64,000 nucleotides of DNA from an uncultured Flavobacteriaceae bacterium. GTDB lineage: Bacteria > Bacteroidota > Bacteroidia > Flavobacteriales > Flavobacteriaceae. Position numbers and translations under genes: made by a program. Under the pieces are notes generated by a model that saw only the letters and a list, made by a program, of their open reading frames with translations, did no database searches and had not been told where the DNA came from. Below, piece after piece: positions 1 through 64,000 of this stretch. Location: positions 755,319-819,318 of the forward strand of contig CANMWN010000001.1 in the NCBI GenBank assembly GCA_947501625.1. Direction: 5' to 3'. Positions within the stretch are counted from its first letter, which is position 1; every line of letters begins with the position of its first letter.

Positions 1-2587
1 ATGCTTTTTTGTTAGATCGCCCAACACGTCCACGCATTTGATGTAAGTCAGAAAGTCCAAAATTATTTGCATTGTTGATGAAAATAGTATTGGCATTTGG
101 CACATCCAAACCACTTTCAACAATGGTAGTAGAAACAAGAATGTCAAACTCGTTATTCATAAACGAAAGCATTAGTTTTTCTAACTTTTTACCTTCCATT
201 TGTCCATGACCAATCCCAATTTTAGCATCAGGAAGTAAACGCTGTAACATTCCAGCAACTTCTTTTATGTTTTCTATTCTGTTATGAATAAAAAACACTT
301 GACCGCCACGAGATATTTCATATTGAATAGCATCACGAATTGTTTCTTCAGTAAATCTGATGACTTGCGTATCAATAGGATGCCTGTTTGGAGGAGGAGT
401 ATTTATGACTGATAAATCTCTTGCAGCCATTAAACTAAATTGTAACGTTCTTGGAATAGGAGTTGCTGTTAATGTAAGCGTATCTACATTGGCTTTGATA
501 GTTTTCAATTTATCTTTAACTGAAACTCCAAATTTTTGCTCTTCGTCAACAATTAAAAGCCCTAAATCTTTAAATTTTATTTTATTACTTACTAGTTGAT
601 GCGTTCCAATCACAATATCTACAGCACCATTTTCTAGACCTTTTAAAACTTCGTTCCGTTGTTTGGTAGTCCTAAATCGGTTTAAATAATCTACGGTTAC
701 TGGAAAATCTTTTAAACGCTGTGTAAATGTTTTGAAATGCTGAAATGCAAGAATAGTAGTCGGAACTAAAATAGCAACTTGTTTACCATTATCAACTGCT
801 TTAAATGCGGCTCTTATAGCAACTTCAGTTTTGCCGAAACCAACGTCTCCACACACCAATCTATCCATTGGCTGTTCGCTTTCCATATCAGTCTTTACAT
901 CTTTGGTTGCTGTGAACTGATCTGGAGTATCTTCGTACATAAAACTTGCCTCTAACTCATGTTGCATAGAGGTGTCAGGTCCATATTGAATTCCTTTTTG
1001 CATTTTTCGCTTTGCATATAACTGAATTAAATCATAAGCGATTTTCTTAACTCTAGTTTTGGTTTTTTGCTTCAGTTTTTTCCATGCTCCAGAACCCAAT
1101 TTATACATTTTGGGCGCCTTTCCATCTTTGCCATTGTATTTTGAAATTTTGTGTAAAGAGTGAATACTGATGTACAACACATCTCTATCACCATACATCA
1201 ATTTTATTGCTTCTTGCTGATTTCCTTCAACATCTATTTTTTGTAAACCTCCAAATTTTCCAATACCATGATCTATATGTGTTACAAAATCTCCAATCTC
1301 AAGACTGTTTAATTCTTTGAGAGTAATTGCTTGCTTTTTAGCATAACCATTTTTTAATCTGAATTTGTGGAACCTTTCAAAAATTTGATGATCGGTATAA
1401 CAAGCAATTTTATTGTCCAAGTCAATAAAGCCTTGATATAAGGGGAATACAATCGTTGTATAGGTTACTTTTTGCTCAACATCAGCAAAAATATCATCAA
1501 AACGTTTGGCTTGTTTTTCATTGTCGCACAATAGGTAATTTTCGATTCCTTTATTCGTATTTTCAAGAAGGTTTTCAATCAATAAATCAAATTGTTTATT
1601 GAATGATGGTTGAGGTTTAGTGTTGAACTCTAAACTATCTTTTTCAACATTAGAATTATTTATTTTTATTAAAGAAAAATCATTTAACTGCTCTTCAATT
1701 AAATCTCCATTGCAAAATAATTCGTTTGGTTTTCCATGGTTTATCTCTTTTGAAAGTTCTTCAAAAGCAATTATTGCTTTTTCATAAAGTTTATCAAGCC
1801 TGTTTTTAAGAAGGTTAGTGTTTTTTACAAACACAACTGTTTTTGAATGGATGTATTTTAAAAAACTATCGCGTTTTTCATCCAACATTTTATTCTCAAC
1901 ATTAGGCATAATGTTGATTTTGGTCAGTTTTTCAGAAGATAATTGTGTTTCGATATCAAAAGTTCGGATACTATCGACTTCGTCTCCAAAAAATTCAATT
2001 CTATAAGGTTCGTCATTAGAAAAAGAGAACACATCAATAATTCCTCCACGCACAGAGAATTCTCCAGGTTCGGTAACAAAATCTGAACGTTTAAAATTGT
2101 ATTCAAACAACATTTCGTTGACAAAATCCAAAGAAATATCTTCTCCTACACTTAATTTTAAAGTGCTTTTTTCTAATTCTCGTTTTGTGATAACTTGTTC
2201 AAACAGCGCATCAGGATAGGTAACAATGATTGCAGGTTTTTTACGTGAATTTATTCTATTTAAGACTTCGGCACGTAAAAGCACATTGGCATTATCGGTC
2301 TGTTCAATTTGATAAGGTCTTCTGTATGAGCCTGGATAAAAAAGTACATTTTTATCACCTACAAGTTGCTCTAAATCATTTAGATAATAGGCGGCGGCTT
2401 CTTTGTCATTAAAAATTAATAAAAAAGGTTTTTCAACGTTTTTAAAAGTTGTAGAAATAACAAAAGACAACGAAGATCCGACCAAATTCGATAGTTGAAA
2501 ATGGTTTTTATCTTGTTGTAATTGTTGAACAATCTGCTTTATTTTTGACGATTGTTCATAAGCGGAAACAATGTTTTGTTTACTCAA
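1..2587 (-). CDS. mfd: Transcription-repair coupling factor Mfd (partial, C-terminus outside window)
   Basis: Mfd removes RNA polymerase stalled at DNA lesions and recruits the UvrABC excision machinery. About 862 codons are present and the reading frame runs off the left edge, so roughly the last quarter is missing. Visible parts in order are a UvrB-like N-terminal region, an RNA-polymerase-interacting segment (THIDHGIGKFGGL, the usual VHxxHGIG signature), and the RecG-like translocase with Walker A (GDVGFGKTE), a DEEQ box and the TATPIPRTL motif. The start is TTG at 2587: a TAA stop lies immediately upstream in frame and no ATG fits. The family normally has about 1,100-1,170 residues. The gene is divergent from the TerB-like gene. 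The identification is secure. Confidence 0.96.
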   Translation of the reverse strand, partial: MSKQNIVSAYEQSSKIKQIVQQLQQDKNHFQLSNLVGSSLSFVISTTFKNVEKPFLLIFNDKEAAAYYLNDLEQLVGDKNVLFYPGSYRRPYQIEQTDNANVLLRAEVLNRINSRKKPAIIVTYPDALFEQVITKRELEKSTLKLSVGEDISLDFVNEMLFEYNFKRSDFVTEPGEFSVRGGIIDVFSFSNDEPYRIEFFGDEVDSIRTFDIETQLSSEKLTKINIMPNVENKMLDEKRDSFLKYIHSKTVVFVKNTNLLKNRLDKLYEKAIIAFEELSKEINHGKPNELFCNGDLIEEQLNDFSLIKINNSNVEKDSLEFNTKPQPSFNKQFDLLIENLLENTNKGIENYLLCDNEKQAKRFDDIFADVEQKVTYTTIVFPLYQGFIDLDNKIACYTDHQIFERFHKFRLKNGYAKKQAITLKELNSLEIGDFVTHIDHGIGKFGGLQKIDVEGNQQEAIKLMYGDRDVLYISIHSLHKISKYNGKDGKAPKMYKLGSGAWKKLKQKTKTRVKKIAYDLIQLYAKRKMQKGIQYGPDTSMQHELEASFMYEDTPDQFTATKDVKTDMESEQPMDRLVCGDVGFGKTEVAIRAAFKAVDNGKQVAILVPTTILAFQHFKTFTQRLKDFPVTVDYLNRFRTTKQRNEVLKGLENGAVDIVIGTHQLVSNKIKFKDLGLLIVDEEQKFGVSVKDKLKTIKANVDTLTLTATPIPRTLQFSLMAARDLSVINTPPPNRHPIDTQVIRFTEETIRDAIQYEISRGGQVFFIHNRIENIKEVAGMLQRLLPDAKIGIGHGQMEGKKLEKLMLSFMNNEFDILVSTTIVESGLDVPNANTIFINNANNFGLSDLHQMRGRVGRSNKKA

Positions 2588-2603
2588 TTAATCATATTTT
2601 GAG

Positions 2604-2611
2604 CAAAGATA
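2604..2611 (-). promoter_or_regulatory. Promoter -7 element upstream of mfd
   Basis: Read on the minus strand this is TATCTTTG, a perfect match to the Bacteroidota -7 consensus TAnnTTTG. It lies 16 bases before the TTG start of mfd. I see no clear TTG at the -33 position. The call rests on the -7 match and its position. Confidence 0.5.
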
Positions 2612-2664
2612 AACTTTAGGGATAAAAACCTTTGAGAATAATTTAAAAATTTACTTTGTTTAAG

Positions 2665-2672
2665 TATCTTTG
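2665..2672 (+). promoter_or_regulatory. Promoter -7 element upstream of the TerB-like gene
   Basis: TATCTTTG matches the TAnnTTTG consensus exactly and would start transcription near 2679, about 20 bases before the ATG at 2698. It is divergent from the mfd -7 element 53 bases away. A matching -33 TTTG at the right spacing is not obvious. Confidence 0.5.
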
Positions 2673-2697
2673 TGGCACTAAAAAATTAAAAATTATT

Positions 2698-3132
2698 ATG
2701 TCAATTTCAGATTTATATTCAAGTGGTGCTCACAAAAGAGATATTGGGCATTTTGCTAACATTGTTAAACTTGCTTTAGCAGATGAAATTATTACCGAAG
2801 GTGAGCAAAAATTATTAGATAGAATGGCGAGGAGATTAAATATTTCTGATAAGGAACAAAAAGAGATTCTTAAAAATCCAGATAAATATCCAATGAATCC
2901 TCCTGTAGATTATGATAGACGTATTGAGCGTTTATATAATTTAACTAAGATGATATTTATTGACAACGAAGTTATTGGTGATGAAGCATCTGTTTTGAGA
3001 AAAGTTGCTATTGGACTTGGTTTTCCAATTGACAATGCTGAGAAAGTTGTTGATGAAGCGATACATTTAGCATTAAATGACAATGATTTAGAAGATTTTA
3101 CTACTGCTATTAAAAGAGTGAATAGACACTAA
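2698..3132 (+). CDS. TerB-like tellurite-resistance family protein
   Basis: This small cytoplasmic protein of 144 residues looks like a TerB/DjlA-type all-helical domain. It has two repeated acidic helix pairs, one around LALADEIITEGEQKLLDRMARRLNI and one around MIFIDNEVIGDEASVLRKVAIGLGF. These match the TerB pattern of a metal-binding DG-x-x-x-xE loop followed by a helix. The ATG at 2698 is chosen over a longer frame from 2656 because the latter would overlap the -7 promoter element. TerB proteins are linked to tellurite and stress responses, but solo copies like this are of unknown function. The gene stands alone between mfd and the carboxypeptidase gene. Confidence 0.75.
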   Translation: MSISDLYSSGAHKRDIGHFANIVKLALADEIITEGEQKLLDRMARRLNISDKEQKEILKNPDKYPMNPPVDYDRRIERLYNLTKMIFIDNEVIGDEASVLRKVAIGLGFPIDNAEKVVDEAIHLALNDNDLEDFTTAIKRVNRH

Positions 3133-3222
3133 AAAGACTTTATAAATAAATTAGAAAAGCCGTTCTTTAAAATGAATGGCTTTTTTGTTTTTAGTCTTAT
3201 ATTTGAGAATATTCTTTTTTCC

Positions 3223-4491
3223 ATGAAAAATTTTAAAATAACAAACTTTATTATCATTAGTTTACTGATTTTATTTAGTGGATGTGGAACCGTGTATAAA
3301 TTGCAAAAAGAAATAAAAAAGGAAAACAAAACTTCTAATTCTTTTAAAGGATTTGTACTCTATGATCCTGAAATGAAAAAGGAATTGATAAATACCAACG
3401 GAAGTAAATATTTCACTCCTGCGTCCAATGTCAAACTTTTTACTTTTTATACTGCACATAAAAAATTAGGTGATTCAATAGTTGGTTTAAATTATTATCA
3501 TACCAAAGATTCACTAATTATTCAAGGAACTGCTGATCCAACTTTTTTAAATGGATATGATAACTCTAAAGTTTTAGATTTTCTAAAACAATCAAAAGAC
3601 ACCATTTATTTAATTGACAAAACAATAGACGATAAGAAATATGGGAATGGCTGGTCTTGGGATGATTACCAATACTATTATATGTCAGAAAAGAGTTTGT
3701 TTCCAATAAAAGGAAATATATTTAAATATAGTATTACAACTGATTCTATTGAAACCAATTCAAGTTTTTTAGAAGAGAACTTGAAATTGGTTAGTTCTTT
3801 AGAGAGGAGAAGAGAAGTTGATAGCAACCAGTTTTTTGCACTACTGAGTAAAGAAAAGACTTACGAAACTCCATTTGTCACCTCTAATCAATTAACAGCA
3901 AAATTATTGGAAAATGAACTTGACAAACCAGTTAGGCTAGTTCAAAATAAGGATTATAATTTTGAAAAGATTTATAGTGAGAGTTTGGATTCTATTTACA
4001 AAAAATTACTAGTTGATAGTAATAATTTTATTGCTGAACAACTAATGTTAATAGTTGGAAATGAAGTGTCTGGTAAATACAATGTAAAAGAAGCAATAAA
4101 CTATTCATTAAAAAACCACCTCAATAATTTGCCACAATCGCCTAGATGGGTTGATGGCTCAGGATTGTCTAGATATAATTTGTTTTCACCAAGTGATATG
4201 GTTTATTTGTTAGATAAAATATTGAATGAAATACCTAAAGAAAAGTTGTTGAACTATTTTCCAATTGCTGGAGAAACAGGTACTTTAAAAAATTATAAAA
4301 AGTCGAACACTCCATTTATATATGCTAAATCAGGATCTTTATCTAACAATTATTGTTTGAGTGGATATATAACTACAAAAAAAGGTAAAACTCTAATTTT
4401 TAGTTATATGCACAATCATTTTAAGAAGTCAACATCAAGTATAAAAGAAGAATTATATAAAAAATTAAAAATGATTTACGAAAATTATTAA
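3223..4491 (+). CDS. dacB: D-alanyl-D-alanine carboxypeptidase/endopeptidase, PBP4 (peptidase S13) family
   Basis: The enzyme trims or cleaves peptidoglycan cross-links in the periplasm. The chosen ATG at 3223 gives a clean lipoprotein signal (basic MKNFK, hydrophobic stretch, lipobox LFSGC), so the protein is probably a membrane-anchored lipoprotein of 422 residues. The three penicillin-binding motifs are visible: SxxK in TPASNVKLF, SxN in VDSNNFIAEQ and KSG in YAKSGSLSNNYCLSGY. The WVDGSGLSRYNLFSPSDM segment is typical of S13 enzymes. An upstream ATG at 3172 would bury the signal peptide and is rejected. It is separated from the next gene by about 70 bases. Confidence 0.88.
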   Translation: MKNFKITNFIIISLLILFSGCGTVYKLQKEIKKENKTSNSFKGFVLYDPEMKKELINTNGSKYFTPASNVKLFTFYTAHKKLGDSIVGLNYYHTKDSLIIQGTADPTFLNGYDNSKVLDFLKQSKDTIYLIDKTIDDKKYGNGWSWDDYQYYYMSEKSLFPIKGNIFKYSITTDSIETNSSFLEENLKLVSSLERRREVDSNQFFALLSKEKTYETPFVTSNQLTAKLLENELDKPVRLVQNKDYNFEKIYSESLDSIYKKLLVDSNNFIAEQLMLIVGNEVSGKYNVKEAINYSLKNHLNNLPQSPRWVDGSGLSRYNLFSPSDMVYLLDKILNEIPKEKLLNYFPIAGETGTLKNYKKSNTPFIYAKSGSLSNNYCLSGYITTKKGKTLIFSYMHNHFKKSTSSIKEELYKKLKMIYENY

Positions 4492-4563
4492 TTCAATCAT
4501 TTTATAAGATTTAAAGATTTTTTCCGTTAATTAGCAAAACTATTAAACCCCAAATATATAGTT

Positions 4564-5178
4564 ATGAACTTTTTACCCCACAAAAAAGTAGTTATAAGTA
4601 TTTCACTTTTCTTCGTTTTTAACACTACATTTTCTCAAGATTCTCAAAATAAATGGATAGTAGGAATTGGAATAAATGCAGTGGATTTTTTTCCAACTGG
4701 CGAACCATCAGAATTTACTGGAAATAACGGAGGCTTTTTTAGCGGAATTACCAATGCAAAAGATCATTGGAATGTTTCGGCACCAACAGTAAGCATAACT
4801 CGACATTTAAAAAACCGTTTTTCAGTTGACGCTTCAATTTCAATGAATAACATCACTAAAATAGGTGTTTTTGAAACACAAAACACTTCGTATTTTGCAA
4901 TAGATGCTACTGCTCAGTATAATATTTTACAAAATTCTGAAAAATTTAAACCCTATGCTTTTGTTGGAGGAGGTTATACTTGGATTGACTCTAAAGGTTG
5001 GGGATTGGTTGATGTTGGGCTAGGAACAAATTATTGGTTTGGTAAAAAATTTGGGGTAAGGCTACAAGGTACTTATAAACATTCGGGAGATAAAGAGCAT
5101 AAGGTTTTATCTCATTTTCAATATACATTTGGTTTGGTAATGAAATTAAACACTAACTCTAAGTTTATTTGTAATTAA
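4564..5178 (+). CDS. Outer-membrane beta-barrel protein, paralogue of the OmpA N-terminal domain
   Basis: This 204-residue protein has a signal peptide ending near TFSQ and alternating hydrophobic strands. It ends in a barrel strand rather than an OmpA domain. It is clearly homologous to the N-terminal half of the OmpA protein encoded at 8577: shared segments include VGIGINAVDFFPT ([11 protein letters not shown] there), [13 protein letters not shown] ([13 protein letters not shown]) and a final YKH...LSHFQ strand. It therefore looks like a duplicate that lacks the calcium-binding repeats and peptidoglycan-binding domain. A short non-barrel tail (LNTNSKFICN) ends it. Its function is not known. 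The gene sits directly before addA. Confidence 0.8.
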   Translation: MNFLPHKKVVISISLFFVFNTTFSQDSQNKWIVGIGINAVDFFPTGEPSEFTGNNGGFFSGITNAKDHWNVSAPTVSITRHLKNRFSVDASISMNNITKIGVFETQNTSYFAIDATAQYNILQNSEKFKPYAFVGGGYTWIDSKGWGLVDVGLGTNYWFGKKFGVRLQGTYKHSGDKEHKVLSHFQYTFGLVMKLNTNSKFICN

Positions 5179-5201
5179 TTTATAATTCTAAGAAGTTACA
5201 T

Positions 5202-5209
5202 TATATTTG
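5202..5209 (+). promoter_or_regulatory. Promoter -7 element just before addA
   Basis: TATATTTG fits TAnnTTTG. It ends only 8 bases before the ATG at 5218, so the transcript would have almost no leader. No good -33 element is seen at the expected spacing, so this is tentative. Confidence 0.35.
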
Positions 5210-5217
5210 AGTATTCA

Positions 5218-8200
5218 ATGCAAACTTCTACAAATTTTCAAATTTATAATGCTTCGGCTGGAAGCGGTAAAACATTTACGCTAGTAAAAGAGTACTTGAA
5301 AATACTACTTTCAACTGGCGAAAATTTTAATTTATATCGTTTTCAAAATATTTTAGCAATTACATTTACCAATAAGGCTGCAGCCGAGATGAAAGCACGA
5401 GTTTTAAAGAATTTAAAAGATTTTTCGGAAGGCAATAAAGTAGAGATGCTTTATAAAATTGAAGAAGAAACATCTCTAGATCAAGAGGTTATCCAGCAAA
5501 GGTCTAAACGAATATTAAATACAATTTTACAAAACTATTCAGGTTTCAATATCACTACAATTGATGCTTTTACGCATAGATTAATTCGAAATTTTTCTTT
5601 TGATTTAGGGCTTTCACTCAATTTTGAAGTTGAAATGGATGCTAATCAATTATTAGCTGAGGCCGTTGATTTATTAATTTCTAAAATAGGATCGGATAAG
5701 AACTTAACGAAGGTTTTAATTGAGTATTCGTTAGAAAAATCGGAAGATGATAAATCTTGGGATATTTCAATGGACTTAAAGGAGTTTGCTAAGATTTTAT
5801 TAAATGAGAATGATATTAATCAGTTAAAAAAACTAGATGATAAGACCATTAACGAGTTTAAAAATTTAAAAAAAAACTTAATAGAAAAAAATACTGAGAT
5901 TGAAATAGTATTTAAAGAAATTGGAAATGAAGGGCTTGAGGTAATTGAATCAATGGGCTTGGAGCATAAAGATTTTTATTATTCAATGCTACCAAAACAC
6001 TTTTTGAATCTTTCTCAAAATTTTACAAAAGCAGGTTTTTTTGACCAAAACAAATTAAGAGAAAGAATTGAAGAAAACACTTTTTATTCCAATTCGAAAT
6101 CAGATGATATAAAATCGGCAATTGAAGAAATTTTACCTCCATTATTAGAATTGTATTGGAAATCTGAAAAGTTGTATGAAAAATATACACTAAACAAGTT
6201 GGTATTAAAAAGTTTAATTCCATTGGCTACATTGAAGCATATCAACGACTCTTTAAACGAGATAAAAGAACAAAATAACATTCGTTTAAATGCTGAATTT
6301 AACCAAATAATATCGGAACAAATAAAAAATGAGCCTGCTCCATTTATTTATGAGCGCTTAGGCGAAAAATTTCAATATTTTTTTATTGATGAAATGCAAG
6401 ACACATCAGAATTGCAATGGCAAAATTTAATTCCATTGGTAGAAAATGCTCTTGTGTCAGAGTCTATAGGTGGAGAAAAGGGAAAACTACTATTGGTTGG
6501 CGATGCAAAACAATCGATTTATAGATGGCGAGGAGGTAAAGCAGAGCAATTTATAGAACTAACCAATGATGCCAATCCATTTTCAATTCCAATGTCAAAG
6601 TATAATCTAGACACTAATCATAGAAGTTATTCAAATATTATTGATTTTAATAATGAATTTTTTAATCACATTTCTGAATTTTTTAATGGACAAGAATATA
6701 GAGAGATATATGTAGAAGGTAACAAACAGAAAATAAACACAAAAGAAGGAGGGTATGTGGAGATTTCATTAGTTGAAAAAAACAGAGACGATTCAGAAAA
6801 AGAATTAGTAATTCCAGATAAGGTTTTAGAAGTAATCAATAGCCTAGATTCAAATTTTAATTTGATTGATGTTTGTCTATTGGTAAGAAAAAAGAAGGAA
6901 GGAATAGCAATTGCTGATTTCTTGACAAAAAATAATGTGCCAATAATATCTTCAGAAACATTATTACTCAAAAATAATGCTGAGATACAGTTTGTAATAA
7001 ATCTTTTAAAATATATTAATCGAAATGATGATAAACAATCATTAACAGATGCAATTTATTATATTTTAAACACTAAAAGTAAAGAGCTTGATAAACATGA
7101 ATTTATCCATTCAATTATACATTTGGATATCCATAATGTTTTTGAAAAATTAAAAGATTTAGGTGTTAATTTTGATTTACAAAATTTCTTCGGTTTTTCA
7201 TTTTACAATTCTATTGAATATTTATTAAGATCATTTGATTTACATATTAGTGCAGATGCTTATATTATTTCTTTTTTAGATGTTGTTCTAGAATTTCAAA
7301 ACAAAAAGGGAGTTTCTTTACAAGAGTTTCTTGAATATTGGGACTTAAAAGAAAACAACTTAAGTATTTCTTTGCCCGAAGGTCAAAATGCTGTTCAAAT
7401 TATGACAATTCATAAATCAAAAGGATTAGAGTTTCCGATAGTAATTTTCCCTTATGACTTGGATATTTATAGAGAATTAAAGCCAAAAGTGTGGTATGAT
7501 AAATTGAATGAATATGAATTTTCAGGGTTTGAAACTTCATTAATTGATTATTCAAAGAGATTGAATTATATTGGGAATTTAGGGCAGGAATTGTATCAAA
7601 AAAGAAGAACTGAAATTCAGTTGGATAGTTTGAACTTATTGTATGTTGCATTAACTAGAGCAGAAGAACAATTATATATTATTACTGAAAAGAGACCTAA
7701 ACCAAACCCAGTTAATAATGCTACTTTTTATTCTGATTTTTTTGTAGATTTTTTGAAGTCCAAAACCAATACGGATAGATGGAAGATTAATGAACATGAA
7801 GGGTGTTTAGGTAGTAAGAAAAGACATGCAAATATTTCGAAACTAGCGAATTCAATTGATATGATTACCCAAGAAAATCTTATTTCAACAACCTGGAACA
7901 ATCATAATATTTCAATAGTTACAAACTCTTCAAAACTTTGGGATACAAAACAGGAAAAATCAATAGTTTATGGTAATTTGATTCATGAAATGTTATCAAA
8001 AATAATCTCTCATGAATATATTGATGAAGTAATTCAACGATATTTATTTGATGGAATAATAAATACTGAAGAAGAGGTAGAAATATCCAAAAAAATAAAA
8101 GAAGTTATTTTTCATCCAAGATTACAAAGATATTTTGATAAAAATAATAGGGTGCTGAATGAGCGTGAACTGTTATCTAATAGCAAGGAAATACAAATTC

Positions 8201-8385
8201 CTGACAGAATAGTTTTTATTGAAAACAAAGTATCGATTTTGGATTATAAAACAGGAAAACCTAAAAAGAAATATCATTTTCAACTCAATAAATATGAGAA
8301 AGTTATGAAAGAAATGGGATATGAAGTTGAGGCAAAAATATTAGTTTATATCGATTCAAAATTAGTTATTGAAAAGGTAAATTAA
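5218..8385 (+). CDS. addA: AddA/RecB-like UvrD-family helicase-nuclease
   Basis: This is the ATP-dependent 3'-5' helicase with a C-terminal nuclease that processes double-strand breaks for RecA loading. It has 1,055 residues. Walker A is ASAGSGKT at residues 12-19. The other superfamily 1 motifs follow: TFTNKAAAEMK, FIDEMQDTSELQW, VGDAKQSIYRWRGG, TIHKSKGLEFP and LLYVALTRAEEQLY. Near the C-terminus ILDYKTGKPKKKYHFQL is the PD-(D/E)xK nuclease core with the usual glutamine-containing helix. The partner addB starts 1.7 kb downstream with ompA in between, so the pair is split. Flavobacterial AddA-like proteins are often annotated only as UvrD-helicase domain proteins. Confidence 0.88.
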   Translation: MQTSTNFQIYNASAGSGKTFTLVKEYLKILLSTGENFNLYRFQNILAITFTNKAAAEMKARVLKNLKDFSEGNKVEMLYKIEEETSLDQEVIQQRSKRILNTILQNYSGFNITTIDAFTHRLIRNFSFDLGLSLNFEVEMDANQLLAEAVDLLISKIGSDKNLTKVLIEYSLEKSEDDKSWDISMDLKEFAKILLNENDINQLKKLDDKTINEFKNLKKNLIEKNTEIEIVFKEIGNEGLEVIESMGLEHKDFYYSMLPKHFLNLSQNFTKAGFFDQNKLRERIEENTFYSNSKSDDIKSAIEEILPPLLELYWKSEKLYEKYTLNKLVLKSLIPLATLKHINDSLNEIKEQNNIRLNAEFNQIISEQIKNEPAPFIYERLGEKFQYFFIDEMQDTSELQWQNLIPLVENALVSESIGGEKGKLLLVGDAKQSIYRWRGGKAEQFIELTNDANPFSIPMSKYNLDTNHRSYSNIIDFNNEFFNHISEFFNGQEYREIYVEGNKQKINTKEGGYVEISLVEKNRDDSEKELVIPDKVLEVINSLDSNFNLIDVCLLVRKKKEGIAIADFLTKNNVPIISSETLLLKNNAEIQFVINLLKYINRNDDKQSLTDAIYYILNTKSKELDKHEFIHSIIHLDIHNVFEKLKDLGVNFDLQNFFGFSFYNSIEYLLRSFDLHISADAYIISFLDVVLEFQNKKGVSLQEFLEYWDLKENNLSISLPEGQNAVQIMTIHKSKGLEFPIVIFPYDLDIYRELKPKVWYDKLNEYEFSGFETSLIDYSKRLNYIGNLGQELYQKRRTEIQLDSLNLLYVALTRAEEQLYIITEKRPKPNPVNNATFYSDFFVDFLKSKTNTDRWKINEHEGCLGSKKRHANISKLANSIDMITQENLISTTWNNHNISIVTNSSKLWDTKQEKSIVYGNLIHEMLSKIISHEYIDEVIQRYLFDGIINTEEEVEISKKIKEVIFHPRLQRYFDKNNRVLNERELLSNSKEIQIPDRIVFIENKVSILDYKTGKPKKKYHFQLNKYEKVMKEMGYEVEAKILVYIDSKLVIEKVN

Positions 8386-8506
8386 TTGCACCTTTTTAGA
8401 TTATAATTATCTATTAATCAAATTATAAGACAATTCTTTTTAAACTTAAGTTTTACAATAAGTTTTAAATTTTTAGGTTTTTTCATAATATTTTGTAGAT
8501 TTGTTC

Positions 8507-8536
8507 TTGGATTTAAGCATTTAGAGCTTATCTTTG
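8507..8536 (+). promoter_or_regulatory. Promoter of ompA
   Basis: TTG at 8507-8509, a 19-base spacer and TATCTTTG at 8529-8536 reproduce the full Bacteroidota promoter (TTG, N19-21, TAnnTTTG). Transcription should start near 8543, leaving a leader of about 35 bases before the ATG at 8577. It is the best promoter in the window and fits a highly expressed outer-membrane protein. Confidence 0.75.
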
Positions 8537-8576
8537 TATTAAAATTAGGAAACAAATTAAATTTAAATTTTTAAAA

Positions 8577-9965
8577 ATGAAACATTTAAGAATAGCTTTA
8601 TTAGCTTTACTTGTTGTTGCTGGATTTAGCAACGTTAATGCTCAGGATGAGAATAATCCATGGGCTATAGGTCTAGGTATCAACGCCGTAGATTTTTACC
8701 CAACTAACGACCCTTCGATGGTTAGTGAAACAGGAATTTCTACAGGTTGGTTTCAAGAGTTTGCAAACGCAAGCGATCACTATAATATTATTCCATCGTT
8801 ATCTAGATTATATGTTGGAAGGTATTTAGATGCTGGTTTCTCTTTTGAATTAGGAGGATCTATTAACAGAATATCTAAAGTTGGAAATATGTCTGCTTCT
8901 GATTTAACTTACTTTGGAGTTGATGGAGCAATTAAGTATGATTTAAACTCATTAGTTAAATCTGATTGGTTTGATCCTTATGTATCTGTTGGAGGTGGTT
9001 ACACTTGGATAGATTCTGAAGGTGCTGGAACAGTTAATGGAGGATTAGGAACAAACGTATGGTTAAGTGATAGTTTTGGGTTACATATCCAAACAACTTA
9101 CAAGCATGCATTTGAAGACGATAACGTTTTGCCTCATTTCCAACATGCTGCAGGTTTACAGTTTAGATTTGGAGGAACTGATACTGATGGTGACGGAATC
9201 TATGATAAAGATGATGCATGTCCAGAAGTATTCGGTTTAGAAGAGTTTAATGGTTGTCCTGATACTGATGGTGACGGAATCATTGATTCAGAAGATGCTT
9301 GTCCAGATGTTGCTGGTTTAGCTGAATTAAAAGGTTGTCCAGATGCTGACGGTGATGGTATTGCTGATGGTGAAGATGCTTGTCCAAACGAAAAAGGATC
9401 TAAAGCTAACAACGGATGTCCAGATTCAGATGGTGACGGTGTTGTAGATGGAAAAGATAACTGTCCTAACGAAGCAGGTCCTGCTGCAAATAACGGATGC
9501 CCTTGGCCAGATACTGACGGTGACGGAATCTTAGATAAAGATGATAACTGTCCTAACGAAGTTGGTGTTGCGTCTAACAACGGATGTCCTGAAGTAGTTG
9601 AGCCTTCTGTAGAAGTTATGGCTACATTAAACAACTATGCAAGAACTATCTTATTTGATACTGGAAAATCTAGTTTCAAACAAGAAACTTATCCAGTATT
9701 AGTAGCAATTACTAAAATCTTAAAAGAATATCCTAAAGCTGATTTCTCAATTGGAGGTCATACTGATAGTGTAGGAAGTGCTTCTTCTAATCAATTATTA
9801 TCTGAAAGAAGAGCTAACGCTGTAAGAGATTACTTAATCTCTAATGGAGTTTCTGCTGATAGATTATCTGCTGCAGGATACGGAGAAACTTCTCCAATTG
9901 ATTCTAACGCAACTAGATCTGGAAGAAAAAATAACAGACGTGTTGAAGTATCTTTAGTAAAATAA
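8577..9965 (+). CDS. OmpA-family outer-membrane protein with thrombospondin type 3 calcium-binding repeats
   Basis: This 462-residue protein links the outer membrane to peptidoglycan. A signal peptide ends at VNAQ. An eight-strand-type barrel covers about residues 24-200. Then come five acidic DTDGDGIxDxxDxCP repeats (about 203-340, thrombospondin type 3, calcium binding), each ending in NGCP or KGCP. The C-terminal OmpA domain includes the typical [24 protein letters not shown] and [11 protein letters not shown] motifs and ends in NRRVEVSL. It has its own strong promoter and a strong terminator, so it is an independent unit between addA and addB. Its barrel is paralogous to the 4564-5178 product. 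Codon choice is more regular than in neighbours, consistent with high expression. Confidence 0.93.
9180..9593 (+). repeat. In-gene tandem repeats encoding thrombospondin type 3 units
   Basis: About five imperfect units of roughly 75-85 bases, each starting near GATACTGATGGTGACGGAAT, lie inside ompA. They encode the calcium-binding DTDGDGI...NGCP modules. Such arrays can change copy number by recombination. Confidence 0.8.
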
Positions 9966-9995
9966 GAATATATAAACACACTTATTAAATAAGTT

Positions 9996-10029
9996 AAAAA
10001 AACGCTCCGAATTTTCGGAGCGTTTTTTA
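9996..10029 (+). terminator. Intrinsic terminator after ompA
   Basis: A stem of CGCTCCGA paired with TCGGAGCG and a 4-base loop is flanked by an A-run on the left and a T-run on the right. It can act in both directions and isolates ompA from addB. Confidence 0.9.
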
Positions 10030-10052
10030 TTTTTATAAAATATAATTGTTTT

Positions 10053-12779
10053 ATGAATACTTTTTTATCTCAAGTTATTAATGACGTTCTTTTAAATGAA
10101 AAAACACCACTTGTAGATATTAAGTTTGTTTTGCCAAGTCAAAGAGCTTGTGTGTTTCTTAAAAAGGAAATAATACAGCAATTACCCTCGTCTAGTTTTT
10201 TGCCACAAATAATAAGTATTGAAAATTTTATTCAAGAACTTGCCGATATTAATCAAATAGATAATGTCCAACTATTATTTGAGTTTTATACAATCTACTT
10301 ATCCCAAACGCCTAAAGATAAACAAGATTCTTTTGACAAATTTTCTCAATGGGCAACAGTTATTTTACAAGATTTTAATGAAGTTGATAGAAACCTTATT
10401 GACGCCAAGGATATATTTAACTATTTAAAAGATATAAATAGATTAAAAAATTGGAATCCAACTACTAAACTTTCAACTCAATATTTTTCTTTTTTTGAAA
10501 AACTATATACATATTACCAAAATTTTTATTGTCATTTATTATCTCAAAAAAAAGGATATCAAGGTTTGATATATAGAGAAGCGGAAAATAATCTTCAATA
10601 TTTTATTGAAAACAATCTTGATGCAAAAGTAATATTAGTTGGTTTTAACGCTCTTAATATTGCTGAAGAACGAATATTTCAAGAATTGCTTGAAAATGAT
10701 TTAGCATCAATTTATTGGGATGCTGACAACAGTTATTTTAACAATTCTAATAGTACTGGACAGTTTCTAAGAAAATACAAACAAGAATGGAATTATTATC
10801 GAACTAATGAATTTAAGTGGAATAATGAATTTTTAAGTAATACGATAAGTAAAAAAATTAATATAATAAACGCCAATAAAAATGTTAATCAGATAAAATA
10901 TGCTGGAGAACTGATAAGTGGATTATCTACCCATCAAAATACTGCAATGGTACTTTCTGACGAATCCTTGTTATCATTAACGCTAAATTCTTTGCCTAAT
11001 AATGTTGAAAAAATAAACATAACTATGGGTTATCCATTGAGCGATATACCTTTAGGAGAATTATTTAAAATATTATTTAAACTTTATATAAATCAAGAAA
11101 AACTTGATACTGATTCACTGCAAAGGTTTTATTATAGAGAGGTACTTAATTTATTTGAAAACAACTATTTTCTTAAATTAATAGACCATGAGAATCATAA
11201 CCTAAGAGAATATATTGAAAAAAATAACTACATATTCATTACAAAAAATCAATTGGTAAAAATTTGCCAAAAGTTAGAAATAACATTTACTGATTTTTTA
11301 TTTTTTGAAAATGCTTCTTTGCCATCTACCTTTATTGAAAACTGCATTAAGATATGCAATGAATTGAAAGATAAGTCTGAGGGTTTAGAAAAAGAATATA
11401 TATATCATTTTTATAAGATTTTTCAGCAATTAAAGACTTTAAATGATAAGTATAAATACCTAAAAGATTTAAAAACATTACATCAGTTTTTTTTACAACT
11501 GCTTTCTAACCAAAATTTATCATTTCAAGGCGAACCCTTAGAAGGACTGCAATTAATGGGAATGTTGGAGACAAGAGTTATAGATTTTGAAACAGTTATT
11601 TTAACATCGGTTAATGAAGGTATTTTACCAGCATCTAAATCTGAAAAATCTTTCATTCCATTTGATGTAAAAAAACAATTTGGATTGCCAACTTATTATG
11701 AGAAAGATGCTATTTTTTCCTACCATTTTTTCAGATTGTTACACCGAGCAAAAAATATTTATTTGATATACAATAATGAAGCAACTATTTATGGAACTGG
11801 TGAAAAGAGTAGGTTTATTAGTCAATTAGAATTGATGCGAAATGATATAAAGCATCAAATCCTTACACCTAAAATTGATTTAAAAACAACATCAGATAAA
11901 GAAATTATTAAAACTGAAGCTTTAATACAAGAACTTAAGAAATTAACAAAAAAAGGAATATCTCCTTCTTCATTAGCAACTTATATTAATAATCCTATTG
12001 ATTTCTATTATCAAAAAATATTAAAAATTAAAGAATTAGATAATGTTGAAGAAACAGTTGCGGCTAATACTATGGGGACTATAATTCATGAAACTTTAGA
12101 AGAATTATACAAACCGTTTATTGACAAAATATTGATAAAAGAGAATATCCATCATATGTTAAAAAGTTATAAAGCAATTGTTGAAAATTGTTTTAAGAAA
12201 GTATATGCCAATGGAGATATTGAAAAGGGAAAAAATAAGTTGGTTTTTGAAGTTTCTAAAAATTATGTTCATCGTTTTTTAAAAATGGAATTAAATGAAA
12301 TAAATGCTGGGAGGGAAATAAAAATTATTGCACTTGAAAAAGAATTAAAAACTGAAATAACCATTGAAAAATTAGATTTTCCTTTAAGAATTCACGGGAT
12401 TATTGATAGAGTTGATCAAGTTGATGGAATCACTAGAATTATTGATTATAAAACTGGAAAAGTAGAGCAACGACAATTAAATATTAGTGATTTTAGTTTA
12501 TTATCACAAGATTATAAATATACTAAGGCATTACAAATTCTATTATATTCTTATTTATACAGTCAAGAAAAGTCAACTGATTTATTAGAAGCCGGAATTA
12601 TTTCTTTTAAGAACCTCAATAGTGGTTTTTTAAAGTTAAATGTGATTGAAGGAAAAGTAAAAAACAGTCTAATTAATGGTGAAATTCTTGATGAGTTTTT
12701 AGTTTCATTAAAAGGAATATTAAATGAAATATTTGATGACAGTATTCCTTTTATAGAAAACCCAAGCAAAGCATTTTAA
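10053..12779 (+). CDS. addB: AddB-like PD-(D/E)xK nuclease subunit
   Basis: This 908-residue protein is the likely second subunit of the AddAB-type break-processing enzyme. The N-terminal half is an inactivated helicase-like fold: FVLPSQRACVFLKKEI stands where a Walker A would be, and LETRVIDFETVILTSVNEGILP is typical of AddB. The C-terminal nuclease has GTIIHETLEELY, GIIDRVDQVDG and RIIDYKTGKVEQ. Bacterial AddB usually has four cysteines around the nuclease domain that hold an iron-sulfur cluster. Here the corresponding segment reads SSLATYINNPIDFYY, without the cysteine. It heads a run of closely spaced genes to 16680. Confidence 0.82.
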   Translation: MNTFLSQVINDVLLNEKTPLVDIKFVLPSQRACVFLKKEIIQQLPSSSFLPQIISIENFIQELADINQIDNVQLLFEFYTIYLSQTPKDKQDSFDKFSQWATVILQDFNEVDRNLIDAKDIFNYLKDINRLKNWNPTTKLSTQYFSFFEKLYTYYQNFYCHLLSQKKGYQGLIYREAENNLQYFIENNLDAKVILVGFNALNIAEERIFQELLENDLASIYWDADNSYFNNSNSTGQFLRKYKQEWNYYRTNEFKWNNEFLSNTISKKINIINANKNVNQIKYAGELISGLSTHQNTAMVLSDESLLSLTLNSLPNNVEKINITMGYPLSDIPLGELFKILFKLYINQEKLDTDSLQRFYYREVLNLFENNYFLKLIDHENHNLREYIEKNNYIFITKNQLVKICQKLEITFTDFLFFENASLPSTFIENCIKICNELKDKSEGLEKEYIYHFYKIFQQLKTLNDKYKYLKDLKTLHQFFLQLLSNQNLSFQGEPLEGLQLMGMLETRVIDFETVILTSVNEGILPASKSEKSFIPFDVKKQFGLPTYYEKDAIFSYHFFRLLHRAKNIYLIYNNEATIYGTGEKSRFISQLELMRNDIKHQILTPKIDLKTTSDKEIIKTEALIQELKKLTKKGISPSSLATYINNPIDFYYQKILKIKELDNVEETVAANTMGTIIHETLEELYKPFIDKILIKENIHHMLKSYKAIVENCFKKVYANGDIEKGKNKLVFEVSKNYVHRFLKMELNEINAGREIKIIALEKELKTEITIEKLDFPLRIHGIIDRVDQVDGITRIIDYKTGKVEQRQLNISDFSLLSQDYKYTKALQILLYSYLYSQEKSTDLLEAGIISFKNLNSGFLKLNVIEGKVKNSLINGEILDEFLVSLKGILNEIFDDSIPFIENPSKAF

Positions 12780-12788
12780 ATACATTTT

Positions 12789-13634
12789 ATGCAAATAATA
12801 AAAAACAACATACTCCAAAGCACATACCATGAAAGACCTATTCTTACAGATGTGTTTTATAAACAAAATCAATTAAAAAAACCTATTGTAATATTTTGTC
12901 ACGGGTATAAAGGATTTAAAGATTGGGGAGCCTGGGATTTAATGGCAACAGAATTTGCTAAAAGGAATCATTTTTTTATTAAGTTTAATTTCTCACACAA
13001 TGGAGGAACAGTTGAAAAACCAATAGACTTTCCAGATTTAAAGGCATTTGGTGAAAACAATTATGTAAAAGAATTAAATGACTTGGAAAATATAATAGAT
13101 TGGATTTCTAGCAATAATGAATATAAAAATGAAGTAACTACTGATAATATTACATTGATAGGGCATTCGAGAGGTGGAGGAATTGTAACAATTAAAGCAT
13201 CAGAAAGTAAAAGAGTTAGTAATGTAATAAGTTGGTGTGGTGTATCAGATTATAAAGTTAGATTTGGAACCAAAGAAACTCGAGAAAAATGGAAAAATGA
13301 CGGTGTAACTTATATTCAAAACTCAAGAACTAAACAACAGTTGCCACATTTCTATCAATTTTATGAAAACTTCATTGAGAATGAATCACGATTGAATATT
13401 AAAAGAGCTTGCGAGCACATGAAAACCCCTCATTTAATAATTACAGGAGAAAATGATACTACAGTTGTTCCACAAGAAGGTCAAAACATGCATCGTTGGA
13501 ATCCTGCTAGTAAAATAGTTAATATTCAAGGAATGAATCACACATTGGGAGCAAAACATCCGTGGGAATTTGACGAATTACCGGATGAATTAGCCGAAGC
13601 AATTTCAGAAAGTATCCAATTTATTAGAAGTTAA
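12789..13634 (+). CDS. Alpha/beta hydrolase (dienelactone-hydrolase-like)
   Basis: This 281-residue cytoplasmic hydrolase has the alpha/beta fold signature. An oxyanion-region VIFCHGYKGFKDWG comes first, then the nucleophile elbow GHSRGGG (serine in GHSRG), a late acid in TGENDTTVVP and the histidine in GMNHTLGAKHPW. The substrate cannot be told from sequence. It starts 9 bases after addB and its stop directly abuts the start of the MATE gene, so the three are probably co-transcribed. Confidence 0.82.
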   Translation: MQIIKNNILQSTYHERPILTDVFYKQNQLKKPIVIFCHGYKGFKDWGAWDLMATEFAKRNHFFIKFNFSHNGGTVEKPIDFPDLKAFGENNYVKELNDLENIIDWISSNNEYKNEVTTDNITLIGHSRGGGIVTIKASESKRVSNVISWCGVSDYKVRFGTKETREKWKNDGVTYIQNSRTKQQLPHFYQFYENFIENESRLNIKRACEHMKTPHLIITGENDTTVVPQEGQNMHRWNPASKIVNIQGMNHTLGAKHPWEFDELPDELAEAISESIQFIRS

Positions 13635-14966
13635 ATGTATAAAGATTCCAATCTTACTTTTAAAGGAATTAATAAGTTAGCAATTCCTGCAATTATTGCT
13701 GGTATTGCAGAGCCGTTACTATCCATAACCGATACTGCAATTGTAGGGAATGTAGATTTGAATCCAATAGAATCACTAGCTGCTGTTGGTATTGCAGGCT
13801 CATTAATATCCGCACTAGTTTGGATTCTAGCACAAACCCGTTCTGCTATTTCAGCTATTGTTGGTCGTTATTTGGGTGCTAAAAAATTGGAAGAAATAAT
13901 GACGCTTCCTGCTCAAATTATTAGTATTAATATACTTTTAAGTATCATTATTTATATAGTTACAGTTTTTTTTGCAACTCAAATTTTTCAATTATATAAT
14001 GCCGAAGGATTGATATTAAATTATTCGGTTGATTATTTTAAAATCAGAATCATTGGATTGCCATTTACATTATTTATTTTTTCCGTTTATGGAGTTTTCA
14101 GAGGACTTCAAAACACTTTTTGGCCAATGATAATAAGTATTGTTGGAGTAATTATCAATATTCTTTTAGATTTTGTATTGGTTTATGGAATTGATGGAGT
14201 TGTTGAGCCAATGCATATTCAAGGAGCAGCTTGGGCAAGTGTTATAGCACAAGCAATCATGGCGATAATAGCGTTGATATTGATGTTGAGAAAAACCCCA
14301 TTTAATCTTAGGCTTTCTGTAAAAATTAATAAAGAAATAAAACATATTCTTTCTATTAGTTTTAATCTAATTATTAGAGCAGTTACGTTGAATGTGGCTT
14401 TGTTTATGGCGAATGCTTATGCAACGCGTTACGGAGCAAAATATATTGCTGCACAAACGATTGCTTTTCAAATATGGCTGTTTTTTGCTTTTTTTATTGA
14501 TGGTTATTCAAGCGTAGGAAATATTGTTTCAGGAAAGTTGTTGGGAGAAAAAGCCTATGACAAAATGCGATTTTTAAGTGTCAAGTTGAGTAAATATTCC
14601 ATAGTCATTGCTATTGCTTTAGCAATTATTTGCGGATTGCTTTATCAATCAATTGGAAGATTATTTACGCAAGATCAACAAGCGTTAGATGCTTTTTACG
14701 CTGTTTTTTGGATAGTTTTATTGATGCAGCCAATCAATGCATTAGCATTTGTTTTTGACGGAATTTTTAAAGGATTGGCAGAAGCAGTCACTTTAAGAAA
14801 TTTATTGTTAGTATCTACTTTTTTAGGATTTGTTCCAACGTTGCTAATTACCGACTATTTTGATATGAAATTAGTAGGGATTTGGATTGCTTTTACAGTT
14901 TGGATGATTTTAAGAGGTTTAATATTGATTGTAAAATTTAGAAAAAGATATACACTAAAAACGTAA
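13635..14966 (+). CDS. MATE-family multidrug/sodium-coupled efflux transporter
   Basis: This integral inner-membrane exporter of 443 residues has about twelve hydrophobic segments arranged in two halves. Family hallmarks include the first helix LAIPAIIAGIAEPLLSITDTAIVG, the VFRGLQNTFWPMIISIVGVIINILLDFVLVYG segment and AAWASVIAQ. The order and length fit the DinF-like branch of MATE proteins, which extrude cationic compounds using a sodium or proton gradient. The real substrate is unknown. The ATG directly follows the stop of the hydrolase gene, pointing to translational coupling. Confidence 0.88.
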   Translation: MYKDSNLTFKGINKLAIPAIIAGIAEPLLSITDTAIVGNVDLNPIESLAAVGIAGSLISALVWILAQTRSAISAIVGRYLGAKKLEEIMTLPAQIISINILLSIIIYIVTVFFATQIFQLYNAEGLILNYSVDYFKIRIIGLPFTLFIFSVYGVFRGLQNTFWPMIISIVGVIINILLDFVLVYGIDGVVEPMHIQGAAWASVIAQAIMAIIALILMLRKTPFNLRLSVKINKEIKHILSISFNLIIRAVTLNVALFMANAYATRYGAKYIAAQTIAFQIWLFFAFFIDGYSSVGNIVSGKLLGEKAYDKMRFLSVKLSKYSIVIAIALAIICGLLYQSIGRLFTQDQQALDAFYAVFWIVLLMQPINALAFVFDGIFKGLAEAVTLRNLLLVSTFLGFVPTLLITDYFDMKLVGIWIAFTVWMILRGLILIVKFRKRYTLKT

Positions 14967-14975
14967 CTTTGAGAC

Positions 14976-15731
14976 ATGGAAAACGGAAGTTTATATACAC
15001 ACATAGAGAATAATATTGGGTTGATTGAGTTTTTTCATCCCGCAAGTAATTCTTTTCCTAGCGAATTATTAGTGAGACTCTCCAGAGCATTTAAAGAGTT
15101 TAGTGAAAATGATGAAGTTCGAGTAATCATATTAAAAAGCCAAGGCGAAAAAGCATTTTGTGCAGGAGCATCTTTTAATGAACTAATTTCAATTGAAAAT
15201 TTTGAAGAAGGCAAGCAATTCTTTTTAGGGTTTGCCAATGTTATCAATGCTATGCGAACTTGTAAAAAACCAATAATTGGTAGGGTTCAAGGAAAAGCAG
15301 TTGGAGGAGGAGTAGGATTGATTTCCGCTTGTGATTATGTGTATGCAACTGATAAAGCCGCTATAAAATTATCTGAATTATCCATTGGTATTGGTCCTTT
15401 TGTGATTGCTCCAGTAGTTGAACACAAAATGGGAAGAACTGCGTTGAGAGAATTGTCATTAAATGCTACCAAATGGCATAACGCATATTGGGCAAAAGAA
15501 AAAGGTTTATATGCTGATGTTTTTGATTCGATTAAACAAGTAGATGAGTCGGTTAATTATTTGGCAGAAAAATTAGCAAGTTATAATCCAGAAGCAGTAA
15601 TACAAATGAAGCAAGTGTTATGGAGCGGAACAGAGCATTGGCAGCAATTATTAGAAGAAAGAGCAGAAATAAGCGGTAAATTAGTATTGTCAGAGTTTAC
15701 TAAAGACGCTTTAAATAAATTTAAAAAATAA
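14976..15731 (+). CDS. Enoyl-CoA hydratase/isomerase (crotonase) family protein
   Basis: This 251-residue crotonase-fold protein acts on acyl-CoA thioesters. Oxyanion-hole segments are visible in AFCAGASFNEL and in GKAVGGGVGLISACDYVYA, and the region LSELSIGIGPFVIAPVV aligns with the catalytic glutamate region of hydratases. The final QVLWSGTEHW...ERAEISGKLVLSEFTKD is typical of the methylglutaconyl-CoA hydratase/PaaG-like branch in Flavobacteria, but the exact substrate is uncertain. It lies in the operon between the MATE gene (9-base gap) and queD (1-base gap). Confidence 0.85.
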   Translation: MENGSLYTHIENNIGLIEFFHPASNSFPSELLVRLSRAFKEFSENDEVRVIILKSQGEKAFCAGASFNELISIENFEEGKQFFLGFANVINAMRTCKKPIIGRVQGKAVGGGVGLISACDYVYATDKAAIKLSELSIGIGPFVIAPVVEHKMGRTALRELSLNATKWHNAYWAKEKGLYADVFDSIKQVDESVNYLAEKLASYNPEAVIQMKQVLWSGTEHWQQLLEERAEISGKLVLSEFTKDALNKFKK

Positions 15732-15732
15732 G

Positions 15733-16182
15733 ATGAGTAAGATTCGAATTACTAAGCAGTTTGATTTTGAAACAGGCCATGCATTGTATGGTTATGACGG
15801 AAAATGTAAAAATGTACATGGTCATAGTTATAAATTATCGGTGACAGTTATAGGAACTCCAATTACCGATACTAATAATGTGAAATTTGGAATGGTGATT
15901 GACTTTGGTGATTTAAAAAAAATAGTAAATGAAGAAATTGTTGATAAGTTTGATCATGCAACCGTTTTTAATAAGAATACACCTCATGTAGAATTGGCTC
16001 AAGAGTTAGCAACACGTGGACACAATGTAATTTTGGTAGATTACCAACCTACAAGTGAGATGATGATAATTGATTTTGCCGAGAAGATTAAAAGTAAGTT
16101 GCCAGAAAACATCAAATTACATTCGTTAAAACTACAAGAAACAGGGACTTCACATGCTGAATGGTTTGCGAGTGATAATTAA
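15733..16182 (+). CDS. queD: 6-carboxy-5,6,7,8-tetrahydropterin synthase (QueD/PTPS family)
   Basis: The enzyme makes carboxytetrahydropterin from dihydroneopterin triphosphate in the queuosine (7-deazaguanine) pathway. In 149 residues the zinc-binding histidines are visible in FETGHALYG and VHGHSYKL, with the catalytic region in DFGDLKKIV and FDHATVFN. The glutamate near the end lies in LKLQETGTSHAEW. Only one base separates it from the preceding stop. No other queuosine gene is in the window. Confidence 0.88.
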   Translation: MSKIRITKQFDFETGHALYGYDGKCKNVHGHSYKLSVTVIGTPITDTNNVKFGMVIDFGDLKKIVNEEIVDKFDHATVFNKNTPHVELAQELATRGHNVILVDYQPTSEMMIIDFAEKIKSKLPENIKLHSLKLQETGTSHAEWFASDN

Positions 16183-16188
16183 ACTATT

Positions 16189-16680
16189 ATGAAAGAATTT
16201 TTTCTATTTATTGTTGTTAGTGTATTTATTTCTTGTGATAAAAAGGAGGCAGTAACAATTAAGAATAAACTTATAATAAAAGATAAGGTTTTTTTATGGG
16301 ATAGTTTTATTATGAATGATAATGGTAAAATAAGTATAGATTCATTCCCAATTAATATAACTAATGATACTGTATATTTATTTGACATCTCATCGTATTG
16401 TAATGAAATTTGGGCAATAGGTTATTTGAAAAACAACGACAATCAATTAATGACCCTAAGTAACGAATGTGATGCGTCTACACTTATATATCATTTATTC
16501 TCAGAAACTTCACAGATAGAAGATGCTCAAGGAACTAAAAGGAAATATAAATTTCATTTGAGGTTAGGGACTAATGGAGCCTATGACGAAGAAATAAAAA
16601 GAAGTATGCTATTTTCTAAAAATAAAGGAATCATTTCCATGGTTAAAAACGATACTATTTTAATGCCTCCTTTATGGTGA
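16189..16680 (+). CDS. Putative lipoprotein of unknown function
   Basis: I do not recognise this 163-residue protein. It begins with a short lipoprotein signal (MKEFFLFIVVSVFISCDKK, lipobox ending in cysteine 16), so it is probably anchored in the periplasm or outer membrane. The rest is a soluble beta-rich region with no obvious catalytic motif. It follows queD by 6 bases and ends convergent to pth. It may be the last gene of the addB-queD transcription unit. Confidence 0.65.
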   Translation: MKEFFLFIVVSVFISCDKKEAVTIKNKLIIKDKVFLWDSFIMNDNGKISIDSFPINITNDTVYLFDISSYCNEIWAIGYLKNNDNQLMTLSNECDASTLIYHLFSETSQIEDAQGTKRKYKFHLRLGTNGAYDEEIKRSMLFSKNKGIISMVKNDTILMPPLW

Positions 16681-16703
16681 AAATGAGAGAAACATTGAAT
16701 TTT

Positions 16704-17330
16704 CTACTTTCCATTAAAAGTATTCATCGTATTTGCCATTCCAGCAGTTCCAAACGAGGTAATTACGTTACATGCTACAGGAATTCGCTCTATTAATTCG
16801 CTTGTTTCATCTTTAGTCCACTCGCTCAATACAAAATCTACTTGTCTCCCTTTCGAGAAGTTAGATCCAACTCCAAATCTAAATCTAGGATACGTTGCAG
16901 TATTTAACTTATCTTGAATATCTTTCAAACCATTGTGACCTCCAGCACTTCCCTTTCCTTTCAAGCGTATGGTTCCAAAATCAATATTTAAATCATCGGT
17001 AACCACCAAAAGATTTTCTACTCCTATTTTCTCTTTTGTCATCCAGTATTTCACCGCTTTTCCACTCAAGTTCATATAGGTATTGGGTTTTAAAAGAATA
17101 AATGTTCTTCCTTTAAATCGAAATTTAGCAATATCACCCAGTTTTTCAGTTTCAAACTTTGCTTCATGGTCTTTTGCCAATTGGTCTAAAATTATAAAGC
17201 CAATATTATGACGTGTATTGGTGTATTTATCACCTATATTTCCTAAACCAGCAATTAAATATTTTTTCATAGGATCAATAGTTGTTGTTTGTTTTGAAAA
17301 TAGATTTTTAAAAAATGGAATGACACACAT
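16704..17330 (-). CDS. pth: Peptidyl-tRNA hydrolase
   Basis: Pth frees tRNA from stalled peptidyl-tRNA. The core begins at MKKYLIAGLGNIGDKYTNTRHNIGF, with the conserved asparagine and catalytic histidine in NTRHNIG. LLKPNTYMNLSGKAV, VTDDLNIDFGTIRLKGKGSAGGHNGLK and RFRFGVG follow as in all family members. The frame offers two starts: ATG at 17330, adding a 20-residue leader (MCVIPFFKNLFSKQ...), and ATG at 17270. Flavobacterial Pth proteins often carry a similar short basic-hydrophobic extension, so the longer form is given, but the start is not certain. It lies downstream of rplY, separated by a terminator. Confidence 0.93.
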   Translation of the reverse strand: MCVIPFFKNLFSKQTTTIDPMKKYLIAGLGNIGDKYTNTRHNIGFIILDQLAKDHEAKFETEKLGDIAKFRFKGRTFILLKPNTYMNLSGKAVKYWMTKEKIGVENLLVVTDDLNIDFGTIRLKGKGSAGGHNGLKDIQDKLNTATYPRFRFGVGSNFSKGRQVDFVLSEWTKDETSELIERIPVACNVITSFGTAGMANTMNTFNGK

Positions 17331-17341
17331 ATTGTAAAAAT

Positions 17342-17374
17342 AAAAAAAGCACTACATTTAAGTAGTGCTTTTTA
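17342..17374 (-). terminator. Intrinsic terminator between rplY and pth
   Basis: A 12-bp stem (AAAAAGCACTAC with GTAGTGCTTTTT, 6-base loop) has A- and T-runs on either side, so it can work in both directions. It follows the rplY stop at 17395. Confidence 0.88.
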
Positions 17375-17394
17375 AAATATTATTTTTAGAATAA

Positions 17395-18027
17395 TTATTC
17401 TGCAGCAGGAGCAGTAGCTTCAGCACCTTCTTCAGCACCTTCTTCAGTTCCTTCATCATCATCTTCTTCATCTGCAGAAGCATTACGAGACATTCTAACT
17501 TGCACTACAACAGTATTATCTGGATGTAAGAACGTACAGTTATTGTTGTCAATATCAGTAATGAATAATTTACTTCCAATTTTTAATTTAGAAATATCAG
17601 CATTGAAAAAATCAGGTAAGTTATCAGGTAAACCTTTAACTCTTAGTTTACGCTTAGGAAAACGTAAAGAACCTCCATTCATAACACCTGGAGCATTACC
17701 AACTAGTTTTACAGGAATATTCATTGTTACTTCCTTATCGCTAAATAATTGGAAGAAATCAATGTGTAAAATTTTGTCAGTTACTGGGTGAAATTGAATG
17801 TCTTGTAAGATTGCGCTAAATTTTTCGCCACTTTCAAGTTCAATCGTTGCAGTATAAACGTTTGGTGTGTACACTAAGTTTTTGAATGATAATTCATCTG
17901 CTGAAAAGTGCAAAGCTTGTTCACCTCCGTATAATACGCAAGGTACCTTTCCAGCATTACGTAAGGCTTTAGTAGCTACTTTGCCTACGCTTTCTCTTTT
18001 GGATCCTTTGATTGTAATCGATTTCAT
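17395..18027 (-). CDS. rplY: 50S ribosomal protein L25/Ctc
   Basis: L25 binds 5S rRNA in the large ribosomal subunit. The 210-residue protein is the long Ctc form. It has the N-terminal L25 domain ([27 protein letters not shown], then [15 protein letters not shown]) and a C-terminal TL5-like beta domain ([37 protein letters not shown]). A low-complexity acidic tail of glutamate and alanine ends it, as is usual in Bacteroidota. It lies 16 bases downstream of prs on the same strand, a common pairing. Confidence 0.95.
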
Positions 18028-18043
18028 TTTTATCGTTTTTGTT

Positions 18044-18985
18044 TTACATTATAAATTTATCACTGATGGATGTATTGCTATGAACATTATGCATCACATC
18101 GGCAAATAAAGGGGCGCAAGATACAATTTTTATTTTAGAACATGATGTTTTTAAAGGAATTGTATCTGAAATAATTAACTCAGTTAATTTTGACTTTTCA
18201 ACACGTTCAATAGCCTTTCCAGAAAGTAGTCCATGAGTAGCTAATGCACGAACACTTAATGCGCCTCTTTCCATCATCAAATCTGCAGCAGTAGTAAGTG
18301 TTCCAGCAGTATCTACCATATCATCAACTAGAATAACATTCTTTCCTTGAACATCACCAATCAACTCCATATGCGAGATAACGTTGGCTTTTAATCGCTG
18401 TTTATAACAGATAACAACTTCACACTTTAAGTGTTTAGAATATGCATAAGCACGTTTTGATCCTCCCATATCTGGTGAAGCAATCATTAAATTATCTAGG
18501 TTAAGATTCTTAATATAAGGCATAAAAATAGTTGAAGCATATAAATGATCAACTGGACGCTCGAAAAAACCTTGAATTTGATCGGCATGTAAATCCATAG
18601 TAATTATTCTAGTTGCTCCAGCCGATTCAAGCATTTTTGCAACTAGTTTTGCAGTAATTGGAACTCTGGGCTTGTCTTTTCTATCTTGTCTTGCCCATCC
18701 AAAGTAAGGAATAACTGCCGTAATATGCCTTGCCGATGCTCTTTTTGCTGCATCAATAATCATAAGCATTTCCATAAGGTTATCAGCATTTGGAAAAGTA
18801 GATCCAATAATGAAAATTCTTCTACCTCTTACTGATTCTTCAAGTGCAGGTTGAAATTCACCATCACTATATTCTGAGAAGTTGACATTTCCTAATTCTG
18901 CTCCGTATTCTGATACTATTTTAGTTGCCAGTTCAGGACTTTGTCTACAGGCGAAAAATTTAGGATTTATCGTGTTTTTTTGCAT
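18044..18985 (-). CDS. prs: Ribose-phosphate pyrophosphokinase
   Basis: The enzyme makes PRPP from ribose 5-phosphate and ATP for nucleotide, histidine and tryptophan synthesis. In 313 residues the class I features are clear: [22 protein letters not shown], the ATP region [23 protein letters not shown], the HADQIQGFF metal-binding histidine segment, and the PRPP-binding loop [26 protein letters not shown]. The ATG at 18985 gives the usual length. It heads a unit with rplY. Confidence 0.96.
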
Positions 18986-19011
18986 TTTAAATTAGGTTTT
19001 GTGTTGTGACA

Positions 19012-19019
19012 CAAAAGTA
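19012..19019 (-). promoter_or_regulatory. Promoter -7 element of prs-rplY
   Basis: On the minus strand the sequence reads TACTTTTG, matching TAnnTTTG, 26 bases before the prs ATG. No clear -33 TTG is seen at the ideal spacing. Confidence 0.45.
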
Positions 19020-19064
19020 AAAATAAAATAGTTGTGATTATAGGATAAAAAATAAATTATTTTA

Positions 19065-19072
19065 TAGATTTG
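19065..19072 (+). promoter_or_regulatory. Promoter -7 element of the tRNA-Leu gene
   Basis: TAGATTTG fits TAnnTTTG and would place the transcription start near 19079, about a dozen bases before the mature 5' end of the tRNA. Confidence 0.5.
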
Positions 19073-19090
19073 CAGTCCAATTCAATAGAT

Positions 19091-19172
19091 GCTCAAGTGG
19101 CGGAATTGGTAGACGCGCTGGATTCAAAATCCAGTTCTTTCGGGAGTGTGGGTTCGATTCCCACCTTGAGTA
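19091..19172 (+). tRNA. tRNA-Leu (anticodon CAA)
   Basis: A complete class II cloverleaf can be folded. The acceptor arm is GCTCAAG with CTTGAGT (a G-U pair at the end), and the D arm contains GGTAGACGC. The anticodon stem CTGGA/TCCAG encloses the loop TTCAAAA (anticodon CAA). A variable arm follows, and the T arm is GTGGG-TTCGATT-CCCAC. CCA is not encoded. The 3' end is the attachment site of the integrative element that follows: the last 17 bases of the tRNA belong to a repeat found again at 35884. The element restores the tRNA sequence, so the gene is intact. Confidence 0.96.
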
Positions 19173-19175
19173 CTA
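19156..19175 (+). repeat. Attachment site (att) within tRNA-Leu, left end of the element
   Basis: The 20 bases GATTCCCACCTTGAGTACTA cover the 3' half of the T arm, the acceptor strand and three bases beyond the tRNA. The same 20 bases recur in direct orientation at 35884-35903, next to the integrase gene. This is the usual signature of tyrosine-recombinase integration into a tRNA 3' end. Confidence 0.93.
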
Positions 19176-19212
19176 TAAAAGTCTGCTAATTAATTGATTA
19201 ACAGGCTTTTAT
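19175..19212 (+). terminator. Terminator at the left end of the element, behind the tRNA
   Basis: ATAAAAGTCTG pairs with CAGGCTTTTAT (one G-T pair) around an AT-rich loop that ends in a T-rich stretch. It lies just inside the element and would replace the chromosomal tRNA terminator, which was displaced to 35903-35940. Confidence 0.7.
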
Positions 19213-19267
19213 TTATAAACAAGAAACAAAATAGCAACAAAAATACATGCCTTTTTGTTTTATAATC

Positions 19268-20515
19268 TTAGATTTCAATAAGTTTATTAAATACTTCTTT
19301 TGCTATTTCTTTTTCATTTCTTATTGTATTTTCATTTAATACATCTACAAATCCAAGTTTACATTTATTAGTTTCTTTATTTTTTGGGATATGATGATAT
19401 TCTCCAAAAATACTATCCTCTTGATTGACTCTTGGATATAATAACATGCTCTTCTCTGATTTCCAAAATAAATTATAAGCAAACATTTGTTTTAAATCAT
19501 CATCAGAAGGTTTATGAGAACTTACTATTTTCCATTTAGTATCAATAATAAATGTTTCTTTTAACTCATTTTTAATTACAATATCTGGTCTTATTCTTTT
19601 GTTTTCCCAAAATTTCTCTGAATTTTGTGGAGAAATATAATAACCTAAAGGCTTATTCTTTTGTAAGACTCTATAAATATACTCTTCCCATAACTTATTC
19701 ATATCAAATAATAATGTTAGCATATTATCATTACCTGAATTTAAGTTTGGAGAATAATTTAAGATTATCATTTTTGCTATATCAATAGCCCTATTGTATG
19801 GTTGAGATTTTCTATTGACGATTAGTTTTTCAAAATGAGATGAAGTAATATTAATTACTTTAAAATCTGAAAATTGAAATAAGATTCTATTTAATTTATC
19901 TTTTAAAGTAGGACTGACAAAAGAAGTTAAAATTTTTAATGCTTTAAATATAATTTGATGTAATAAATGATTGGTGTCATACATTTGATGCTCACAAAAA
20001 AAACGTTCTTTATGTACTATGTTTTTTTGAATGTTTTGGGAGAAAACTAACTTACCTTTTAATGCTAATTGATTACTTTGAACTTTTCTATATTTCTTGA
20101 TTAACCCTTTTTTTATTAAACCCTCTACTTCGTTTAAATACATTTCATAGTAGATCTCTAAAATGGAATTATATCTTTTCTCTAAGGCAGTTTCTGAAAT
20201 ATTATCAACATTTATATGCTTACAGACTTTTAGCATACTTAACAACACATTTTGCCAAGTTTTTTTTTGAGTGTTTGAATTTGAATTATTTTGATCTGCT
20301 TTTGGAAGAATTTCGACTGTTAATCCTCCAATTTGAATGACACCTACGTAACTATTAAATTTTATTCCTTTGTGAATTATTGTATAATATTTGTTATCAT
20401 TTTTTTCATTAAACTTTACCATAGCATTAAAATGACTTTCAGTAAAATCATTTTCTTTATTATCAAACTTTAATTTTTGATATTCAAATACTTGTATAAG
20501 GCTTTTATTACTCAA
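19268..20515 (-). CDS. mcrC: McrC-like endonuclease subunit of an McrBC-type restriction system
   Basis: McrC carries the nuclease activity and stimulates the McrB GTPase in restriction of modified DNA. The 415-residue protein has the N-terminal McrC fold (VGVIQIGGLTVEILPKA) and a middle helical region (RYNSILEIYYEMYLNEVEGLIKKGLI...LKGKLVF). The C-terminal PD-(D/E)xK nuclease has RIRPDIVI with the metal-binding aspartate and FIIDTKWK with the D-x-K pair. LWEEYIYRVL is typical of the family. The ATG follows the stop of the McrB-like gene by 2 bases, and this is the last gene of the five-gene operon. Confidence 0.9.
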   Translation of the reverse strand: MSNKSLIQVFEYQKLKFDNKENDFTESHFNAMVKFNEKNDNKYYTIIHKGIKFNSYVGVIQIGGLTVEILPKADQNNSNSNTQKKTWQNVLLSMLKVCKHINVDNISETALEKRYNSILEIYYEMYLNEVEGLIKKGLIKKYRKVQSNQLALKGKLVFSQNIQKNIVHKERFFCEHQMYDTNHLLHQIIFKALKILTSFVSPTLKDKLNRILFQFSDFKVINITSSHFEKLIVNRKSQPYNRAIDIAKMIILNYSPNLNSGNDNMLTLLFDMNKLWEEYIYRVLQKNKPLGYYISPQNSEKFWENKRIRPDIVIKNELKETFIIDTKWKIVSSHKPSDDDLKQMFAYNLFWKSEKSMLLYPRVNQEDSIFGEYHHIPKNKETNKCKLGFVDVLNENTIRNEKEIAKEVFNKLIEI

Positions 20516-20517
20516 TT

Positions 20518-23508
20518 TTAATTATTGTTGTAAATTGAAATAAAAGATTCTGCACTCCAATTATTAGAGTCTTTAATTAGAAAAATAGATTTCTCTCTTA
20601 AATTTTGAGCATCTTCGTATTTTTCTGAAAAATTGTTAGCAAATTCAACCTTATCTTTATCTTCTTTTAATTCTATAAATTCACTTCCAAGCACTAAGCC
20701 TATTTTACCATAATTTCCGAAGAAATATTCTTCTAATAGTGGTATTACATTCTTTTCAAATGTTCGTTTTAAATCATTAATATTTTTAATATTTATAAAA
20801 TAAGAATGCCCTATTTTATGATCTTTGTCTATTAATAACTCTATTCTATCATTTATTGTTTTTAATAGTTTTCTGATGTCAATTTCTTCAACTTCTTCTT
20901 TAGACAAAACTTCTATATTTGGAGTTACTTCCGTGAATGAAAATCTTCTTCTTAATGCAGTGTCTAAAGCCTCTACACTTCTATCCGCCGTATTCATAGT
21001 TCCAATAATATGTAAGTTGCTCGGAACTTTAAATAGTTCTTTTGAATAGGGAAGAGCAACTTCAATTTCTTCATTTGCACCACTACGTTTATCTTTCTCT
21101 AGTAAAGTAATTAACTCTCCAAAAATTCCAGAAACATTACCTCTATTAATTTCATCTATTATTAAAACATATTCTTTAGTCTTTTCATCATCTAATTTAG
21201 AGAATTTACTTTCTAAATCATCAATTTTAATATCATCGTTATTAAATTGATATATGGTTTGTTGAGATATTTTTTTGTCTACAAATAAACTTGGATTAGC
21301 ATTGAGATTCGTTGCAATCCATTCCACATCTCGAATGTGATGATAAGGAAAACTTGGAAATCTTTCATACTTGTATTCCCCTTTAATAATTCCAATTGCG
21401 TCAATAATATTATTACCCAATGAAACTAATACTATATCACCTTTTTTCATCCAGTATTTAAAAGCATGAGTTGCTGTTAAACTATATGAAGATTTTTCTA
21501 CTTCTTCTGGAAATAGATTTTGAAACTCTTGTTTATATGTTTTCCAATCCTTTGAATTAATCTGATCTAAATTATTATTACCTCCATAACCAAGCGCTAT
21601 TTGATTGTTTTCTATACACCAATCATGAACATCTTTGCGATTTTTCCCACCAAGACTCATTTTAAAATAGTTACAATTCTTGAAGTCAGTATTATTAATA
21701 TTTTGTCTTACTTCTCCTTCAACTCCTCTGGCTTTATTGGATAAAAGTTTGAAAATTCCATCTTCTACTTCATAAATAACTTTATTATTTTCTGTCTTTG
21801 GCTTTATACCTTCAACAAAATCTTCATAACTCATTGATTGATGAAATGTTGTGAAAACAATTTGACCTTGAGAAACTAGGTCTTTGTATCGATTATTTAA
21901 AACAGTCCTACTTTTTGGAACAATCCCATCAATAATTTTTAGAGCAATCTCTTTAGTTCTATAAGTTTTTCCAGTTCCAGGAGGACCATAAAGAATTTGA
22001 TTTAAAGGTTTAGGGCTTGATTTTTTAATAAGACCTAATTTTTCTTTAAAAAAAGAAATGAAATTAGAGTAGCCTTTTCCTTCGTGTATAAAAGAAGTCC
22101 TTTTCTTAAATTCAAACCTACTAATCTTTGATAATTTTATTAAACACTCGTCTGTTAAACTTGGAAAGTTTTTATCATTTAAGTAAAAAATTAAATACTC
22201 TTCAAGATTGTCAGAATAGACCTCTATTGTTGAATCAGCATAATTGTTTTTGCCTAAATATTCTATATATTCCTCTTTAATTTCTGATATATTATAACTG
22301 CCCATAATATTGCTCTTTTTTTGTTCTTCATTCCAAATCCATGCCTCGTAGGATAATTGGTAAAAAGGCTTGTTGGTTTTTGATTTAATTTGTTTTAGTA
22401 TATCTAGATAATCCTCAAAAGTTCTAAATTTAGGATTTATACCAAATATATTTTCTAAATATGGTTTTGTAGGTGCATTTATAGGGAAGTATTTTTCTGG
22501 ATTAACATTAAATAGAGCTTCTGTTAATTTTGTTCTTGCAATACCCCTTATTTGAAGTAACTCTTCAAAAGAATCATTACTAATTTCATCATTTAAAACT
22601 TGAAAGTAAAAAGACCATAATCGTTCAATTTCATTATTTACCCTTAATTTTTTATAAGGAAATAACCATACTTTTTGCGCATTAGATGATGGAATCCCAC
22701 ACTCATCGGTTGGATAATGTATTTTTAGTTGTGTAGCAATACTTCGTAAAACTTCTAACCTTCTTTCTGCTCCATATTTATATATATAGCAAAAAAATGT
22801 AAAAGGATCTATAACTGTTAAATCAATATCTAAATCATTTTCTTCTTTATCCGAAAAACCAGTTACTCCTGCTTTTTTTAAAATTTCTATTAGTTGTAGT
22901 TGGTTGTCTTTATGATTTTTTAAATAATTGGATATTTCAAGATGTGTTTTAACCCATGTAAATTTATTATCATCATTTGATTTGAAATTGGAATAATACT
23001 CCTGAAGTAATTCAAGAGCTTTTTTATAATTCCCTTTTGATTTTGAATATTCATCAGAAAAAGTATTTTGTTTTAATATTCCTTTTTTATCACCATGTAT
23101 TTCAAAACCGTGAAGAATTTTCATGACTTCATAACCACCACCTTTTTCACTAATATCGATATTTCTCTTTAGAACTTTAATTTCAATTGCTCTATGACTC
23201 ATTGAGTCTTTTAGATATGCATATATTATTCTAACTTTATCTGGAATATTTGAAAGAACCTCAAAATTATGTTTTTTTATAAAGTTATTCGTTGGTTGTC
23301 CTCCTGCTAGGTTAGGTATAGGTATATCAGGATAATTAGATTCAATATATTTTGCAGCATATTTATAAACTAGTTTCGGAGGGTAACGTTTATTATTATG
23401 GAACACATCATATTTTGTGCTATTATTTTTAGATTCCCAAGATTCATTATCTAAAAATTCAAAGGCATGTACAAACGCTTCTTCCCAATACTTATCTTCT
23501 TGACTCAT
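20518..23508 (-). CDS. mcrB: McrB-like AAA+ motor protein with ScoMcrA-type N-terminal domain and an EVE-like insertion
   Basis: This 996-residue motor should translocate DNA and recruit McrC. Residues 1-90 look like the ScoMcrA N-terminal head domain: KYDVFHNNKRYPPKLVYKYA, then LAGGQPTNNFIKKHNFEV. Residues 230-400 form a helical region also seen in McrB relatives. The AAA+ core has Walker A GPPGTGKT at 508-515 and FHQSMSYEDFVEGIKP. Walker B VLIIDEINRGN comes only at 781, followed by the MNTADRSVEALDTALRRRF sensor region. The extra 170 or so residues between them (about 605-770) resemble an EVE-type modified-base reader, ending in GDIVLVSLGNNIIDAIGIIKGEY and an aromatic WIATNL segment. Its ATG overlaps the stop of the preceding gene (TAATG). 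Confidence 0.88.
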   Translation of the reverse strand: MSQEDKYWEEAFVHAFEFLDNESWESKNNSTKYDVFHNNKRYPPKLVYKYAAKYIESNYPDIPIPNLAGGQPTNNFIKKHNFEVLSNIPDKVRIIYAYLKDSMSHRAIEIKVLKRNIDISEKGGGYEVMKILHGFEIHGDKKGILKQNTFSDEYSKSKGNYKKALELLQEYYSNFKSNDDNKFTWVKTHLEISNYLKNHKDNQLQLIEILKKAGVTGFSDKEENDLDIDLTVIDPFTFFCYIYKYGAERRLEVLRSIATQLKIHYPTDECGIPSSNAQKVWLFPYKKLRVNNEIERLWSFYFQVLNDEISNDSFEELLQIRGIARTKLTEALFNVNPEKYFPINAPTKPYLENIFGINPKFRTFEDYLDILKQIKSKTNKPFYQLSYEAWIWNEEQKKSNIMGSYNISEIKEEYIEYLGKNNYADSTIEVYSDNLEEYLIFYLNDKNFPSLTDECLIKLSKISRFEFKKRTSFIHEGKGYSNFISFFKEKLGLIKKSSPKPLNQILYGPPGTGKTYRTKEIALKIIDGIVPKSRTVLNNRYKDLVSQGQIVFTTFHQSMSYEDFVEGIKPKTENNKVIYEVEDGIFKLLSNKARGVEGEVRQNINNTDFKNCNYFKMSLGGKNRKDVHDWCIENNQIALGYGGNNNLDQINSKDWKTYKQEFQNLFPEEVEKSSYSLTATHAFKYWMKKGDIVLVSLGNNIIDAIGIIKGEYKYERFPSFPYHHIRDVEWIATNLNANPSLFVDKKISQQTIYQFNNDDIKIDDLESKFSKLDDEKTKEYVLIIDEINRGNVSGIFGELITLLEKDKRSGANEEIEVALPYSKELFKVPSNLHIIGTMNTADRSVEALDTALRRRFSFTEVTPNIEVLSKEEVEEIDIRKLLKTINDRIELLIDKDHKIGHSYFINIKNINDLKRTFEKNVIPLLEEYFFGNYGKIGLVLGSEFIELKEDKDKVEFANNFSEKYEDAQNLREKSIFLIKDSNNWSAESFISIYNNN

Positions 23509-25211
23509 TATTTTGTTGTTAATTTTCTAAAACCTCTAATTATTTGAAATATAAAAACACCTAATATAATTCTATGAACTAAATCTAAAAAATGAAGCCA
23601 ACCACTATCAATAATACCATAAGTTGAAGAAAATTTTCTTGCAGGATTAAATAGTTGCCAAAAGACTTTAAGATTATTAGTAAATTCGGACAATGTATTA
23701 TATAAATCCTTCCAACTTTTTGAAAAAGTATAATCTAATTCTGTAGAAAATATAGGTAACATTATAAGGTAAAATCCTAAAGTTATAAGAAATATAATCC
23801 AAGTAGGTTTCCACCAACTAAGACCAAAATTATTAGTTTGACTGACTGTCATTATTAGTTTATCGCTTCCCTTGTAATCTTTCCCGCTACTTTTCAATTC
23901 ATTTCTATAAGCCTGCATTTCTCTCGCTTTAAACAATAAACTATCAATTTGATTTCCAGAACTAGAAAGTGCGTGTTTTAATTGCCTAGAAATTTCACGA
24001 ATACCTCTTTGCCTTTCTTGTTCAGTTGAATTAGAACCAATTTCGAGTTTATCGTTTTCAAACCATGTAACATTAGATGTCTTAATTCTATCTAATAAAC
24101 CATTATTGATTCCAATTTTATCAAATGAAGAAAAATCAAATTCATTGAATCTTGCTGAACCTAGATCACTATCAGTAAAATAAAGCGGGCTGTTATTTGT
24201 AGCAGAACATTTACTAAAACTTAAATCGCTATAGTTGGTAAAATTATTGAATAATACGAATCTAAAAATTATTCTTTTAAATAATAATTTTAGATTTTGA
24301 TTAATTCCAGACACATGTAATTCATCAACATTCCATCCTTCAAAACTAGCAATACCCTGAAAACTAGGAGAAAATCGTAATGTTATTTTATCTATTGATT
24401 TACCAAGACCATTAAAATCAATACCCTCTACAAATTTAGCTTCAGTAATAAAGATCTCATTACAAAATGTTTTGTTTGTTCCATGAAGATCTCTGTTTTC
24501 TAGTTTGGCATTTTTATTAAATACATCTCGATGTATGAATACACCTTTAATTCGTGATCCATCAATATTAAAAGTGCCATTAAAGATATTGTCATTTAAT
24601 GTAAAACTTGTAGGACATGTTATATTCCAAAATTTAACCCATTCTCCAATTTCACAAGTTATTAGAGAAACATCTCCATCTAGTGTACTTACTCTTAAAT
24701 TTTTCGTTATTGAAGTTTTCCTTAAATGCAATTCAAATTTACCATTATGAATATCTAAAATTGTTTTTATTGTACTGTCTTTAATTCTAAGACCACCATC
24801 AATTGTCGAAGTGTTAACTTGTACACGATCAAATTCAGAATTATCGTTAATAATAAAAGCTCTCTTTAAATGATTATTATATGCAATAAATACCTGTTCA
24901 CCCCTACATTTAGATAATAAAACTGTACAGTTATAAGGATTCGTTGTTTCTTCACTATCTGATGAATTAACCTCATTAAAAACTATACCAGAATTAAATT
25001 CACAATCAAAGAATGCTAATCCGTGTTTCAAATTAACATTGTTGATTTTTACTAATTTTTTGAATACTACATTTTTAATAATTCTAAAATTCCAGTTTAT
25101 TACACTTGCATCGAGATTTACTTCAAAATCTATTTGGTATTTTTCACCTAGCAATTGATTTTCTTTTAAATTATTGTAAAATTGTTCCGGTCTTAAATTA
25201 AATCGTATCAT
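23508..25211 (-). CDS. Beta-helix/pentapeptide-like membrane protein of the defence operon
   Basis: I do not recognise a named family. The first 380 or so residues of 567 are short repeating strands of about 20-25 residues, rich in phenylalanine and asparagine. Examples are FFDCEFNSGIVFNEV, IDGGLRIKDSTIKTILDI and FTLNDNIFNGTFNIDGSRIKG. They suggest a right-handed beta-helix related to pentapeptide-repeat proteins. A charged helical region (TEQERQRGIREISRQLKHAL...LFKAREMQAYRNEL) follows. Then come one strong membrane helix (WWKPTWIIFLITLGFYLIMLPI) and a second near the end (IILGVFIFQIIRGFRK). This arrangement resembles pentapeptide-repeat proteins with a two-helix channel-like tail. Its gene overlaps mcrB by one base, so it is translated together with it. 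A membrane-acting effector or a sensor is possible. Confidence 0.7.
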   Translation of the reverse strand: MIRFNLRPEQFYNNLKENQLLGEKYQIDFEVNLDASVINWNFRIIKNVVFKKLVKINNVNLKHGLAFFDCEFNSGIVFNEVNSSDSEETTNPYNCTVLLSKCRGEQVFIAYNNHLKRAFIINDNSEFDRVQVNTSTIDGGLRIKDSTIKTILDIHNGKFELHLRKTSITKNLRVSTLDGDVSLITCEIGEWVKFWNITCPTSFTLNDNIFNGTFNIDGSRIKGVFIHRDVFNKNAKLENRDLHGTNKTFCNEIFITEAKFVEGIDFNGLGKSIDKITLRFSPSFQGIASFEGWNVDELHVSGINQNLKLLFKRIIFRFVLFNNFTNYSDLSFSKCSATNNSPLYFTDSDLGSARFNEFDFSSFDKIGINNGLLDRIKTSNVTWFENDKLEIGSNSTEQERQRGIREISRQLKHALSSSGNQIDSLLFKAREMQAYRNELKSSGKDYKGSDKLIMTVSQTNNFGLSWWKPTWIIFLITLGFYLIMLPIFSTELDYTFSKSWKDLYNTLSEFTNNLKVFWQLFNPARKFSSTYGIIDSGWLHFLDLVHRIILGVFIFQIIRGFRKLTTK

Positions 25212-25219
25212 ATCATTTT

Positions 25220-25597
25220 TTAAACTAGCAATTTATTATCCCAAAGAGCCAAAACAACATCCATTTGGGAATTATGTTCTTTTTTATCTATAAATAGTTC
25301 TTTTTTTACATGTTCCCATAATTCCTTTTTAGAAAGAGTAGGGTTTGATTTTAGTATTTTCACAGCTGTAATTGCGTACTGCTTATTTAATTTTGATCGT
25401 GTATAGTTTCCTTTTGAAATTCCTTTTATTAAACCCTCTTCACACAAACCTAAAAAAGTGCTTTTTGGACAATTTTTTTCTCTTAAACTTTTGGTTTTAA
25501 ATATTTCTTTAGTTGCCAAAATCCAAGTTTCAATAGGGTTTCCATTTTTCACGACTGCTTTTTTTGCTGTTAATCCATATTCATTGTATCTATTCAT
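25220..25597 (-). CDS. Small conserved protein (DUF6979-like) of the defence operon
   Basis: This soluble 125-residue protein has the pattern ...NCPKSTFLGLCEEGLIKGI...NKQYAITAVKIL...NSQMDVVLALWDNKLLV. It matches my memory of the DUF6979 family, short proteins often found beside restriction systems. I give the family name with caution. There are no catalytic motifs, signal peptide or membrane helix. It sits 11 bases after the restriction-modification gene and 8 bases before the beta-helix gene, clearly inside the operon. It could be a regulator, specificity factor or inhibitor. Confidence 0.65.
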   Translation of the reverse strand: MNRYNEYGLTAKKAVVKNGNPIETWILATKEIFKTKSLREKNCPKSTFLGLCEEGLIKGISKGNYTRSKLNKQYAITAVKILKSNPTLSKKELWEHVKKELFIDKKEHNSQMDVVLALWDNKLLV

Positions 25598-25608
25598 GGC
25601 GATATTTT

Positions 25609-28539
25609 TTAATTATCCTCAACTATTGCAATCTCCTCTTCATTCAAACCATATAGTTCATAAACCATTACATCTATTTCTTTGTCAGTTTGGTCGATTT
25701 GGGTTTTTAAAGCAACTGCTTTTTGTTGTTCACTATTAAAATACTCTTCCCACTCGGCTTCTTCACTTAGACTTAGTTTGATTTTCTTTTTTGATAATTC
25801 CTTTACAAAATCACCATAACTCAGCAAATACCAATCTTGTATTTTTTTTGGTAACTTTTCTAAACTTTCAAATTTACGCTGAATTGTACGTTGAAATTTT
25901 GAAGTTATATCTTGTAAATCTTTATTAATTGAAAGCATTATGTCTGCTTTTTCTATAAAAGGTTCTTGATTCTTTTTTGAGATTTTTTTTATTGGAATCT
26001 CTTTAACTTGTCCAATTCTTATTTTTGGAAAAATATCAGTATTTGCAGCAAATTTTGTTTGATAATAAAACTGTATGACTAAAGAATTTAAAATTGATAA
26101 TATATATAATGGGTTAAAATCTTCTTCAATGTTTATTTTTATCGAGTATAAACTTCTGTTTTGTTGAGTAATATTATCATTAATAAATAGAGTAGTAATC
26201 CTATTGCCAGTTTCTCTAATAATAATTCTATTACCTTCGAAGTAAAAATTATTTTTTTTATATTTTTGATATGTAGATTTATTTATAAAACTATACTTTT
26301 TTATTCCGTACCTAAAGATATCTTCACCAGTCAAAAACTGAATGTCATTCAGAGAGTTTAACACTTTATCTTTTCCAATTTCAAGACCTCTCATTATTTT
26401 TGAAATGTCTTTAATTAATATAGTGTTTAGACATATTTTGTTAATTAAATTATTTCCTGGTATATAATTATTCCAATCCTGATTAATACATTTTTTATTT
26501 TTTAAAATAGTAATTGCAGTTGGCATTTGAACATCATCAAATATTTTATCTCCTTTATCTAAAATTTCAATTATTGTAGAATTATTTAACAAATATTCTC
26601 TTAGGGTAGTATACTTCATACCTTTTATGAATAAACTAGGAGTAATAAATGAAAAGAGTCCGTCTGGTTTTAGAATTTCCAATCCTTTTTCAAAAAAGAA
26701 TGCGTATAAATCTCCACATTTTTCAGTTTTGTAATTTTTATAAAATGTATCATTTGTTTGAACATATGGTGGATTTCCAATTACCACATCAAATCCACCT
26801 TTTTTAAACACTTTTGGGAATTGTTCTTGCCAGTTAAAGGCTTTGTCACCTGCAACTGTTTTACTATCTATTAAAGAGTTACCACATTTAATATTACAGC
26901 TTAAATCGTTTAATTTACGTCTTGGTTGTGCTGTGCGAAGCCATAAAGAAAGTTTGGCAATTTCAACACTTTCTTCGTTAAGGTCTACACCATATATATT
27001 GTTTTCAAGTATGGTAGTTTCAATATCAGCAAATACCAATCCACCTCCTAACACATTGGCTTTGAGTTCGTCAATATATCTATGTTCTTTTATTAAGAAG
27101 TCTAATGCTTGGTTTAAAAACGCTCCTGAACCACATGCAGGATCACAAATAGTAAGTTGCAATAGCCAATCTCTATAAGTGTCTAATAATTTTACTAATT
27201 CTAATAATTTCTTTTTTGATCTGTTTTTTCGACTTTTAAAATATTCTTCTTCTTTAAAACCAAGTTCTTGTTTTTTCTCTTCACATAGTTCACCAACAGT
27301 ATTTTCTACAATGTATTTTGTAATGTATTTTGGTGTGTAAAAAACACCATCTTTTTTTCGTTTACTTTTTTGTTTGTCAAAATCTCCACCTTCAATTTCG
27401 GCATTTACACTTTCAATCTCATTTAGTGAGTTTTCAAAAATGTGCCCTAAAATATTTACATCTACTTGACTCTCAAAATCATAGTTTGATAATTTTCGAG
27501 TATGTTTGGCTAATAGTTCATCATCAATAATAACAGCTTCAAGTATGGTGTCAGGTTTGAATAATCCACCATTGTAAGCGTATATTTCGGCTTTTTTGCC
27601 AGTTCCTTTTCTTCCTTTGTCTAAGAAATCAAAATAGAGTTTAAATCTATTATACAATGGAACAATTGCATCTAATTCTTTTAGTTTGTTCCAGTCGTCT
27701 AATATTTTTACAGTTGAGTTTGGTGGTAATAACCCTCTATCTTCTGCAAAAAAGATAAATAGAAATCTATCAATTAGTTTTTGAGATTTTTTAAAAAGTG
27801 TTCGTTTTACATTTTTTTCTAACTGTTCTAAATCTTTTTGTTCTGTTTCAGAAGAACTTTCAGAAGGGATTAACGACCTTAAATTTTTTGCATTTCGTTT
27901 TACTAAATCTCGATATAATTCACGTTTAAAAATAGAATAATCAGTATAAAAACCCTTTGTTATTTTTTCTTCAACAGTTATTGATTCTTCTTTTATTTTT
28001 AAAGGAAGGTTGTTGATAATATTATCTTTATGAAGGCATAAATACAATAGTTCAAAATCAATTTCTGTAAGTGTAAATAGATTAAATTCTAAAAATTCAG
28101 TTGCATCATTAATATAAAATCTAAGTTTTTCAAAATTGGAAGTAATCACATATACACATCCTTTTTGATTTGCCTTATAATCGAATGCTTGTCTGCGTAT
28201 ACTTTCTAAATCTTTTGTTTTTGTTCCTTTTAATTCAATAACACCTAAAGCAGTTCCATCTTTTAATATTGCTCCATCTGCTTTTCGAGAGTTGGTTTGG
28301 TTTTTATATTCTGCTACTAAATTGAAATTGGGTTTTGGACTTAATTCGTACCCTAAAATATTGACAAACAGTTCGGTTAAAAAAATACCTTGATATTCTT
28401 CTTCTTTAGAGTTTTTAATATTCTCTTGAATAGTGGCATTATGGAAATACTTACTATATTTTTTATAAGCCTTTTGAAGAATTTCTTTTTCTTGTAGTTT
28501 AAGATGCTTTTTTAATACAGAAACTTGGTATAATGACAT
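25609..28539 (-). CDS. Type IIG restriction-modification enzyme (fused nuclease, methyltransferase and specificity domains)
   Basis: One 976-residue chain should both cut and methylate DNA, like Eco57I/MmeI-type enzymes. The N-terminal PD-(D/E)xK nuclease is seen at KADGAILKDGTALGVIELKG (D88, E102, K104). A helical connector leads to the gamma-class N6-adenine methyltransferase with motif I DPACGSGAF at 466-474, FADIETTILENNIYGVDLNEESVEIAKLSLWL, and catalytic NPPY at 589-592. The C-terminal third should be the target-recognition region, with coiled stretches near ELSKKKIKLSLSEEAEWEEYF. It is the first gene of the five-gene operon. The motifs look intact, so it is probably active. The recognition sequence cannot be read off. 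Confidence 0.9.
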   Translation of the reverse strand: MSLYQVSVLKKHLKLQEKEILQKAYKKYSKYFHNATIQENIKNSKEEEYQGIFLTELFVNILGYELSPKPNFNLVAEYKNQTNSRKADGAILKDGTALGVIELKGTKTKDLESIRRQAFDYKANQKGCVYVITSNFEKLRFYINDATEFLEFNLFTLTEIDFELLYLCLHKDNIINNLPLKIKEESITVEEKITKGFYTDYSIFKRELYRDLVKRNAKNLRSLIPSESSSETEQKDLEQLEKNVKRTLFKKSQKLIDRFLFIFFAEDRGLLPPNSTVKILDDWNKLKELDAIVPLYNRFKLYFDFLDKGRKGTGKKAEIYAYNGGLFKPDTILEAVIIDDELLAKHTRKLSNYDFESQVDVNILGHIFENSLNEIESVNAEIEGGDFDKQKSKRKKDGVFYTPKYITKYIVENTVGELCEEKKQELGFKEEEYFKSRKNRSKKKLLELVKLLDTYRDWLLQLTICDPACGSGAFLNQALDFLIKEHRYIDELKANVLGGGLVFADIETTILENNIYGVDLNEESVEIAKLSLWLRTAQPRRKLNDLSCNIKCGNSLIDSKTVAGDKAFNWQEQFPKVFKKGGFDVVIGNPPYVQTNDTFYKNYKTEKCGDLYAFFFEKGLEILKPDGLFSFITPSLFIKGMKYTTLREYLLNNSTIIEILDKGDKIFDDVQMPTAITILKNKKCINQDWNNYIPGNNLINKICLNTILIKDISKIMRGLEIGKDKVLNSLNDIQFLTGEDIFRYGIKKYSFINKSTYQKYKKNNFYFEGNRIIIRETGNRITTLFINDNITQQNRSLYSIKINIEEDFNPLYILSILNSLVIQFYYQTKFAANTDIFPKIRIGQVKEIPIKKISKKNQEPFIEKADIMLSINKDLQDITSKFQRTIQRKFESLEKLPKKIQDWYLLSYGDFVKELSKKKIKLSLSEEAEWEEYFNSEQQKAVALKTQIDQTDKEIDVMVYELYGLNEEEIAIVEDN

Positions 28540-28820
28540 TTATAGCGACTTTTTTAGACTATAAATTTAAGAAAAATACTTTGTAAAAAAATTCAGATTA
28601 CTGATTATAATTATTTTTTAATTATGGTTGTTGATTTTGTAGCAGCTAGGTTGCTGTTATTATTCTTAGTGTTTTTCCTTTATTTATTAGGTTTAAATAA
28701 TACTAAACGAACATTGCTTCATTCGTTGTTGGAATAGTTGGTTCTTTTTCATTAATTTTAATCTGAAAACATTAAACAAGTATTATTTCTTTGTAATTTT
28801 ATAGTCCTCAAATTTTCCAA
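28540..28820. promoter_or_regulatory. Divergent intergenic region between the defence operon and umuC
   Basis: These 281 bases must hold the promoters for the defence operon (leftward) and for umuC (rightward). A short inverted repeat (AGCA-GCTAGGT-TGCT) lies near 28642. I see no exact TAnnTTTG match in a convincing position and no obvious LexA-like palindrome. No gene is visible. Confidence 0.4.
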
Positions 28821-30077
28821 ATGTTTGCTTTAGTAGATTGTAACAATTTTTACGCTTCATGCGAAAGGTTATTTAGACCTGATTTGCGAGATAAACCAAT
28901 TGTGGTTTTATCTAATAATGATGGATGCGTTATTGCAAGATCTAATGAAGCAAAACCATTTGTTCCAATGGGTGCTGTATATCATAAATTTAAAGATGTA
29001 ATAAAAAAAAACAATATTTATGTTTTTTCAAGTAATTATGCTTTATATGCTGATTTGAGTAAACGAGTAATGGACACTCTTCAAAACTATACTCCAGAGC
29101 AAGAAATATACAGTATAGATGAATCTTTTTTGAAGTTTGATGGATTTGACAATCACTTTAATCTTAGAGAGCATTGCCTTGATATGAAGTATGTAGTTGG
29201 TCGAAATACAGGAATACCTATTACAATAGGACTTGCCAATACAAAGGCTTTATCAAAGGTTGCAAATAGGGTTGCTAAAAAATATCCTACACAAACAAAA
29301 GGAGTACACATTATAGATTCCGAAGAAAAACGATTAAAAGCATTAAAATGGCTTAAAATAGAAGATGTTTGGGGTATTGGTAGACGTTATACCAAAAAAC
29401 TTCAAAATATAGGCGTTAATACTGCTTATGACTTTACCAAATTGAATGATAGTACAGTCAGGTCAATAATGACAATTGTAGGATTAAGGTTGAAACACGA
29501 TTTAGAAGGTAAACCAACTTTAGACTTAGACGAAATAAAAAATAAAAAAATGATTGCAACTACACGATCATTTGCAAAGGATATTGATTCATTTGATGGA
29601 GTTAGAGAACGTGTAAGTACATTTGCAAGTAGTTGTGCTGAGAAATTAAGAAGACAAAATAGTGATTGCACTTTTGTGATTGTCTTTGTAATGACTAATA
29701 GATTTAAAGATAATCACAAACAATATTATCGTAGTATTAAAATAAAGTTACCATTTGCTTCAAATTCAGATTTAACCATAAATAAACATGCAATATTTGG
29801 GCTAGAGCAAATTTTCAGAAAAGGATATTACTTTAAAAAAGCAGGCGTAATAGTTGGTGGAATAAGACCAATATTTCCAAAACAGTTAAATGTTTTTCAA
29901 GATGAAAACCCAAATCATATACAATTAATGAGTGCTATTGATAAATCAAATACTAGATATCAAAGAAAAATTATTAAATTGGGGAATCAGAATATATCAA
30001 AAACATGGATAATGAATAGACAAAAATTATCTCCATGTTATACAACTAGGTTTGAAGATTTAATTACAGTCAAATAA
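28821..30077 (+). CDS. umuC: UmuC-like Y-family translesion DNA polymerase
   Basis: This polymerase V-type catalytic subunit can copy damaged DNA. It has 418 residues. The catalytic carboxylates are visible as D6 in [17 protein letters not shown] and D100-E101 in [24 protein letters not shown] is the family finger motif. [24 protein letters not shown] and [17 protein letters not shown] (helix-hairpin-helix) follow, and a little-finger and C-terminal UmuC region ends in [11 protein letters not shown]. The usual partner umuD is not next to it. Its stop overlaps the start of the SRAP gene by one base. It is carried on the integrative element, so it is probably a mobile mutagenesis gene. Confidence 0.93.
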
Positions 30078-30787
30078 TGTGTTTTCATTTATCAAATACT
30101 AAGAAACCTATGGAATTAGAAGATAGATTTGATTCAAGATTTGAAGACATTTCAATCTTTGAACCTTCTTATCATTTGAATGGTTTTGATTATGGTACAG
30201 TTTATATAATTAAACAAGATGATGAAGATATAATTGAGCCTTCTATTTGGGGTATGTTACCTGAATATTATAGTGATGAAAAAGAATTTAGAAAGAAATT
30301 TAACACTTTAAATGCTCGTTCTGAAAAAGCTTTGCATAGTAAAATGTTTTCAGAGCCTATTATTGAAAGAAGATGCTTAATTCTTGCTGATGGATTCTTT
30401 GAAAGTAAAGAGGTGAATGGAATGAAATACCCACATTTTGTCAGATATAAAAACTATGAGCCTTTTGCTTTTGCGGGAATATATAATGAACATGGACTAG
30501 GAGAGTACTCATGTTCAATATTAACTACAGAAGCAAATTCTTTTATGGCAGAAATTCATAACACTAAAAAAAGAATGCCTTTAATACTTGATAAGACAAC
30601 AGAAAAATTATGGATTGACAATTCTTTAAATAATATTGAAATACTGGACTTAATTAAAACTGGATTTACTAAAGAAAAGTTTGAAGCTTATACTGTTTCG
30701 AAAGATTTAACTAATAGTAGAGTTAGAAGTAATCATTCTAATATATTAAAAAAAGTAGAATATGAAGAGTTAAAAACATTATTTTAA
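30077..30787 (+). CDS. SOS response-associated peptidase (SRAP, YedK/HMCES family)
   Basis: SRAP proteins form a covalent thiazolidine link to abasic sites in single-stranded DNA and so shield them. After removal of methionine the catalytic cysteine 2 (MCFH) is exposed. The other key residues are present: N79 in LNARSE, E109 in ADGFFE and H161 in IHNTKKRMP. The length of 236 is usual. It is translationally coupled to umuC (TAATG), which suggests a damage-tolerance pair. Abasic-site shielding and translesion synthesis act on the same single-stranded substrate, so joint action is plausible. Confidence 0.93.
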   Translation: MCFHLSNTKKPMELEDRFDSRFEDISIFEPSYHLNGFDYGTVYIIKQDDEDIIEPSIWGMLPEYYSDEKEFRKKFNTLNARSEKALHSKMFSEPIIERRCLILADGFFESKEVNGMKYPHFVRYKNYEPFAFAGIYNEHGLGEYSCSILTTEANSFMAEIHNTKKRMPLILDKTTEKLWIDNSLNNIEILDLIKTGFTKEKFEAYTVSKDLTNSRVRSNHSNILKKVEYEELKTLF

Positions 30788-30788
30788 T

Positions 30789-31028
30789 CTAAAAATTGGT
30801 GTTTAATTTTGGTAAATATTTATCTAAATATTTTCCATTTTTAAAACTCCTTAATTCATGAATTTCATTTCTTTTTCTTAAAAAAACAACTTCAACATAA
30901 AATTTATTAATTCCATATAAAGCACATCTTTCATTTGAAGTAATATAATTATCTATATGAGTACCGTAATTCCAAATAGATCTAAGTTTATCATCACGTT
31001 CCATTAAATTAAATTCATATAGTGTCAT
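30789..31028 (-). CDS. Small hypothetical protein of the integrative element
   Basis: This 79-residue protein begins MTLYEFNLMERDDKLRSIWNYG and contains YGINKFYVEVVFLRKRNEIHELRSF. I recall similar short proteins in Bacteroidota mobile elements but know no function. There is no signal peptide or membrane helix. It is convergent with the SRAP gene (1-base gap) and its start lies at the stop of the small lipoprotein gene, so the two are probably co-transcribed. Confidence 0.6.
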   Translation of the reverse strand: MTLYEFNLMERDDKLRSIWNYGTHIDNYITSNERCALYGINKFYVEVVFLRKRNEIHELRSFKNGKYLDKYLPKLNTNF

Positions 31029-31241
31029 CTAATTTTTATTCTTTGTTATTGGGTACTCTAGGAGATCAATATATTCATCTGCTTTTTTTAGTTCAGAATA
31101 TAAACTATCAACTTTTATTTGTAGTATTTTGTTTTTGACTACTTTATCTTGAATAATTATTTGGTATTCTCTACATGTGAAATCATCATTCTTTTTACAA
31201 CTTAGTAAGAATATGAAAAAGCATAAAATTAATTGTTTCAT
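31029..31241 (-). CDS. Small putative lipoprotein of the integrative element
   Basis: This 70-residue protein starts with a lipoprotein signal (MKQLILCFFIFLLSCKK, cysteine 15 of the lipobox). A short charged helical region follows (KVVKNKILQIKVDSLYSELKKADEYIDLL) that may form a coiled coil. I do not recognise it. Size, signal and position before a small gene are reminiscent of phage superinfection-exclusion or lysis-spanin lipoproteins, but that is only a guess. Confidence 0.5.
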   Translation of the reverse strand: MKQLILCFFIFLLSCKKNDDFTCREYQIIIQDKVVKNKILQIKVDSLYSELKKADEYIDLLEYPITKNKN

Positions 31242-31330
31242 AATATCTAAATATAATAAAAATTATTTTCCTCAAATATAATGGATGTTGCACAACAGTT
31301 TCATTTTTGTTAAAAACCAATATAACTTCA

Positions 31331-31405
31331 TAATTGCAACTAGTTCAGTTGAATTAGTTGCAATTATTGATTGCATAATGATTGTTACTTATTCATATTT
31401 GAATA
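31331..31405 (+). repeat. Direct repeat copy 1 with internal palindrome
   Basis: This starts TAATTGCAACTAGTTCAGTT and ends near TATTTGAATA. It contains the perfect inverted repeat ATTGCAACTA/TAGTTGCAAT with a 12-base spacer. It matches the copy at 31458-31530 over its whole length with a few changes. Confidence 0.85.
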
Positions 31406-31457
31406 CTATATACATTACTAGGTTTGTTTATTCAATTACAATTGTATTGATTAAAGT

Positions 31458-31530
31458 AATTGCAACTAGGTCAGTTGAGTTGTTGCAATTATTTATTGCA
31501 TAATGATTGTTACTTTTTTATATTTGAATA
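31458..31530 (+). repeat. Direct repeat copy 2 with internal palindrome
   Basis: This is the second copy, 127 bases after the first, starting TAATTGCAACTAGGTCAGTT. The inverted repeat here is ATTGCAAC/GTTGCAAT. TTGCATAATGATTGTTACTT-type sequence follows the palindrome in both copies. Confidence 0.85.
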
Positions 31531-31644
31531 TTTTATACCTAGCAAGGTATTTTTAAAAAAACTGTTGAAATGTTGAAATAACTTATAAAGTATTGATAAA
31601 TATAATTTTAACATTCAATTGTTAGATAACATTTATTCAACTTG

Positions 31645-31687
31645 ACAGTAAATCACATCATAAATTTTTTTTGACGTGATTTACTGT
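31645..31687. repeat. 16-bp inverted repeat (hairpin) upstream of the primase-type gene
   Basis: ACAGTAAATCACATCA and TGACGTGATTTACTGT pair over 16 bases with one mismatch and an 11-base spacer rich in T. It lies beyond the 3' end of the primase-type gene. It could be a transcription terminator for that gene (the T-run is in the loop, not after the stem, which argues against it), a protein-binding site or part of an origin. Confidence 0.8.
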
Positions 31688-31777
31688 TTCTAATTGTTTC
31701 CAAATTGTTGATTTAATTGCATTAAAATAAGTTTATACATATCAAATATTTAACGGTATTTTCAACAATTCAACAAC

Positions 31778-32968
31778 TTAATCTGATATAAAATTTGACT
31801 TTTCAAAAGTAAAATAACGCCCTTTACAATTTGAGCTTTCAACAAAGTAATTATTTGTTGCAGGATTTATGGTTAAAAAGTGTTTAGAATACGATCCGTT
31901 TTTACTTGTTAATCCAAACTTTGACTTTAAAACTTCTGAAATTTTAAAAGTTGAAACTCTAATATTATTTTTAGATAATTGTTCGACCAAATCTCCTAAA
32001 GAATACTTTAATTCATCAACTTCAAATTTTATAAAATTATCAATTAAAATTTCCTCTATTTCTTTGTTTAAATAGGTTTTATTTCCTTTGACTAACTTTT
32101 GTAGTGCAACTGTAAATATTTGCTCTTTAGTAAACCACATTCTAGTTTTTCTAGGAGTTGTGATTTTCCGTTTGTCGATAAAATTTATAAACGAAGGCAA
32201 TTCATCTAATAAGTCCTTTAATAAATCAGGATTTTCATTTTCATCGGCTAGCGTAGGTACTTTTCTTACCCAATATCTAATTTCATTTTTGTCTATAATA
32301 ATAAAGTTCTCTTCATTATTTGAGCATAAAATAAATTTTCCAAAGAAAAAAGATTCAATTTTATCTACACCTTTTGATTCAGTTTTATAAGATTGTGCAG
32401 TAGATAGATTTTTGATTCTTTCACTATCTTCCTTTTTATCTAATAATACTTCATCAACAGAAATGATTAATTTAGAAGACCAATCAGAATTAAATCTACT
32501 TCTAAAGTCTTCATTTTTATTGATTGTCATATTGCCTTGAAAAATTAATTTCAACCAATTTAAAAAGGTGGTTTTTCCTGTTTTACGCTCTTCACTTACC
32601 AAACATAATATTGGCAATAATTGAGTTGGAAAATGCCATAAAATTGATAAATAATCTAATCCGATTTGTAATTGCTCTCCAAAAATATGTTTTAAAAATT
32701 GTTGTGTTTTAGGATAATCAGCATTCATAAATTCATGTTCAACTTTTTCATACTTATTATAGAAACCTTTAATATTTTGTTCATAATTTGTGTGAGAAGG
32801 AATTAAACAAAATCCATCATATTTTTCAATAGTTGCAATATAATCTTTACCTTCATCAGTAATAATTTCACTTTTGCGCCATTTCAATAACGTTTGGCAG
32901 GTATCTCCACTATGTAAGGGGACTTGCCCTTTTTTATAATAATCTGTACCGATTCTAAGATATTCCAT
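31778..32968 (-). CDS. Primase/helicase-type replication protein of the element (superfamily 3-like ATPase)
   Basis: This 396-residue protein resembles the primase-helicase proteins of Bacteroidota satellites and prophages. A Walker A-like SEERKTGKTTFLNWLK is at 125-140 and a Walker B-like KLIISVDEV at 166-174. FGKFILCSNNEENFIIID is the usual sensor region, with the following RYWVRKVP. A C-terminal winged-helix-like part ends it. There is no clear primase active site, so it may be helicase only. It probably starts replication of the excised element. It overlaps the preceding small gene by 14 bases and faces the repeat-rich region. Confidence 0.8.
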   Translation of the reverse strand: MEYLRIGTDYYKKGQVPLHSGDTCQTLLKWRKSEIITDEGKDYIATIEKYDGFCLIPSHTNYEQNIKGFYNKYEKVEHEFMNADYPKTQQFLKHIFGEQLQIGLDYLSILWHFPTQLLPILCLVSEERKTGKTTFLNWLKLIFQGNMTINKNEDFRSRFNSDWSSKLIISVDEVLLDKKEDSERIKNLSTAQSYKTESKGVDKIESFFFGKFILCSNNEENFIIIDKNEIRYWVRKVPTLADENENPDLLKDLLDELPSFINFIDKRKITTPRKTRMWFTKEQIFTVALQKLVKGNKTYLNKEIEEILIDNFIKFEVDELKYSLGDLVEQLSKNNIRVSTFKISEVLKSKFGLTSKNGSYSKHFLTINPATNNYFVESSNCKGRYFTFEKSNFISD

Positions 32969-33302
32969 TTTGATTATTTTTATTTATCATTACATTGAAA
33001 TTTGCTCTTCTATGAGATTTACATTTTTTAAAGTCAAAATTAATTCCATATCCTGTTAGACTCTGGTCTTCTCCAAAAAGTCTATCCATTTCATCCTGTA
33101 TTATTTTCCAGTCAAAACGAGGATCTTTATTAACAAGGTTTTTTATTAAGGAAATCCTATCTATTAAACTATTCAAATGTTTTACTAAAAAATAATTTCT
33201 GTTATGTTCTATCTGTAATCTCTGAAAGTCCGTTTGAAGTTTTTCAAGATGAAAAATAATATCTTTCGTGTTGCAACTTTCGGTGTTTTTGAATATATCC
33301 AT
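32955..33302 (-). CDS. Small hypothetical protein between the HTH and primase genes
   Basis: From the ATG at 33302 (one base after the stop of the HTH gene) this encodes 115 residues beginning MDIFKNTESCNTKDIIFHLEKLQTDF. It is mainly helical, probably with a coiled coil in residues 12-50, and has no signal peptide. A longer frame from 33341 would overlap the HTH gene and is less likely. It overlaps the primase-type gene. Its role is unknown, but its position suggests replication or excision. Confidence 0.65.
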   Translation of the reverse strand: MDIFKNTESCNTKDIIFHLEKLQTDFQRLQIEHNRNYFLVKHLNSLIDRISLIKNLVNKDPRFDWKIIQDEMDRLFGEDQSLTGYGINFDFKKCKSHRRANFNVMINKNNQNGIS

Positions 33303-33303
33303 C

Positions 33304-33585
33304 TTAAAAGGTTTTATTTTTAAGTGAATACTTAGTTGCAACTCGCTCCAACTCTTCTTTTGAAGATTGACGATTTTGTAATAACCAATGATCTAACTCT
33401 TCTTTTTTGAAGAAGATTAACTTTCCTTGTGGTTTGTAATAAGGAATGTTTTTGTTAGATGTATGTTTATACATTTTACTCTTTGACAAATTGCAATACT
33501 TACATGCTTCGTCAAAATTGAATACTGCTTTTTGAAGAAAAAGATTGTTTTTAATCTCCTCCAACGACTTTTTAATTTCTTCCAT
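33304..33585 (-). CDS. AlpA/excisionase-like helix-turn-helix protein
   Basis: This 93-residue DNA-binding protein contains a MerR-type winged helix of the excisionase family: FNFDEACKYCNLSKSKMYKHTSNKNIPYYKPQGKLIFFKKEELDHWL. An N-terminal helix precedes it. Proteins like this act as recombination directionality factors or activators of the integrase promoter in prophages and satellites. The upstream gap (33586-33733) carries palindromes that could be its operator. Confidence 0.85.
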   Translation of the reverse strand: MEEIKKSLEEIKNNLFLQKAVFNFDEACKYCNLSKSKMYKHTSNKNIPYYKPQGKLIFFKKEELDHWLLQNRQSSKEELERVATKYSLKNKTF

Positions 33586-33613
33586 TTTTTTGATGGTTTT
33601 AATTGTTAAAAAT

Positions 33614-33629
33614 GGAAATGCGCATTTCC
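33614..33629. promoter_or_regulatory. 16-bp perfect palindrome upstream of the HTH gene
   Basis: GGAAATGCGCATTTCC reads the same on both strands and lies 29 bases before the HTH start. A dimeric regulator is the expected ligand. It is a candidate operator of the element. Confidence 0.6.
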
Positions 33630-33675
33630 TGTTTGTTGTTGTTGGAACAAAGGAAAGAAAGAGAATGCTAAAATG

Positions 33676-33721
33676 TATTCATATAAATTTGAGCTTATTC
33701 ATATATGAATAAGTATGAATA
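33676..33721. promoter_or_regulatory. Cluster of four TATTCATA boxes including a 20-bp palindrome
   Basis: The 8-mer TATTCATA occurs at 33676 and 33696 and, inverted, at 33704 and 33714. The central pair forms the perfect palindrome CTTATTCATATATGAATAAG (33694-33713). It lies between the 309-residue gene and the HTH gene and looks like a repressor or excisionase binding array. Confidence 0.65.
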
Positions 33722-33733
33722 AATTTAACAGTT

Positions 33734-34663
33734 TTATTTAAGTTTTGGTGCGATAATTATTTGAATTAATTCATCAACTATTTCTCTGTCTTTATCTGAA
33801 GAGTTGCGGATGTTATTAGAAAATGAGGTTTGGGAGAATGGATTGTCATCAAGACTAACAAACATTTTAGATTTTGCCATTTTAGTTTGTGTAAGATTTT
33901 TAAATATTTTTTCATTTCTCACTTTATCTAAAAAAAGAGTTGCTAATTTTGATTCGCAATTAAAGTAAATTTTTGAATCATGTGAATAAAAATTTTTAGT
34001 AAAAACATTTTTGAAGTCTTTTATTGTTGTTTTTTGAGGATCTATTATATATTTAGATAGTTCTGTATATAAATTGATAAATGAATCTTCATATCGCTTA
34101 TTTAAATTAAAATTATTTATTTTTTTTGTTTCTACTTCACTTTTTGTTTCTACTTCTTTTTTTTTATCACATAATTTATGAAGTTTTTTAATTAGAGGAT
34201 TTGATTGAATTGGACTATAAAATTCATTAACTTCAAATTCACTAAAATCATTCAATTCATACATCATTCTATATATTTGATGATTGTGTCTAAAATTTGA
34301 ACTTAGCTTTGATAAAGCATGGTATTCAGCTAAATCTTTTAAAATTGCAACAAAAGTTATATCTGTATCAATTTCATTAAAAACTGGTTTTAACTTCTCA
34401 AAGATTCTATTTGGAAAATCGGGATGCGTTAAACTATCTCTATTGTCGTATGTTAAACGTATTTTTGAAAACTCTTGTTTTGAAATAATTAAATTGGTTT
34501 TTTCTTTATAAATAATTGTAGTTACAATATGATTATAGGTTTCATTTTCGCCATCACCTATAGATCTTTTCTCTTTATAATATTGTTTAATTCTTTCAGC
34601 GTGATGATTTAAACTTTCATCATAAAATTCTTGATACATTTCGTAGTAACGTTTTTCTTTCAT
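33734..34663 (-). CDS. Hypothetical protein of the integrative element, next to integrase
   Basis: This soluble 309-residue protein begins MKEKRYYEMYQEFYDESLNHH. It is lysine- and tyrosine-rich, mostly helical, without signal peptide or membrane segment. A repeated KKEVETKSEVETKK stretch around residue 168 may be a linker between an N-terminal and a C-terminal domain. I do not recognise a family. It starts 5 bases after the integrase stop and is surely co-transcribed with it, so a role in integration control or element maintenance is likely. Confidence 0.65.
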   Translation of the reverse strand: MKEKRYYEMYQEFYDESLNHHAERIKQYYKEKRSIGDGENETYNHIVTTIIYKEKTNLIISKQEFSKIRLTYDNRDSLTHPDFPNRIFEKLKPVFNEIDTDITFVAILKDLAEYHALSKLSSNFRHNHQIYRMMYELNDFSEFEVNEFYSPIQSNPLIKKLHKLCDKKKEVETKSEVETKKINNFNLNKRYEDSFINLYTELSKYIIDPQKTTIKDFKNVFTKNFYSHDSKIYFNCESKLATLFLDKVRNEKIFKNLTQTKMAKSKMFVSLDDNPFSQTSFSNNIRNSSDKDREIVDELIQIIIAPKLK

Positions 34664-34668
34664 GGGAC

Positions 34669-35748
34669 TTAAAATTTTAATTCTGGTAAATTATCAACCG
34701 CATCATCTTTTAGGTTGTCAATGTAATTTAAGTATTTAGTTGTTTCTCTAGTTGATGCGTGACCTAAAGAGTCTGCAACAGTTTTAAGATTTGCACCATA
34801 TTGCAAGAGTTGGGTAGCAAAAGTGTGTCTAGCACAATAAAACGTTATGTGTTTATTGATTTTGGCTCTTTTAACCCAATTTTTTATACATTTATTTACA
34901 GCAGTATCGGATATAAATTTTTCATTTCGACTTTTTAAATCAAAAACATGAATTTCGTTGTCTTGACGATTGCCTATTAACTTTATCAACCCTTCTTTTA
35001 ATTTTATTTCAACTTTTTGATTTGTTTTTTCCCTTTTGGTTGTTAAACGATTATCTATTACATTAATCCATTTGAGCATTTTAATTTCAGCAAATCCCAG
35101 ACCAGTATAACAAGCAAATAAAAAAGCATTTTTCACTTCACTATTACCACATTGAGTTTTTGCTAGTTTTCTTAACTCATTAGTTGTTAGGATGTTTTTT
35201 TTGATTGTATCACTTGTACTGCTTTTTTTAAATCTAATATTTAAAGTAGGATCTTCTTTTAGCAATCCTTTTAAAACAGCATCTTTTATAATTTTCTTAA
35301 ATCTTGCAAAATAATTACGTGGAGTTTCTCCATTTAACCCAGATTTATCAGTCAAAAAATCTTTATATCCACTAATTATTGAAGGAGTAATATCAACAAC
35401 TTTTAGCTTTTCGTTTTTAATATACCCCTTAAATTTACTCAAAGTTGCTTCAATCATACGCACATCTTTTTTTGTATAATTATCAATAAAAGTTTGTGCA
35501 AAGTCAAAAAAATTAACCCTTCTAAGATGTTTGGGTAGGTAGTTGATGTTTTTTGTAATTAGTTCAATTTCTCTTTGAGACCGAATAAAGTTTGCAATTT
35601 CTTTTTTTTCGGCTCTAATATTTTTTGAATCTGACGAAAGTAATTTAATATCTAAAAATTCATAATCCCTTTCTCCATCTACATAAATGTCAAGATAAAA
35701 CCTAACACTTCCTTTGGCTAATTTTTTTTCACGAAGTTTTACTGTCAT
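34669..35748 (-). CDS. Tyrosine recombinase (integrase) of the element, variant active site
   Basis: This 359-residue integrase should act at the tRNA-Leu att site 135 bases away. An Arm-type N-terminal domain (residues 1-60) and a SAM-like core-binding domain (75-165) are followed by the catalytic domain. The nucleophile Y339 lies in TKYLNYID, with R307 in CARHTFAT and H330 in LGHAS. The first arginine of the usual R-K-H-R-H-Y set is replaced by glycine (G218 in TGLGFAEI). The histidine of the HxxR box is tyrosine (Y304). The lost first arginine is also known from Bacteroidota integrases such as IntDOT. It heads a unit with the 309-residue gene. Confidence 0.93.
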   Translation of the reverse strand: MTVKLREKKLAKGSVRFYLDIYVDGERDYEFLDIKLLSSDSKNIRAEKKEIANFIRSQREIELITKNINYLPKHLRRVNFFDFAQTFIDNYTKKDVRMIEATLSKFKGYIKNEKLKVVDITPSIISGYKDFLTDKSGLNGETPRNYFARFKKIIKDAVLKGLLKEDPTLNIRFKKSSTSDTIKKNILTTNELRKLAKTQCGNSEVKNAFLFACYTGLGFAEIKMLKWINVIDNRLTTKREKTNQKVEIKLKEGLIKLIGNRQDNEIHVFDLKSRNEKFISDTAVNKCIKNWVKRAKINKHITFYCARHTFATQLLQYGANLKTVADSLGHASTRETTKYLNYIDNLKDDAVDNLPELKF

Positions 35749-35883
35749 AAAATTGGTAACAAGAGAGTAACAAAAATATGAAAAATAGAGGTAAAAAAGA
35801 GAAAAAATATTTTTTTTGTTTTTTATAAAGCCTTATACTTATTGCCTTTGTGTATTTTTTGTTTTCCTTTATTAAATAGTTTG

Positions 35884-35903
35884 ATTCCCACCTTGAGTAC
35901 TAA
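35884..35903 (+). repeat. Attachment site copy, right end of the element
   Basis: This is an identical copy of the 20-base att core at 19156-19175, including the last 17 bases of tRNA-Leu. The rest of the tRNA is absent here, so this is an att scar and not a gene. Confidence 0.93.
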
Positions 35904-35940
35904 AAAAGACCTTAGTTTTAATTTCTAAGGTCTTTTTTTA
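35903..35940 (+). terminator. Terminator after the right att site (original tRNA-Leu terminator)
   Basis: AAAAAAGACCTTAG pairs with CTAAGGTCTTTTTTT around a 9-base loop, flanked by A- and T-runs. It ends both the displaced tRNA unit (plus strand) and the dioxygenase-like gene (minus strand). Confidence 0.9.
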
Positions 35941-35942
35941 TA

Positions 35943-36878
35943 CTACTTTTTTATTATTTTTTGATAGTGTACTTGAATATCATTCACTTTTAGCGCACAA
36001 AAATAAATTCCTGAACTTAATTTTTTTTCAGGCTTCCAAACAGCGGTATATTTTTCGGGTGTTAATTGATTTTTATTAATATTAGCAACTAATACACCAT
36101 TTAAGTTATATATTTCGATTTTAATATCAGCAGTTTTAAACACTCCATAGTTAATTGTGATTTCGTTTTCAAATGGATTAGGACTGACAGAGTAAATCAT
36201 TCCATTGTTTAAATGAAGATTATCGACACCAAGAATTCCATTACCTTCAATAACAATATCCCAAGTAACTTCAATTGTTCCTTGAGCATTAACCGTATAT
36301 GGTAGTATTCTATTAGTAGCATCAAATTGCCCAGAACTAACCGATGAAGCAGGATCGCTAGGAATATCACTATCGCCTTGAAAATAAGTTTGAGTTGTAA
36401 AAGTTGGGAAGCCAGGAGGCGTAATTTTAAAATGAAAGTGTCGTGGCCTAAACTGTCCAGCATTTAAATATTTTCCAGGAAATATTGTTTCAATAGAATA
36501 AAATCCTTGAGAATTAGTATAAGTTTTTCCTCTAAGTGTATAATCACTTCCCGAACTATATGCACCTGCATCGTTGGCGTGCCAAATATCAATTTCAGTA
36601 TTAGGTATAATTTCTTGGCAATCAAGATTTTTAACTACTCCTGTAATGATTAACCGTTGTCCAGGTTCAGATGCACTAGCCAACATCCCATTTTGTATCT
36701 CAGGAGGGTTATCAGTATAAAAAGGACCTTCACCATAATAATCTTCAGTGACAGCATTACAACTTTGAGGAGAAATAAACTTTTCGTCATAATTTGTTCT
36801 TGCAATTACAGGTGCAATACCTGTACCTATAATTCCTAATGTGACATTTTTTAAAAATTGTCTTCTATTCTTTTTCAT
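35943..36878 (-). CDS. Intradiol ring-cleavage dioxygenase-like protein with Tat signal and T9SS sorting domain
   Basis: The fold is that of protocatechuate/catechol intradiol dioxygenases: YYGEGPFYTDNPPEIQNGM, then DIWHANDAGAYSS, SIETIFPGKY, RPRHFHFKI. The iron ligands appear as tyrosine in GAYSS-type segments and histidines in RPRHFHFKI, although the match is not proof of activity. The ATG at 36878 gives a twin-arginine signal (KKNRRQFLKNVTLG). The C-terminal 85 or so residues (YSVSPNPFENEITINYG...SSGIYFCALKVN) form a type A T9SS sorting domain, so the mature protein should be released or attached at the cell surface. Secreted proteins of this type occur in many Bacteroidota; the natural substrate is unknown. 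Confidence 0.85.
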   Translation of the reverse strand: MKKNRRQFLKNVTLGIIGTGIAPVIARTNYDEKFISPQSCNAVTEDYYGEGPFYTDNPPEIQNGMLASASEPGQRLIITGVVKNLDCQEIIPNTEIDIWHANDAGAYSSGSDYTLRGKTYTNSQGFYSIETIFPGKYLNAGQFRPRHFHFKITPPGFPTFTTQTYFQGDSDIPSDPASSVSSGQFDATNRILPYTVNAQGTIEVTWDIVIEGNGILGVDNLHLNNGMIYSVSPNPFENEITINYGVFKTADIKIEIYNLNGVLVANINKNQLTPEKYTAVWKPEKKLSSGIYFCALKVNDIQVHYQKIIKK

Positions 36879-37063
36879 GTGAATTAATGTAAAAATATCT
36901 CTGCCAATATACAATAAAAATTGAATTTTATTGATTTTTAGTCTTTTAGACAAATATATTTGATAGTGCTTTTTAAATTATAATCTTGAAATTCAAAATA
37001 AAATTTGATAAAAAATTAACAAATTAATATTAGATTCTTAGTATCTTCGTACGTTTAAAATTG

Positions 37064-37486
37064 ATGAAGAAGCAAGAAAAATATGACAATGCGTATATAA
37101 AAATGGCTCAAGAATGGGCTAAACTATCTCATTGTGAACGAAAACAAGTAGGAGCGCTTATTGTAAAAGACAGAATGATTATTTCTGACGGATTTAATGG
37201 AGCTCCAACGGGATTTGATAATTGTTGCGAAAATGATGAAGGTGAAACACATTGGTATGTATTACATGCCGAAGCAAATGCTATTTTAAAAGTTGCTGGT
37301 TCTACCCAATCTTGTAAAGGTGCTACGCTATATATCACTTTGTCTCCATGTAAAGAATGTAGTAAACTGATTCATCAATCTGGAATAAAAAGAGTTGTGT
37401 ATTCTAGGGAATATAAAGACGATTCTGGGTTAAAATTTCTAAAAAAGGCAGGAGTTGAATTAACGTATTTAAAGATAAACGAATGA
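37064..37486 (+). CDS. dCMP deaminase (ComEB-like)
   Basis: The enzyme converts dCMP to dUMP for thymidylate synthesis. In 140 residues the zinc site is visible as LHAEANAIL (HAE) and SPCKECSKLI (PCxxC). The substrate loop GFNGAPTGFDNC is typical of the dCMP deaminase subfamily. A TTG three bases upstream could be read as the start, but the ATG at 37064 is preferred. The gene's end overlaps the start of the peptidase gene by 4 bases (ATGA), pointing to translational coupling. Confidence 0.9.
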   Translation: MKKQEKYDNAYIKMAQEWAKLSHCERKQVGALIVKDRMIISDGFNGAPTGFDNCCENDEGETHWYVLHAEANAILKVAGSTQSCKGATLYITLSPCKECSKLIHQSGIKRVVYSREYKDDSGLKFLKKAGVELTYLKINE

Positions 37487-39072
37487 AAGAAAAATTAAAT
37501 CTACCGTTATATTTAGGTATTGCGATTGCAATTGGAATACTTATCGGAAGTTCATTTAATTTTAAAAATAGAACGAATTCTATATTCAAGGCCAATAGTG
37601 AAGAGGCGAAGATTAAAAGATTGATTGATTACATTCAATACGATTATGTAGATGATGTAAATACCGAAGATTTATTAGATGGTGCAATTGATCAAATAGT
37701 AAATAAATTAGATCCTCATTCTCATTATTTTAGCAAGAGAGATTTTGAAAGAGATAATGAGCAAATGCAAGGAAATTTTCAAGGTATTGGAGTCCAATTT
37801 GTAATTCACAATGATTCAGTAGTAATCACTAAAATTTTGGATGGAGGACCAAGTAAAAGAGTAGGTTTAATGGCTGGTGACAGGATATTAACTGCAGATC
37901 AGGATACGCTATCTGGAGTTAAAATAAATAGCGATGATGTAATGACAATTCTTAAAGGAGATCCAGATACAAAAGTTAAATTGTCTGTTTATAGAGATTC
38001 AGAAGAAAAAGTGTTAGATTTTGATATTGTTAGAGGTGATGTCCCTATTGTGAGTGTTCCCGCTTCATATATGATTTCAAAAGATGTAGGCTATATAAAG
38101 GTAGATAGATTTGCTAGAACTACTTATAATGAATTCAAAGAAGCTTTGAATGATTTATTAGACCAAGGAATGACCAAAATGGTTTTAGATTTAAGGGATA
38201 ATCCAGGTGGATTTATGGATATAGCAAATAAGATTGTAGATGAGTTCCTTGAAGAAGACAAATTGATTGTGTTTACCAAAAATAAAAAAGGAGAAATTGA
38301 TAAGGATTTCGCGACTGCAAAAGGTGATTTTGAAAAAGGACAAGTTTTTATTTTGATTAATGAGAATTCAGCGTCAGCTTCTGAAATTGTTGCAGGAGCG
38401 TTACAAGATAACGATAAAGGGACCATAATAGGAAGAAGATCATTTGGGAAAGGACTTGTTCAGCAAACAATGAACTTAGGAGATGGCTCGGCAGTTAGAT
38501 TAACTACAGCAAGGTACTATACGCCAACAGGTAGATCAATTCAAAAACCGTATGATTTAAATCACAGTAAAGAATATAGAGAAAGTTTTAATAAAAGATA
38601 TGAAAGTGGTGAATTAGTATCTGCCGATAGTATTAAAGTTAATGATACTTTAAAATATATAACAGATAAAGGTAAAACTGTTTATGGTGGTGGTGGAATT
38701 ATTCCAGATATTTTTGTTTCAATAGATACTACTCAGTTTATTGAAAATAAATATGTTAATGGTGATTTCTTAAATAGGTTTTCATTTGAATATGTAGATA
38801 AAAATAGAGACTCATTAGGTAAAATTAAGATTTTAGAATTTAAAGAATCATTTGATAATGACGATAAGGTTTATAATCAATATTTGACAAATATGGATAT
38901 AAAAGAGCCAGTTTCAAATTACAAAAAAGATATTATTAGAAGATATTTAAAAGCAAGTATTGCCCAGGAATTGTATTCTCAACAAGATTTTTATAAAGTG
39001 ATGTTGGAAAATGATAAAATGATTGAAAAAGTATTTTCTTTGGATAGTATAAGCAATGGGACACCGAAATAA
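37483..39072 (+). CDS. C-terminal processing protease, S41 family (CtpA/Prc)
   Basis: This periplasmic serine protease trims the C-terminus of exported proteins. One N-terminal membrane anchor (LYLGIAIAIGILIGSS) precedes an N-terminal helical region and a PDZ domain (VVITKILDGGPSKRVGLMAGDRIL). The S41 domain with its Ser-Lys dyad follows: VLDLRDNPGGFMDIANKI, INENSASASEIVAGAL (catalytic serine), GRRSFGKGLVQ (catalytic lysine). A C-terminal helical part ends the 529-residue protein. The coding end overlaps lpxH by 17 bases. Confidence 0.93.
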   Translation: MKEKLNLPLYLGIAIAIGILIGSSFNFKNRTNSIFKANSEEAKIKRLIDYIQYDYVDDVNTEDLLDGAIDQIVNKLDPHSHYFSKRDFERDNEQMQGNFQGIGVQFVIHNDSVVITKILDGGPSKRVGLMAGDRILTADQDTLSGVKINSDDVMTILKGDPDTKVKLSVYRDSEEKVLDFDIVRGDVPIVSVPASYMISKDVGYIKVDRFARTTYNEFKEALNDLLDQGMTKMVLDLRDNPGGFMDIANKIVDEFLEEDKLIVFTKNKKGEIDKDFATAKGDFEKGQVFILINENSASASEIVAGALQDNDKGTIIGRRSFGKGLVQQTMNLGDGSAVRLTTARYYTPTGRSIQKPYDLNHSKEYRESFNKRYESGELVSADSIKVNDTLKYITDKGKTVYGGGGIIPDIFVSIDTTQFIENKYVNGDFLNRFSFEYVDKNRDSLGKIKILEFKESFDNDDKVYNQYLTNMDIKEPVSNYKKDIIRRYLKASIAQELYSQQDFYKVMLENDKMIEKVFSLDSISNGTPK

Positions 39073-39808
39073 AATATATTTTGCTTCCGATCAACATTTA
39101 GGAGCTCCAAACATTAAAGATAGTTTGGTAAGAGAAAAAAAGTTTGTTCGTTGGTTACATAAAATTAAAGAAGATGCCGAAGCAATTTTTTTATTAGGTG
39201 ATTTATTTGATTTTTGGTTTGAATATAAAACCGTTGTTCCAAAAAGATTTGTGCGAGTTTTAGGGAAATTGGCAGAAATTTCTGATAGCGGAATTCCAAT
39301 ACATTTTTTCGTAGGAAATCATGACTTATGGATGAAAGATTATTTTCAAACCGAATTGAATATTCCAGTATATCACAAGCCAAAAGAATTTATTTTTTAT
39401 AACAAGACTTTTTTGATAGGTCACGGAGATGGTTTAGGGCCAGGAGATAAAGGTTATAAACGGATGAAAAAGGTTTTTACCAATCCTTTTTCAAAATGGC
39501 TATATCGTTGGTTGCATCCAGATATAGGAGTTAAACTTGCCCAATACTTATCAGTAAAAAATAAATTGATTTCAGGTGAAGAAGATGTTCGTTTCTTGGG
39601 CGATGAGAAAGAATGGTTAGTTCAATATGCAAAGAAAAAACTAGAAGAAAAACATTATGATTATTTTTTGTTTGGACATCGTCACTTACCAATGGAAATT
39701 AACTTAACAGAAAATTCGAAATATATAAATACTGGAGACTGGATTACTCATTTTACCTATGCAGTATTTGATTCTAAGGAATTATCTTTAAAAACCTTTG
39801 AAGAATAA
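39056..39808 (+). CDS. lpxH: UDP-2,3-diacylglucosamine pyrophosphatase
   Basis: LpxH makes lipid X in lipid A synthesis at the inner membrane. The metallophosphoesterase motifs are in order: ASDQHLG, LGDLFDFWFEY, GNHDLWM, GHGDGLGPGD and FGHRH in 250 residues. GPGDKGYKRMKKVF is the LpxH-specific segment. It starts inside the end of the peptidase gene and is followed by a short terminator. Confidence 0.93.
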   Translation: MGHRNKIYFASDQHLGAPNIKDSLVREKKFVRWLHKIKEDAEAIFLLGDLFDFWFEYKTVVPKRFVRVLGKLAEISDSGIPIHFFVGNHDLWMKDYFQTELNIPVYHKPKEFIFYNKTFLIGHGDGLGPGDKGYKRMKKVFTNPFSKWLYRWLHPDIGVKLAQYLSVKNKLISGEEDVRFLGDEKEWLVQYAKKKLEEKHYDYFLFGHRHLPMEINLTENSKYINTGDWITHFTYAVFDSKELSLKTFEE

Positions 39809-39826
39809 ACCTTTTAGGTTTTTTTA
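39807..39826 (+). terminator. Terminator after lpxH
   Basis: AAACCT-TTT-AGGTTT with a T-run following. The stem begins within the stop codon of lpxH. It is short and may be weak. Confidence 0.6.
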
Positions 39827-39923
39827 AAGAGTTTTTTAACCAATTTTTAACAGCAAAAAAAAAAATTTTTCGACTACTTGCAAACCCAATTAAAGCATAG
39901 TATATTCACGCGTTAAAATATTA

Positions 39924-40934
39924 ATGATGATAGAAGAAAATAATACAACAGTAGACATTAGAGCAATCAATGAAAAAATAGAAAAAGAGAGTGCTTTTGT
40001 TGATTTGTTGGTCATGGAAATGAATAAAGTAATTGTTGGTCAAAAACATATGATTGAACGATTATTGATAGGATTGTTAGGAAACGGACATATACTTTTA
40101 GAAGGAGTTCCTGGATTAGCCAAAACATTGGCAATTAATTCTTTATCTAAAGCTGTTAAAGGTGAGTTTAGTAGAGTCCAATTTACACCAGACTTGCTAC
40201 CAGCCGATGTAGTTGGAACAATGATATACAATATTAAAGAAAATGATTTTTCGATAAAGAAAGGACCTATTTTCGCCAATTTCGTGCTTGCCGATGAGAT
40301 TAATCGTGCACCAGCAAAGGTTCAATCAGCACTTCTTGAAGCAATGCAAGAACGTCAAATAACTATTGGAGATTCAACTTTTAAATTAGATGAGCCATTT
40401 TTAGTAATGGCAACACAAAATCCTGTGGAACAAGAAGGAACATATCCGTTACCTGAAGCACAAGTAGATAGATTTATGTTGAAAGTTGTGATTGATTATC
40501 CTAAAATTGACCAAGAACAACTAATTATGCGTCAAAACTTATCTGGAGGTTTTGATAAAATAAATCCAGTTATTTCTTTAAAACAGATTAACGATGCACG
40601 TGAAGCGGTAAAAGAAGTTTATATGGATGAAAAGATTGAAAAATATATTTTAGATATCATTTTTGCTACACGATACCCAGAAAAATATAATTTACCAGAT
40701 TTACAAAATTTAATCAGTTTTGGAGCTTCTCCAAGAGGAAGTATCAATTTAGCCATGGCTGCAAAATGCTATGCTTTTATCAAGCGTAGAGGTTATGTAA
40801 TTCCTGAAGATGTGAGAGCAGTTGTTCAAGATGTTTTACGTCACAGAATTGGGATTACTTATGAAGCTGAAGCAGAAAATATTACTTCATTAGATATTAT
40901 CAATAAGATTGTAAATCAAGTAGAAGTACCTTAA
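39924..40934 (+). CDS. MoxR-family AAA+ ATPase
   Basis: This is a chaperone-like ATPase of 336 residues that works with the downstream von Willebrand factor A (VWA) proteins. Walker A is LLEGVPGLAKT, Walker B FVLADEINRAPAKVQSALLEAMQERQI, and ATQNPVEQEGTYPLPEAQVDRFMLK is the typical MoxR stretch, with SPRGSINLAMAAKCYAF as sensor 2. It is the first gene of a Bat (Bacteroides aerotolerance) operon that continues to 48172. Confidence 0.95.
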   Translation: MMIEENNTTVDIRAINEKIEKESAFVDLLVMEMNKVIVGQKHMIERLLIGLLGNGHILLEGVPGLAKTLAINSLSKAVKGEFSRVQFTPDLLPADVVGTMIYNIKENDFSIKKGPIFANFVLADEINRAPAKVQSALLEAMQERQITIGDSTFKLDEPFLVMATQNPVEQEGTYPLPEAQVDRFMLKVVIDYPKIDQEQLIMRQNLSGGFDKINPVISLKQINDAREAVKEVYMDEKIEKYILDIIFATRYPEKYNLPDLQNLISFGASPRGSINLAMAAKCYAFIKRRGYVIPEDVRAVVQDVLRHRIGITYEAEAENITSLDIINKIVNQVEVP

Positions 40935-41003
40935 AACTTCAATTAACCACATCATAATTTATTAAATAGCTCTTTTTAAATCCAAAGAGTCAATTATTCA
41001 TAA

Positions 41004-41876
41004 ATGGATACTAAAGAAATACTAAAGAAAGTTAGAAAAATAGAGATTAAGACAAAACGCTTGTCTAATCATATATTTTCAGGCGAATACCACAGTTCGT
41101 TTAAAGGTCGTGGTATGACTTTTTCTGAAGTGCGTCAGTATCAATATGGTGATGATATTAGAGCAATTGATTGGAATGTAACCGCTCGTTATAATGAGCC
41201 TTATGTAAAGGTTTTTGAAGAAGAACGGGAATTAACCATGGTTTTAATGGTTGATGTTTCTGGTTCTGAGTTTTTTGGAACTACTCAACAATTTAAAAGA
41301 GATACAATTACTGAAATTGCTGCAACGTTGGCATTTTCTGCAATTCAAAATAATGATAAAGTTGGATTGGTTTTGTTTTCAGATGATATTGAGTTATTCA
41401 TTCCTCCAAAAAAAGGGAAAAGCCATGTGTTAAGAATCATCAGAGAATTGATTGAGTTTAAACCAAAAAGTAATAAAACAAATATTGGTGAGGCATTAAA
41501 GTATTTGTCAAATGTGATGAAGAAAAAAGCCATCGTGTTTGTATTGTCCGATTTTATGGATAAAGATTATGACCATTCACTTAAAATTCTTGGGAACAAG
41601 CATGATGTTACAGGAATACGAGTGTATGATAAGCACGATGAAGAAATTCCAAACTTAGGGATGCTGCCAGTAAAAGATGCTGAAAGTGGAAAAGTGATGT
41701 TGGTGAATACGATGTCAAAAAAAGTAAGAAATCAATATAAAACTAGTTATTTACAGTCTTTGGACTATTTCGAAAAATCATTTAGTAGAAGTGGTGCTGG
41801 AACTATTAATACTAGAATTGACGAAAGTTACGTCAAGAAATTATTAGGATATTTTAAACGAAAAGGAGGCAAATAA
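41004..41876 (+). CDS. DUF58 domain protein (VWA-like) of the Bat operon
   Basis: This cytoplasmic 290-residue protein has the DUF58 signature: FKGRGMTFSEVRQYQYGDDIRAIDWNVTARYNEPYVKVFEEERELTMVLMVDVSGSE. The DVSGS motif gives it a VWA-type metal site. DUF58 proteins are standard partners of MoxR and are thought to link the ATPase to membrane VWA proteins. There are no membrane helices. Only one base separates it from the next gene, which starts with GTG. Confidence 0.92.
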   Translation: MDTKEILKKVRKIEIKTKRLSNHIFSGEYHSSFKGRGMTFSEVRQYQYGDDIRAIDWNVTARYNEPYVKVFEEERELTMVLMVDVSGSEFFGTTQQFKRDTITEIAATLAFSAIQNNDKVGLVLFSDDIELFIPPKKGKSHVLRIIRELIEFKPKSNKTNIGEALKYLSNVMKKKAIVFVLSDFMDKDYDHSLKILGNKHDVTGIRVYDKHDEEIPNLGMLPVKDAESGKVMLVNTMSKKVRNQYKTSYLQSLDYFEKSFSRSGAGTINTRIDESYVKKLLGYFKRKGGK

Positions 41877-41877
41877 A

Positions 41878-42789
41878 GTGAGTAGAATAGTTACATATCT
41901 TATATTTTTATTTGGTGGATTATTGTTTGCACAAAATCCGATAGAAACTGCTATTGATACTTCAAGTATTAGAATAGGAGAGCAAATTGAGTACAAAATA
42001 TCAGTAGATAAAGCAGATAATGTTGTTTTTCCAAAATTAGTTTTAGATAGTTTAAACAGAGTTGAAGTTGTAGAAGAATTAAAAATTGATACTACTCCAA
42101 CAAAATATATCAAGAAATATCTTTTAACGAGTTTCGATAGCGGTCGTTATGTAATTCCAAGACAGCAAGTTCTTATAAACAATAGGAAGTTTATTACTGA
42201 TTCTTTATTGATTGATGTTGCAACTGTTAAAGTTGATACGACCAAACAAAAGTTATTTCCTTTAAAGTCAATTAAGAATCAACCAATAGTTTTTGACGAT
42301 TATAAAAGTTATTTGTGGATTTTATTAGCAGTATTAGCCTTAATTCTACTCTATTATTTCTTTATTTTCAGAAAGAAAAAAGAACAAATAGCTATAGAGA
42401 AACGTATTCCTCCATATGAATTGGCTATGCAAAGGCTAGGTAAGTTGGATGAACAAAAATTATTACAAAGCAATAAAGTGAAACTCTATTATATAGAATT
42501 AACTGATATTATTAGAACTTATATAGAGCGTGAATTAAATATTCCAGCATTAGAATCAACAACCGATGAGTTGATGAATACTATCAAGGATTTTAATAGT
42601 ATTAAAACATTGGATTTACCAAAAGAGACAGTACATAATTTGCAGAAACTATTGCAAGAGGCTGATTTAGTAAAATTTGCGAAGCATAAGCCAATTCTTG
42701 AAGAAATAAAAGGACATAGAGTTGATACCGAAAATATAATTAATGATTTAAAACCTAAACAAGTAGAAGAAGATGAAGTTGTGGAATAA
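41878..42789 (+). CDS. Membrane protein of the Bat operon (BatD-like N-terminal domain)
   Basis: This 303-residue protein has a signal peptide ending near LFAQ. A periplasmic beta domain (IRIGEQIEYKISVDKADNVVFP...RVEVVEE) and one membrane helix (YLWILLAVLALILLYYFFIF) follow. A cytoplasmic helical region (YYIELTDIIRTYIERELNIPALESTTDELMN) also occurs near the end of the BatD-like protein. The start is GTG at 41878, with a good ribosome site (AAAGGAGG) before it. The operon position after DUF58 is usual in Flavobacteria. Exact role unknown. Confidence 0.85.
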   Translation: MSRIVTYLIFLFGGLLFAQNPIETAIDTSSIRIGEQIEYKISVDKADNVVFPKLVLDSLNRVEVVEELKIDTTPTKYIKKYLLTSFDSGRYVIPRQQVLINNRKFITDSLLIDVATVKVDTTKQKLFPLKSIKNQPIVFDDYKSYLWILLAVLALILLYYFFIFRKKKEQIAIEKRIPPYELAMQRLGKLDEQKLLQSNKVKLYYIELTDIIRTYIERELNIPALESTTDELMNTIKDFNSIKTLDLPKETVHNLQKLLQEADLVKFAKHKPILEEIKGHRVDTENIINDLKPKQVEEDEVVE

Positions 42790-43774
42790 TTTAGAGTTTA
42801 CACATCCACAGTTTTTGTGGTTGTTGTTAATTATCCCATTGTTAATACTTTGGTATTTCTTGATGCGCAAAAAAGACATAGCCACATTGACTTTGTCAAG
42901 CACATCATCTTTTAAACCATCAATTTTATCAAGATTAAAGCCTTTGTTAAACTTATTGAGGTTACTAGCAATTTCAGCATTAATAATTGCGCTTGCTAGG
43001 CCAAGAGATGTATCGGTAAGTACTAAAATTAATACTAATAAAGGGATAGATATTGTCATGGCAATTGATGTTTCAGCAAGTATGCTAGCAAAAGATTTAA
43101 AACCTAATCGTTTGGAAGCATTAAAAACAGTTGCTACAAATTTTGTAAATAAACGACCAAATGATAGAATTGGAATTGTCGTATATGCAGGTGAAAGTTT
43201 TACGCAAACACCAATTACTAGTGATAAGCGAATTGTAAAAAATACCATTCGTCAAATTCAATGGGGACAATTGGATGGCGGCACTGCTATTGGAATGGGA
43301 TTAGGATCGGCAGTAAATAGATTGAAAGAAAGTAAAGCAAAAAGTAAGGTTATAATTCTACTGTCCGATGGTGTCAATAATTCAGGTTTTGTAGATCCAA
43401 AAACTGCGACTGAACTTGCCAAAGAATTGGGAATAAAAACCTATACAATAGGAATTGGAACGAATGGAACTGCACCATTTCCTGTGGCAAAGGACATGAG
43501 TGGAAAACTAATTTTTCAAGATGCTCCTGTTGAAATAGATGAAGAATTGTTGAAATTTATTGCTCAAGAAACAGGAGGGAAATATTTTAGAGCCACTAGT
43601 ACAAGCAAACTAAGTGCTATTTATAACGAAATTAATAAGTTAGAAAAAACAGAAATCGAAGAGTATAAATATTACAATTATAATGAGAAATATCGCTCAC
43701 TAGTTATTCTCGCAGGATTGTTGTTATTACTTGAAGCCTTATTAAAAGTTACAATTTTTAGAAGTTTTATATAA
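42773..43774 (+). CDS. batA: BatA-like VWA-domain membrane protein
   Basis: This 333-residue inner-membrane protein has two N-terminal membrane helices, a VWA domain with the metal-ion-dependent adhesion site (DVSASM at AIDVSASMLAKDLKPNRLEALK, then GGTAIG, and LLSDGVNNSG) and one helix at the C-terminus (SLVILAGLLLLLEALLKV). It overlaps the previous gene by 17 bases. BatA and BatB form complexes thought to support envelope stress tolerance and aerotolerance in Bacteroides. Confidence 0.9.
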   Translation: MKLWNNLEFTHPQFLWLLLIIPLLILWYFLMRKKDIATLTLSSTSSFKPSILSRLKPLLNLLRLLAISALIIALARPRDVSVSTKINTNKGIDIVMAIDVSASMLAKDLKPNRLEALKTVATNFVNKRPNDRIGIVVYAGESFTQTPITSDKRIVKNTIRQIQWGQLDGGTAIGMGLGSAVNRLKESKAKSKVIILLSDGVNNSGFVDPKTATELAKELGIKTYTIGIGTNGTAPFPVAKDMSGKLIFQDAPVEIDEELLKFIAQETGGKYFRATSTSKLSAIYNEINKLEKTEIEEYKYYNYNEKYRSLVILAGLLLLLEALLKVTIFRSFI

Positions 43775-43778
43775 TTGA

Positions 43779-44822
43779 ATGAGTAATTTATATCAAATAG
43801 AAGAACCATCATATTTTATTTACTTGTTAGTAATTCCAATATTACTAGTATTGTTTTTGCTTGTTTTTTTATGGAAAAAGCGAGTACAGAAAAACTTCGC
43901 TACAATTGGATTGTTAGATAGATTGAGTCCAGAAAAATCAACATTTAAGTATTTTCTTAAAATGACGGTATTTTTGTTAGGCTTGGCATTTTTGATTGTT
44001 TCATTAACCAATCCAAAGATGGGAACAAAATTAGAGACTGTAAAAAGACAAGGAGTTGATATTGTTTTTGCATTAGACGTTTCTAAAAGTATGTTGGCTG
44101 AAGATATTAAACCAAGCAGATTAGAAAAAGCAAAGCAAATTATCTCTAAAATTATTGACAAACTTGGAAGTGATAGAATTGGAATTATCATTTATGCAGG
44201 AAATTCATATCCTTTATTGCCAATAACTACTGATCATGGTGCTGCAAAAATGTTTTTGCAAAGTGCCAATCCTGATATGGTTTCGAGCCAAGGAACTGCC
44301 ATAAATGAGGCTATTAAATTAGCAACATCATATTATAATAATGATGAACAAACCAATAGATTCTTATTTATCATTTCTGATGGTGAAGACCACCAAGATG
44401 ATGCTTCAAGTGCCATAACACAAGCCACAAAAGAAGGAATTAAGACCTATACAATTGGAATAGGAACAGAAAAAGGTGGTCCAATTCCGCTGAAGTATAA
44501 AGGAGAATTTCTAGGGCACAAAAAAGATAGTAAAGGAGAAGTAGTAATTACTCGTATGAACCCAGAAACATTAAAAGATATTGCTGATAATGGAAATGGA
44601 AAGTATGTTGTAGGTAATAAAACTCAAGAAACAGTTGATTATGTGGAAGATATTTTAGTTAAAGCAGAAAAAAGTGAATTTGAAACAACAAAATTTGCCG
44701 ATTATAAAGACCAATTTCAATGGTTTATTGGATTTGCATTATTGTTTATTATCCTTGATGCTTTAATGTTTGAAAAGAAAACAAAATGGATTCAGAAATT
44801 AAATCTATTTAACAAGAGATGA
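43779..44822 (+). CDS. batB: BatB-like VWA-domain membrane protein
   Basis: This is a paralogue of BatA of 347 residues, with the same layout: N-terminal helices, VWA domain (FALDVSKSMLAEDIKPSRLEKAK, SQGTAI, FIISDGEDHQDDAS) and a C-terminal helix (WFIGFALLFIILDALMF). It lies 4 bases after batA and overlaps batC by 4 bases. Both copies keep the DxSxS metal motif, so both should bind magnesium or calcium. Confidence 0.9.
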   Translation: MSNLYQIEEPSYFIYLLVIPILLVLFLLVFLWKKRVQKNFATIGLLDRLSPEKSTFKYFLKMTVFLLGLAFLIVSLTNPKMGTKLETVKRQGVDIVFALDVSKSMLAEDIKPSRLEKAKQIISKIIDKLGSDRIGIIIYAGNSYPLLPITTDHGAAKMFLQSANPDMVSSQGTAINEAIKLATSYYNNDEQTNRFLFIISDGEDHQDDASSAITQATKEGIKTYTIGIGTEKGGPIPLKYKGEFLGHKKDSKGEVVITRMNPETLKDIADNGNGKYVVGNKTQETVDYVEDILVKAEKSEFETTKFADYKDQFQWFIGFALLFIILDALMFEKKTKWIQKLNLFNKR

Positions 44823-45637
44823 AAAGGATTGTATTTTTTATAATATTAGTTTTTCCGTTGATAATTTTTGCTCAACAAGATAAGGCTGCACTTGAAAAAG
44901 AAGCAAGACAATTGGTGCGTGAAGGGAATGAATTGTATAATCAATTGAAGTTTGTTGATGCAGAGGCGAAGTACAAAAAAGCATTAGAAAAAAATCCTGC
45001 TTATGAGATTGCAAATTATAATTTGGGGAATGCACTAGCACAACAAAATAGAAATAAAGAGGCAATTGAGCGTTATCAAATGTTGGCGAAAACGACCAAA
45101 GACAAAATGACGTTGGCTTCGGCAATGCATAATATTGGAAATGTAAATTTTCAAGAAAAAAAATATCAAGAAGCGGTTGATGCTTATAAAAACTCTTTGA
45201 GAGTCAATCCGAAAGATGATGAAACACGTTATAATTTGGCATTGGCACAAATGATGTTGAAAGATCAGCAACAAAATCAAGATCAAAACCAAGATAATAA
45301 GGATAATAAAGACAATAAGGACGACCAAAAAGATCAAGATAAAAAGGATCAAGAAAATAAAGACGATAAAAATCAGGATAATAAAGAAGATGATAAGGAG
45401 AATAATGAAGATGAAAAGAAGGATGATGATAAGAAAAATGACAAGGACAAGAAAGACAAACCTGAGGATAAAAAAGACGATAAAAAACAACAAAAAAAGC
45501 CTCAACCTGGAAAGTTATCTCCTGAACAGATTAAGCAATTGTTAGAAGCAATGAATAATGAGGAGAAGAAAACTCAGGAAAAAATGAACGCTAAAAAAGA
45601 ACGAGGCAAAAAAATAAAACAAGAAAAAGATTGGTAA
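44819..45637 (+). CDS. batC: BatC-like tetratricopeptide protein with a long charged low-complexity tail
   Basis: This 272-residue periplasmic protein has a signal peptide (IIFAQQ) and three TPR motifs (EAKYKKALEKNPAYEIANYNLGNAL, EAIERYQMLAKT, EAVDAYKNSLRVNPKDDETRYNLALAQ). A stretch of about 85 residues made almost only of lysine, aspartate, asparagine, glutamate and glutamine follows, then a short conserved end (LSPEQIKQLLEAMNNEEKKTQEKM). The antisense of the tail gives a spurious hydrophobic frame. It belongs to the Bat complex and probably works as a scaffold. Confidence 0.85.
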   Translation: MKRIVFFIILVFPLIIFAQQDKAALEKEARQLVREGNELYNQLKFVDAEAKYKKALEKNPAYEIANYNLGNALAQQNRNKEAIERYQMLAKTTKDKMTLASAMHNIGNVNFQEKKYQEAVDAYKNSLRVNPKDDETRYNLALAQMMLKDQQQNQDQNQDNKDNKDNKDDQKDQDKKDQENKDDKNQDNKEDDKENNEDEKKDDDKKNDKDKKDKPEDKKDDKKQQKKPQPGKLSPEQIKQLLEAMNNEEKKTQEKMNAKKERGKKIKQEKDW

Positions 45638-45646
45638 ATTTGTTAG

Positions 45647-47419
45647 ATGACTTTTAAAAAGATATACATATTATTTTTTTCACTGTTATTTTCATTAATT
45701 ACAGTAGCTCAAGATGCTGAATTAAAAGCAACTGTGAGTAAAAATAAGTTGGGTGTAAATCAACGTTTGCGAATTGAGTTTATGGTAAATAGACAAGGAG
45801 CAGACAATTTTAAAGTACCAAATTTTAAAAACTTTGAAGTTATTGCAGGCCCTAGTTCCTCAATCAATCAGTCTTGGGTAAATGGTAAGGCATCTTATTC
45901 ACAAGCCTATATTTATATCATTAAACCAAAAAGACAAGGAACTTTTACAATTCCTTCGGCAAGTATTGAATACGAAGGTAAAATATTGCAATCAAATACT
46001 GTTGAAGTCACGGTGGTAAGCACAGCGGAAATCCCTAAAGACCCAAATGATCCAACATATATAGCGAGTCAAAATGTTCATTTAACTACCGAAATTTCTA
46101 AAGCAAGTCCATATGTGGGAGAAGGAATTTATGTAGTATATAAATTATTTTTTAGCGAAAAAGTTGGATTGAGTGATTGGAGAGTGAATGAAATTCCACA
46201 ATACAACGGATTTTGGAATCAAGATATTGAGGTTCCAAGAATTGAGGCAAAAAATGTGACCTATAAAGGTCAAAAATACCGCTCAATAATTTTAAAGAAA
46301 GCCTTATTGATTCCACAAAAATCGGGTAAATTAACAATAGACCCAATGAATATGGATATTACGGTTAATGTACCAACAGGACGAGGAGATTTTTTTGGAA
46401 ACGCAATAACTAGACGTGTGAATTACTCAACTTCATCGGCTAGAAGAAGTGTTGGCGTTAAAGATTTACCACTTGATGGCAAGCCAGAAGGTTTTACAGG
46501 CGCCGTTGGAGATTATAATTTTACAGTGACAGCGTCAAAGGATATTTTGAGAGCCAATGAAACGACTCAAATAGATGTTGAGGTAAACGGAAAAGGGAAT
46601 ATAAAACTATTTGAAATCCCTAAAATTACGACTCCAAGTGAGTTGGAAGTTTATACGCCTGAACGTACAGATAAAGTTCGTACAAGTTCAAAAGGATTAT
46701 CTGGGAAAATAAAAGATTCTTATACTGTTGTTCCTGAATATAAAGGAAAATATAAAATTCCAGAGGTTAATTTTTCTTATTTCAATCCTGAAGAAGAAAA
46801 GTATATTACTATTACTGCTGAACCATTAATTATTGATGTAATTGAAGGGAAATCGTTGCCTTCAAACAATACAAATTCAACTGTAACGAATAACAAGCAA
46901 AACGTTGTTACTTCTGGAAATGATTTTAGGTATATAGCCAATAAAACATCGTTTGTGTCCAAACAACAATCGGACTTTTTTAAGTCAAATTTGTTTTACA
47001 CACTGTTATTATTACCATTTTTAGCAATTCCATTTGGAATATTTATTGGAAAGAAGAAGGTAGAGAGAGCTAATGATATAACTGGAAATAGATTGCGAAA
47101 AGCAGATAAATTGGCACGTAAGTATTTATCACAGGCTAAGAAAGAATTAGGTAAAAAAGAGACATTTTATCTTGCATTGGAAAAAGCCTTACACAATTTC
47201 TTAAAAGCACGATTGAATATAGAAACGAGCGACATCAGTAAAGAGAGGATTTCAGAAATATTAAGAGAAAGAAATGTTAATGATAGTACAATTGCTGAAT
47301 TTGTTGAGGTATTGAACGACTGTGATTTTGCAAGATATACACCTACGACCAATGTGATGATGCAAAAAGAGTTTGACAAAGCAAAAATGGTAATCACTCA
47401 AATAGATAAACAAGTATAA
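45647..47419 (+). CDS. batD: BatD-like protein (oxygen tolerance)
   Basis: This 590-residue protein has a signal peptide (LITVAQ) and repeated immunoglobulin-like beta domains (NQRLRIEFMVNRQGADNFKVP, YKLFFSEKVGLSDWRVNEIPQYNGFWNQDI, LRANETTQIDVEVNGKGNIKLFEIPK). One membrane helix (LFYTLLLLPFLAIPFGIFIG) and a cytoplasmic helical domain follow. This is the usual BatD layout. It sits between batC and batE with gaps of 9 and 0 bases. Confidence 0.9.
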   Translation: MTFKKIYILFFSLLFSLITVAQDAELKATVSKNKLGVNQRLRIEFMVNRQGADNFKVPNFKNFEVIAGPSSSINQSWVNGKASYSQAYIYIIKPKRQGTFTIPSASIEYEGKILQSNTVEVTVVSTAEIPKDPNDPTYIASQNVHLTTEISKASPYVGEGIYVVYKLFFSEKVGLSDWRVNEIPQYNGFWNQDIEVPRIEAKNVTYKGQKYRSIILKKALLIPQKSGKLTIDPMNMDITVNVPTGRGDFFGNAITRRVNYSTSSARRSVGVKDLPLDGKPEGFTGAVGDYNFTVTASKDILRANETTQIDVEVNGKGNIKLFEIPKITTPSELEVYTPERTDKVRTSSKGLSGKIKDSYTVVPEYKGKYKIPEVNFSYFNPEEEKYITITAEPLIIDVIEGKSLPSNNTNSTVTNNKQNVVTSGNDFRYIANKTSFVSKQQSDFFKSNLFYTLLLLPFLAIPFGIFIGKKKVERANDITGNRLRKADKLARKYLSQAKKELGKKETFYLALEKALHNFLKARLNIETSDISKERISEILRERNVNDSTIAEFVEVLNDCDFARYTPTTNVMMQKEFDKAKMVITQIDKQV

Positions 47420-48172
47420 ATGAAAAAAGTAGTATTCATCATATGCCTCATTTTTACTTCGTTTGGATTTAGCCAAACGGCAGATAGTTTATTTGCCGAT
47501 GCCAATACTTTGTATAAAGATGGTAAGTATGAAGAAGCGATTGAATTGTATAAAAAAATAGAAGAATTAGAAGTACACTCTGACGACTTATATTTTAATT
47601 TAGGTAATTCTTATTACAAGTTAAATAAGATTGCACCTTCTATTTATTATTACGAAAAAGCGTTGCAATTAAATCCTGCAAATACAGATGCTAGAAATAA
47701 TTTAGCGTTTTCTAACCGTATGAAGATTGATGCAATAGAAGTAATGCCACAAACCATATTTCAAAAGTTTTCTCAAGCAGTTATTTACAAACTTACCTAT
47801 AATTCTTGGGCTTGGTTAACGGTTGTTTTCTCATTTTTAGGTGCAGTATTATTCTTGTTATATCATTTCTCATATTCTAGCGGTAAGAAATTGTTGTATT
47901 TCAATACAAGTATTTTGAGTGCTTTGTTACTGATAGTAACTTTAGTATTTGCATATCAATCTTATAATTATAAAATGAGTTTAAAACCTGCTATTGTGTT
48001 TGCTCAAGAAACCGAAGTTAAGAACGCACCAACTTTAAATAGCGACACTACTTTTGAATTACACGAAGGAACGAAAGTAAATGTGTTAGATGCTATCGAT
48101 AATTGGAAGAAAATTAAATTGGCTGACGGTAAAATTGGCTGGATAATTTCTGATGATTTGAAGGAGATTTAA
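47420..48172 (+). CDS. batE: BatE-like protein with TPR, two membrane helices and an SH3 domain
   Basis: This 250-residue protein ends the Bat operon. It has a signal peptide (SFGFSQ) and TPR motifs (DGKYEEAIELYKKIEEL, DLYFNLGNSYYKLNKIAPSIYYYEKALQLNPAN). Two membrane helices (WAWLTVVFSFLGAVLFLLY and ILSALLLIVTLVFAYQ) and a bacterial SH3 domain (FELHEGTKVNVLDAIDNWKKIKLADGKIGWI) follow. Its ATG directly follows the batD stop. Confidence 0.88.
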   Translation: MKKVVFIICLIFTSFGFSQTADSLFADANTLYKDGKYEEAIELYKKIEELEVHSDDLYFNLGNSYYKLNKIAPSIYYYEKALQLNPANTDARNNLAFSNRMKIDAIEVMPQTIFQKFSQAVIYKLTYNSWAWLTVVFSFLGAVLFLLYHFSYSSGKKLLYFNTSILSALLLIVTLVFAYQSYNYKMSLKPAIVFAQETEVKNAPTLNSDTTFELHEGTKVNVLDAIDNWKKIKLADGKIGWIISDDLKEI

Positions 48173-48177
48173 TTTTT

Positions 48178-49119
48178 TTATAAATAAGTAACACTAAAAT
48201 TCTCATCTCTTCCACTAGTTCTCACAAAAGCATACGAAAAAACCTCTTTTCCATCAATTGTACTAGTTTCAATCAATTCTTTTCGTTGTTTTGGAGTAAG
48301 CGATAGTCGTTCAGTAATTCCAGTAAAGGTTTTAAAGGGTTTTTCCATATCAAACAGTTCCACACTCATGAGTTTTGTCATCAGTTTAAAATAGGCTTTA
48401 GAAGTTGATTTTAAGTAATTATCTTCGTTTAATATGTCATTCATTCCACCATCAGATGTGTCACATTCATAAGGGTCGTTTTGGAGAATATTTGCTACTC
48501 TTTTTTTCAATTCGGTTGCTCTTTTGGAATTCATTTCTTGCAAATAAGCAATCATTTTATTGGTCGTTCTCCCATTGTTAGAAAGTTCGTTTAACCACTT
48601 CCACCAATTAGTTGCATTGTCCATATAGTTACTGTCTACGGTAGTTTTCATAGTATCATCAGCACGTAAAATAAAGTCAATACAACACAATTTATGAGGG
48701 TTTACTTCTGTAATAATTGGGTCAATTTCAATTCCCATTTTTTCAAGCAAAGCGATAATAAAATGAACAGTTCCAAAAGGGTATTTTGTTGTATAGGAAC
48801 TTGTAGGTAAGTGAAATCTTGGGTTAAGAATATTAGGATTTAATTTGTTTGTGTTTTGTTTTAATTTGTTGTGATGTTTTTCATTCACACTTACAATGTG
48901 TTGGTCAAGTGTCAAGATATCTGGATGAGCAATAAAAATATCTATAAAACACAATTCAGATAAATCTTCATCAATGTGTTCTTTTAGCCAAACATTTTCA
49001 GCACTATTGGTAAACCCAACAATGGTGCAATTCAAGTATTTTTTTAGGAGTAAACCACTTGTAATTCCATCTAAATCAGTATTGATAACAATTGGTTTAT
49101 TTCGAAATTTTTCTAGCAT
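48178..49119 (-). CDS. DHH-phosphoesterase-like protein next to a DNA methyltransferase
   Basis: I do not recognise a named family, but the pattern of the 313-residue protein fits the DHH superfamily. VINTDLDGITSGLLL (D15, D17, S21) resembles motif I, FIDIF (D60) motif II, LTLDQH (D72, H74) the DHH motif, and ILRADDT (D154, D155) motif IV. DHH enzymes are metal-dependent phosphoesterases and nucleases such as RecJ. The remainder is helical. It follows the cytosine methyltransferase gene on the same strand, 61 bases away with a terminator hairpin between, and faces batE. It could be the restriction partner of the methyltransferase or an unrelated phosphoesterase. Confidence 0.55.
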   Translation of the reverse strand: MLEKFRNKPIVINTDLDGITSGLLLKKYLNCTIVGFTNSAENVWLKEHIDEDLSELCFIDIFIAHPDILTLDQHIVSVNEKHHNKLKQNTNKLNPNILNPRFHLPTSSYTTKYPFGTVHFIIALLEKMGIEIDPIITEVNPHKLCCIDFILRADDTMKTTVDSNYMDNATNWWKWLNELSNNGRTTNKMIAYLQEMNSKRATELKKRVANILQNDPYECDTSDGGMNDILNEDNYLKSTSKAYFKLMTKLMSVELFDMEKPFKTFTGITERLSLTPKQRKELIETSTIDGKEVFSYAFVRTSGRDENFSVTYL

Positions 49120-49152
49120 TTTTTATTTCTCTGTTCTAAATATACAAAAAAG

Positions 49153-49180
49153 TGTCATTCCTGCCTTTGCAGGAATGACA
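49153..49180 (-). terminator. 12-bp hairpin directly after the methyltransferase stop
   Basis: TGTCATTCCTGC and GCAGGAATGACA pair perfectly around a 4-base loop. On the minus strand a run of T follows, so it can end the methyltransferase transcript. The GTCATTCCTGC sequence also resembles a dispersed repeat found in many bacterial genomes, so it may be a mobile repeat used as terminator. Confidence 0.8.
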
Positions 49181-50401
49181 TTAAAATTCTTTTAAAACAA
49201 TTTCAAATATCTTTTGAACAACGGTCACATTTACCGAGTTTCCAAGTTGTTTCATTGCAATTGTATTAGATGTTGGAAGTTTATAATTTTCTGGAAATGA
49301 TTGTAAGCGTTTAGACTCATCAATTGTAATTCTACGTTTATATTTACCTATGATTTGCTGATGATTCATAGCAACCAACGTTGAGAATTTATCAGGTCTT
49401 TTCACTCGAACTCCAGAAGGTCTAAATTGAATGAGGCAATCAAACAAACTATCATAATCTTTTCCTGCTTGCCATTCCATTTTACGATGTGTTTTGGTAC
49501 ACCATTCCAAATTTTCATGCTTGGCTAACCACTTATCGATGAATTTTTTATTGCGTTGATATAAATCGATATTTTTTTGGATAAATTTTGCTTTCCATTC
49601 AGGATACTCATCTAGCATTCCTTCATGCTTAAAAAACTCCATCCAAATTGGAAATCCGATAACTTTTAAGTCAATACCTTTATAGAACTCATCCCACATT
49701 TTTAAAACACTCAATTCGTAAGGACCAACTTTATTTTTTCTGGTTTTATCTAATATAGTATCAATAGAATCAATGTGTTTAACATATTGTTTTTCTAATG
49801 CAGCAGCAATATGTTCAATTTTTTTAGAATTATTTCCAGCAATGTCTTTACGAACACAAGGAATATATACACGCGGTCGTAAAATTGGAATTCCAAACTT
49901 GTCAGGTGAAATAACTAAGGGTTTTTCAGGGAAATAATAACCTAATTCATCTAAGTTTTTGATAATAGTTTTATAAGTATTTCCTTGATCGTGCGAAGTT
50001 AAATTAGCAACATTCTCTAAAAATAAGTATTTAGGTTGGTGCTTTTCTATAATTTCACATAAATCGAAAAATAAGGTTCCTCGAGTATCTTCAAAGCCTT
50101 TTCTATGTCCGCCTTTTGAAAAGGCTTGGCAAGGAAAACCAGCACACAAAACATCAAATCCGTTAGGAATAGCAAACTTAGTTTCTGGCTTGGTAATATC
50201 ACCATGAGGAATATCCCCAAAATTCTTTGCATAGGTTTTTTGCGCATTAGAATCCCATTCGGAAGTAAAGACACATTTTCCACCAAGATTTTGTAGCGCC
50301 AATCTAAAACCACCGATACCAGCAAAAAGATCGATAAACGTAAACGAATAGTTTTCGTGATGAGGAAAAAGTACCGATTTAGGTTTGGTTATGGGAGTCA
50401 T
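49181..50401 (-). CDS. DNA (cytosine-5)-methyltransferase
   Basis: This type II-style m5C methyltransferase of 406 residues has all key motifs: I (FIDLFAGIGGF, 22-32), IV (GFPCQAFS, catalytic C91), VI (FLENV, 128-131), VIII-like RPRVYIP, then a target-recognition region of about 150 residues and motifs IX-X (RRITIDESKRLQSFPENY, QLGNSVNV). The specificity cannot be read from sequence. A recognisable restriction gene is absent nearby, but the DHH-like gene follows downstream. It is divergent from the TRIC-type channel gene. Confidence 0.95.
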   Translation of the reverse strand: MTPITKPKSVLFPHHENYSFTFIDLFAGIGGFRLALQNLGGKCVFTSEWDSNAQKTYAKNFGDIPHGDITKPETKFAIPNGFDVLCAGFPCQAFSKGGHRKGFEDTRGTLFFDLCEIIEKHQPKYLFLENVANLTSHDQGNTYKTIIKNLDELGYYFPEKPLVISPDKFGIPILRPRVYIPCVRKDIAGNNSKKIEHIAAALEKQYVKHIDSIDTILDKTRKNKVGPYELSVLKMWDEFYKGIDLKVIGFPIWMEFFKHEGMLDEYPEWKAKFIQKNIDLYQRNKKFIDKWLAKHENLEWCTKTHRKMEWQAGKDYDSLFDCLIQFRPSGVRVKRPDKFSTLVAMNHQQIIGKYKRRITIDESKRLQSFPENYKLPTSNTIAMKQLGNSVNVTVVQKIFEIVLKEF

Positions 50402-50468
50402 TAAATCACTTTCAGAATGCTTTTGCTAAAGTAATTTATTTTTGAGAAAGTCTTACTATTTTTGTGCC

Positions 50469-51080
50469 ATGAGTATTTTCGAATTATTAGATTATATCGG
50501 TACATCCGTTTTTGCCATTTCCGGAGCATTGGCAGCCATGAGAAGAAAGTTTGATTCTTTTGGCGTGTTGATTTTGGCTGCAGTTACAGCAATTGGCGGA
50601 GGAAGTTTACGCGATGTATTAATAGGAAATACTCCTGTTGGTTGGATGGTACATTGGGAATATTTGATAATTATTGTCTGTTCTACTTTGGTTGCTATGC
50701 TATTCAGAAAAAAGTTGGCTTATTTTCGAAAAACGATGTTTTTATTTGATGCCATAGGTTTAGGAATATTTACCATTATTGGTTTTGAATTGGGAATGGC
50801 AGCCAATTTACACCCAATTATTTGTGTGTTGTTGGGAACATTAAGCGCTTCTTTTGGTGGAGTGTTGCGTGATATTTTGTCTAATGAAGTGCCCTTAATT
50901 TTTCATAAAGAAGTTTATGCATCATTGAGTATTATTGGTGCTATTGTATTTTATGCCTTACTACAAACTTCACTAGACATCAATATCAATTATATCATTA
51001 CAAGTGCTTTGGTTGTAATTCTGAGAATTTTGGCTGTAAGATATGAATGGGTGTTGCCAAAGATTTATAAAGATTTGTAG
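50469..51080 (+). CDS. Trimeric intracellular cation (TRIC) channel family protein, YicG-like
   Basis: This 203-residue inner-membrane protein has about seven hydrophobic helices and two internal repeats with the motif GGGSLRDVLIG and GGVLRDIL. These are the hallmark of the UPF0126/TRIC family of small cation channels. The ATG at 50469 gives MSIFELLDYIGTSVFAISGALAAMRR, the usual start. TATTTTTG at 50457 could be its -7 element, placing the transcript start almost at the ATG. Confidence 0.9.
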   Translation: MSIFELLDYIGTSVFAISGALAAMRRKFDSFGVLILAAVTAIGGGSLRDVLIGNTPVGWMVHWEYLIIIVCSTLVAMLFRKKLAYFRKTMFLFDAIGLGIFTIIGFELGMAANLHPIICVLLGTLSASFGGVLRDILSNEVPLIFHKEVYASLSIIGAIVFYALLQTSLDININYIITSALVVILRILAVRYEWVLPKIYKDL

Positions 51081-51578
51081 TTATTCTTTATCCTCCTCAA
51101 CTTTTAAGAAATTTGGAAAAATCTTCGGTGCCAAGTCTTTTACAGGTTTGTAAAGAATAGATTCTTCAGTATTTTCTTTATTTACAAATGGAATAGTACT
51201 ATTCAGTTTGTCAAAAACAATTAGAAGTACACTTAGAATTAATCCAACTTTCAAAGCACCAAAAGCACCTCCAAGGAGTTTGTTTAAAAGTCCAAGAGAA
51301 GCAAAATCTGCAATTTTGGTAAATAACTTTCCGAGTAAAGAAATCGCAATAACAATCACTACAAATGTTATGGCGAAGGCTACGATAGATATATAACGCT
51401 CCTCCCAATCAACTTGATCTTTAAGGAAATCACCAACAAAATACGAGAAGTGTATGGCTCCATAAACACCAGCAACAAGTGATACCAACGAGGCTAACTC
51501 TACAAACAACCCTTTCATAATACCTCTAATGAAACCAAAAAGTAGAAGTGCAGCAAGAATAATATCAATAGTAGTCAT
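51081..51578 (-). CDS. cvpA: CvpA-family membrane protein
   Basis: This 165-residue protein has four hydrophobic helices. It begins MTTIDIILAALLLFGFIRGIMKGLFVELASLVSLVAG and contains NKLLGGAFGALKVGL, the family signature. CvpA proteins are needed for colicin V production in E. coli and for envelope integrity. The ATG at 51578 is preferred over 51629. Its stop touches the stop of the TRIC-type gene. Confidence 0.9.
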   Translation of the reverse strand: MTTIDIILAALLLFGFIRGIMKGLFVELASLVSLVAGVYGAIHFSYFVGDFLKDQVDWEERYISIVAFAITFVVIVIAISLLGKLFTKIADFASLGLLNKLLGGAFGALKVGLILSVLLIVFDKLNSTIPFVNKENTEESILYKPVKDLAPKIFPNFLKVEEDKE

Positions 51579-51655
51579 AAAGTGTTTATTTTTTGTAAAT
51601 ATAAAAAACGCAATTAAACAATTCAACAAATAAACGATTACACTATTTTTGTAGT

Positions 51656-52009
51656 ATGATAGGAGAGCAGAATTTAAAAGAAAATTGGGAGAAAGTTGTT
51701 GAATTGATCTCTGAGAAATTTGGTGACGGAGAACGATTAGATTTAGATGCGATTATATATTTGATAGGTGTTCAGGAGTTAGGAATAGGCGCTAAAAAGT
51801 TTAAAAAAGATGAAAAATTGAACTTGATGCATATTGCTATTTGTAGATTGTTAGAGCCTTATGGTTATTATGAATTTGATTTTTTTGATGATGATGGATG
51901 GCCACATTATAAAACCAAAGAGCAATTACCAACGCTGAAACCTGGAGAACAAACCATATTGATGAAAGAAGCAATTGTACAGTATTTTGCGGAGAAGGAG
52001 TTGATTTAA
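51656..52009 (+). CDS. Conserved hypothetical protein of Flavobacteria
   Basis: This soluble acidic 117-residue protein contains LDLDAIIYLIGVQELGIG and AICRLLEPYGYYEFDFFDDDGWPHY. I have seen this pattern as a conserved hypothetical in Flavobacteriaceae but know no function. It has no signal peptide. It is divergent from cvpA and 21 bases before a small secreted-protein gene. Confidence 0.75.
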   Translation: MIGEQNLKENWEKVVELISEKFGDGERLDLDAIIYLIGVQELGIGAKKFKKDEKLNLMHIAICRLLEPYGYYEFDFFDDDGWPHYKTKEQLPTLKPGEQTILMKEAIVQYFAEKELI

Positions 52010-52030
52010 TTAGACGATAAATAATGATAT

Positions 52031-52462
52031 ATGCGAGTTAATATAATTTTTTTACTAGTGTTTATTTTTTCTATTTTAAATGTAAATAGTCAATATACTA
52101 AGCCTTTTAATGGAGAGCAATTTCCAGTTGAACTAATTGATACATCGATAATTAAAAAAAGAGGACTCGATGGTAAAATGAAAATGTTAAAAGAATGTAA
52201 TTGGTCTAAAAGAAAAGGAAAAAAGATTGATGTTTTTTGGTTGAGAACAGAAGAAGGAGATTTTTTTGGACATGTTTATGAATATTTTTTGGACTGTGAC
52301 AACTTAAGACTGATATATTGGTATCAAGGACTTGATACCAAAAAAATTGTTGACTTTATGATAGAAGACTTAGAAGATGAATCTCTTTTTGTTGTTGCTA
52401 AAAAAAGACACTTGAAAAACAAAAAGAAATACAAGAAGTATTTAAATGAAATTAATGATTAA
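52031..52462 (+). CDS. Small secreted hypothetical protein
   Basis: This 143-residue protein has an N-terminal signal peptide (MRVNIIFLLVFIFSILNVNSQ, cleaved after NVNS). The remainder is strongly basic near the end (KKRHLKNKKKYKKYL). No family is recognised. The stop abuts the stop of the SDR gene on the other strand. Confidence 0.6.
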   Translation: MRVNIIFLLVFIFSILNVNSQYTKPFNGEQFPVELIDTSIIKKRGLDGKMKMLKECNWSKRKGKKIDVFWLRTEEGDFFGHVYEYFLDCDNLRLIYWYQGLDTKKIVDFMIEDLEDESLFVVAKKRHLKNKKKYKKYLNEIND

Positions 52463-53257
52463 TTAAGTCACATTCACTTTCCTAACCAACTTCGCCAACA
52501 TACTTGGAAAAAATCTTTTTAAATAAGTACTTCCTGTTTCTTTAAAACCACCAATCACCACTTCTTTTTTTCGTTTTGCAAAGGCTCTTATCATTTTTCG
52601 AGCAAACACATCCGCAGGAATACCATTTTTAGTTGCTTTGTCCATACTGTTTTGTTTGGTTCCGTTGCCAGTAAGCGCATTCATAGAAACGTTGGTTTGT
52701 ACATATCCAGGACATACTAAAGTCACATCAATATTGTGTTTATAGGTTTCAGCGCGTAGACTATCAAAAAAGCCATGCAAAGCATGTTTGGATGCAGAAT
52801 AAGTAGAACGTAAAGGCGTCGCAACCTTACCAACAACACTTGTAGTAATTACATAATGTCCAGCATTATTTTTTATAAAATGCGGTAACAATGCCTTCGA
52901 CAAAGCAACTGTTCCTGTATAGTTTATATCCATAATTCGTTTGTCAACTTCCAATGAAGTGTCAATTGCTAGAGAACGCTGACTTATACCTCCATTATTA
53001 ACAAGAATATCAATCTTACCAAAAAAAGCAATGGCTTTTGCAACTGTTGTATCAAAACTAGTGTAATCTTCAAGATCTAGAGGTAATATTTTTATTTGCT
53101 CACTATTTTCACACAACTCTTTAACGTCATTTAAAGTTGTTTCATTTCGTGACGAAAGGATTAATTTTGTGTCTAATTTAGAGAGTTCGATTGCGAGTGC
53201 TTTTCCAATTCCAGAAGACGCGCCAGTAATCCAAATAATTTTGTTAGTTAGAGCCAT
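52463..53257 (-). CDS. Short-chain dehydrogenase/reductase
   Basis: This classical SDR oxidoreductase of 264 residues begins MALTNKIIWITGASSGIGKALA. It has the NAD(P)-binding TGASSGIG, NNGGIS, and the catalytic set with Y in YSASKHALHGF and the serine in TTSVVGKVA. The start at 53257 is chosen because it places the glycine-rich motif at the usual distance. Two more ATGs lie upstream, adding 3 or 26 residues. The C-terminal RKKEVVIGGFKETGSTYLKRFFPSMLAKLVRK is typical of the DltE/membrane-associated branch. Substrate unknown. Confidence 0.88.
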   Translation of the reverse strand: MALTNKIIWITGASSGIGKALAIELSKLDTKLILSSRNETTLNDVKELCENSEQIKILPLDLEDYTSFDTTVAKAIAFFGKIDILVNNGGISQRSLAIDTSLEVDKRIMDINYTGTVALSKALLPHFIKNNAGHYVITTSVVGKVATPLRSTYSASKHALHGFFDSLRAETYKHNIDVTLVCPGYVQTNVSMNALTGNGTKQNSMDKATKNGIPADVFARKMIRAFAKRKKEVVIGGFKETGSTYLKRFFPSMLAKLVRKVNVT

Positions 53258-53339
53258 TTTGTACATATTTTTAGCAAAATAATCAATTATAATGTACTTT
53301 TGGTCTAATTGTTGAAATGATAGCATAAAAAACAATCAA

Positions 53340-54689
53340 ATGATAAAAAAGATATTTTTCGCACTATTTTTTAGTTTCCTTATTACTGCAAATGCTCAAG
53401 ATACTATTAACGTAAAATTGGAGCCAAACAGTGGTTATACATGGATGATGCTATATAAAATAAAAGGCGCAAAACAAGAGTATATTTCCAATACTACATC
53501 CGAAACAAACGAGTTTAAGTTAGAAGTTCCTGAAGGAAAAGAAGCAGGAATGTATCGATTGATGTATGATATGGAAAACGGAGGTTATTTTGACTTTTTG
53601 TATGACAACAAACCTATTTCAATTACGTTCAATCCCAATTTACCTGAAGAAACTGCTCAATTTGACGAATCGGACAATAATAAATTATTTCAATCTTATT
53701 TAAATTCGATACTAGAAAAACAAACAAAACTGGATTCTGTTCAAATGGTGTATTTTGGTTCTAAAGATGAAAAACTTAATAAATTATATACCGAAAGATT
53801 AGAGAGTTTAAATGCTATTCAAGAGCATTTTGAAAAAGAATCTGAAGGAAATTTATCGAACGATTTTATCAAAGTTACTAGGAAATATAATAGTCCAACG
53901 TTGCTAGCAACGCCAAATGATTATTTGGAAGTTATAGAAGGACATTTCTTTGATTATATAGATTTTGGGAATGAAAAATTAGCGAATTCATCAATATTGG
54001 TAGACAAAGTAATTGAGTATGTATTCTATATCAATGGCTCTGATGACCCAGAAACGCATAGAGCACTTAAAAAGAAATCGATTGAAGAAGCATTGTCTAA
54101 AATTGGAGATAATACAATTGTAAAAAGCGATGTATTAAGTTCGTTGCTATACACATTTGCCGGTCAAGAAAAATTACAAATGGTAGATTTTGTAAAAAGC
54201 AAATATGAGAAACTTCCAGCAGCGCAAAAAGATTTAAATTTTCTTACCGATATTGACAGAATGACAAGCCTTGCTCTAGGAAAAGTTGCGCCAGAAATAT
54301 CATGGGAAGAAGCTGGAAAAACGAAGACTTTAGCAAGTTTAGAAGGAGCAGAAAATTATTTAGTTACTTTTTGGAGCACTACTTGCTCGCATTGTTTGGA
54401 AGAAATTCCAGAACTGTATAAGTTGACAAAAGGTAATGAGAAGTTAAAAGTAATTGCGATTGCTTTGGAAGAAGATAAATTTGGTTTTGAACATCATACC
54501 GAACCTATGGATAAATGGATTAACATTCTTGGATTGAATAAATGGGAAAATGAAATAGCAAGACGTTATGAGATACATTCTACGCCAAGTTATTTTGTAC
54601 TTGATAAAGACAAAAAAATAATGGCAAAACCAGAGCATTTAAAGGATGTTATTGAAGTTTTAAATTTGTTAAACAAAGGCGACGAATAA
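53340..54689 (+). CDS. TlpA-like thiol-disulfide oxidoreductase, periplasmic
   Basis: This 449-residue protein has a signal peptide (LITANAQ). A long N-terminal domain similar to those of flavobacterial TlpA/AlgJ-like proteins comes next. A C-terminal thioredoxin-like domain follows, with the redox CxxC in FWSTTCSHCLEEIPELYKL and the cis-proline in STPSYFVLDKDKKI. It should reduce or oxidise disulfides of exported proteins. It is divergent from the SDR gene. Confidence 0.88.
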   Translation: MIKKIFFALFFSFLITANAQDTINVKLEPNSGYTWMMLYKIKGAKQEYISNTTSETNEFKLEVPEGKEAGMYRLMYDMENGGYFDFLYDNKPISITFNPNLPEETAQFDESDNNKLFQSYLNSILEKQTKLDSVQMVYFGSKDEKLNKLYTERLESLNAIQEHFEKESEGNLSNDFIKVTRKYNSPTLLATPNDYLEVIEGHFFDYIDFGNEKLANSSILVDKVIEYVFYINGSDDPETHRALKKKSIEEALSKIGDNTIVKSDVLSSLLYTFAGQEKLQMVDFVKSKYEKLPAAQKDLNFLTDIDRMTSLALGKVAPEISWEEAGKTKTLASLEGAENYLVTFWSTTCSHCLEEIPELYKLTKGNEKLKVIAIALEEDKFGFEHHTEPMDKWINILGLNKWENEIARRYEIHSTPSYFVLDKDKKIMAKPEHLKDVIEVLNLLNKGDE

Positions 54690-54692
54690 AAC

Positions 54693-55052
54693 TTAGAAAT
54701 ACAGAAAAGCATCTTCAATATGTTCAATTTTTGTTTCTTTTTCTGATTTAATAATGGCAATAATGTCAAATCGAACTTCGAGATCTAATTCTTTAGAAAC
54801 TACATATTCGTTGATTGCTTTGACTGATAATTGTATTTTTTTTGGATTCACAAAATCTTGCGGATTTCCAAAATAGTCACTAGAACGCGTTTTCACTTCA
54901 ACTACAGCCAAAACATCTTTTTTTTGAGCAATAATATCTATTTCTGCTTTTTGGAAACGCCAATTTTTATCTCGTATTTGATAGCCATTTTCTATCAAGT
55001 AATCAATCGCAAGTTGTTCTCCTTTTTTACCAAGTTCGTTGTGTTGTGCCAT
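54693..55052 (-). CDS. YraN/UPF0102 endonuclease-like protein
   Basis: This 119-residue protein begins MAQHNELGKKGEQLAIDYLIENGYQIRDKNWRF and has the PD-(D/E)xK-like core AEIDIIAQKKDVLAVVEVKTRSSDYFG (D, E-x-K). The UPF0102 family is widely conserved, predicted to act on DNA, and its substrate is not firmly known. It lies just upstream of the LD-carboxypeptidase stop on the same strand. Confidence 0.9.
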   Translation of the reverse strand: MAQHNELGKKGEQLAIDYLIENGYQIRDKNWRFQKAEIDIIAQKKDVLAVVEVKTRSSDYFGNPQDFVNPKKIQLSVKAINEYVVSKELDLEVRFDIIAIIKSEKETKIEHIEDAFLYF

Positions 55053-55057
55053 ATTAT

Positions 55058-56068
55058 TTAGTCTTTAAAAGACACACAAGAATTCTTGTCATCGACAGTT
55101 AATTCAATAGTTCTTCCGAAAATTAATGCTCTATTGTCAGGCTCATGACCTGCAGGAAACTTAAATAGGATTGGAATGTTTTCAGGAACAACATCTAAAA
55201 TAAGTTGTTCAATAGGACTTCCCCAAGAAGTAGTATTTTTCTTGATACTAGTCATATCTCCAACAATAATTCCATTAACATTATCAAAGTATCCAGCACG
55301 TTTCAAACTTTGAAGCATTCTATCAATACTATATTTATATTCGCCAATTTCTTCAATGAATAAGATTTTGTTATCTGTAGAAATTTGACTTTTAGAACCA
55401 AGCATTGATGCTAAAATTGAAATATTTCCTCCAACCAATTGCCCTTCAATCTTCCCTTTTTTATTATAGGTTGATGAAGGAATTTTATAAGACAATTTTT
55501 CTCCAAAAAGTGCTTTTTTAAAGGTTTTAATAGTTTTAGGAATGTCTTTTGGCACATCAGACATGCTTGTACCCATCATAGCATGAAGAGTTTCTATTCC
55601 CATGTTATGTATATGATTGTGAAATGCTGTAATATCTGAATACCCAATTATCCACTTAGGATTTTTTAGAAATTCGGTATAATCTAATTTGTCGAGAATA
55701 CGAACACTACCATAACCTCCTCTTGCAGCCCAAATCGCTTTGATATTTTTGTTGTCTAATGCCTTTTGAAAATCACTAGCGCGCTCTTCATCTGTTCCAG
55801 CAAAATGATTGCCTTGATTAAAAGTGTTTTGGCCAATTACTACTTTTAACCCCCAACTTTCCGCTAATTTTTTAGCTTTTTCAATAATAAGTTTTTTGTT
55901 TTTCAATATTCCTGCAGGAGCAATAATTGCTATAGAATCACCTTTTTGTAAATAAGGTGGATGAATTAATTTTATAGACATTTTTTGAGATTCTTGTATA
56001 GAATCAGATTGACTATACGTTGATATTGATAGTAATAAAATGAATATGAAAAATGAAATTTTAGGCAT
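55058..56068 (-). CDS. ldcA: LD-carboxypeptidase (peptidase S66, muropeptide recycling)
   Basis: The enzyme removes the terminal D-alanine from tetrapeptides in peptidoglycan recycling. It has 336 residues with an N-terminal signal-like helix (MPKISFFIFILLLSISTYS, so perhaps periplasmic here). The S66 motifs follow: DSIAIIAPAG, WAARGGYGSVRILD, GYSDITAFHNHIHNMGIETLHAMMG (catalytic serine region), LFIEEIGEYKYSIDRML and FKFPAGHEPDNRALIFG with the catalytic histidine. The start 56068 is chosen because it begins the signal peptide; 56119 is also possible. Confidence 0.88.
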   Translation of the reverse strand: MPKISFFIFILLLSISTYSQSDSIQESQKMSIKLIHPPYLQKGDSIAIIAPAGILKNKKLIIEKAKKLAESWGLKVVIGQNTFNQGNHFAGTDEERASDFQKALDNKNIKAIWAARGGYGSVRILDKLDYTEFLKNPKWIIGYSDITAFHNHIHNMGIETLHAMMGTSMSDVPKDIPKTIKTFKKALFGEKLSYKIPSSTYNKKGKIEGQLVGGNISILASMLGSKSQISTDNKILFIEEIGEYKYSIDRMLQSLKRAGYFDNVNGIIVGDMTSIKKNTTSWGSPIEQLILDVVPENIPILFKFPAGHEPDNRALIFGRTIELTVDDKNSCVSFKD

Positions 56069-56184
56069 TTTAGCATGTTTTAGGTAAAAATACACTTTTC
56101 TAATTAAAGAAAAACCCATAGGATTATTGACATAACTAAATGAATGAGTATTTTTGTTTCTTGATAATTTAAAAATTCCATTTT

Positions 56185-58227
56185 TTGAGTAGATATATAA
56201 TTACAGCAGCCTTACCTTATACCAATGGACCAGTTCATATTGGACATTTAGCAGGAGTATATGTTCCAGCAGATATTTATGCACGTTTTTTGCGAAATAC
56301 AGGTCATGATGTTGCCTTTGTTTGTGGTTCAGATGAACATGGAGTGCCAATTACTATCAAGGCAAAGAAAGAAGGAATTACACCACAAGAAGTGGTTGAT
56401 AAGTATCATGAAATTATCAAAAAATCATTTAGTGATTTTGGGATTTCATTTGATAATTATTCACGTACTTCAGCGAAAATTCATCACGAAACTGCATCAG
56501 ATTTTTTTAAGAAATTGTATGATAATAATCAATTTGTAGAAGAGGTCTCAGAACAATTATATGACGAAGAAGCCAATCAATTTTTAGCAGATAGATTTGT
56601 CATTGGTACATGCCCAAAATGTGGGAATGAAGAAAGTTATGGAGATCAATGTGAAAATTGTGGTACAAGTCATAATGCCACAGATTTAATCAATCCAAAA
56701 TCAGCAATTACAGGAAATGTCCCAACTACCAAACAAACAAAACACTGGTTTTTACCTTTAGATACTTATGAATCTTGGTTACGAGAATGGATTGTTGAGG
56801 GTCATAAAAATGATTGGAAGACTAATGTGTTAGGTCAAGTAAAATCATGGTTAGATGATGGTTTACGCCCAAGAGCAGTAACTCGCGATTTGGGTTGGGG
56901 AATTCCAGTTCCTGTAAAAGATGCAGAAGGAAAAGTGTTATACGTTTGGTTTGATGCTCCTATTGGTTACATATCTGCAACTAAAGAGTGGGCAGAAAGA
57001 GAAGGTAAGAATTGGGAAGATTATTGGAAGAAAGAGGATACGAAATTAGTACATTTTATTGGTAAAGATAATATAGTATTCCACTGTATTATATTTCCAT
57101 CGATGTTAAAGGCAGATGGAAGTTATATTTTACCAGAAAATGTTCCAGCTAATGAGTTTTTAAACCTCGAAGGGAATAAAATATCAACTTCCAAAAATTG
57201 GGCAGTTTGGTTACATGAGTATTTAGAAGAATTTCCTGATAAGCAAGATGTATTGCGTTATGCTTTGACTGCCAATGCACCAGAAACAAAAGATAATGAT
57301 TTTACTTGGAAAGATTTTCAAGCAAGAAATAACAATGAACTTGTTGCTATTTTCGGAAACTTTATCAATAGAGTAGTGGTACTAACCAACAAGTATTATG
57401 ACGGAATAGTTCCAGAACAAGGAATTTTGACTGATGTTGATTCTCATACTTTAGAAAAGTTAAGAGAATATCCGCAAATAATTTCAAACTCCATTGAAAG
57501 ATATCGATTTAGAGAGGCCTCTCAAGAATTAATGAATTTAGCAAGGCTTGGCAACAAGTACTTGGCTGATGAAGAGCCATGGAAGGTTATAAAGCAAGAT
57601 GAAGAACGAGTTAAGACAGTTATGAATGTTGCATTGCAAATTGCAACAGGATTGTCAGTATTATGTGAACCATTTTTACCTTTTACTTCTTCTAAACTGA
57701 AAGGAATTTTAAAACTTGATACTAATTCATGGAATGATGTTTCGGAAAAAGAAATATTGATAACCTCAGATCATCAAATAGGAAAAGCAGAATTATTGTT
57801 TGCCAAAATTGATGATAAAGAAATCCAATTACAATTAGATAAGTTAGAAAGTACAAAAGTTGCAAATGAACAAGCAAACAAAACTGTTGAGCCTCAAAAA
57901 GAGGTTATTGAGTTTGATGATTTTACTAAATTAGATATTAGAATTGGAACAATTTTAGAAGCAGTTAAAGTTCCAAAAACTAAAAAATTACTACAATTAA
58001 AAGTTGATGTTGGTTTGGATGTTAGAACGATTGTTTCAGGTATTGCTGAAAGTTTTAAGCCAGAAGATATAATAGGACAACAAGTAAGTGTATTGGTGAA
58101 TTTAGCACCAAGAAAAATACGAGGTGTAGAAAGTCAAGGAATGATTTTAATGACCGACACTGAAGACGGTAAATTAGCCTTTATTGAGCCGGAGAGAAGT
58201 GTTGAGAATGGTGAGAGTGTGAGTTAG
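56185..58227 (+). CDS. metG: Methionyl-tRNA synthetase
   Basis: This class I synthetase of 680 residues charges tRNA-Met. It carries HIGH ([26 protein letters not shown]), a zinc-binding [23 protein letters not shown]-like KISTSKNW, and at the C-terminus an OB-fold tRNA-binding domain ([31 protein letters not shown]), as usual for the long form. The start codon is TTG at 56185: a TAA lies upstream in frame and no ATG is possible. The stop overlaps the stop of the HlyD gene. Confidence 0.96.
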
Positions 58228-59516
58228 TTATTATTAAATACACTTTTAAACTGTAAGAAAAAGCGTTCAATTAGACGTAAGTCTTCAGTAATAATCTCTG
58301 CTGAACCTATCATTTCTTGTTTAAAAATAATTGTTTTGTTGTAAGAAGTTTTCATGTTATTAGGGAGAATAGCATCAATTAGATACATATTGTTTTTATC
58401 AGGAACAGAAGAAATATTTGATATAGTCCCGTTTAATACTCCGAACTCATCACTTGGATAATTTTCTAATTTTATTTGTACAGATTGCCCTTTTTTAATT
58501 TTACCAGAATTACGAATTGGTGCCTTTAGTTTAGCAATATAGTTTTTAGTTTCTTTAGGAATAATAGTGAATACTAAATCTCCATTCTTTACAGTTTGAT
58601 TTTCATTCCAATAATTTAAATAAGAAACTTGTCCGTCAATAGAGTTTTTTAATACAAATTTTCGCTCCCAATCTTTAATTCCTTTTTTTAATTGGTTAAA
58701 TGATTGAATAACTGATTTTAATAATTGCATCTCTTCTCTTGTCTGGTTTATTTTAGTTGCTTTGGCAGTTTTATATCCATTACTGATTGCCTCATTTAGT
58801 TGCGAAATTGATAAGTTTAGGTTTTCATAAGATCGTTCTGCAAGTAAATATTCCTGTTGTTTGTTTTCATAAGTTTGAGCAGAAATGATACCTTTTCCAA
58901 AAAGTTCTTTTTGCCTATTCAAACTTTTCTTTTTGAAACCCAATTCAGTGGTATTTAATTTTTTTTGAGATTGCAAACTTTGCAATCTACGTTGCATTTC
59001 ATTTAAAGATGTTTTGGTAGCAATAGATTCGTTATTAAAAGGCTGTAATTGTTTGTTTAAATGATATTGCAAATAACTGTTTTCAAATAAAGCAAAACTA
59101 GATTCTAATTCGCCAAGAAACAATAAGGGTAAATCATCTATAGGGAAAGTAAAAGAATGTTTGTTAAATTTAATGGTGTCAATAATAGATTTTAACAAAA
59201 ATACATCTTTATAATTTGCAGTATTCTCTATTATTGCAATAGGAGTATTTTTAGGAATATCAATAGTATCTTGGATTAAAAAATGAGTAATTTTTCCATT
59301 ATTTTGAGCAAATAATTTTTCAGGCGGAACCTGAGTTGTTACTATAGCTTCGGTAGTAATAATATCAGGATATTTCACAAACCATGAAATGAACAATAAC
59401 GTTATTATTAAGCTTACTAGCAAAGTGTTTCCCCAACGAATCATCCAATTGGGAACTGATGTTAGAATTTCTTGAACTTGTTCGCTTCGTATTTCTATGT
59501 TTTGATTATTTGGCAT
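58224..59516 (-). CDS. HlyD-family secretion adaptor of the peptide export cluster
   Basis: This membrane fusion protein links the C39 ABC exporter to the outer membrane. In 430 residues there is one N-terminal membrane helix ([20 protein letters not shown]). Lipoyl-like hairpins follow ([31 protein letters not shown]), then a long coiled coil (about 130-260) and a beta-barrel C-terminal domain ([30 protein letters not shown]). It is the last gene of the cluster, 74 bases after the first peptide gene. Confidence 0.9.
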
Positions 59517-59548
59517 ATTATAGGTCTAATTTATTGTATCTAATTGAA

Positions 59549-59575
59549 GCAAGGAGTATAAGTATTACTCCTTGC
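59549..59575 (-). terminator. Hairpin after peptide gene 1
   Basis: GCAAGGAGTA and TACTCCTTGC pair perfectly with a 7-base loop, just after the peptide stop at 59591. The sequence after the stem is only moderately T-rich, so partial termination with read-through into the HlyD gene is likely. Confidence 0.65.
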
Positions 59576-59590
59576 CTCTGATTATTTAAC

Positions 59591-59782
59591 CTAAACAGTA
59601 CAAACACTAAAGTCGCCTGTTTGTTGAGAAAACCAACAAGTATATTCAAAACAACACAATGAAGACCCTTCATCACCGCAGTCAGAATCTGTTAAACATT
59701 CAACAATAGCTTTACCTCCACCAAAAATTCCTTTTTGTTCGTTTTTGTTTAGGATTGTTCCTAAGTTCATTAAATTTTTCAT
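59591..59782 (-). CDS. Double-glycine leader, cysteine-rich secreted peptide 1
   Basis: This 63-residue precursor starts MKNLMNLGTILNKNEQKG. A double glycine at 21-22 (IFGGGK) marks the expected cleavage by the C39 exporter, leaving about 41 residues. The core has six cysteines (29, 35, 43, 44, 49, 61), an even number suited to disulfides, and is acidic at first and aromatic later. The leader is the same as in peptide 2 for 17 residues. A longer frame from 59830 would include the structured upstream motif and is rejected. Bacteriocin-like activity is expected but not proven. Confidence 0.8.
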   Translation of the reverse strand: MKNLMNLGTILNKNEQKGIFGGGKAIVECLTDSDCGDEGSSLCCFEYTCWFSQQTGDFSVCTV

Positions 59783-59822
59783 TATTAAAAATTTTAAATA
59801 TTTATTAAATCCTTGATTATTT

Positions 59823-59862
59823 AAAGACACTCAAGGTTTGTGTCTATTCCTCGCGAGAGAAT
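59823..59862 (-). promoter_or_regulatory. Conserved structured motif upstream of peptide 1
   Basis: On the minus strand a palindromic core CTCGCGAG flanked by ATTC/GAAT is followed by AGACAC...GTGTCT forming a small hairpin. The motif begins 4 bases after the stop of the ABC exporter gene and recurs before peptide 2. It may be an operator, processing site or structured leader. Confidence 0.65.
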
Positions 59863-59866
59863 GTGT

Positions 59867-62053
59867 TTATTTTCCTAATTCTAATTGATTTTTTACTAAG
59901 TGGTAATAGTTACCTTTTAGTTTTATTAATTCCTCATGATTACCAACTTCTACAATTTTTCCTTTGTCAAGAACTACAATTTGATGTGCATTTTTCACGG
60001 TACTTAATCGATGAGCAATAACAACTGCAGTTTTGTCAGCAAAAAAAGTATTTAATTTCCCCATAATTACTTTTTCATTATTCGCATCTAACGCTGAAGT
60101 GGCTTCATCAAAAAATAAGTATTTTGGATTTTTATAGACCGATCTAGCTATTAATAAGCGTTGTTTTTGACCAGTACTTAAACCAGAACCTTCAGAGCCT
60201 ATTTTGGTATTTATCCCAAGAGGGAGATTGTCTATATAATCTGAAATGTTTGCAACATCAATAGCATGTTGAATCTTTTTTTGATCAATATAATCTTCAC
60301 CAACAGCAATATTTTGAGCTATAGTATCATTAAAAATATACCCTTCTTGCATCACAATACCGACTTCGTTTCTCCATGCTTTTTGAGATATGTTATTTAT
60401 ATTAAAATTATTGATGTTTATTTCTCCAGAATCAATATTATAAAAACGGAGTAACAATTTCATTAAAGTTGTTTTACCACTACCACTTACACCAACAATA
60501 GCAGTTGTTTTATTAGCAGGAATATGAAGTGATAAATCTTTGATTACAGGTTCAATAGCACCAACATATCTAAAGGATATGTTTTTGAGGTTTATCGAGG
60601 CATTTTTAGGAATGTTCATAATTTTTTCTTCATTATCATTCTCTTCATTTTCCATATTATGAATCTCTCCTAACCTTTCAATTGATATTTTGGCATCTTG
60701 CACATCACGCATAAAACCAATTAATTGAGTAATAGGCCCGTTTAATTGACCAACTATATAACTAATTGCCATCATCATACCAAGAGTTATTTCGCCATCA
60801 ATAACCAACTTTGCAGATAATATCGTAACAAGCATATTTTTTAGTTCGTTGATAAGGTTTGAGCCTACACTTTGTGTTTGTTCTAAAGCAAGACTTTTTG
60901 TTGCAACTTTAAACAATCGTGCTTGAACATATTCCCAATTCCAACGCATTTTTCTTTCAGCATTATGTAATTTTATTTCTTGCATTCCATTGATAAGTTC
61001 AATGACTTTACTTTGTTCCTGACTTGTTTCCGAAAATTGTTTATAATCTAGTTCTTTTCGTTTCTTGAAAAAGAATAATACCCATGCGAAGTATAAAACA
61101 CTACCAATCACAAATACTGTAAGTATTTGAATACTATAATATCCTAAAACAAGGCTAAAAACAATGAGGTTAAAAAATGAAAACAGTACTGTTAATGATG
61201 ATGTTGTAAGTATTCGCTCAATACGTTTGTGATCATTGATTCGTTGTAATAAATCCCCAGTCATTCGTACATCAAAGTAGGAAAGAGGGAGTTTCATAAG
61301 TTTGATAAAAAAATCTGAAATTAAAGAAATATTTATTCGAGTACTTAGGTGCAATAAAATCCAACTTCTAATAATTTCTAAGGCTGCTTTTCCAATAAAC
61401 AAGAATAATTGTGCAAAAAGAATAAGGTAAATAAAGTTAATATCTTGGTTTTTGATACCTACATCTACAACGCTTTGAGTCAAAAATGGAACAATTAATT
61501 GTAATAAACTTCCAGCGAGTAATCCAATGATTAATTGGACAATAAATTTTTTGTATTTAAAAAGGTACTTGAAGATAAAATGAAAGCCAAATTTTTCATC
61601 TTCTTCAAATTCCGATTGATAAAATAATGGAGTAGGTTCAATTAGTAATGCGATTCCTTCTTCAGTTTTTGTATTTGCATTGTTACCTATCCAATGTTTT
61701 AAGAATTCTTCTTTGGTAAAATTTGCTAAACCATGTGCAGGATCTGATATATAAAAAATATCATTTTTAATTTTATAAAGGACTACATAATGGTTTTTAT
61801 TCCAGTGTATAATACATGGCAATGGAGCTTCTAATAATTTTTCATATGACAGTTTTACACCTAGAGATTTAAAACCCATTGACTCTACGGCATCACTTAG
61901 TCCTAGTAAACTACTCCCCTCTCTTGTTGTTTCACTAAGAGTACGCAATTGTTGTGTATTAATAGTTTTTCCATAAAATTTGGAAATAATTTTAATACAG
62001 GTTGGGCCGCAATCTTTGGCTTCTGTTTGTAAGTAGACTGGAAATTTTTTCAA
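59867..62053 (-). CDS. C39 peptidase-containing ABC exporter for double-glycine peptides
   Basis: This 728-residue exporter both cleaves the leader and exports the peptide. The N-terminal C39 cysteine protease has catalytic C15 (KDCGPTC), H88 (NKNHYVVLY) and D104 (SDPAHG). Six membrane helices lie at about 165-430. The ATPase has Walker A (GVSGSGKTT), signature (LSTGQKQR) and Walker B (YLFFDEATSALD). It is the main transport unit of the cluster, with HlyD downstream and the peptide genes on each side. Confidence 0.95.
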   Translation of the reverse strand: MKKFPVYLQTEAKDCGPTCIKIISKFYGKTINTQQLRTLSETTREGSSLLGLSDAVESMGFKSLGVKLSYEKLLEAPLPCIIHWNKNHYVVLYKIKNDIFYISDPAHGLANFTKEEFLKHWIGNNANTKTEEGIALLIEPTPLFYQSEFEEDEKFGFHFIFKYLFKYKKFIVQLIIGLLAGSLLQLIVPFLTQSVVDVGIKNQDINFIYLILFAQLFLFIGKAALEIIRSWILLHLSTRINISLISDFFIKLMKLPLSYFDVRMTGDLLQRINDHKRIERILTTSSLTVLFSFFNLIVFSLVLGYYSIQILTVFVIGSVLYFAWVLFFFKKRKELDYKQFSETSQEQSKVIELINGMQEIKLHNAERKMRWNWEYVQARLFKVATKSLALEQTQSVGSNLINELKNMLVTILSAKLVIDGEITLGMMMAISYIVGQLNGPITQLIGFMRDVQDAKISIERLGEIHNMENEENDNEEKIMNIPKNASINLKNISFRYVGAIEPVIKDLSLHIPANKTTAIVGVSGSGKTTLMKLLLRFYNIDSGEININNFNINNISQKAWRNEVGIVMQEGYIFNDTIAQNIAVGEDYIDQKKIQHAIDVANISDYIDNLPLGINTKIGSEGSGLSTGQKQRLLIARSVYKNPKYLFFDEATSALDANNEKVIMGKLNTFFADKTAVVIAHRLSTVKNAHQIVVLDKGKIVEVGNHEELIKLKGNYYHLVKNQLELGK

Positions 62054-62070
62054 TGGTAAAATAAATTTTT

Positions 62071-62095
62071 AAAAAGGAGGGTAAAACCCCTCCTT
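62071..62095 (-). terminator. Intrinsic terminator after peptide gene 2
   Basis: On the minus strand AAGGAGGG and CCCTCCTT form a stem with a T-run right after. It lies between peptide 2 and the ABC exporter. It probably lowers exporter expression relative to the peptide. Confidence 0.8.
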
Positions 62096-62103
62096 ATAAT
62101 ATA

Positions 62104-62265
62104 TTAACAGCAATACCAATCTCCATTTGCATCCTGTGCACATTGCGCAGCTGTCATACAAACAACATCAGAGTCAGGAGAACATATGTAAAGACGTCTC
62201 CCTCCGTTAATTTCTTTTTGCTCATTTTTGTTTAGGATTGTTCCTAAATTCATTAAATTTTTCAT
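62104..62265 (-). CDS. Double-glycine leader, cysteine-rich secreted peptide 2
   Basis: This 53-residue precursor has the leader MKNLMNLGTILNKNEQKE and a double glycine at 21-22, giving a core of about 31 residues starting RRLYIC. It has five cysteines (28, 36, 42, 52, 53), an odd number, so one may stay free or form a dimer. It shares the leader and upstream motif with peptide 1 but the cores are unrelated apart from cysteine richness. A 70-residue frame would start at 62316 inside the motif and is rejected. Confidence 0.78.
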   Translation of the reverse strand: MKNLMNLGTILNKNEQKEINGGRRLYICSPDSDVVCMTAAQCAQDANGDWYCC

Positions 62266-62304
62266 AATTAAAAATTTTAAATATTTATTAATACGTGAAC
62301 AATT

Positions 62305-62344
62305 AAAGACACTCACGATTTGTGTCTATTCCTCGCGAGAGAAT
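62305..62344 (-). promoter_or_regulatory. Conserved structured motif upstream of peptide 2
   Basis: This is the same 40-base motif as at 59823-59862, with a few changes confined to the hairpin loop and its flanks. It begins 5 bases after the VKOR-like gene stop. The two copies agree far better than the rest of the intergenic DNA, apart from the repeated leader region. Confidence 0.65.
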
Positions 62345-62349
62345 ATTGT

Positions 62350-63975
62350 TTATTTTGTGTACTCTAAGTTTAAGTTTGGAGTGTATTTTGATAAATTTGA
62401 TTCAGATTCATTTATTAGATCTTCTATGAAGTAGATTAAGTCATCTCTTTCATACTCATTTGGGAAAGACAGTCCGTTGATTAAGATTTCAGGTGTAAAA
62501 TTGATATTATGGGTATTACACCATTCTTTCTCTTTGTTCAACACTTTTAAATAGTATTCTTTTTCATTGCAATCTCCCCATTTTTTTAGCCATGTGTCTG
62601 GCTTCTCTTCTCCATAAATGTCATGCATTGCTTCTAAGCAAGTTGTAGTATCGTTTTTATAAATTTCTAAGAGTTTACTTGTAATTTTTACGACATCATT
62701 ATTTGGATCATTTGTGTTAATATTAAAACGAACACATATTTGCACTTCTTTTCCATGCTTTTTTAGAATGTCTTCAATTAGTATATGTACACTTTTACAA
62801 TGCCCACAAAATGGGTTGGTCATAACTGTAATATTTAGCGACGAATTTGTATTTCCAAAAACGATTTCAGATACATTATTTATTGTTGTATCAATAGATT
62901 TTGATTTTTTTAAAAGCGAATTGAATAAATTAAAATTTCGCTTGAACCTGAAATAGTCAAGTTTTGTTTGATTTAATTTTTTTAACGATTTCATTTTTGG
63001 AGAAATGTAATTCCATACGGTTGCTGTAATTATAAAACCCAAACTAGTAAGTAATATTGATTTTGCTGGAAAAGAAAAAGTAGCAATGTTTGAGTTTATC
63101 AAAACAATTGCTACATGTGCCCAAAGAATCGCAACAATACCCAAACATAATAAACACCATTTTTTCATTGTTACTGCTTGATAATAGATTGAATATATAG
63201 TGATTGGAAAAGCGGCAAGACTTATTGAGTATAGAGTGCTTAAATTACTTCCTTGAATGAAAAGCAATAAAGACACAAGTGTCATTCCTGTAAAGTAAAC
63301 AAAACTAATGTTACTTAATTTAAATAGATTAAACAACAACGCTCCTTTTGAATTTATTACTGCATCACAATCCTTTTTCTCAGTATTACCAGAGCAAAAT
63401 GCATTTCCTAAAGTGGTTTGATTTCCAAGTTCTTGCTGAATTATTGAATTGCTTATGAAGACACCAATTCCACTTAAAATTAAATAAAGGAGAAAAGAAA
63501 TAGAGGCTACTGAAGTCGTTAATAAACCAACAAGTAATAGTGTTGTTAAGATTAATAATATTCTCCTAGAGTTGTTTTTAGTTGTTCTACTTTCTAATAA
63601 GTCGTCTTTTTCAACTGCAACAATAATCCCTGTAAATTTTTCTAAAAACCCTTCTTTTGTTAGTTTAAGTTTTTTTTTATCAGAAGTAAGAATTATGTAA
63701 TGTAATTTTCTGTTGCTTACAACAACAAAGTCAACACCTTCTTTGGTTTTTATTTGAGCCAAAAAACTGTTAGGTAATTGCTCTAGAGTGCTTATATCTA
63801 CTGGAATATTTAGAGCAATATTATTAATATTAAAATGTGATAAAACACCTGTTATGGCATGTAGACTTGGATAAGAAGGGTGACTTTGTATTTGAAAATC
63901 TAACTCTTTCTTATCAAAATTGATTTTGTTTTTTAATAATAATTGATGGACGAGGTAAGAAATTGAATCTTTCAA
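62350..63975 (-). CDS. VKOR/thioredoxin fusion with degenerate C39-like N-terminus (disulfide formation)
   Basis: This 541-residue inner-membrane protein should make disulfides in the exported peptides. Residues 1-125 look like a C39 peptidase domain that has lost its catalytic cysteine (the region reads SHPSYPSLHAITGVL). A VKOR domain follows with cysteines 194, 203 and the CxxC at 274-277 (WCLLC). The C-terminal thioredoxin-like domain has NPFCGHCK (C390, C393). The start is TTG at 63975; a stop lies in frame upstream. It is the first gene of the cluster seen in the window. Confidence 0.88.
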   Translation of the reverse strand: MKDSISYLVHQLLLKNKINFDKKELDFQIQSHPSYPSLHAITGVLSHFNINNIALNIPVDISTLEQLPNSFLAQIKTKEGVDFVVVSNRKLHYIILTSDKKKLKLTKEGFLEKFTGIIVAVEKDDLLESRTTKNNSRRILLILTTLLLVGLLTTSVASISFLLYLILSGIGVFISNSIIQQELGNQTTLGNAFCSGNTEKKDCDAVINSKGALLFNLFKLSNISFVYFTGMTLVSLLLFIQGSNLSTLYSISLAAFPITIYSIYYQAVTMKKWCLLCLGIVAILWAHVAIVLINSNIATFSFPAKSILLTSLGFIITATVWNYISPKMKSLKKLNQTKLDYFRFKRNFNLFNSLLKKSKSIDTTINNVSEIVFGNTNSSLNITVMTNPFCGHCKSVHILIEDILKKHGKEVQICVRFNINTNDPNNDVVKITSKLLEIYKNDTTTCLEAMHDIYGEEKPDTWLKKWGDCNEKEYYLKVLNKEKEWCNTHNINFTPEILINGLSFPNEYERDDLIYFIEDLINESESNLSKYTPNLNLEYTK

Positions 63976-64000
63976 AAAAGAGAAATTTATAGGTTATTTC

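Follow-up and report, generated by a model that had tools for sequence, protein, structure and literature searches.

Gene Content of the Locus

The analysed window is a stretch of 64,000 nucleotides from an uncultured Flavobacteriaceae bacterium (contig CANMWN010000001.1). It contains five co-directional minus-strand genes, running from 28539 to 19268, which encode in the order of transcription a type IIG restriction enzyme-methyltransferase, a DUF6979 protein, a beta-helix membrane protein (hereafter BHM), an McrB-like GTPase and McrC (Table 1). According to the ORF listing the intergenic gaps are 11, 8, −1 and 2 bases, so the gene order and spacing given in the initial annotation are borne out by the coordinates. 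Tight packing of such a kind is common in bacterial operons. Four terminator-like sites were found, all on the strand opposite to the operon. This layout supports a single packed operon, predicted from sequence to be co-expressed, which holds both restriction-modification (RM) and type IV genes.

The operon sits on a 16.7-kb integrase-bearing island inserted in tRNA-Leu. Attachment repeats, an integrase and an empty site in a relative, here the sister genome, are all present, as expected of a mobile island integrated in a tRNA gene.

Table 1. Coordinates of the operon genes and of the island features within the window.
Feature	Position	Strand	Evidence or remark
tRNA-Leu(caa), attachment gene	19091..19173	+	
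Left attachment repeat (tRNA 3' end)	19152..19181		28/30 nt identical to 35879-35908
McrC nuclease subunit, 415 aa, TTG start	19268..20515	-	PF10117, 214.3 bits
McrB-like GTPase, 996 aa	20518..23508	-	AAA_5 (Pfam); PDB 6ut3, E 7.1e-61
McrB insert, residues 613-738	21295..21672	-	between Walker A and Walker B
BHM, 567 aa	23508..25211	-	ORF, model, hydrophobic segments
DUF6979 protein, 125 aa	25220..25597	-	Pfam, 149.6 bits; phrog_5039
Type IIG restriction enzyme-methyltransferase, 976 aa	25609..28539	-	PADLOC, Pfam, motifs
Primase/helicase-like protein (DUF5906)	31778..32968	-	
HTH_17 protein	33304..33585	-	
Tyrosine integrase	34669..35748	-	Pfam Phage_integrase, phrog_1
Right attachment repeat	35879..35908		pairs with 19152-19181

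The Restriction Enzymes

The type IIG enzyme matches the PADLOC model REase_MTase_IIG with 848.6 bits and shows the Pfam domains Eco57I, N6_Mtase and TaqI_C together with the motifs D88..ELK, DPACGSG (466) and NPPY (589). Nuclease, N6-adenine methyltransferase and recognition domains are thus combined within a single protein, as is typical of the type IIG class. Assignment to BREX is ruled out by score, the PglX match reaching 130.9 bits vs. a cut-off of 500.

McrB carries Walker A (508), Walker B (783) and the NxxD signature (MNTADRS, 838), and the adjoining McrC contains a PD-(D/E)xK nuclease motif (D311..DTK), which defines an McrBC pair. Compared by eye, homologues of McrC begin in the same way as the protein read from this TTG start. 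The insert in McrB matches PADLOC PDC-S02 (E 3.1e-11), is also found at L094-L099 and has no match in Pfam or the PDB; it is a candidate specificity domain. With neither database giving a match, its identification as an EVE domain is unconfirmed. The catalytic motifs of the IIG enzyme, McrB and McrC are all retained, which supports the view that the IIG gene and the McrBC pair are both intact.

The Accessory Proteins

The AlphaFold2 model of BHM consists of strands up to approximately residue 370, mostly with pLDDT of 80-97, while much of the C-terminal membrane part is modelled with pLDDT <55. Hydrophobic segments are seen at residues 472-490 and, weaker, at 537-555, and a C-terminal hydrophobic segment is retained in 22 of the 22 family members examined. 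Pfam recognises neither an enzyme domain nor a pentapeptide match in the BHM of the operon. Among ten scanned relatives, eight exceed the curated cut-off of Pfam Pentapeptide_3 and two (L114 and L153) fall just below it; the RM-linked relatives match this family. A known solved fold was considered and rejected, since Foldseek returned weak beta-helix matches (best E 1.4e-2, listed TM-scores ≤0.27), those to pentapeptide proteins of the MfpA/Qnr type having an E of 3.0. The BHM itself gave no record in the plasmid search. Two RM-embedded relatives match two plasmid records each, three of these four being annotated as pentapeptide repeat proteins and one as hypothetical. Single-sequence scans of viral contigs revealed no relative.

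The DUF6979 protein is modelled as all-helical with a pLDDT of 94.9. Weak PADLOC matches (best E 2.9e-5) hint at an AbiEi-type winged helix, but comparison of the confident model with the PDB gave no match (best E 2.2). The plasmid search gave one record, located among insertion sequences, and no literature match was found for the name DUF6979.

Occurrence in Other Genomes

The initial annotation regarded the five genes as one functional unit and named their joint presence in only this strain as a finding that would speak against it. A search of 395 Bacteroidota genomes and a single scan of 84,980 species with two patterns returned the exact set at this locus alone, which within this sampling speaks against the unit as the initial annotation itself had laid down. 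No other locus in these searches holds more than three of the five genes (L164 has a BHM-like gene, McrB and McrC), and a conserved five-gene system is not supported.

Recurrence is seen at the level of parts. A four-row profile that included the BHM of the operon and that of Algibacter gave 21 BHM loci at E ≤ 1e-8. RM genes lie within 5 kb of the BHM-family gene at 9 of these 21 loci vs. 1 of 40 random stretches (p = 1.3e-4), the controls being drawn from 12 contigs, with some overlap and with one stretch (L201) that itself has a BHM-family gene. The other 12 loci lack an RM match in this interval, and in most of them there is no sign of a link to defence. On the BHM tree the RM linkage is no more clustered than after shuffling, where 116 of 500 runs gave a value as low. 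At four loci (L157, L164, L165 and L168) the BHM gene stands between HsdS-like and HsdR genes, followed in one of the four by McrBC; neighbour names such as HsdS, RhuM and SIR2 (except in L153 and L079) that carry no cited family call were assigned by eye. The DUF6979 gene adjoins BHM at 4 of the 21 loci, all four being RM loci. Relatives of BHM also adjoin a Lamassu set (L158) and a PDC-S28 gene.

McrBC adjoins none of the 21 other genes of the operon's IIG family, and apart from one borderline match no BHM-family gene occurs in the remaining IIG and McrBC regions examined. Type IV enzymes turned out to accompany RM genes in other combinations. McrBC occurs with type I genes at L113, L101 and L164, and GmrSD lies behind a gene of the operon's IIG family at L079. 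At L153 GmrSD follows BHM and an IIG gene, of which only the 3' end is present; this end has an in-frame stop at about base 105 of the contig. In our reading the operon exemplifies a modular pattern made up of a front-line RM system, an accessory cassette and a type IV enzyme. As judged from gene neighbourhoods, it is this pattern that recurs, its parts being interchangeable, and not a fixed gene set.

Proposed Mechanism and Alternatives

We propose that a composite restriction operon is carried as cargo by an integrative island in tRNA-Leu and forms a layered defence with a BHM fail-safe and a DUF6979 partner; we put the probability of this reading at about 0.5. Its likelier part, somewhat more probable than not, is the layered action of RM and type IV enzymes. 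The IIG enzyme would mark host DNA and cut incoming DNA that has no mark, and McrBC would cut phage DNA whose modified bases shield it from the IIG layer. The five genes are expected to be co-expressed. The fail-safe role of BHM is put forward tentatively. BHM may be a membrane-bound accessory kept with restriction operons, most likely as a last line of defence: its beta-helix would sense that a restriction complex is blocked or engaged, whereupon its membrane part would harm the membrane. The DUF6979 protein may serve as a small partner or regulator.

The genes could instead be merely stacked, i.e., the IIG enzyme, DUF6979, BHM and McrBC could be independent cargo sharing one transcribed slot at an integration hotspot. 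This explanation, which we consider unlikely but worth keeping in mind, gains from the uniqueness of the gene set within the sampling, from the different cargo that the same tRNA-Leu/prs site carries in three other loci (L158, L169 and L220), and from the presence of DUF6979 away from RM genes as well, in phage-like contigs. Chance stacking does not favour the position of BHM within type I operons, where HsdS-like and HsdR genes flank it, and it sits poorly with a BHM and DUF6979 pair that in the sample is confined to RM loci (4/4).

A distinctly improbable alternative is that the two accessory proteins control or hold back the nucleases instead of killing. The beta-helix could, for instance, mimic DNA and so keep the IIG enzyme or McrBC in check at the membrane during entry of the island into a new host. 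In favour of such a role, MfpA/Qnr-type pentapeptide proteins are DNA mimics, and RM-linked relatives match Pentapeptide_3; a mobile RM element would presumably also need nuclease control. A DNA mimic, however, has no need of the hydrophobic C-terminal segment retained in all the family members examined, and the relatives beside the Lamassu set and the PDC-S28 gene also speak against this alternative.

The fail-safe reading predicts that BHM is harmless while restriction works and becomes harmful once restriction is blocked. A broader and rather doubtful possibility is that BHM and DUF6979 constitute a transferable, undescribed fail-safe, a beta-helix membrane effector inserted in operons of type I or IIG, in many cases next to a type IV layer, that is silenced by the restriction complex and let loose on the membrane once a phage blocks restriction. 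It would then parallel PrrC but act on the membrane, and Lamassu would have borrowed it too. Should BHM prove to be a fail-safe of restriction, DNA restriction would be connected with abortive infection that targets the membrane.

Comparison with Known Systems

The initial annotation suggested an undescribed layered defence. Its interpretation is supported in part, namely for the packed operon, the intact-looking IIG enzyme and McrBC, and the recurrence of the accessory families with restriction operons. That the layered defence is undescribed is not supported: three studies (PMC11411939, PMC8565348, PMC11090510) describe type IV enzymes inside or beside RM-type operons with complementary action shown or proposed, the first two showing it.

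TgvAB is a GmrSD-like type IV system embedded in the type I RM operon of VPI-2 and, as far as the available text goes, resembles the present locus in being part of a five-gene cluster on a genomic island with RM and a two-gene type IV system in one operon (PMC11411939). It differs in its components, which here are a type IIG enzyme, McrBC, DUF6979 and a membrane protein. BREX and the type IV enzyme BrxU provide complementary protection from one defence island of pEFER, whereas that system has BREX core genes and, in the part of the description available, neither McrBC nor BHM (PMC8565348). McrBC genes have also been found to share an apparent operon with those of type I RM systems or of predicted DNA methyltransferases, and inserts in the GTPase domain of McrB are described as well; in the accessible text, however, an IIG enzyme with DUF6979 and BHM is unmentioned and the word "pentapeptide" does not occur (PMC11090510).

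For BHM itself, the excerpts available from three further papers (PMC10030836, PMC7641849, PMC4619093) contain nothing. Literature searches found no match for a combination of pentapeptide, transmembrane and RM features and no description of a membrane protein family recurrent inside restriction operons; a preprint on embedded defences (doi 10.1101/2024.01.29.577857, cited in PMC11411939) may list such genes. The proposed analogy is PrrC of EcoprrI, whose gene is likewise embedded in an RM operon and which sets a precedent for a fail-safe carried in this way. PrrC is an anticodon nuclease (PMC3874165, PMC12707154), whereas BHM has no recognised enzyme domain. Like PrrC and RloC genes, the BHM gene lies in or adjoining an RM operon; Pfam detects no ATPase and anticodon nuclease domains in it, so it is not a member of that family and at most works alike. 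In general, RM and type IV enzymes acting in layers are already known, and the helper genes are the new part.

Organization of the operon and its products

The open reading frame positions bear out the layout first read from the sequence, namely five minus-strand genes separated by 11, 8, -1 and 2 bases. The genome carrying them (2.66 Mb, 11 contigs) comes from the family that also includes Algibacter pacificus and Flavobacterium omnivorum. The product of gene 1 is a type IIG restriction enzyme (IIG), with a PADLOC REase_MTase_IIG match of 848.6 bits, Eco57I, N6_Mtase and TaqI_C domains, and the motifs D88..ELK, DPACGSG and NPPY. The genes for a 125-residue protein, DUF6979, and a 567-residue beta-helix membrane protein (BHM) sit between IIG and the McrBC genes. 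McrB has a Walker A motif at 508, Walker B at 783 and MNTADRS at 838, and McrC matches PF10117 and has the motif D311..DTK. The N-terminus, the middle and the insert of McrB each match different sets of McrB regions; judged by its sequence, the protein is a mosaic, a pattern expected of exchangeable specificity parts. In the AlphaFold2 model of BHM, a beta-helix extends to roughly residue 370 and helices come after it; model confidence is good for the beta-helix and not good for much of the membrane part. All 22 family members examined have a C-terminal hydrophobic segment, and in 9 of them another segment passes the same threshold.

Coordinates of the operon, its island and related features
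Feature	Sequence	Position	Remark
Five-gene operon	Window	28539-19268	minus strand
tRNA-Leu(caa)	Window	19091-19173	
30-nt stretch, tRNA 3' end	Window	19152	
Repeat of the stretch	Window	35879	28/30 matches; adjoins integrase
UmuC-like polymerase, SRAP protein	Window	28821-30787	on island; divergent from operon
C5 cytosine methyltransferase gene	Window	49181-50401	outside island
Composite McrBC operon	L097	6958-17958	
LmuA, LmuC, LmuB (Lamassu), BHM	L158	9909-14820	BHM 12 bases behind
GmrSD_N fragment (98 residues), BHM	L152	8730-10747	BHM 23 bases behind
BHM copy, Flavobacterium omnivorum	L014/L115	around 4178-5728	interrupted by four stops

Genomic island and integration site

A 16.7-kb island inserted in tRNA-Leu(caa) and bounded by the repeated tRNA end carries the operon as cargo; the island further encodes a primase-like and an HTH_17 protein. 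In a stretch from the same genus (L219), a dCMP deaminase gene directly follows prs and tRNA-Leu, and in the window that gene lies beyond the island. The repeat core is present once in L219, where the site is empty. Beside prs, the same tRNA adjoins Lamassu cargo in L158, type I restriction-modification (RM) cargo in L169 and a different mobile element in L220. Since the cargo differs among the window and these three loci and is absent from L219, tRNA-Leu(caa)/prs is an integration hotspot. If the C5 methyltransferase of the window marks the host genome, McrBC would need to tolerate that mark.

Conservation of the five genes

The initial annotation took the tight packing to imply a single functional unit. 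The five genes were not recovered as a conserved set. One even set of 395 Bacteroidota genomes, counting that of the window, has DUF6979 and BHM in 4 genomes each, the IIG family in 22 (E <= 1e-60) and McrB in 48 (E <= 1e-20). Neighbourhoods were fetched for IIG in all 21 other genomes and for McrB in 19 of the 47 others. McrBC adjoins none of the 21 IIG genes, two of whose regions are half seen (L075 stops at the IIG gene, L112 begins within it). Similarly, none of the 19 McrB regions holds the IIG family, L097 having a weaker relative (32% identity). BHM-family genes were absent from the fetched IIG and McrBC regions save for a borderline match in L077 (E 0.0014). Two short BHM patterns, which overlook distant relatives, gave three loci in 84,980 species genomes, none with IIG or McrBC.

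DUF6979 adjoins a BHM-family gene in the window, L151 (Algibacter), L163 and L169, that is, at 4 of 21 BHM loci, all RM-linked; the three other copies are near-identical in kind, with 52-56% identity to that of the window. Three further matches in the phylum are more distant; no RM genes were noticed beside them by eye, and searches for IIG, McrB and McrC there gave no match. DUF6979 corresponds to phrog_5039 and occurs at 13 loci (L138-L150) on 12 viral contigs, in settings that by eye are phage-like or inovirus-like; the family is therefore a phage accessory gene too.

BHM as a component of RM operons

Searching 396 genomes of the bacterial family with a BHM profile yielded 21 loci in 20 genomes. 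An HsdM, HsdR or IIG match lies within 5 kb of BHM at nine: the window, L151 (also L114), L153, L157, L163, L164, L165, L168 and L169. Of 40 control stretches of 19.9 kb drawn at random from 12 of those genomes, one has such a match (L177, itself overlapping the Algibacter locus), giving a Fisher p of 1.3e-4; without the window and Algibacter, both in the query, the linkage is 7/19 (p = 9e-4). Both p-values are rough because some control stretches overlap. L157, L164, L165 and L168 have BHM flanked by an HsdS-like gene (by eye) on one side and HsdR on the other; McrBC comes after HsdR in L164. In a place comparable to that of BHM, L163 has an AAA_13 gene and L114 an AbiV gene, both candidate back-up genes.

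The other 12 loci lack such a match within 5 kb, and three of them show other links: BHM follows the Lamassu genes in L158, adjoins a PDC-S28 gene in L160, and in L152 (69% identity to that of the window) follows the GmrSD_N fragment, with a C5 methyltransferase gene 4.6 kb away. At most of the remaining nine, no defence link was noticed by eye. On the BHM tree, three starred groups include RM-linked members together with one unlinked member each, and RM labels cluster no more than in shuffles (116/500 as low).

Type IV enzymes in RM operons

Operons were examined in 18 of the 19 McrBC regions, and three include RM-type genes. The order is HsdM-HsdS-McrB-McrC-HsdR in L113, and L101 has type I genes in the same operon as McrBC. 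The L097 operon comprises, in this order, the methyltransferase relative of IIG, a PifA-like KAP ATPase, two AbiE-like genes (by eye), McrB and McrC. GmrSD occurs in 1 of the 21 other IIG regions. In L079, an IIG gene precedes a 293-aa gene, a SIR2-like gene and GmrSD, in that order. In L153, located via BHM rather than IIG, a contig edge leaves the 3' end of an IIG gene, which has a stop in frame near base 105; BHM, a 222-aa gene, GmrSD, SIR2 and HerA come next. The GmrSD proteins of L079 and L153 share 65% identity; neither GmrSD nor McrC was found in the 40 random stretches.

Proposed mode of action and relation to known systems

IIG probably marks self and cuts unmarked DNA, and McrBC would probably cut modified DNA refractory to IIG. 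We infer for BHM a possible fail-safe role, the best analogy being PrrC, which is located in a type I operon and acts once restriction is blocked (PMC3874165, PMC12707154).

The layering and swapping of type IV enzymes is covered by prior work: a type IV system within a type I operon (PMC11411939), BREX with BrxU (PMC8565348), McrBC with type I RM or methyltransferases (PMC11090510), and the E. coli immigration control region, where a GmrSD homologue replaces McrBC (PMC12707154). The literature searched, with one relevant preprint outside its coverage, gives no description of BHM as part of an RM operon. What is new relative to the known systems is the joining of IIG to McrBC along with DUF6979 and BHM, and BHM as a recurring component of RM operons.
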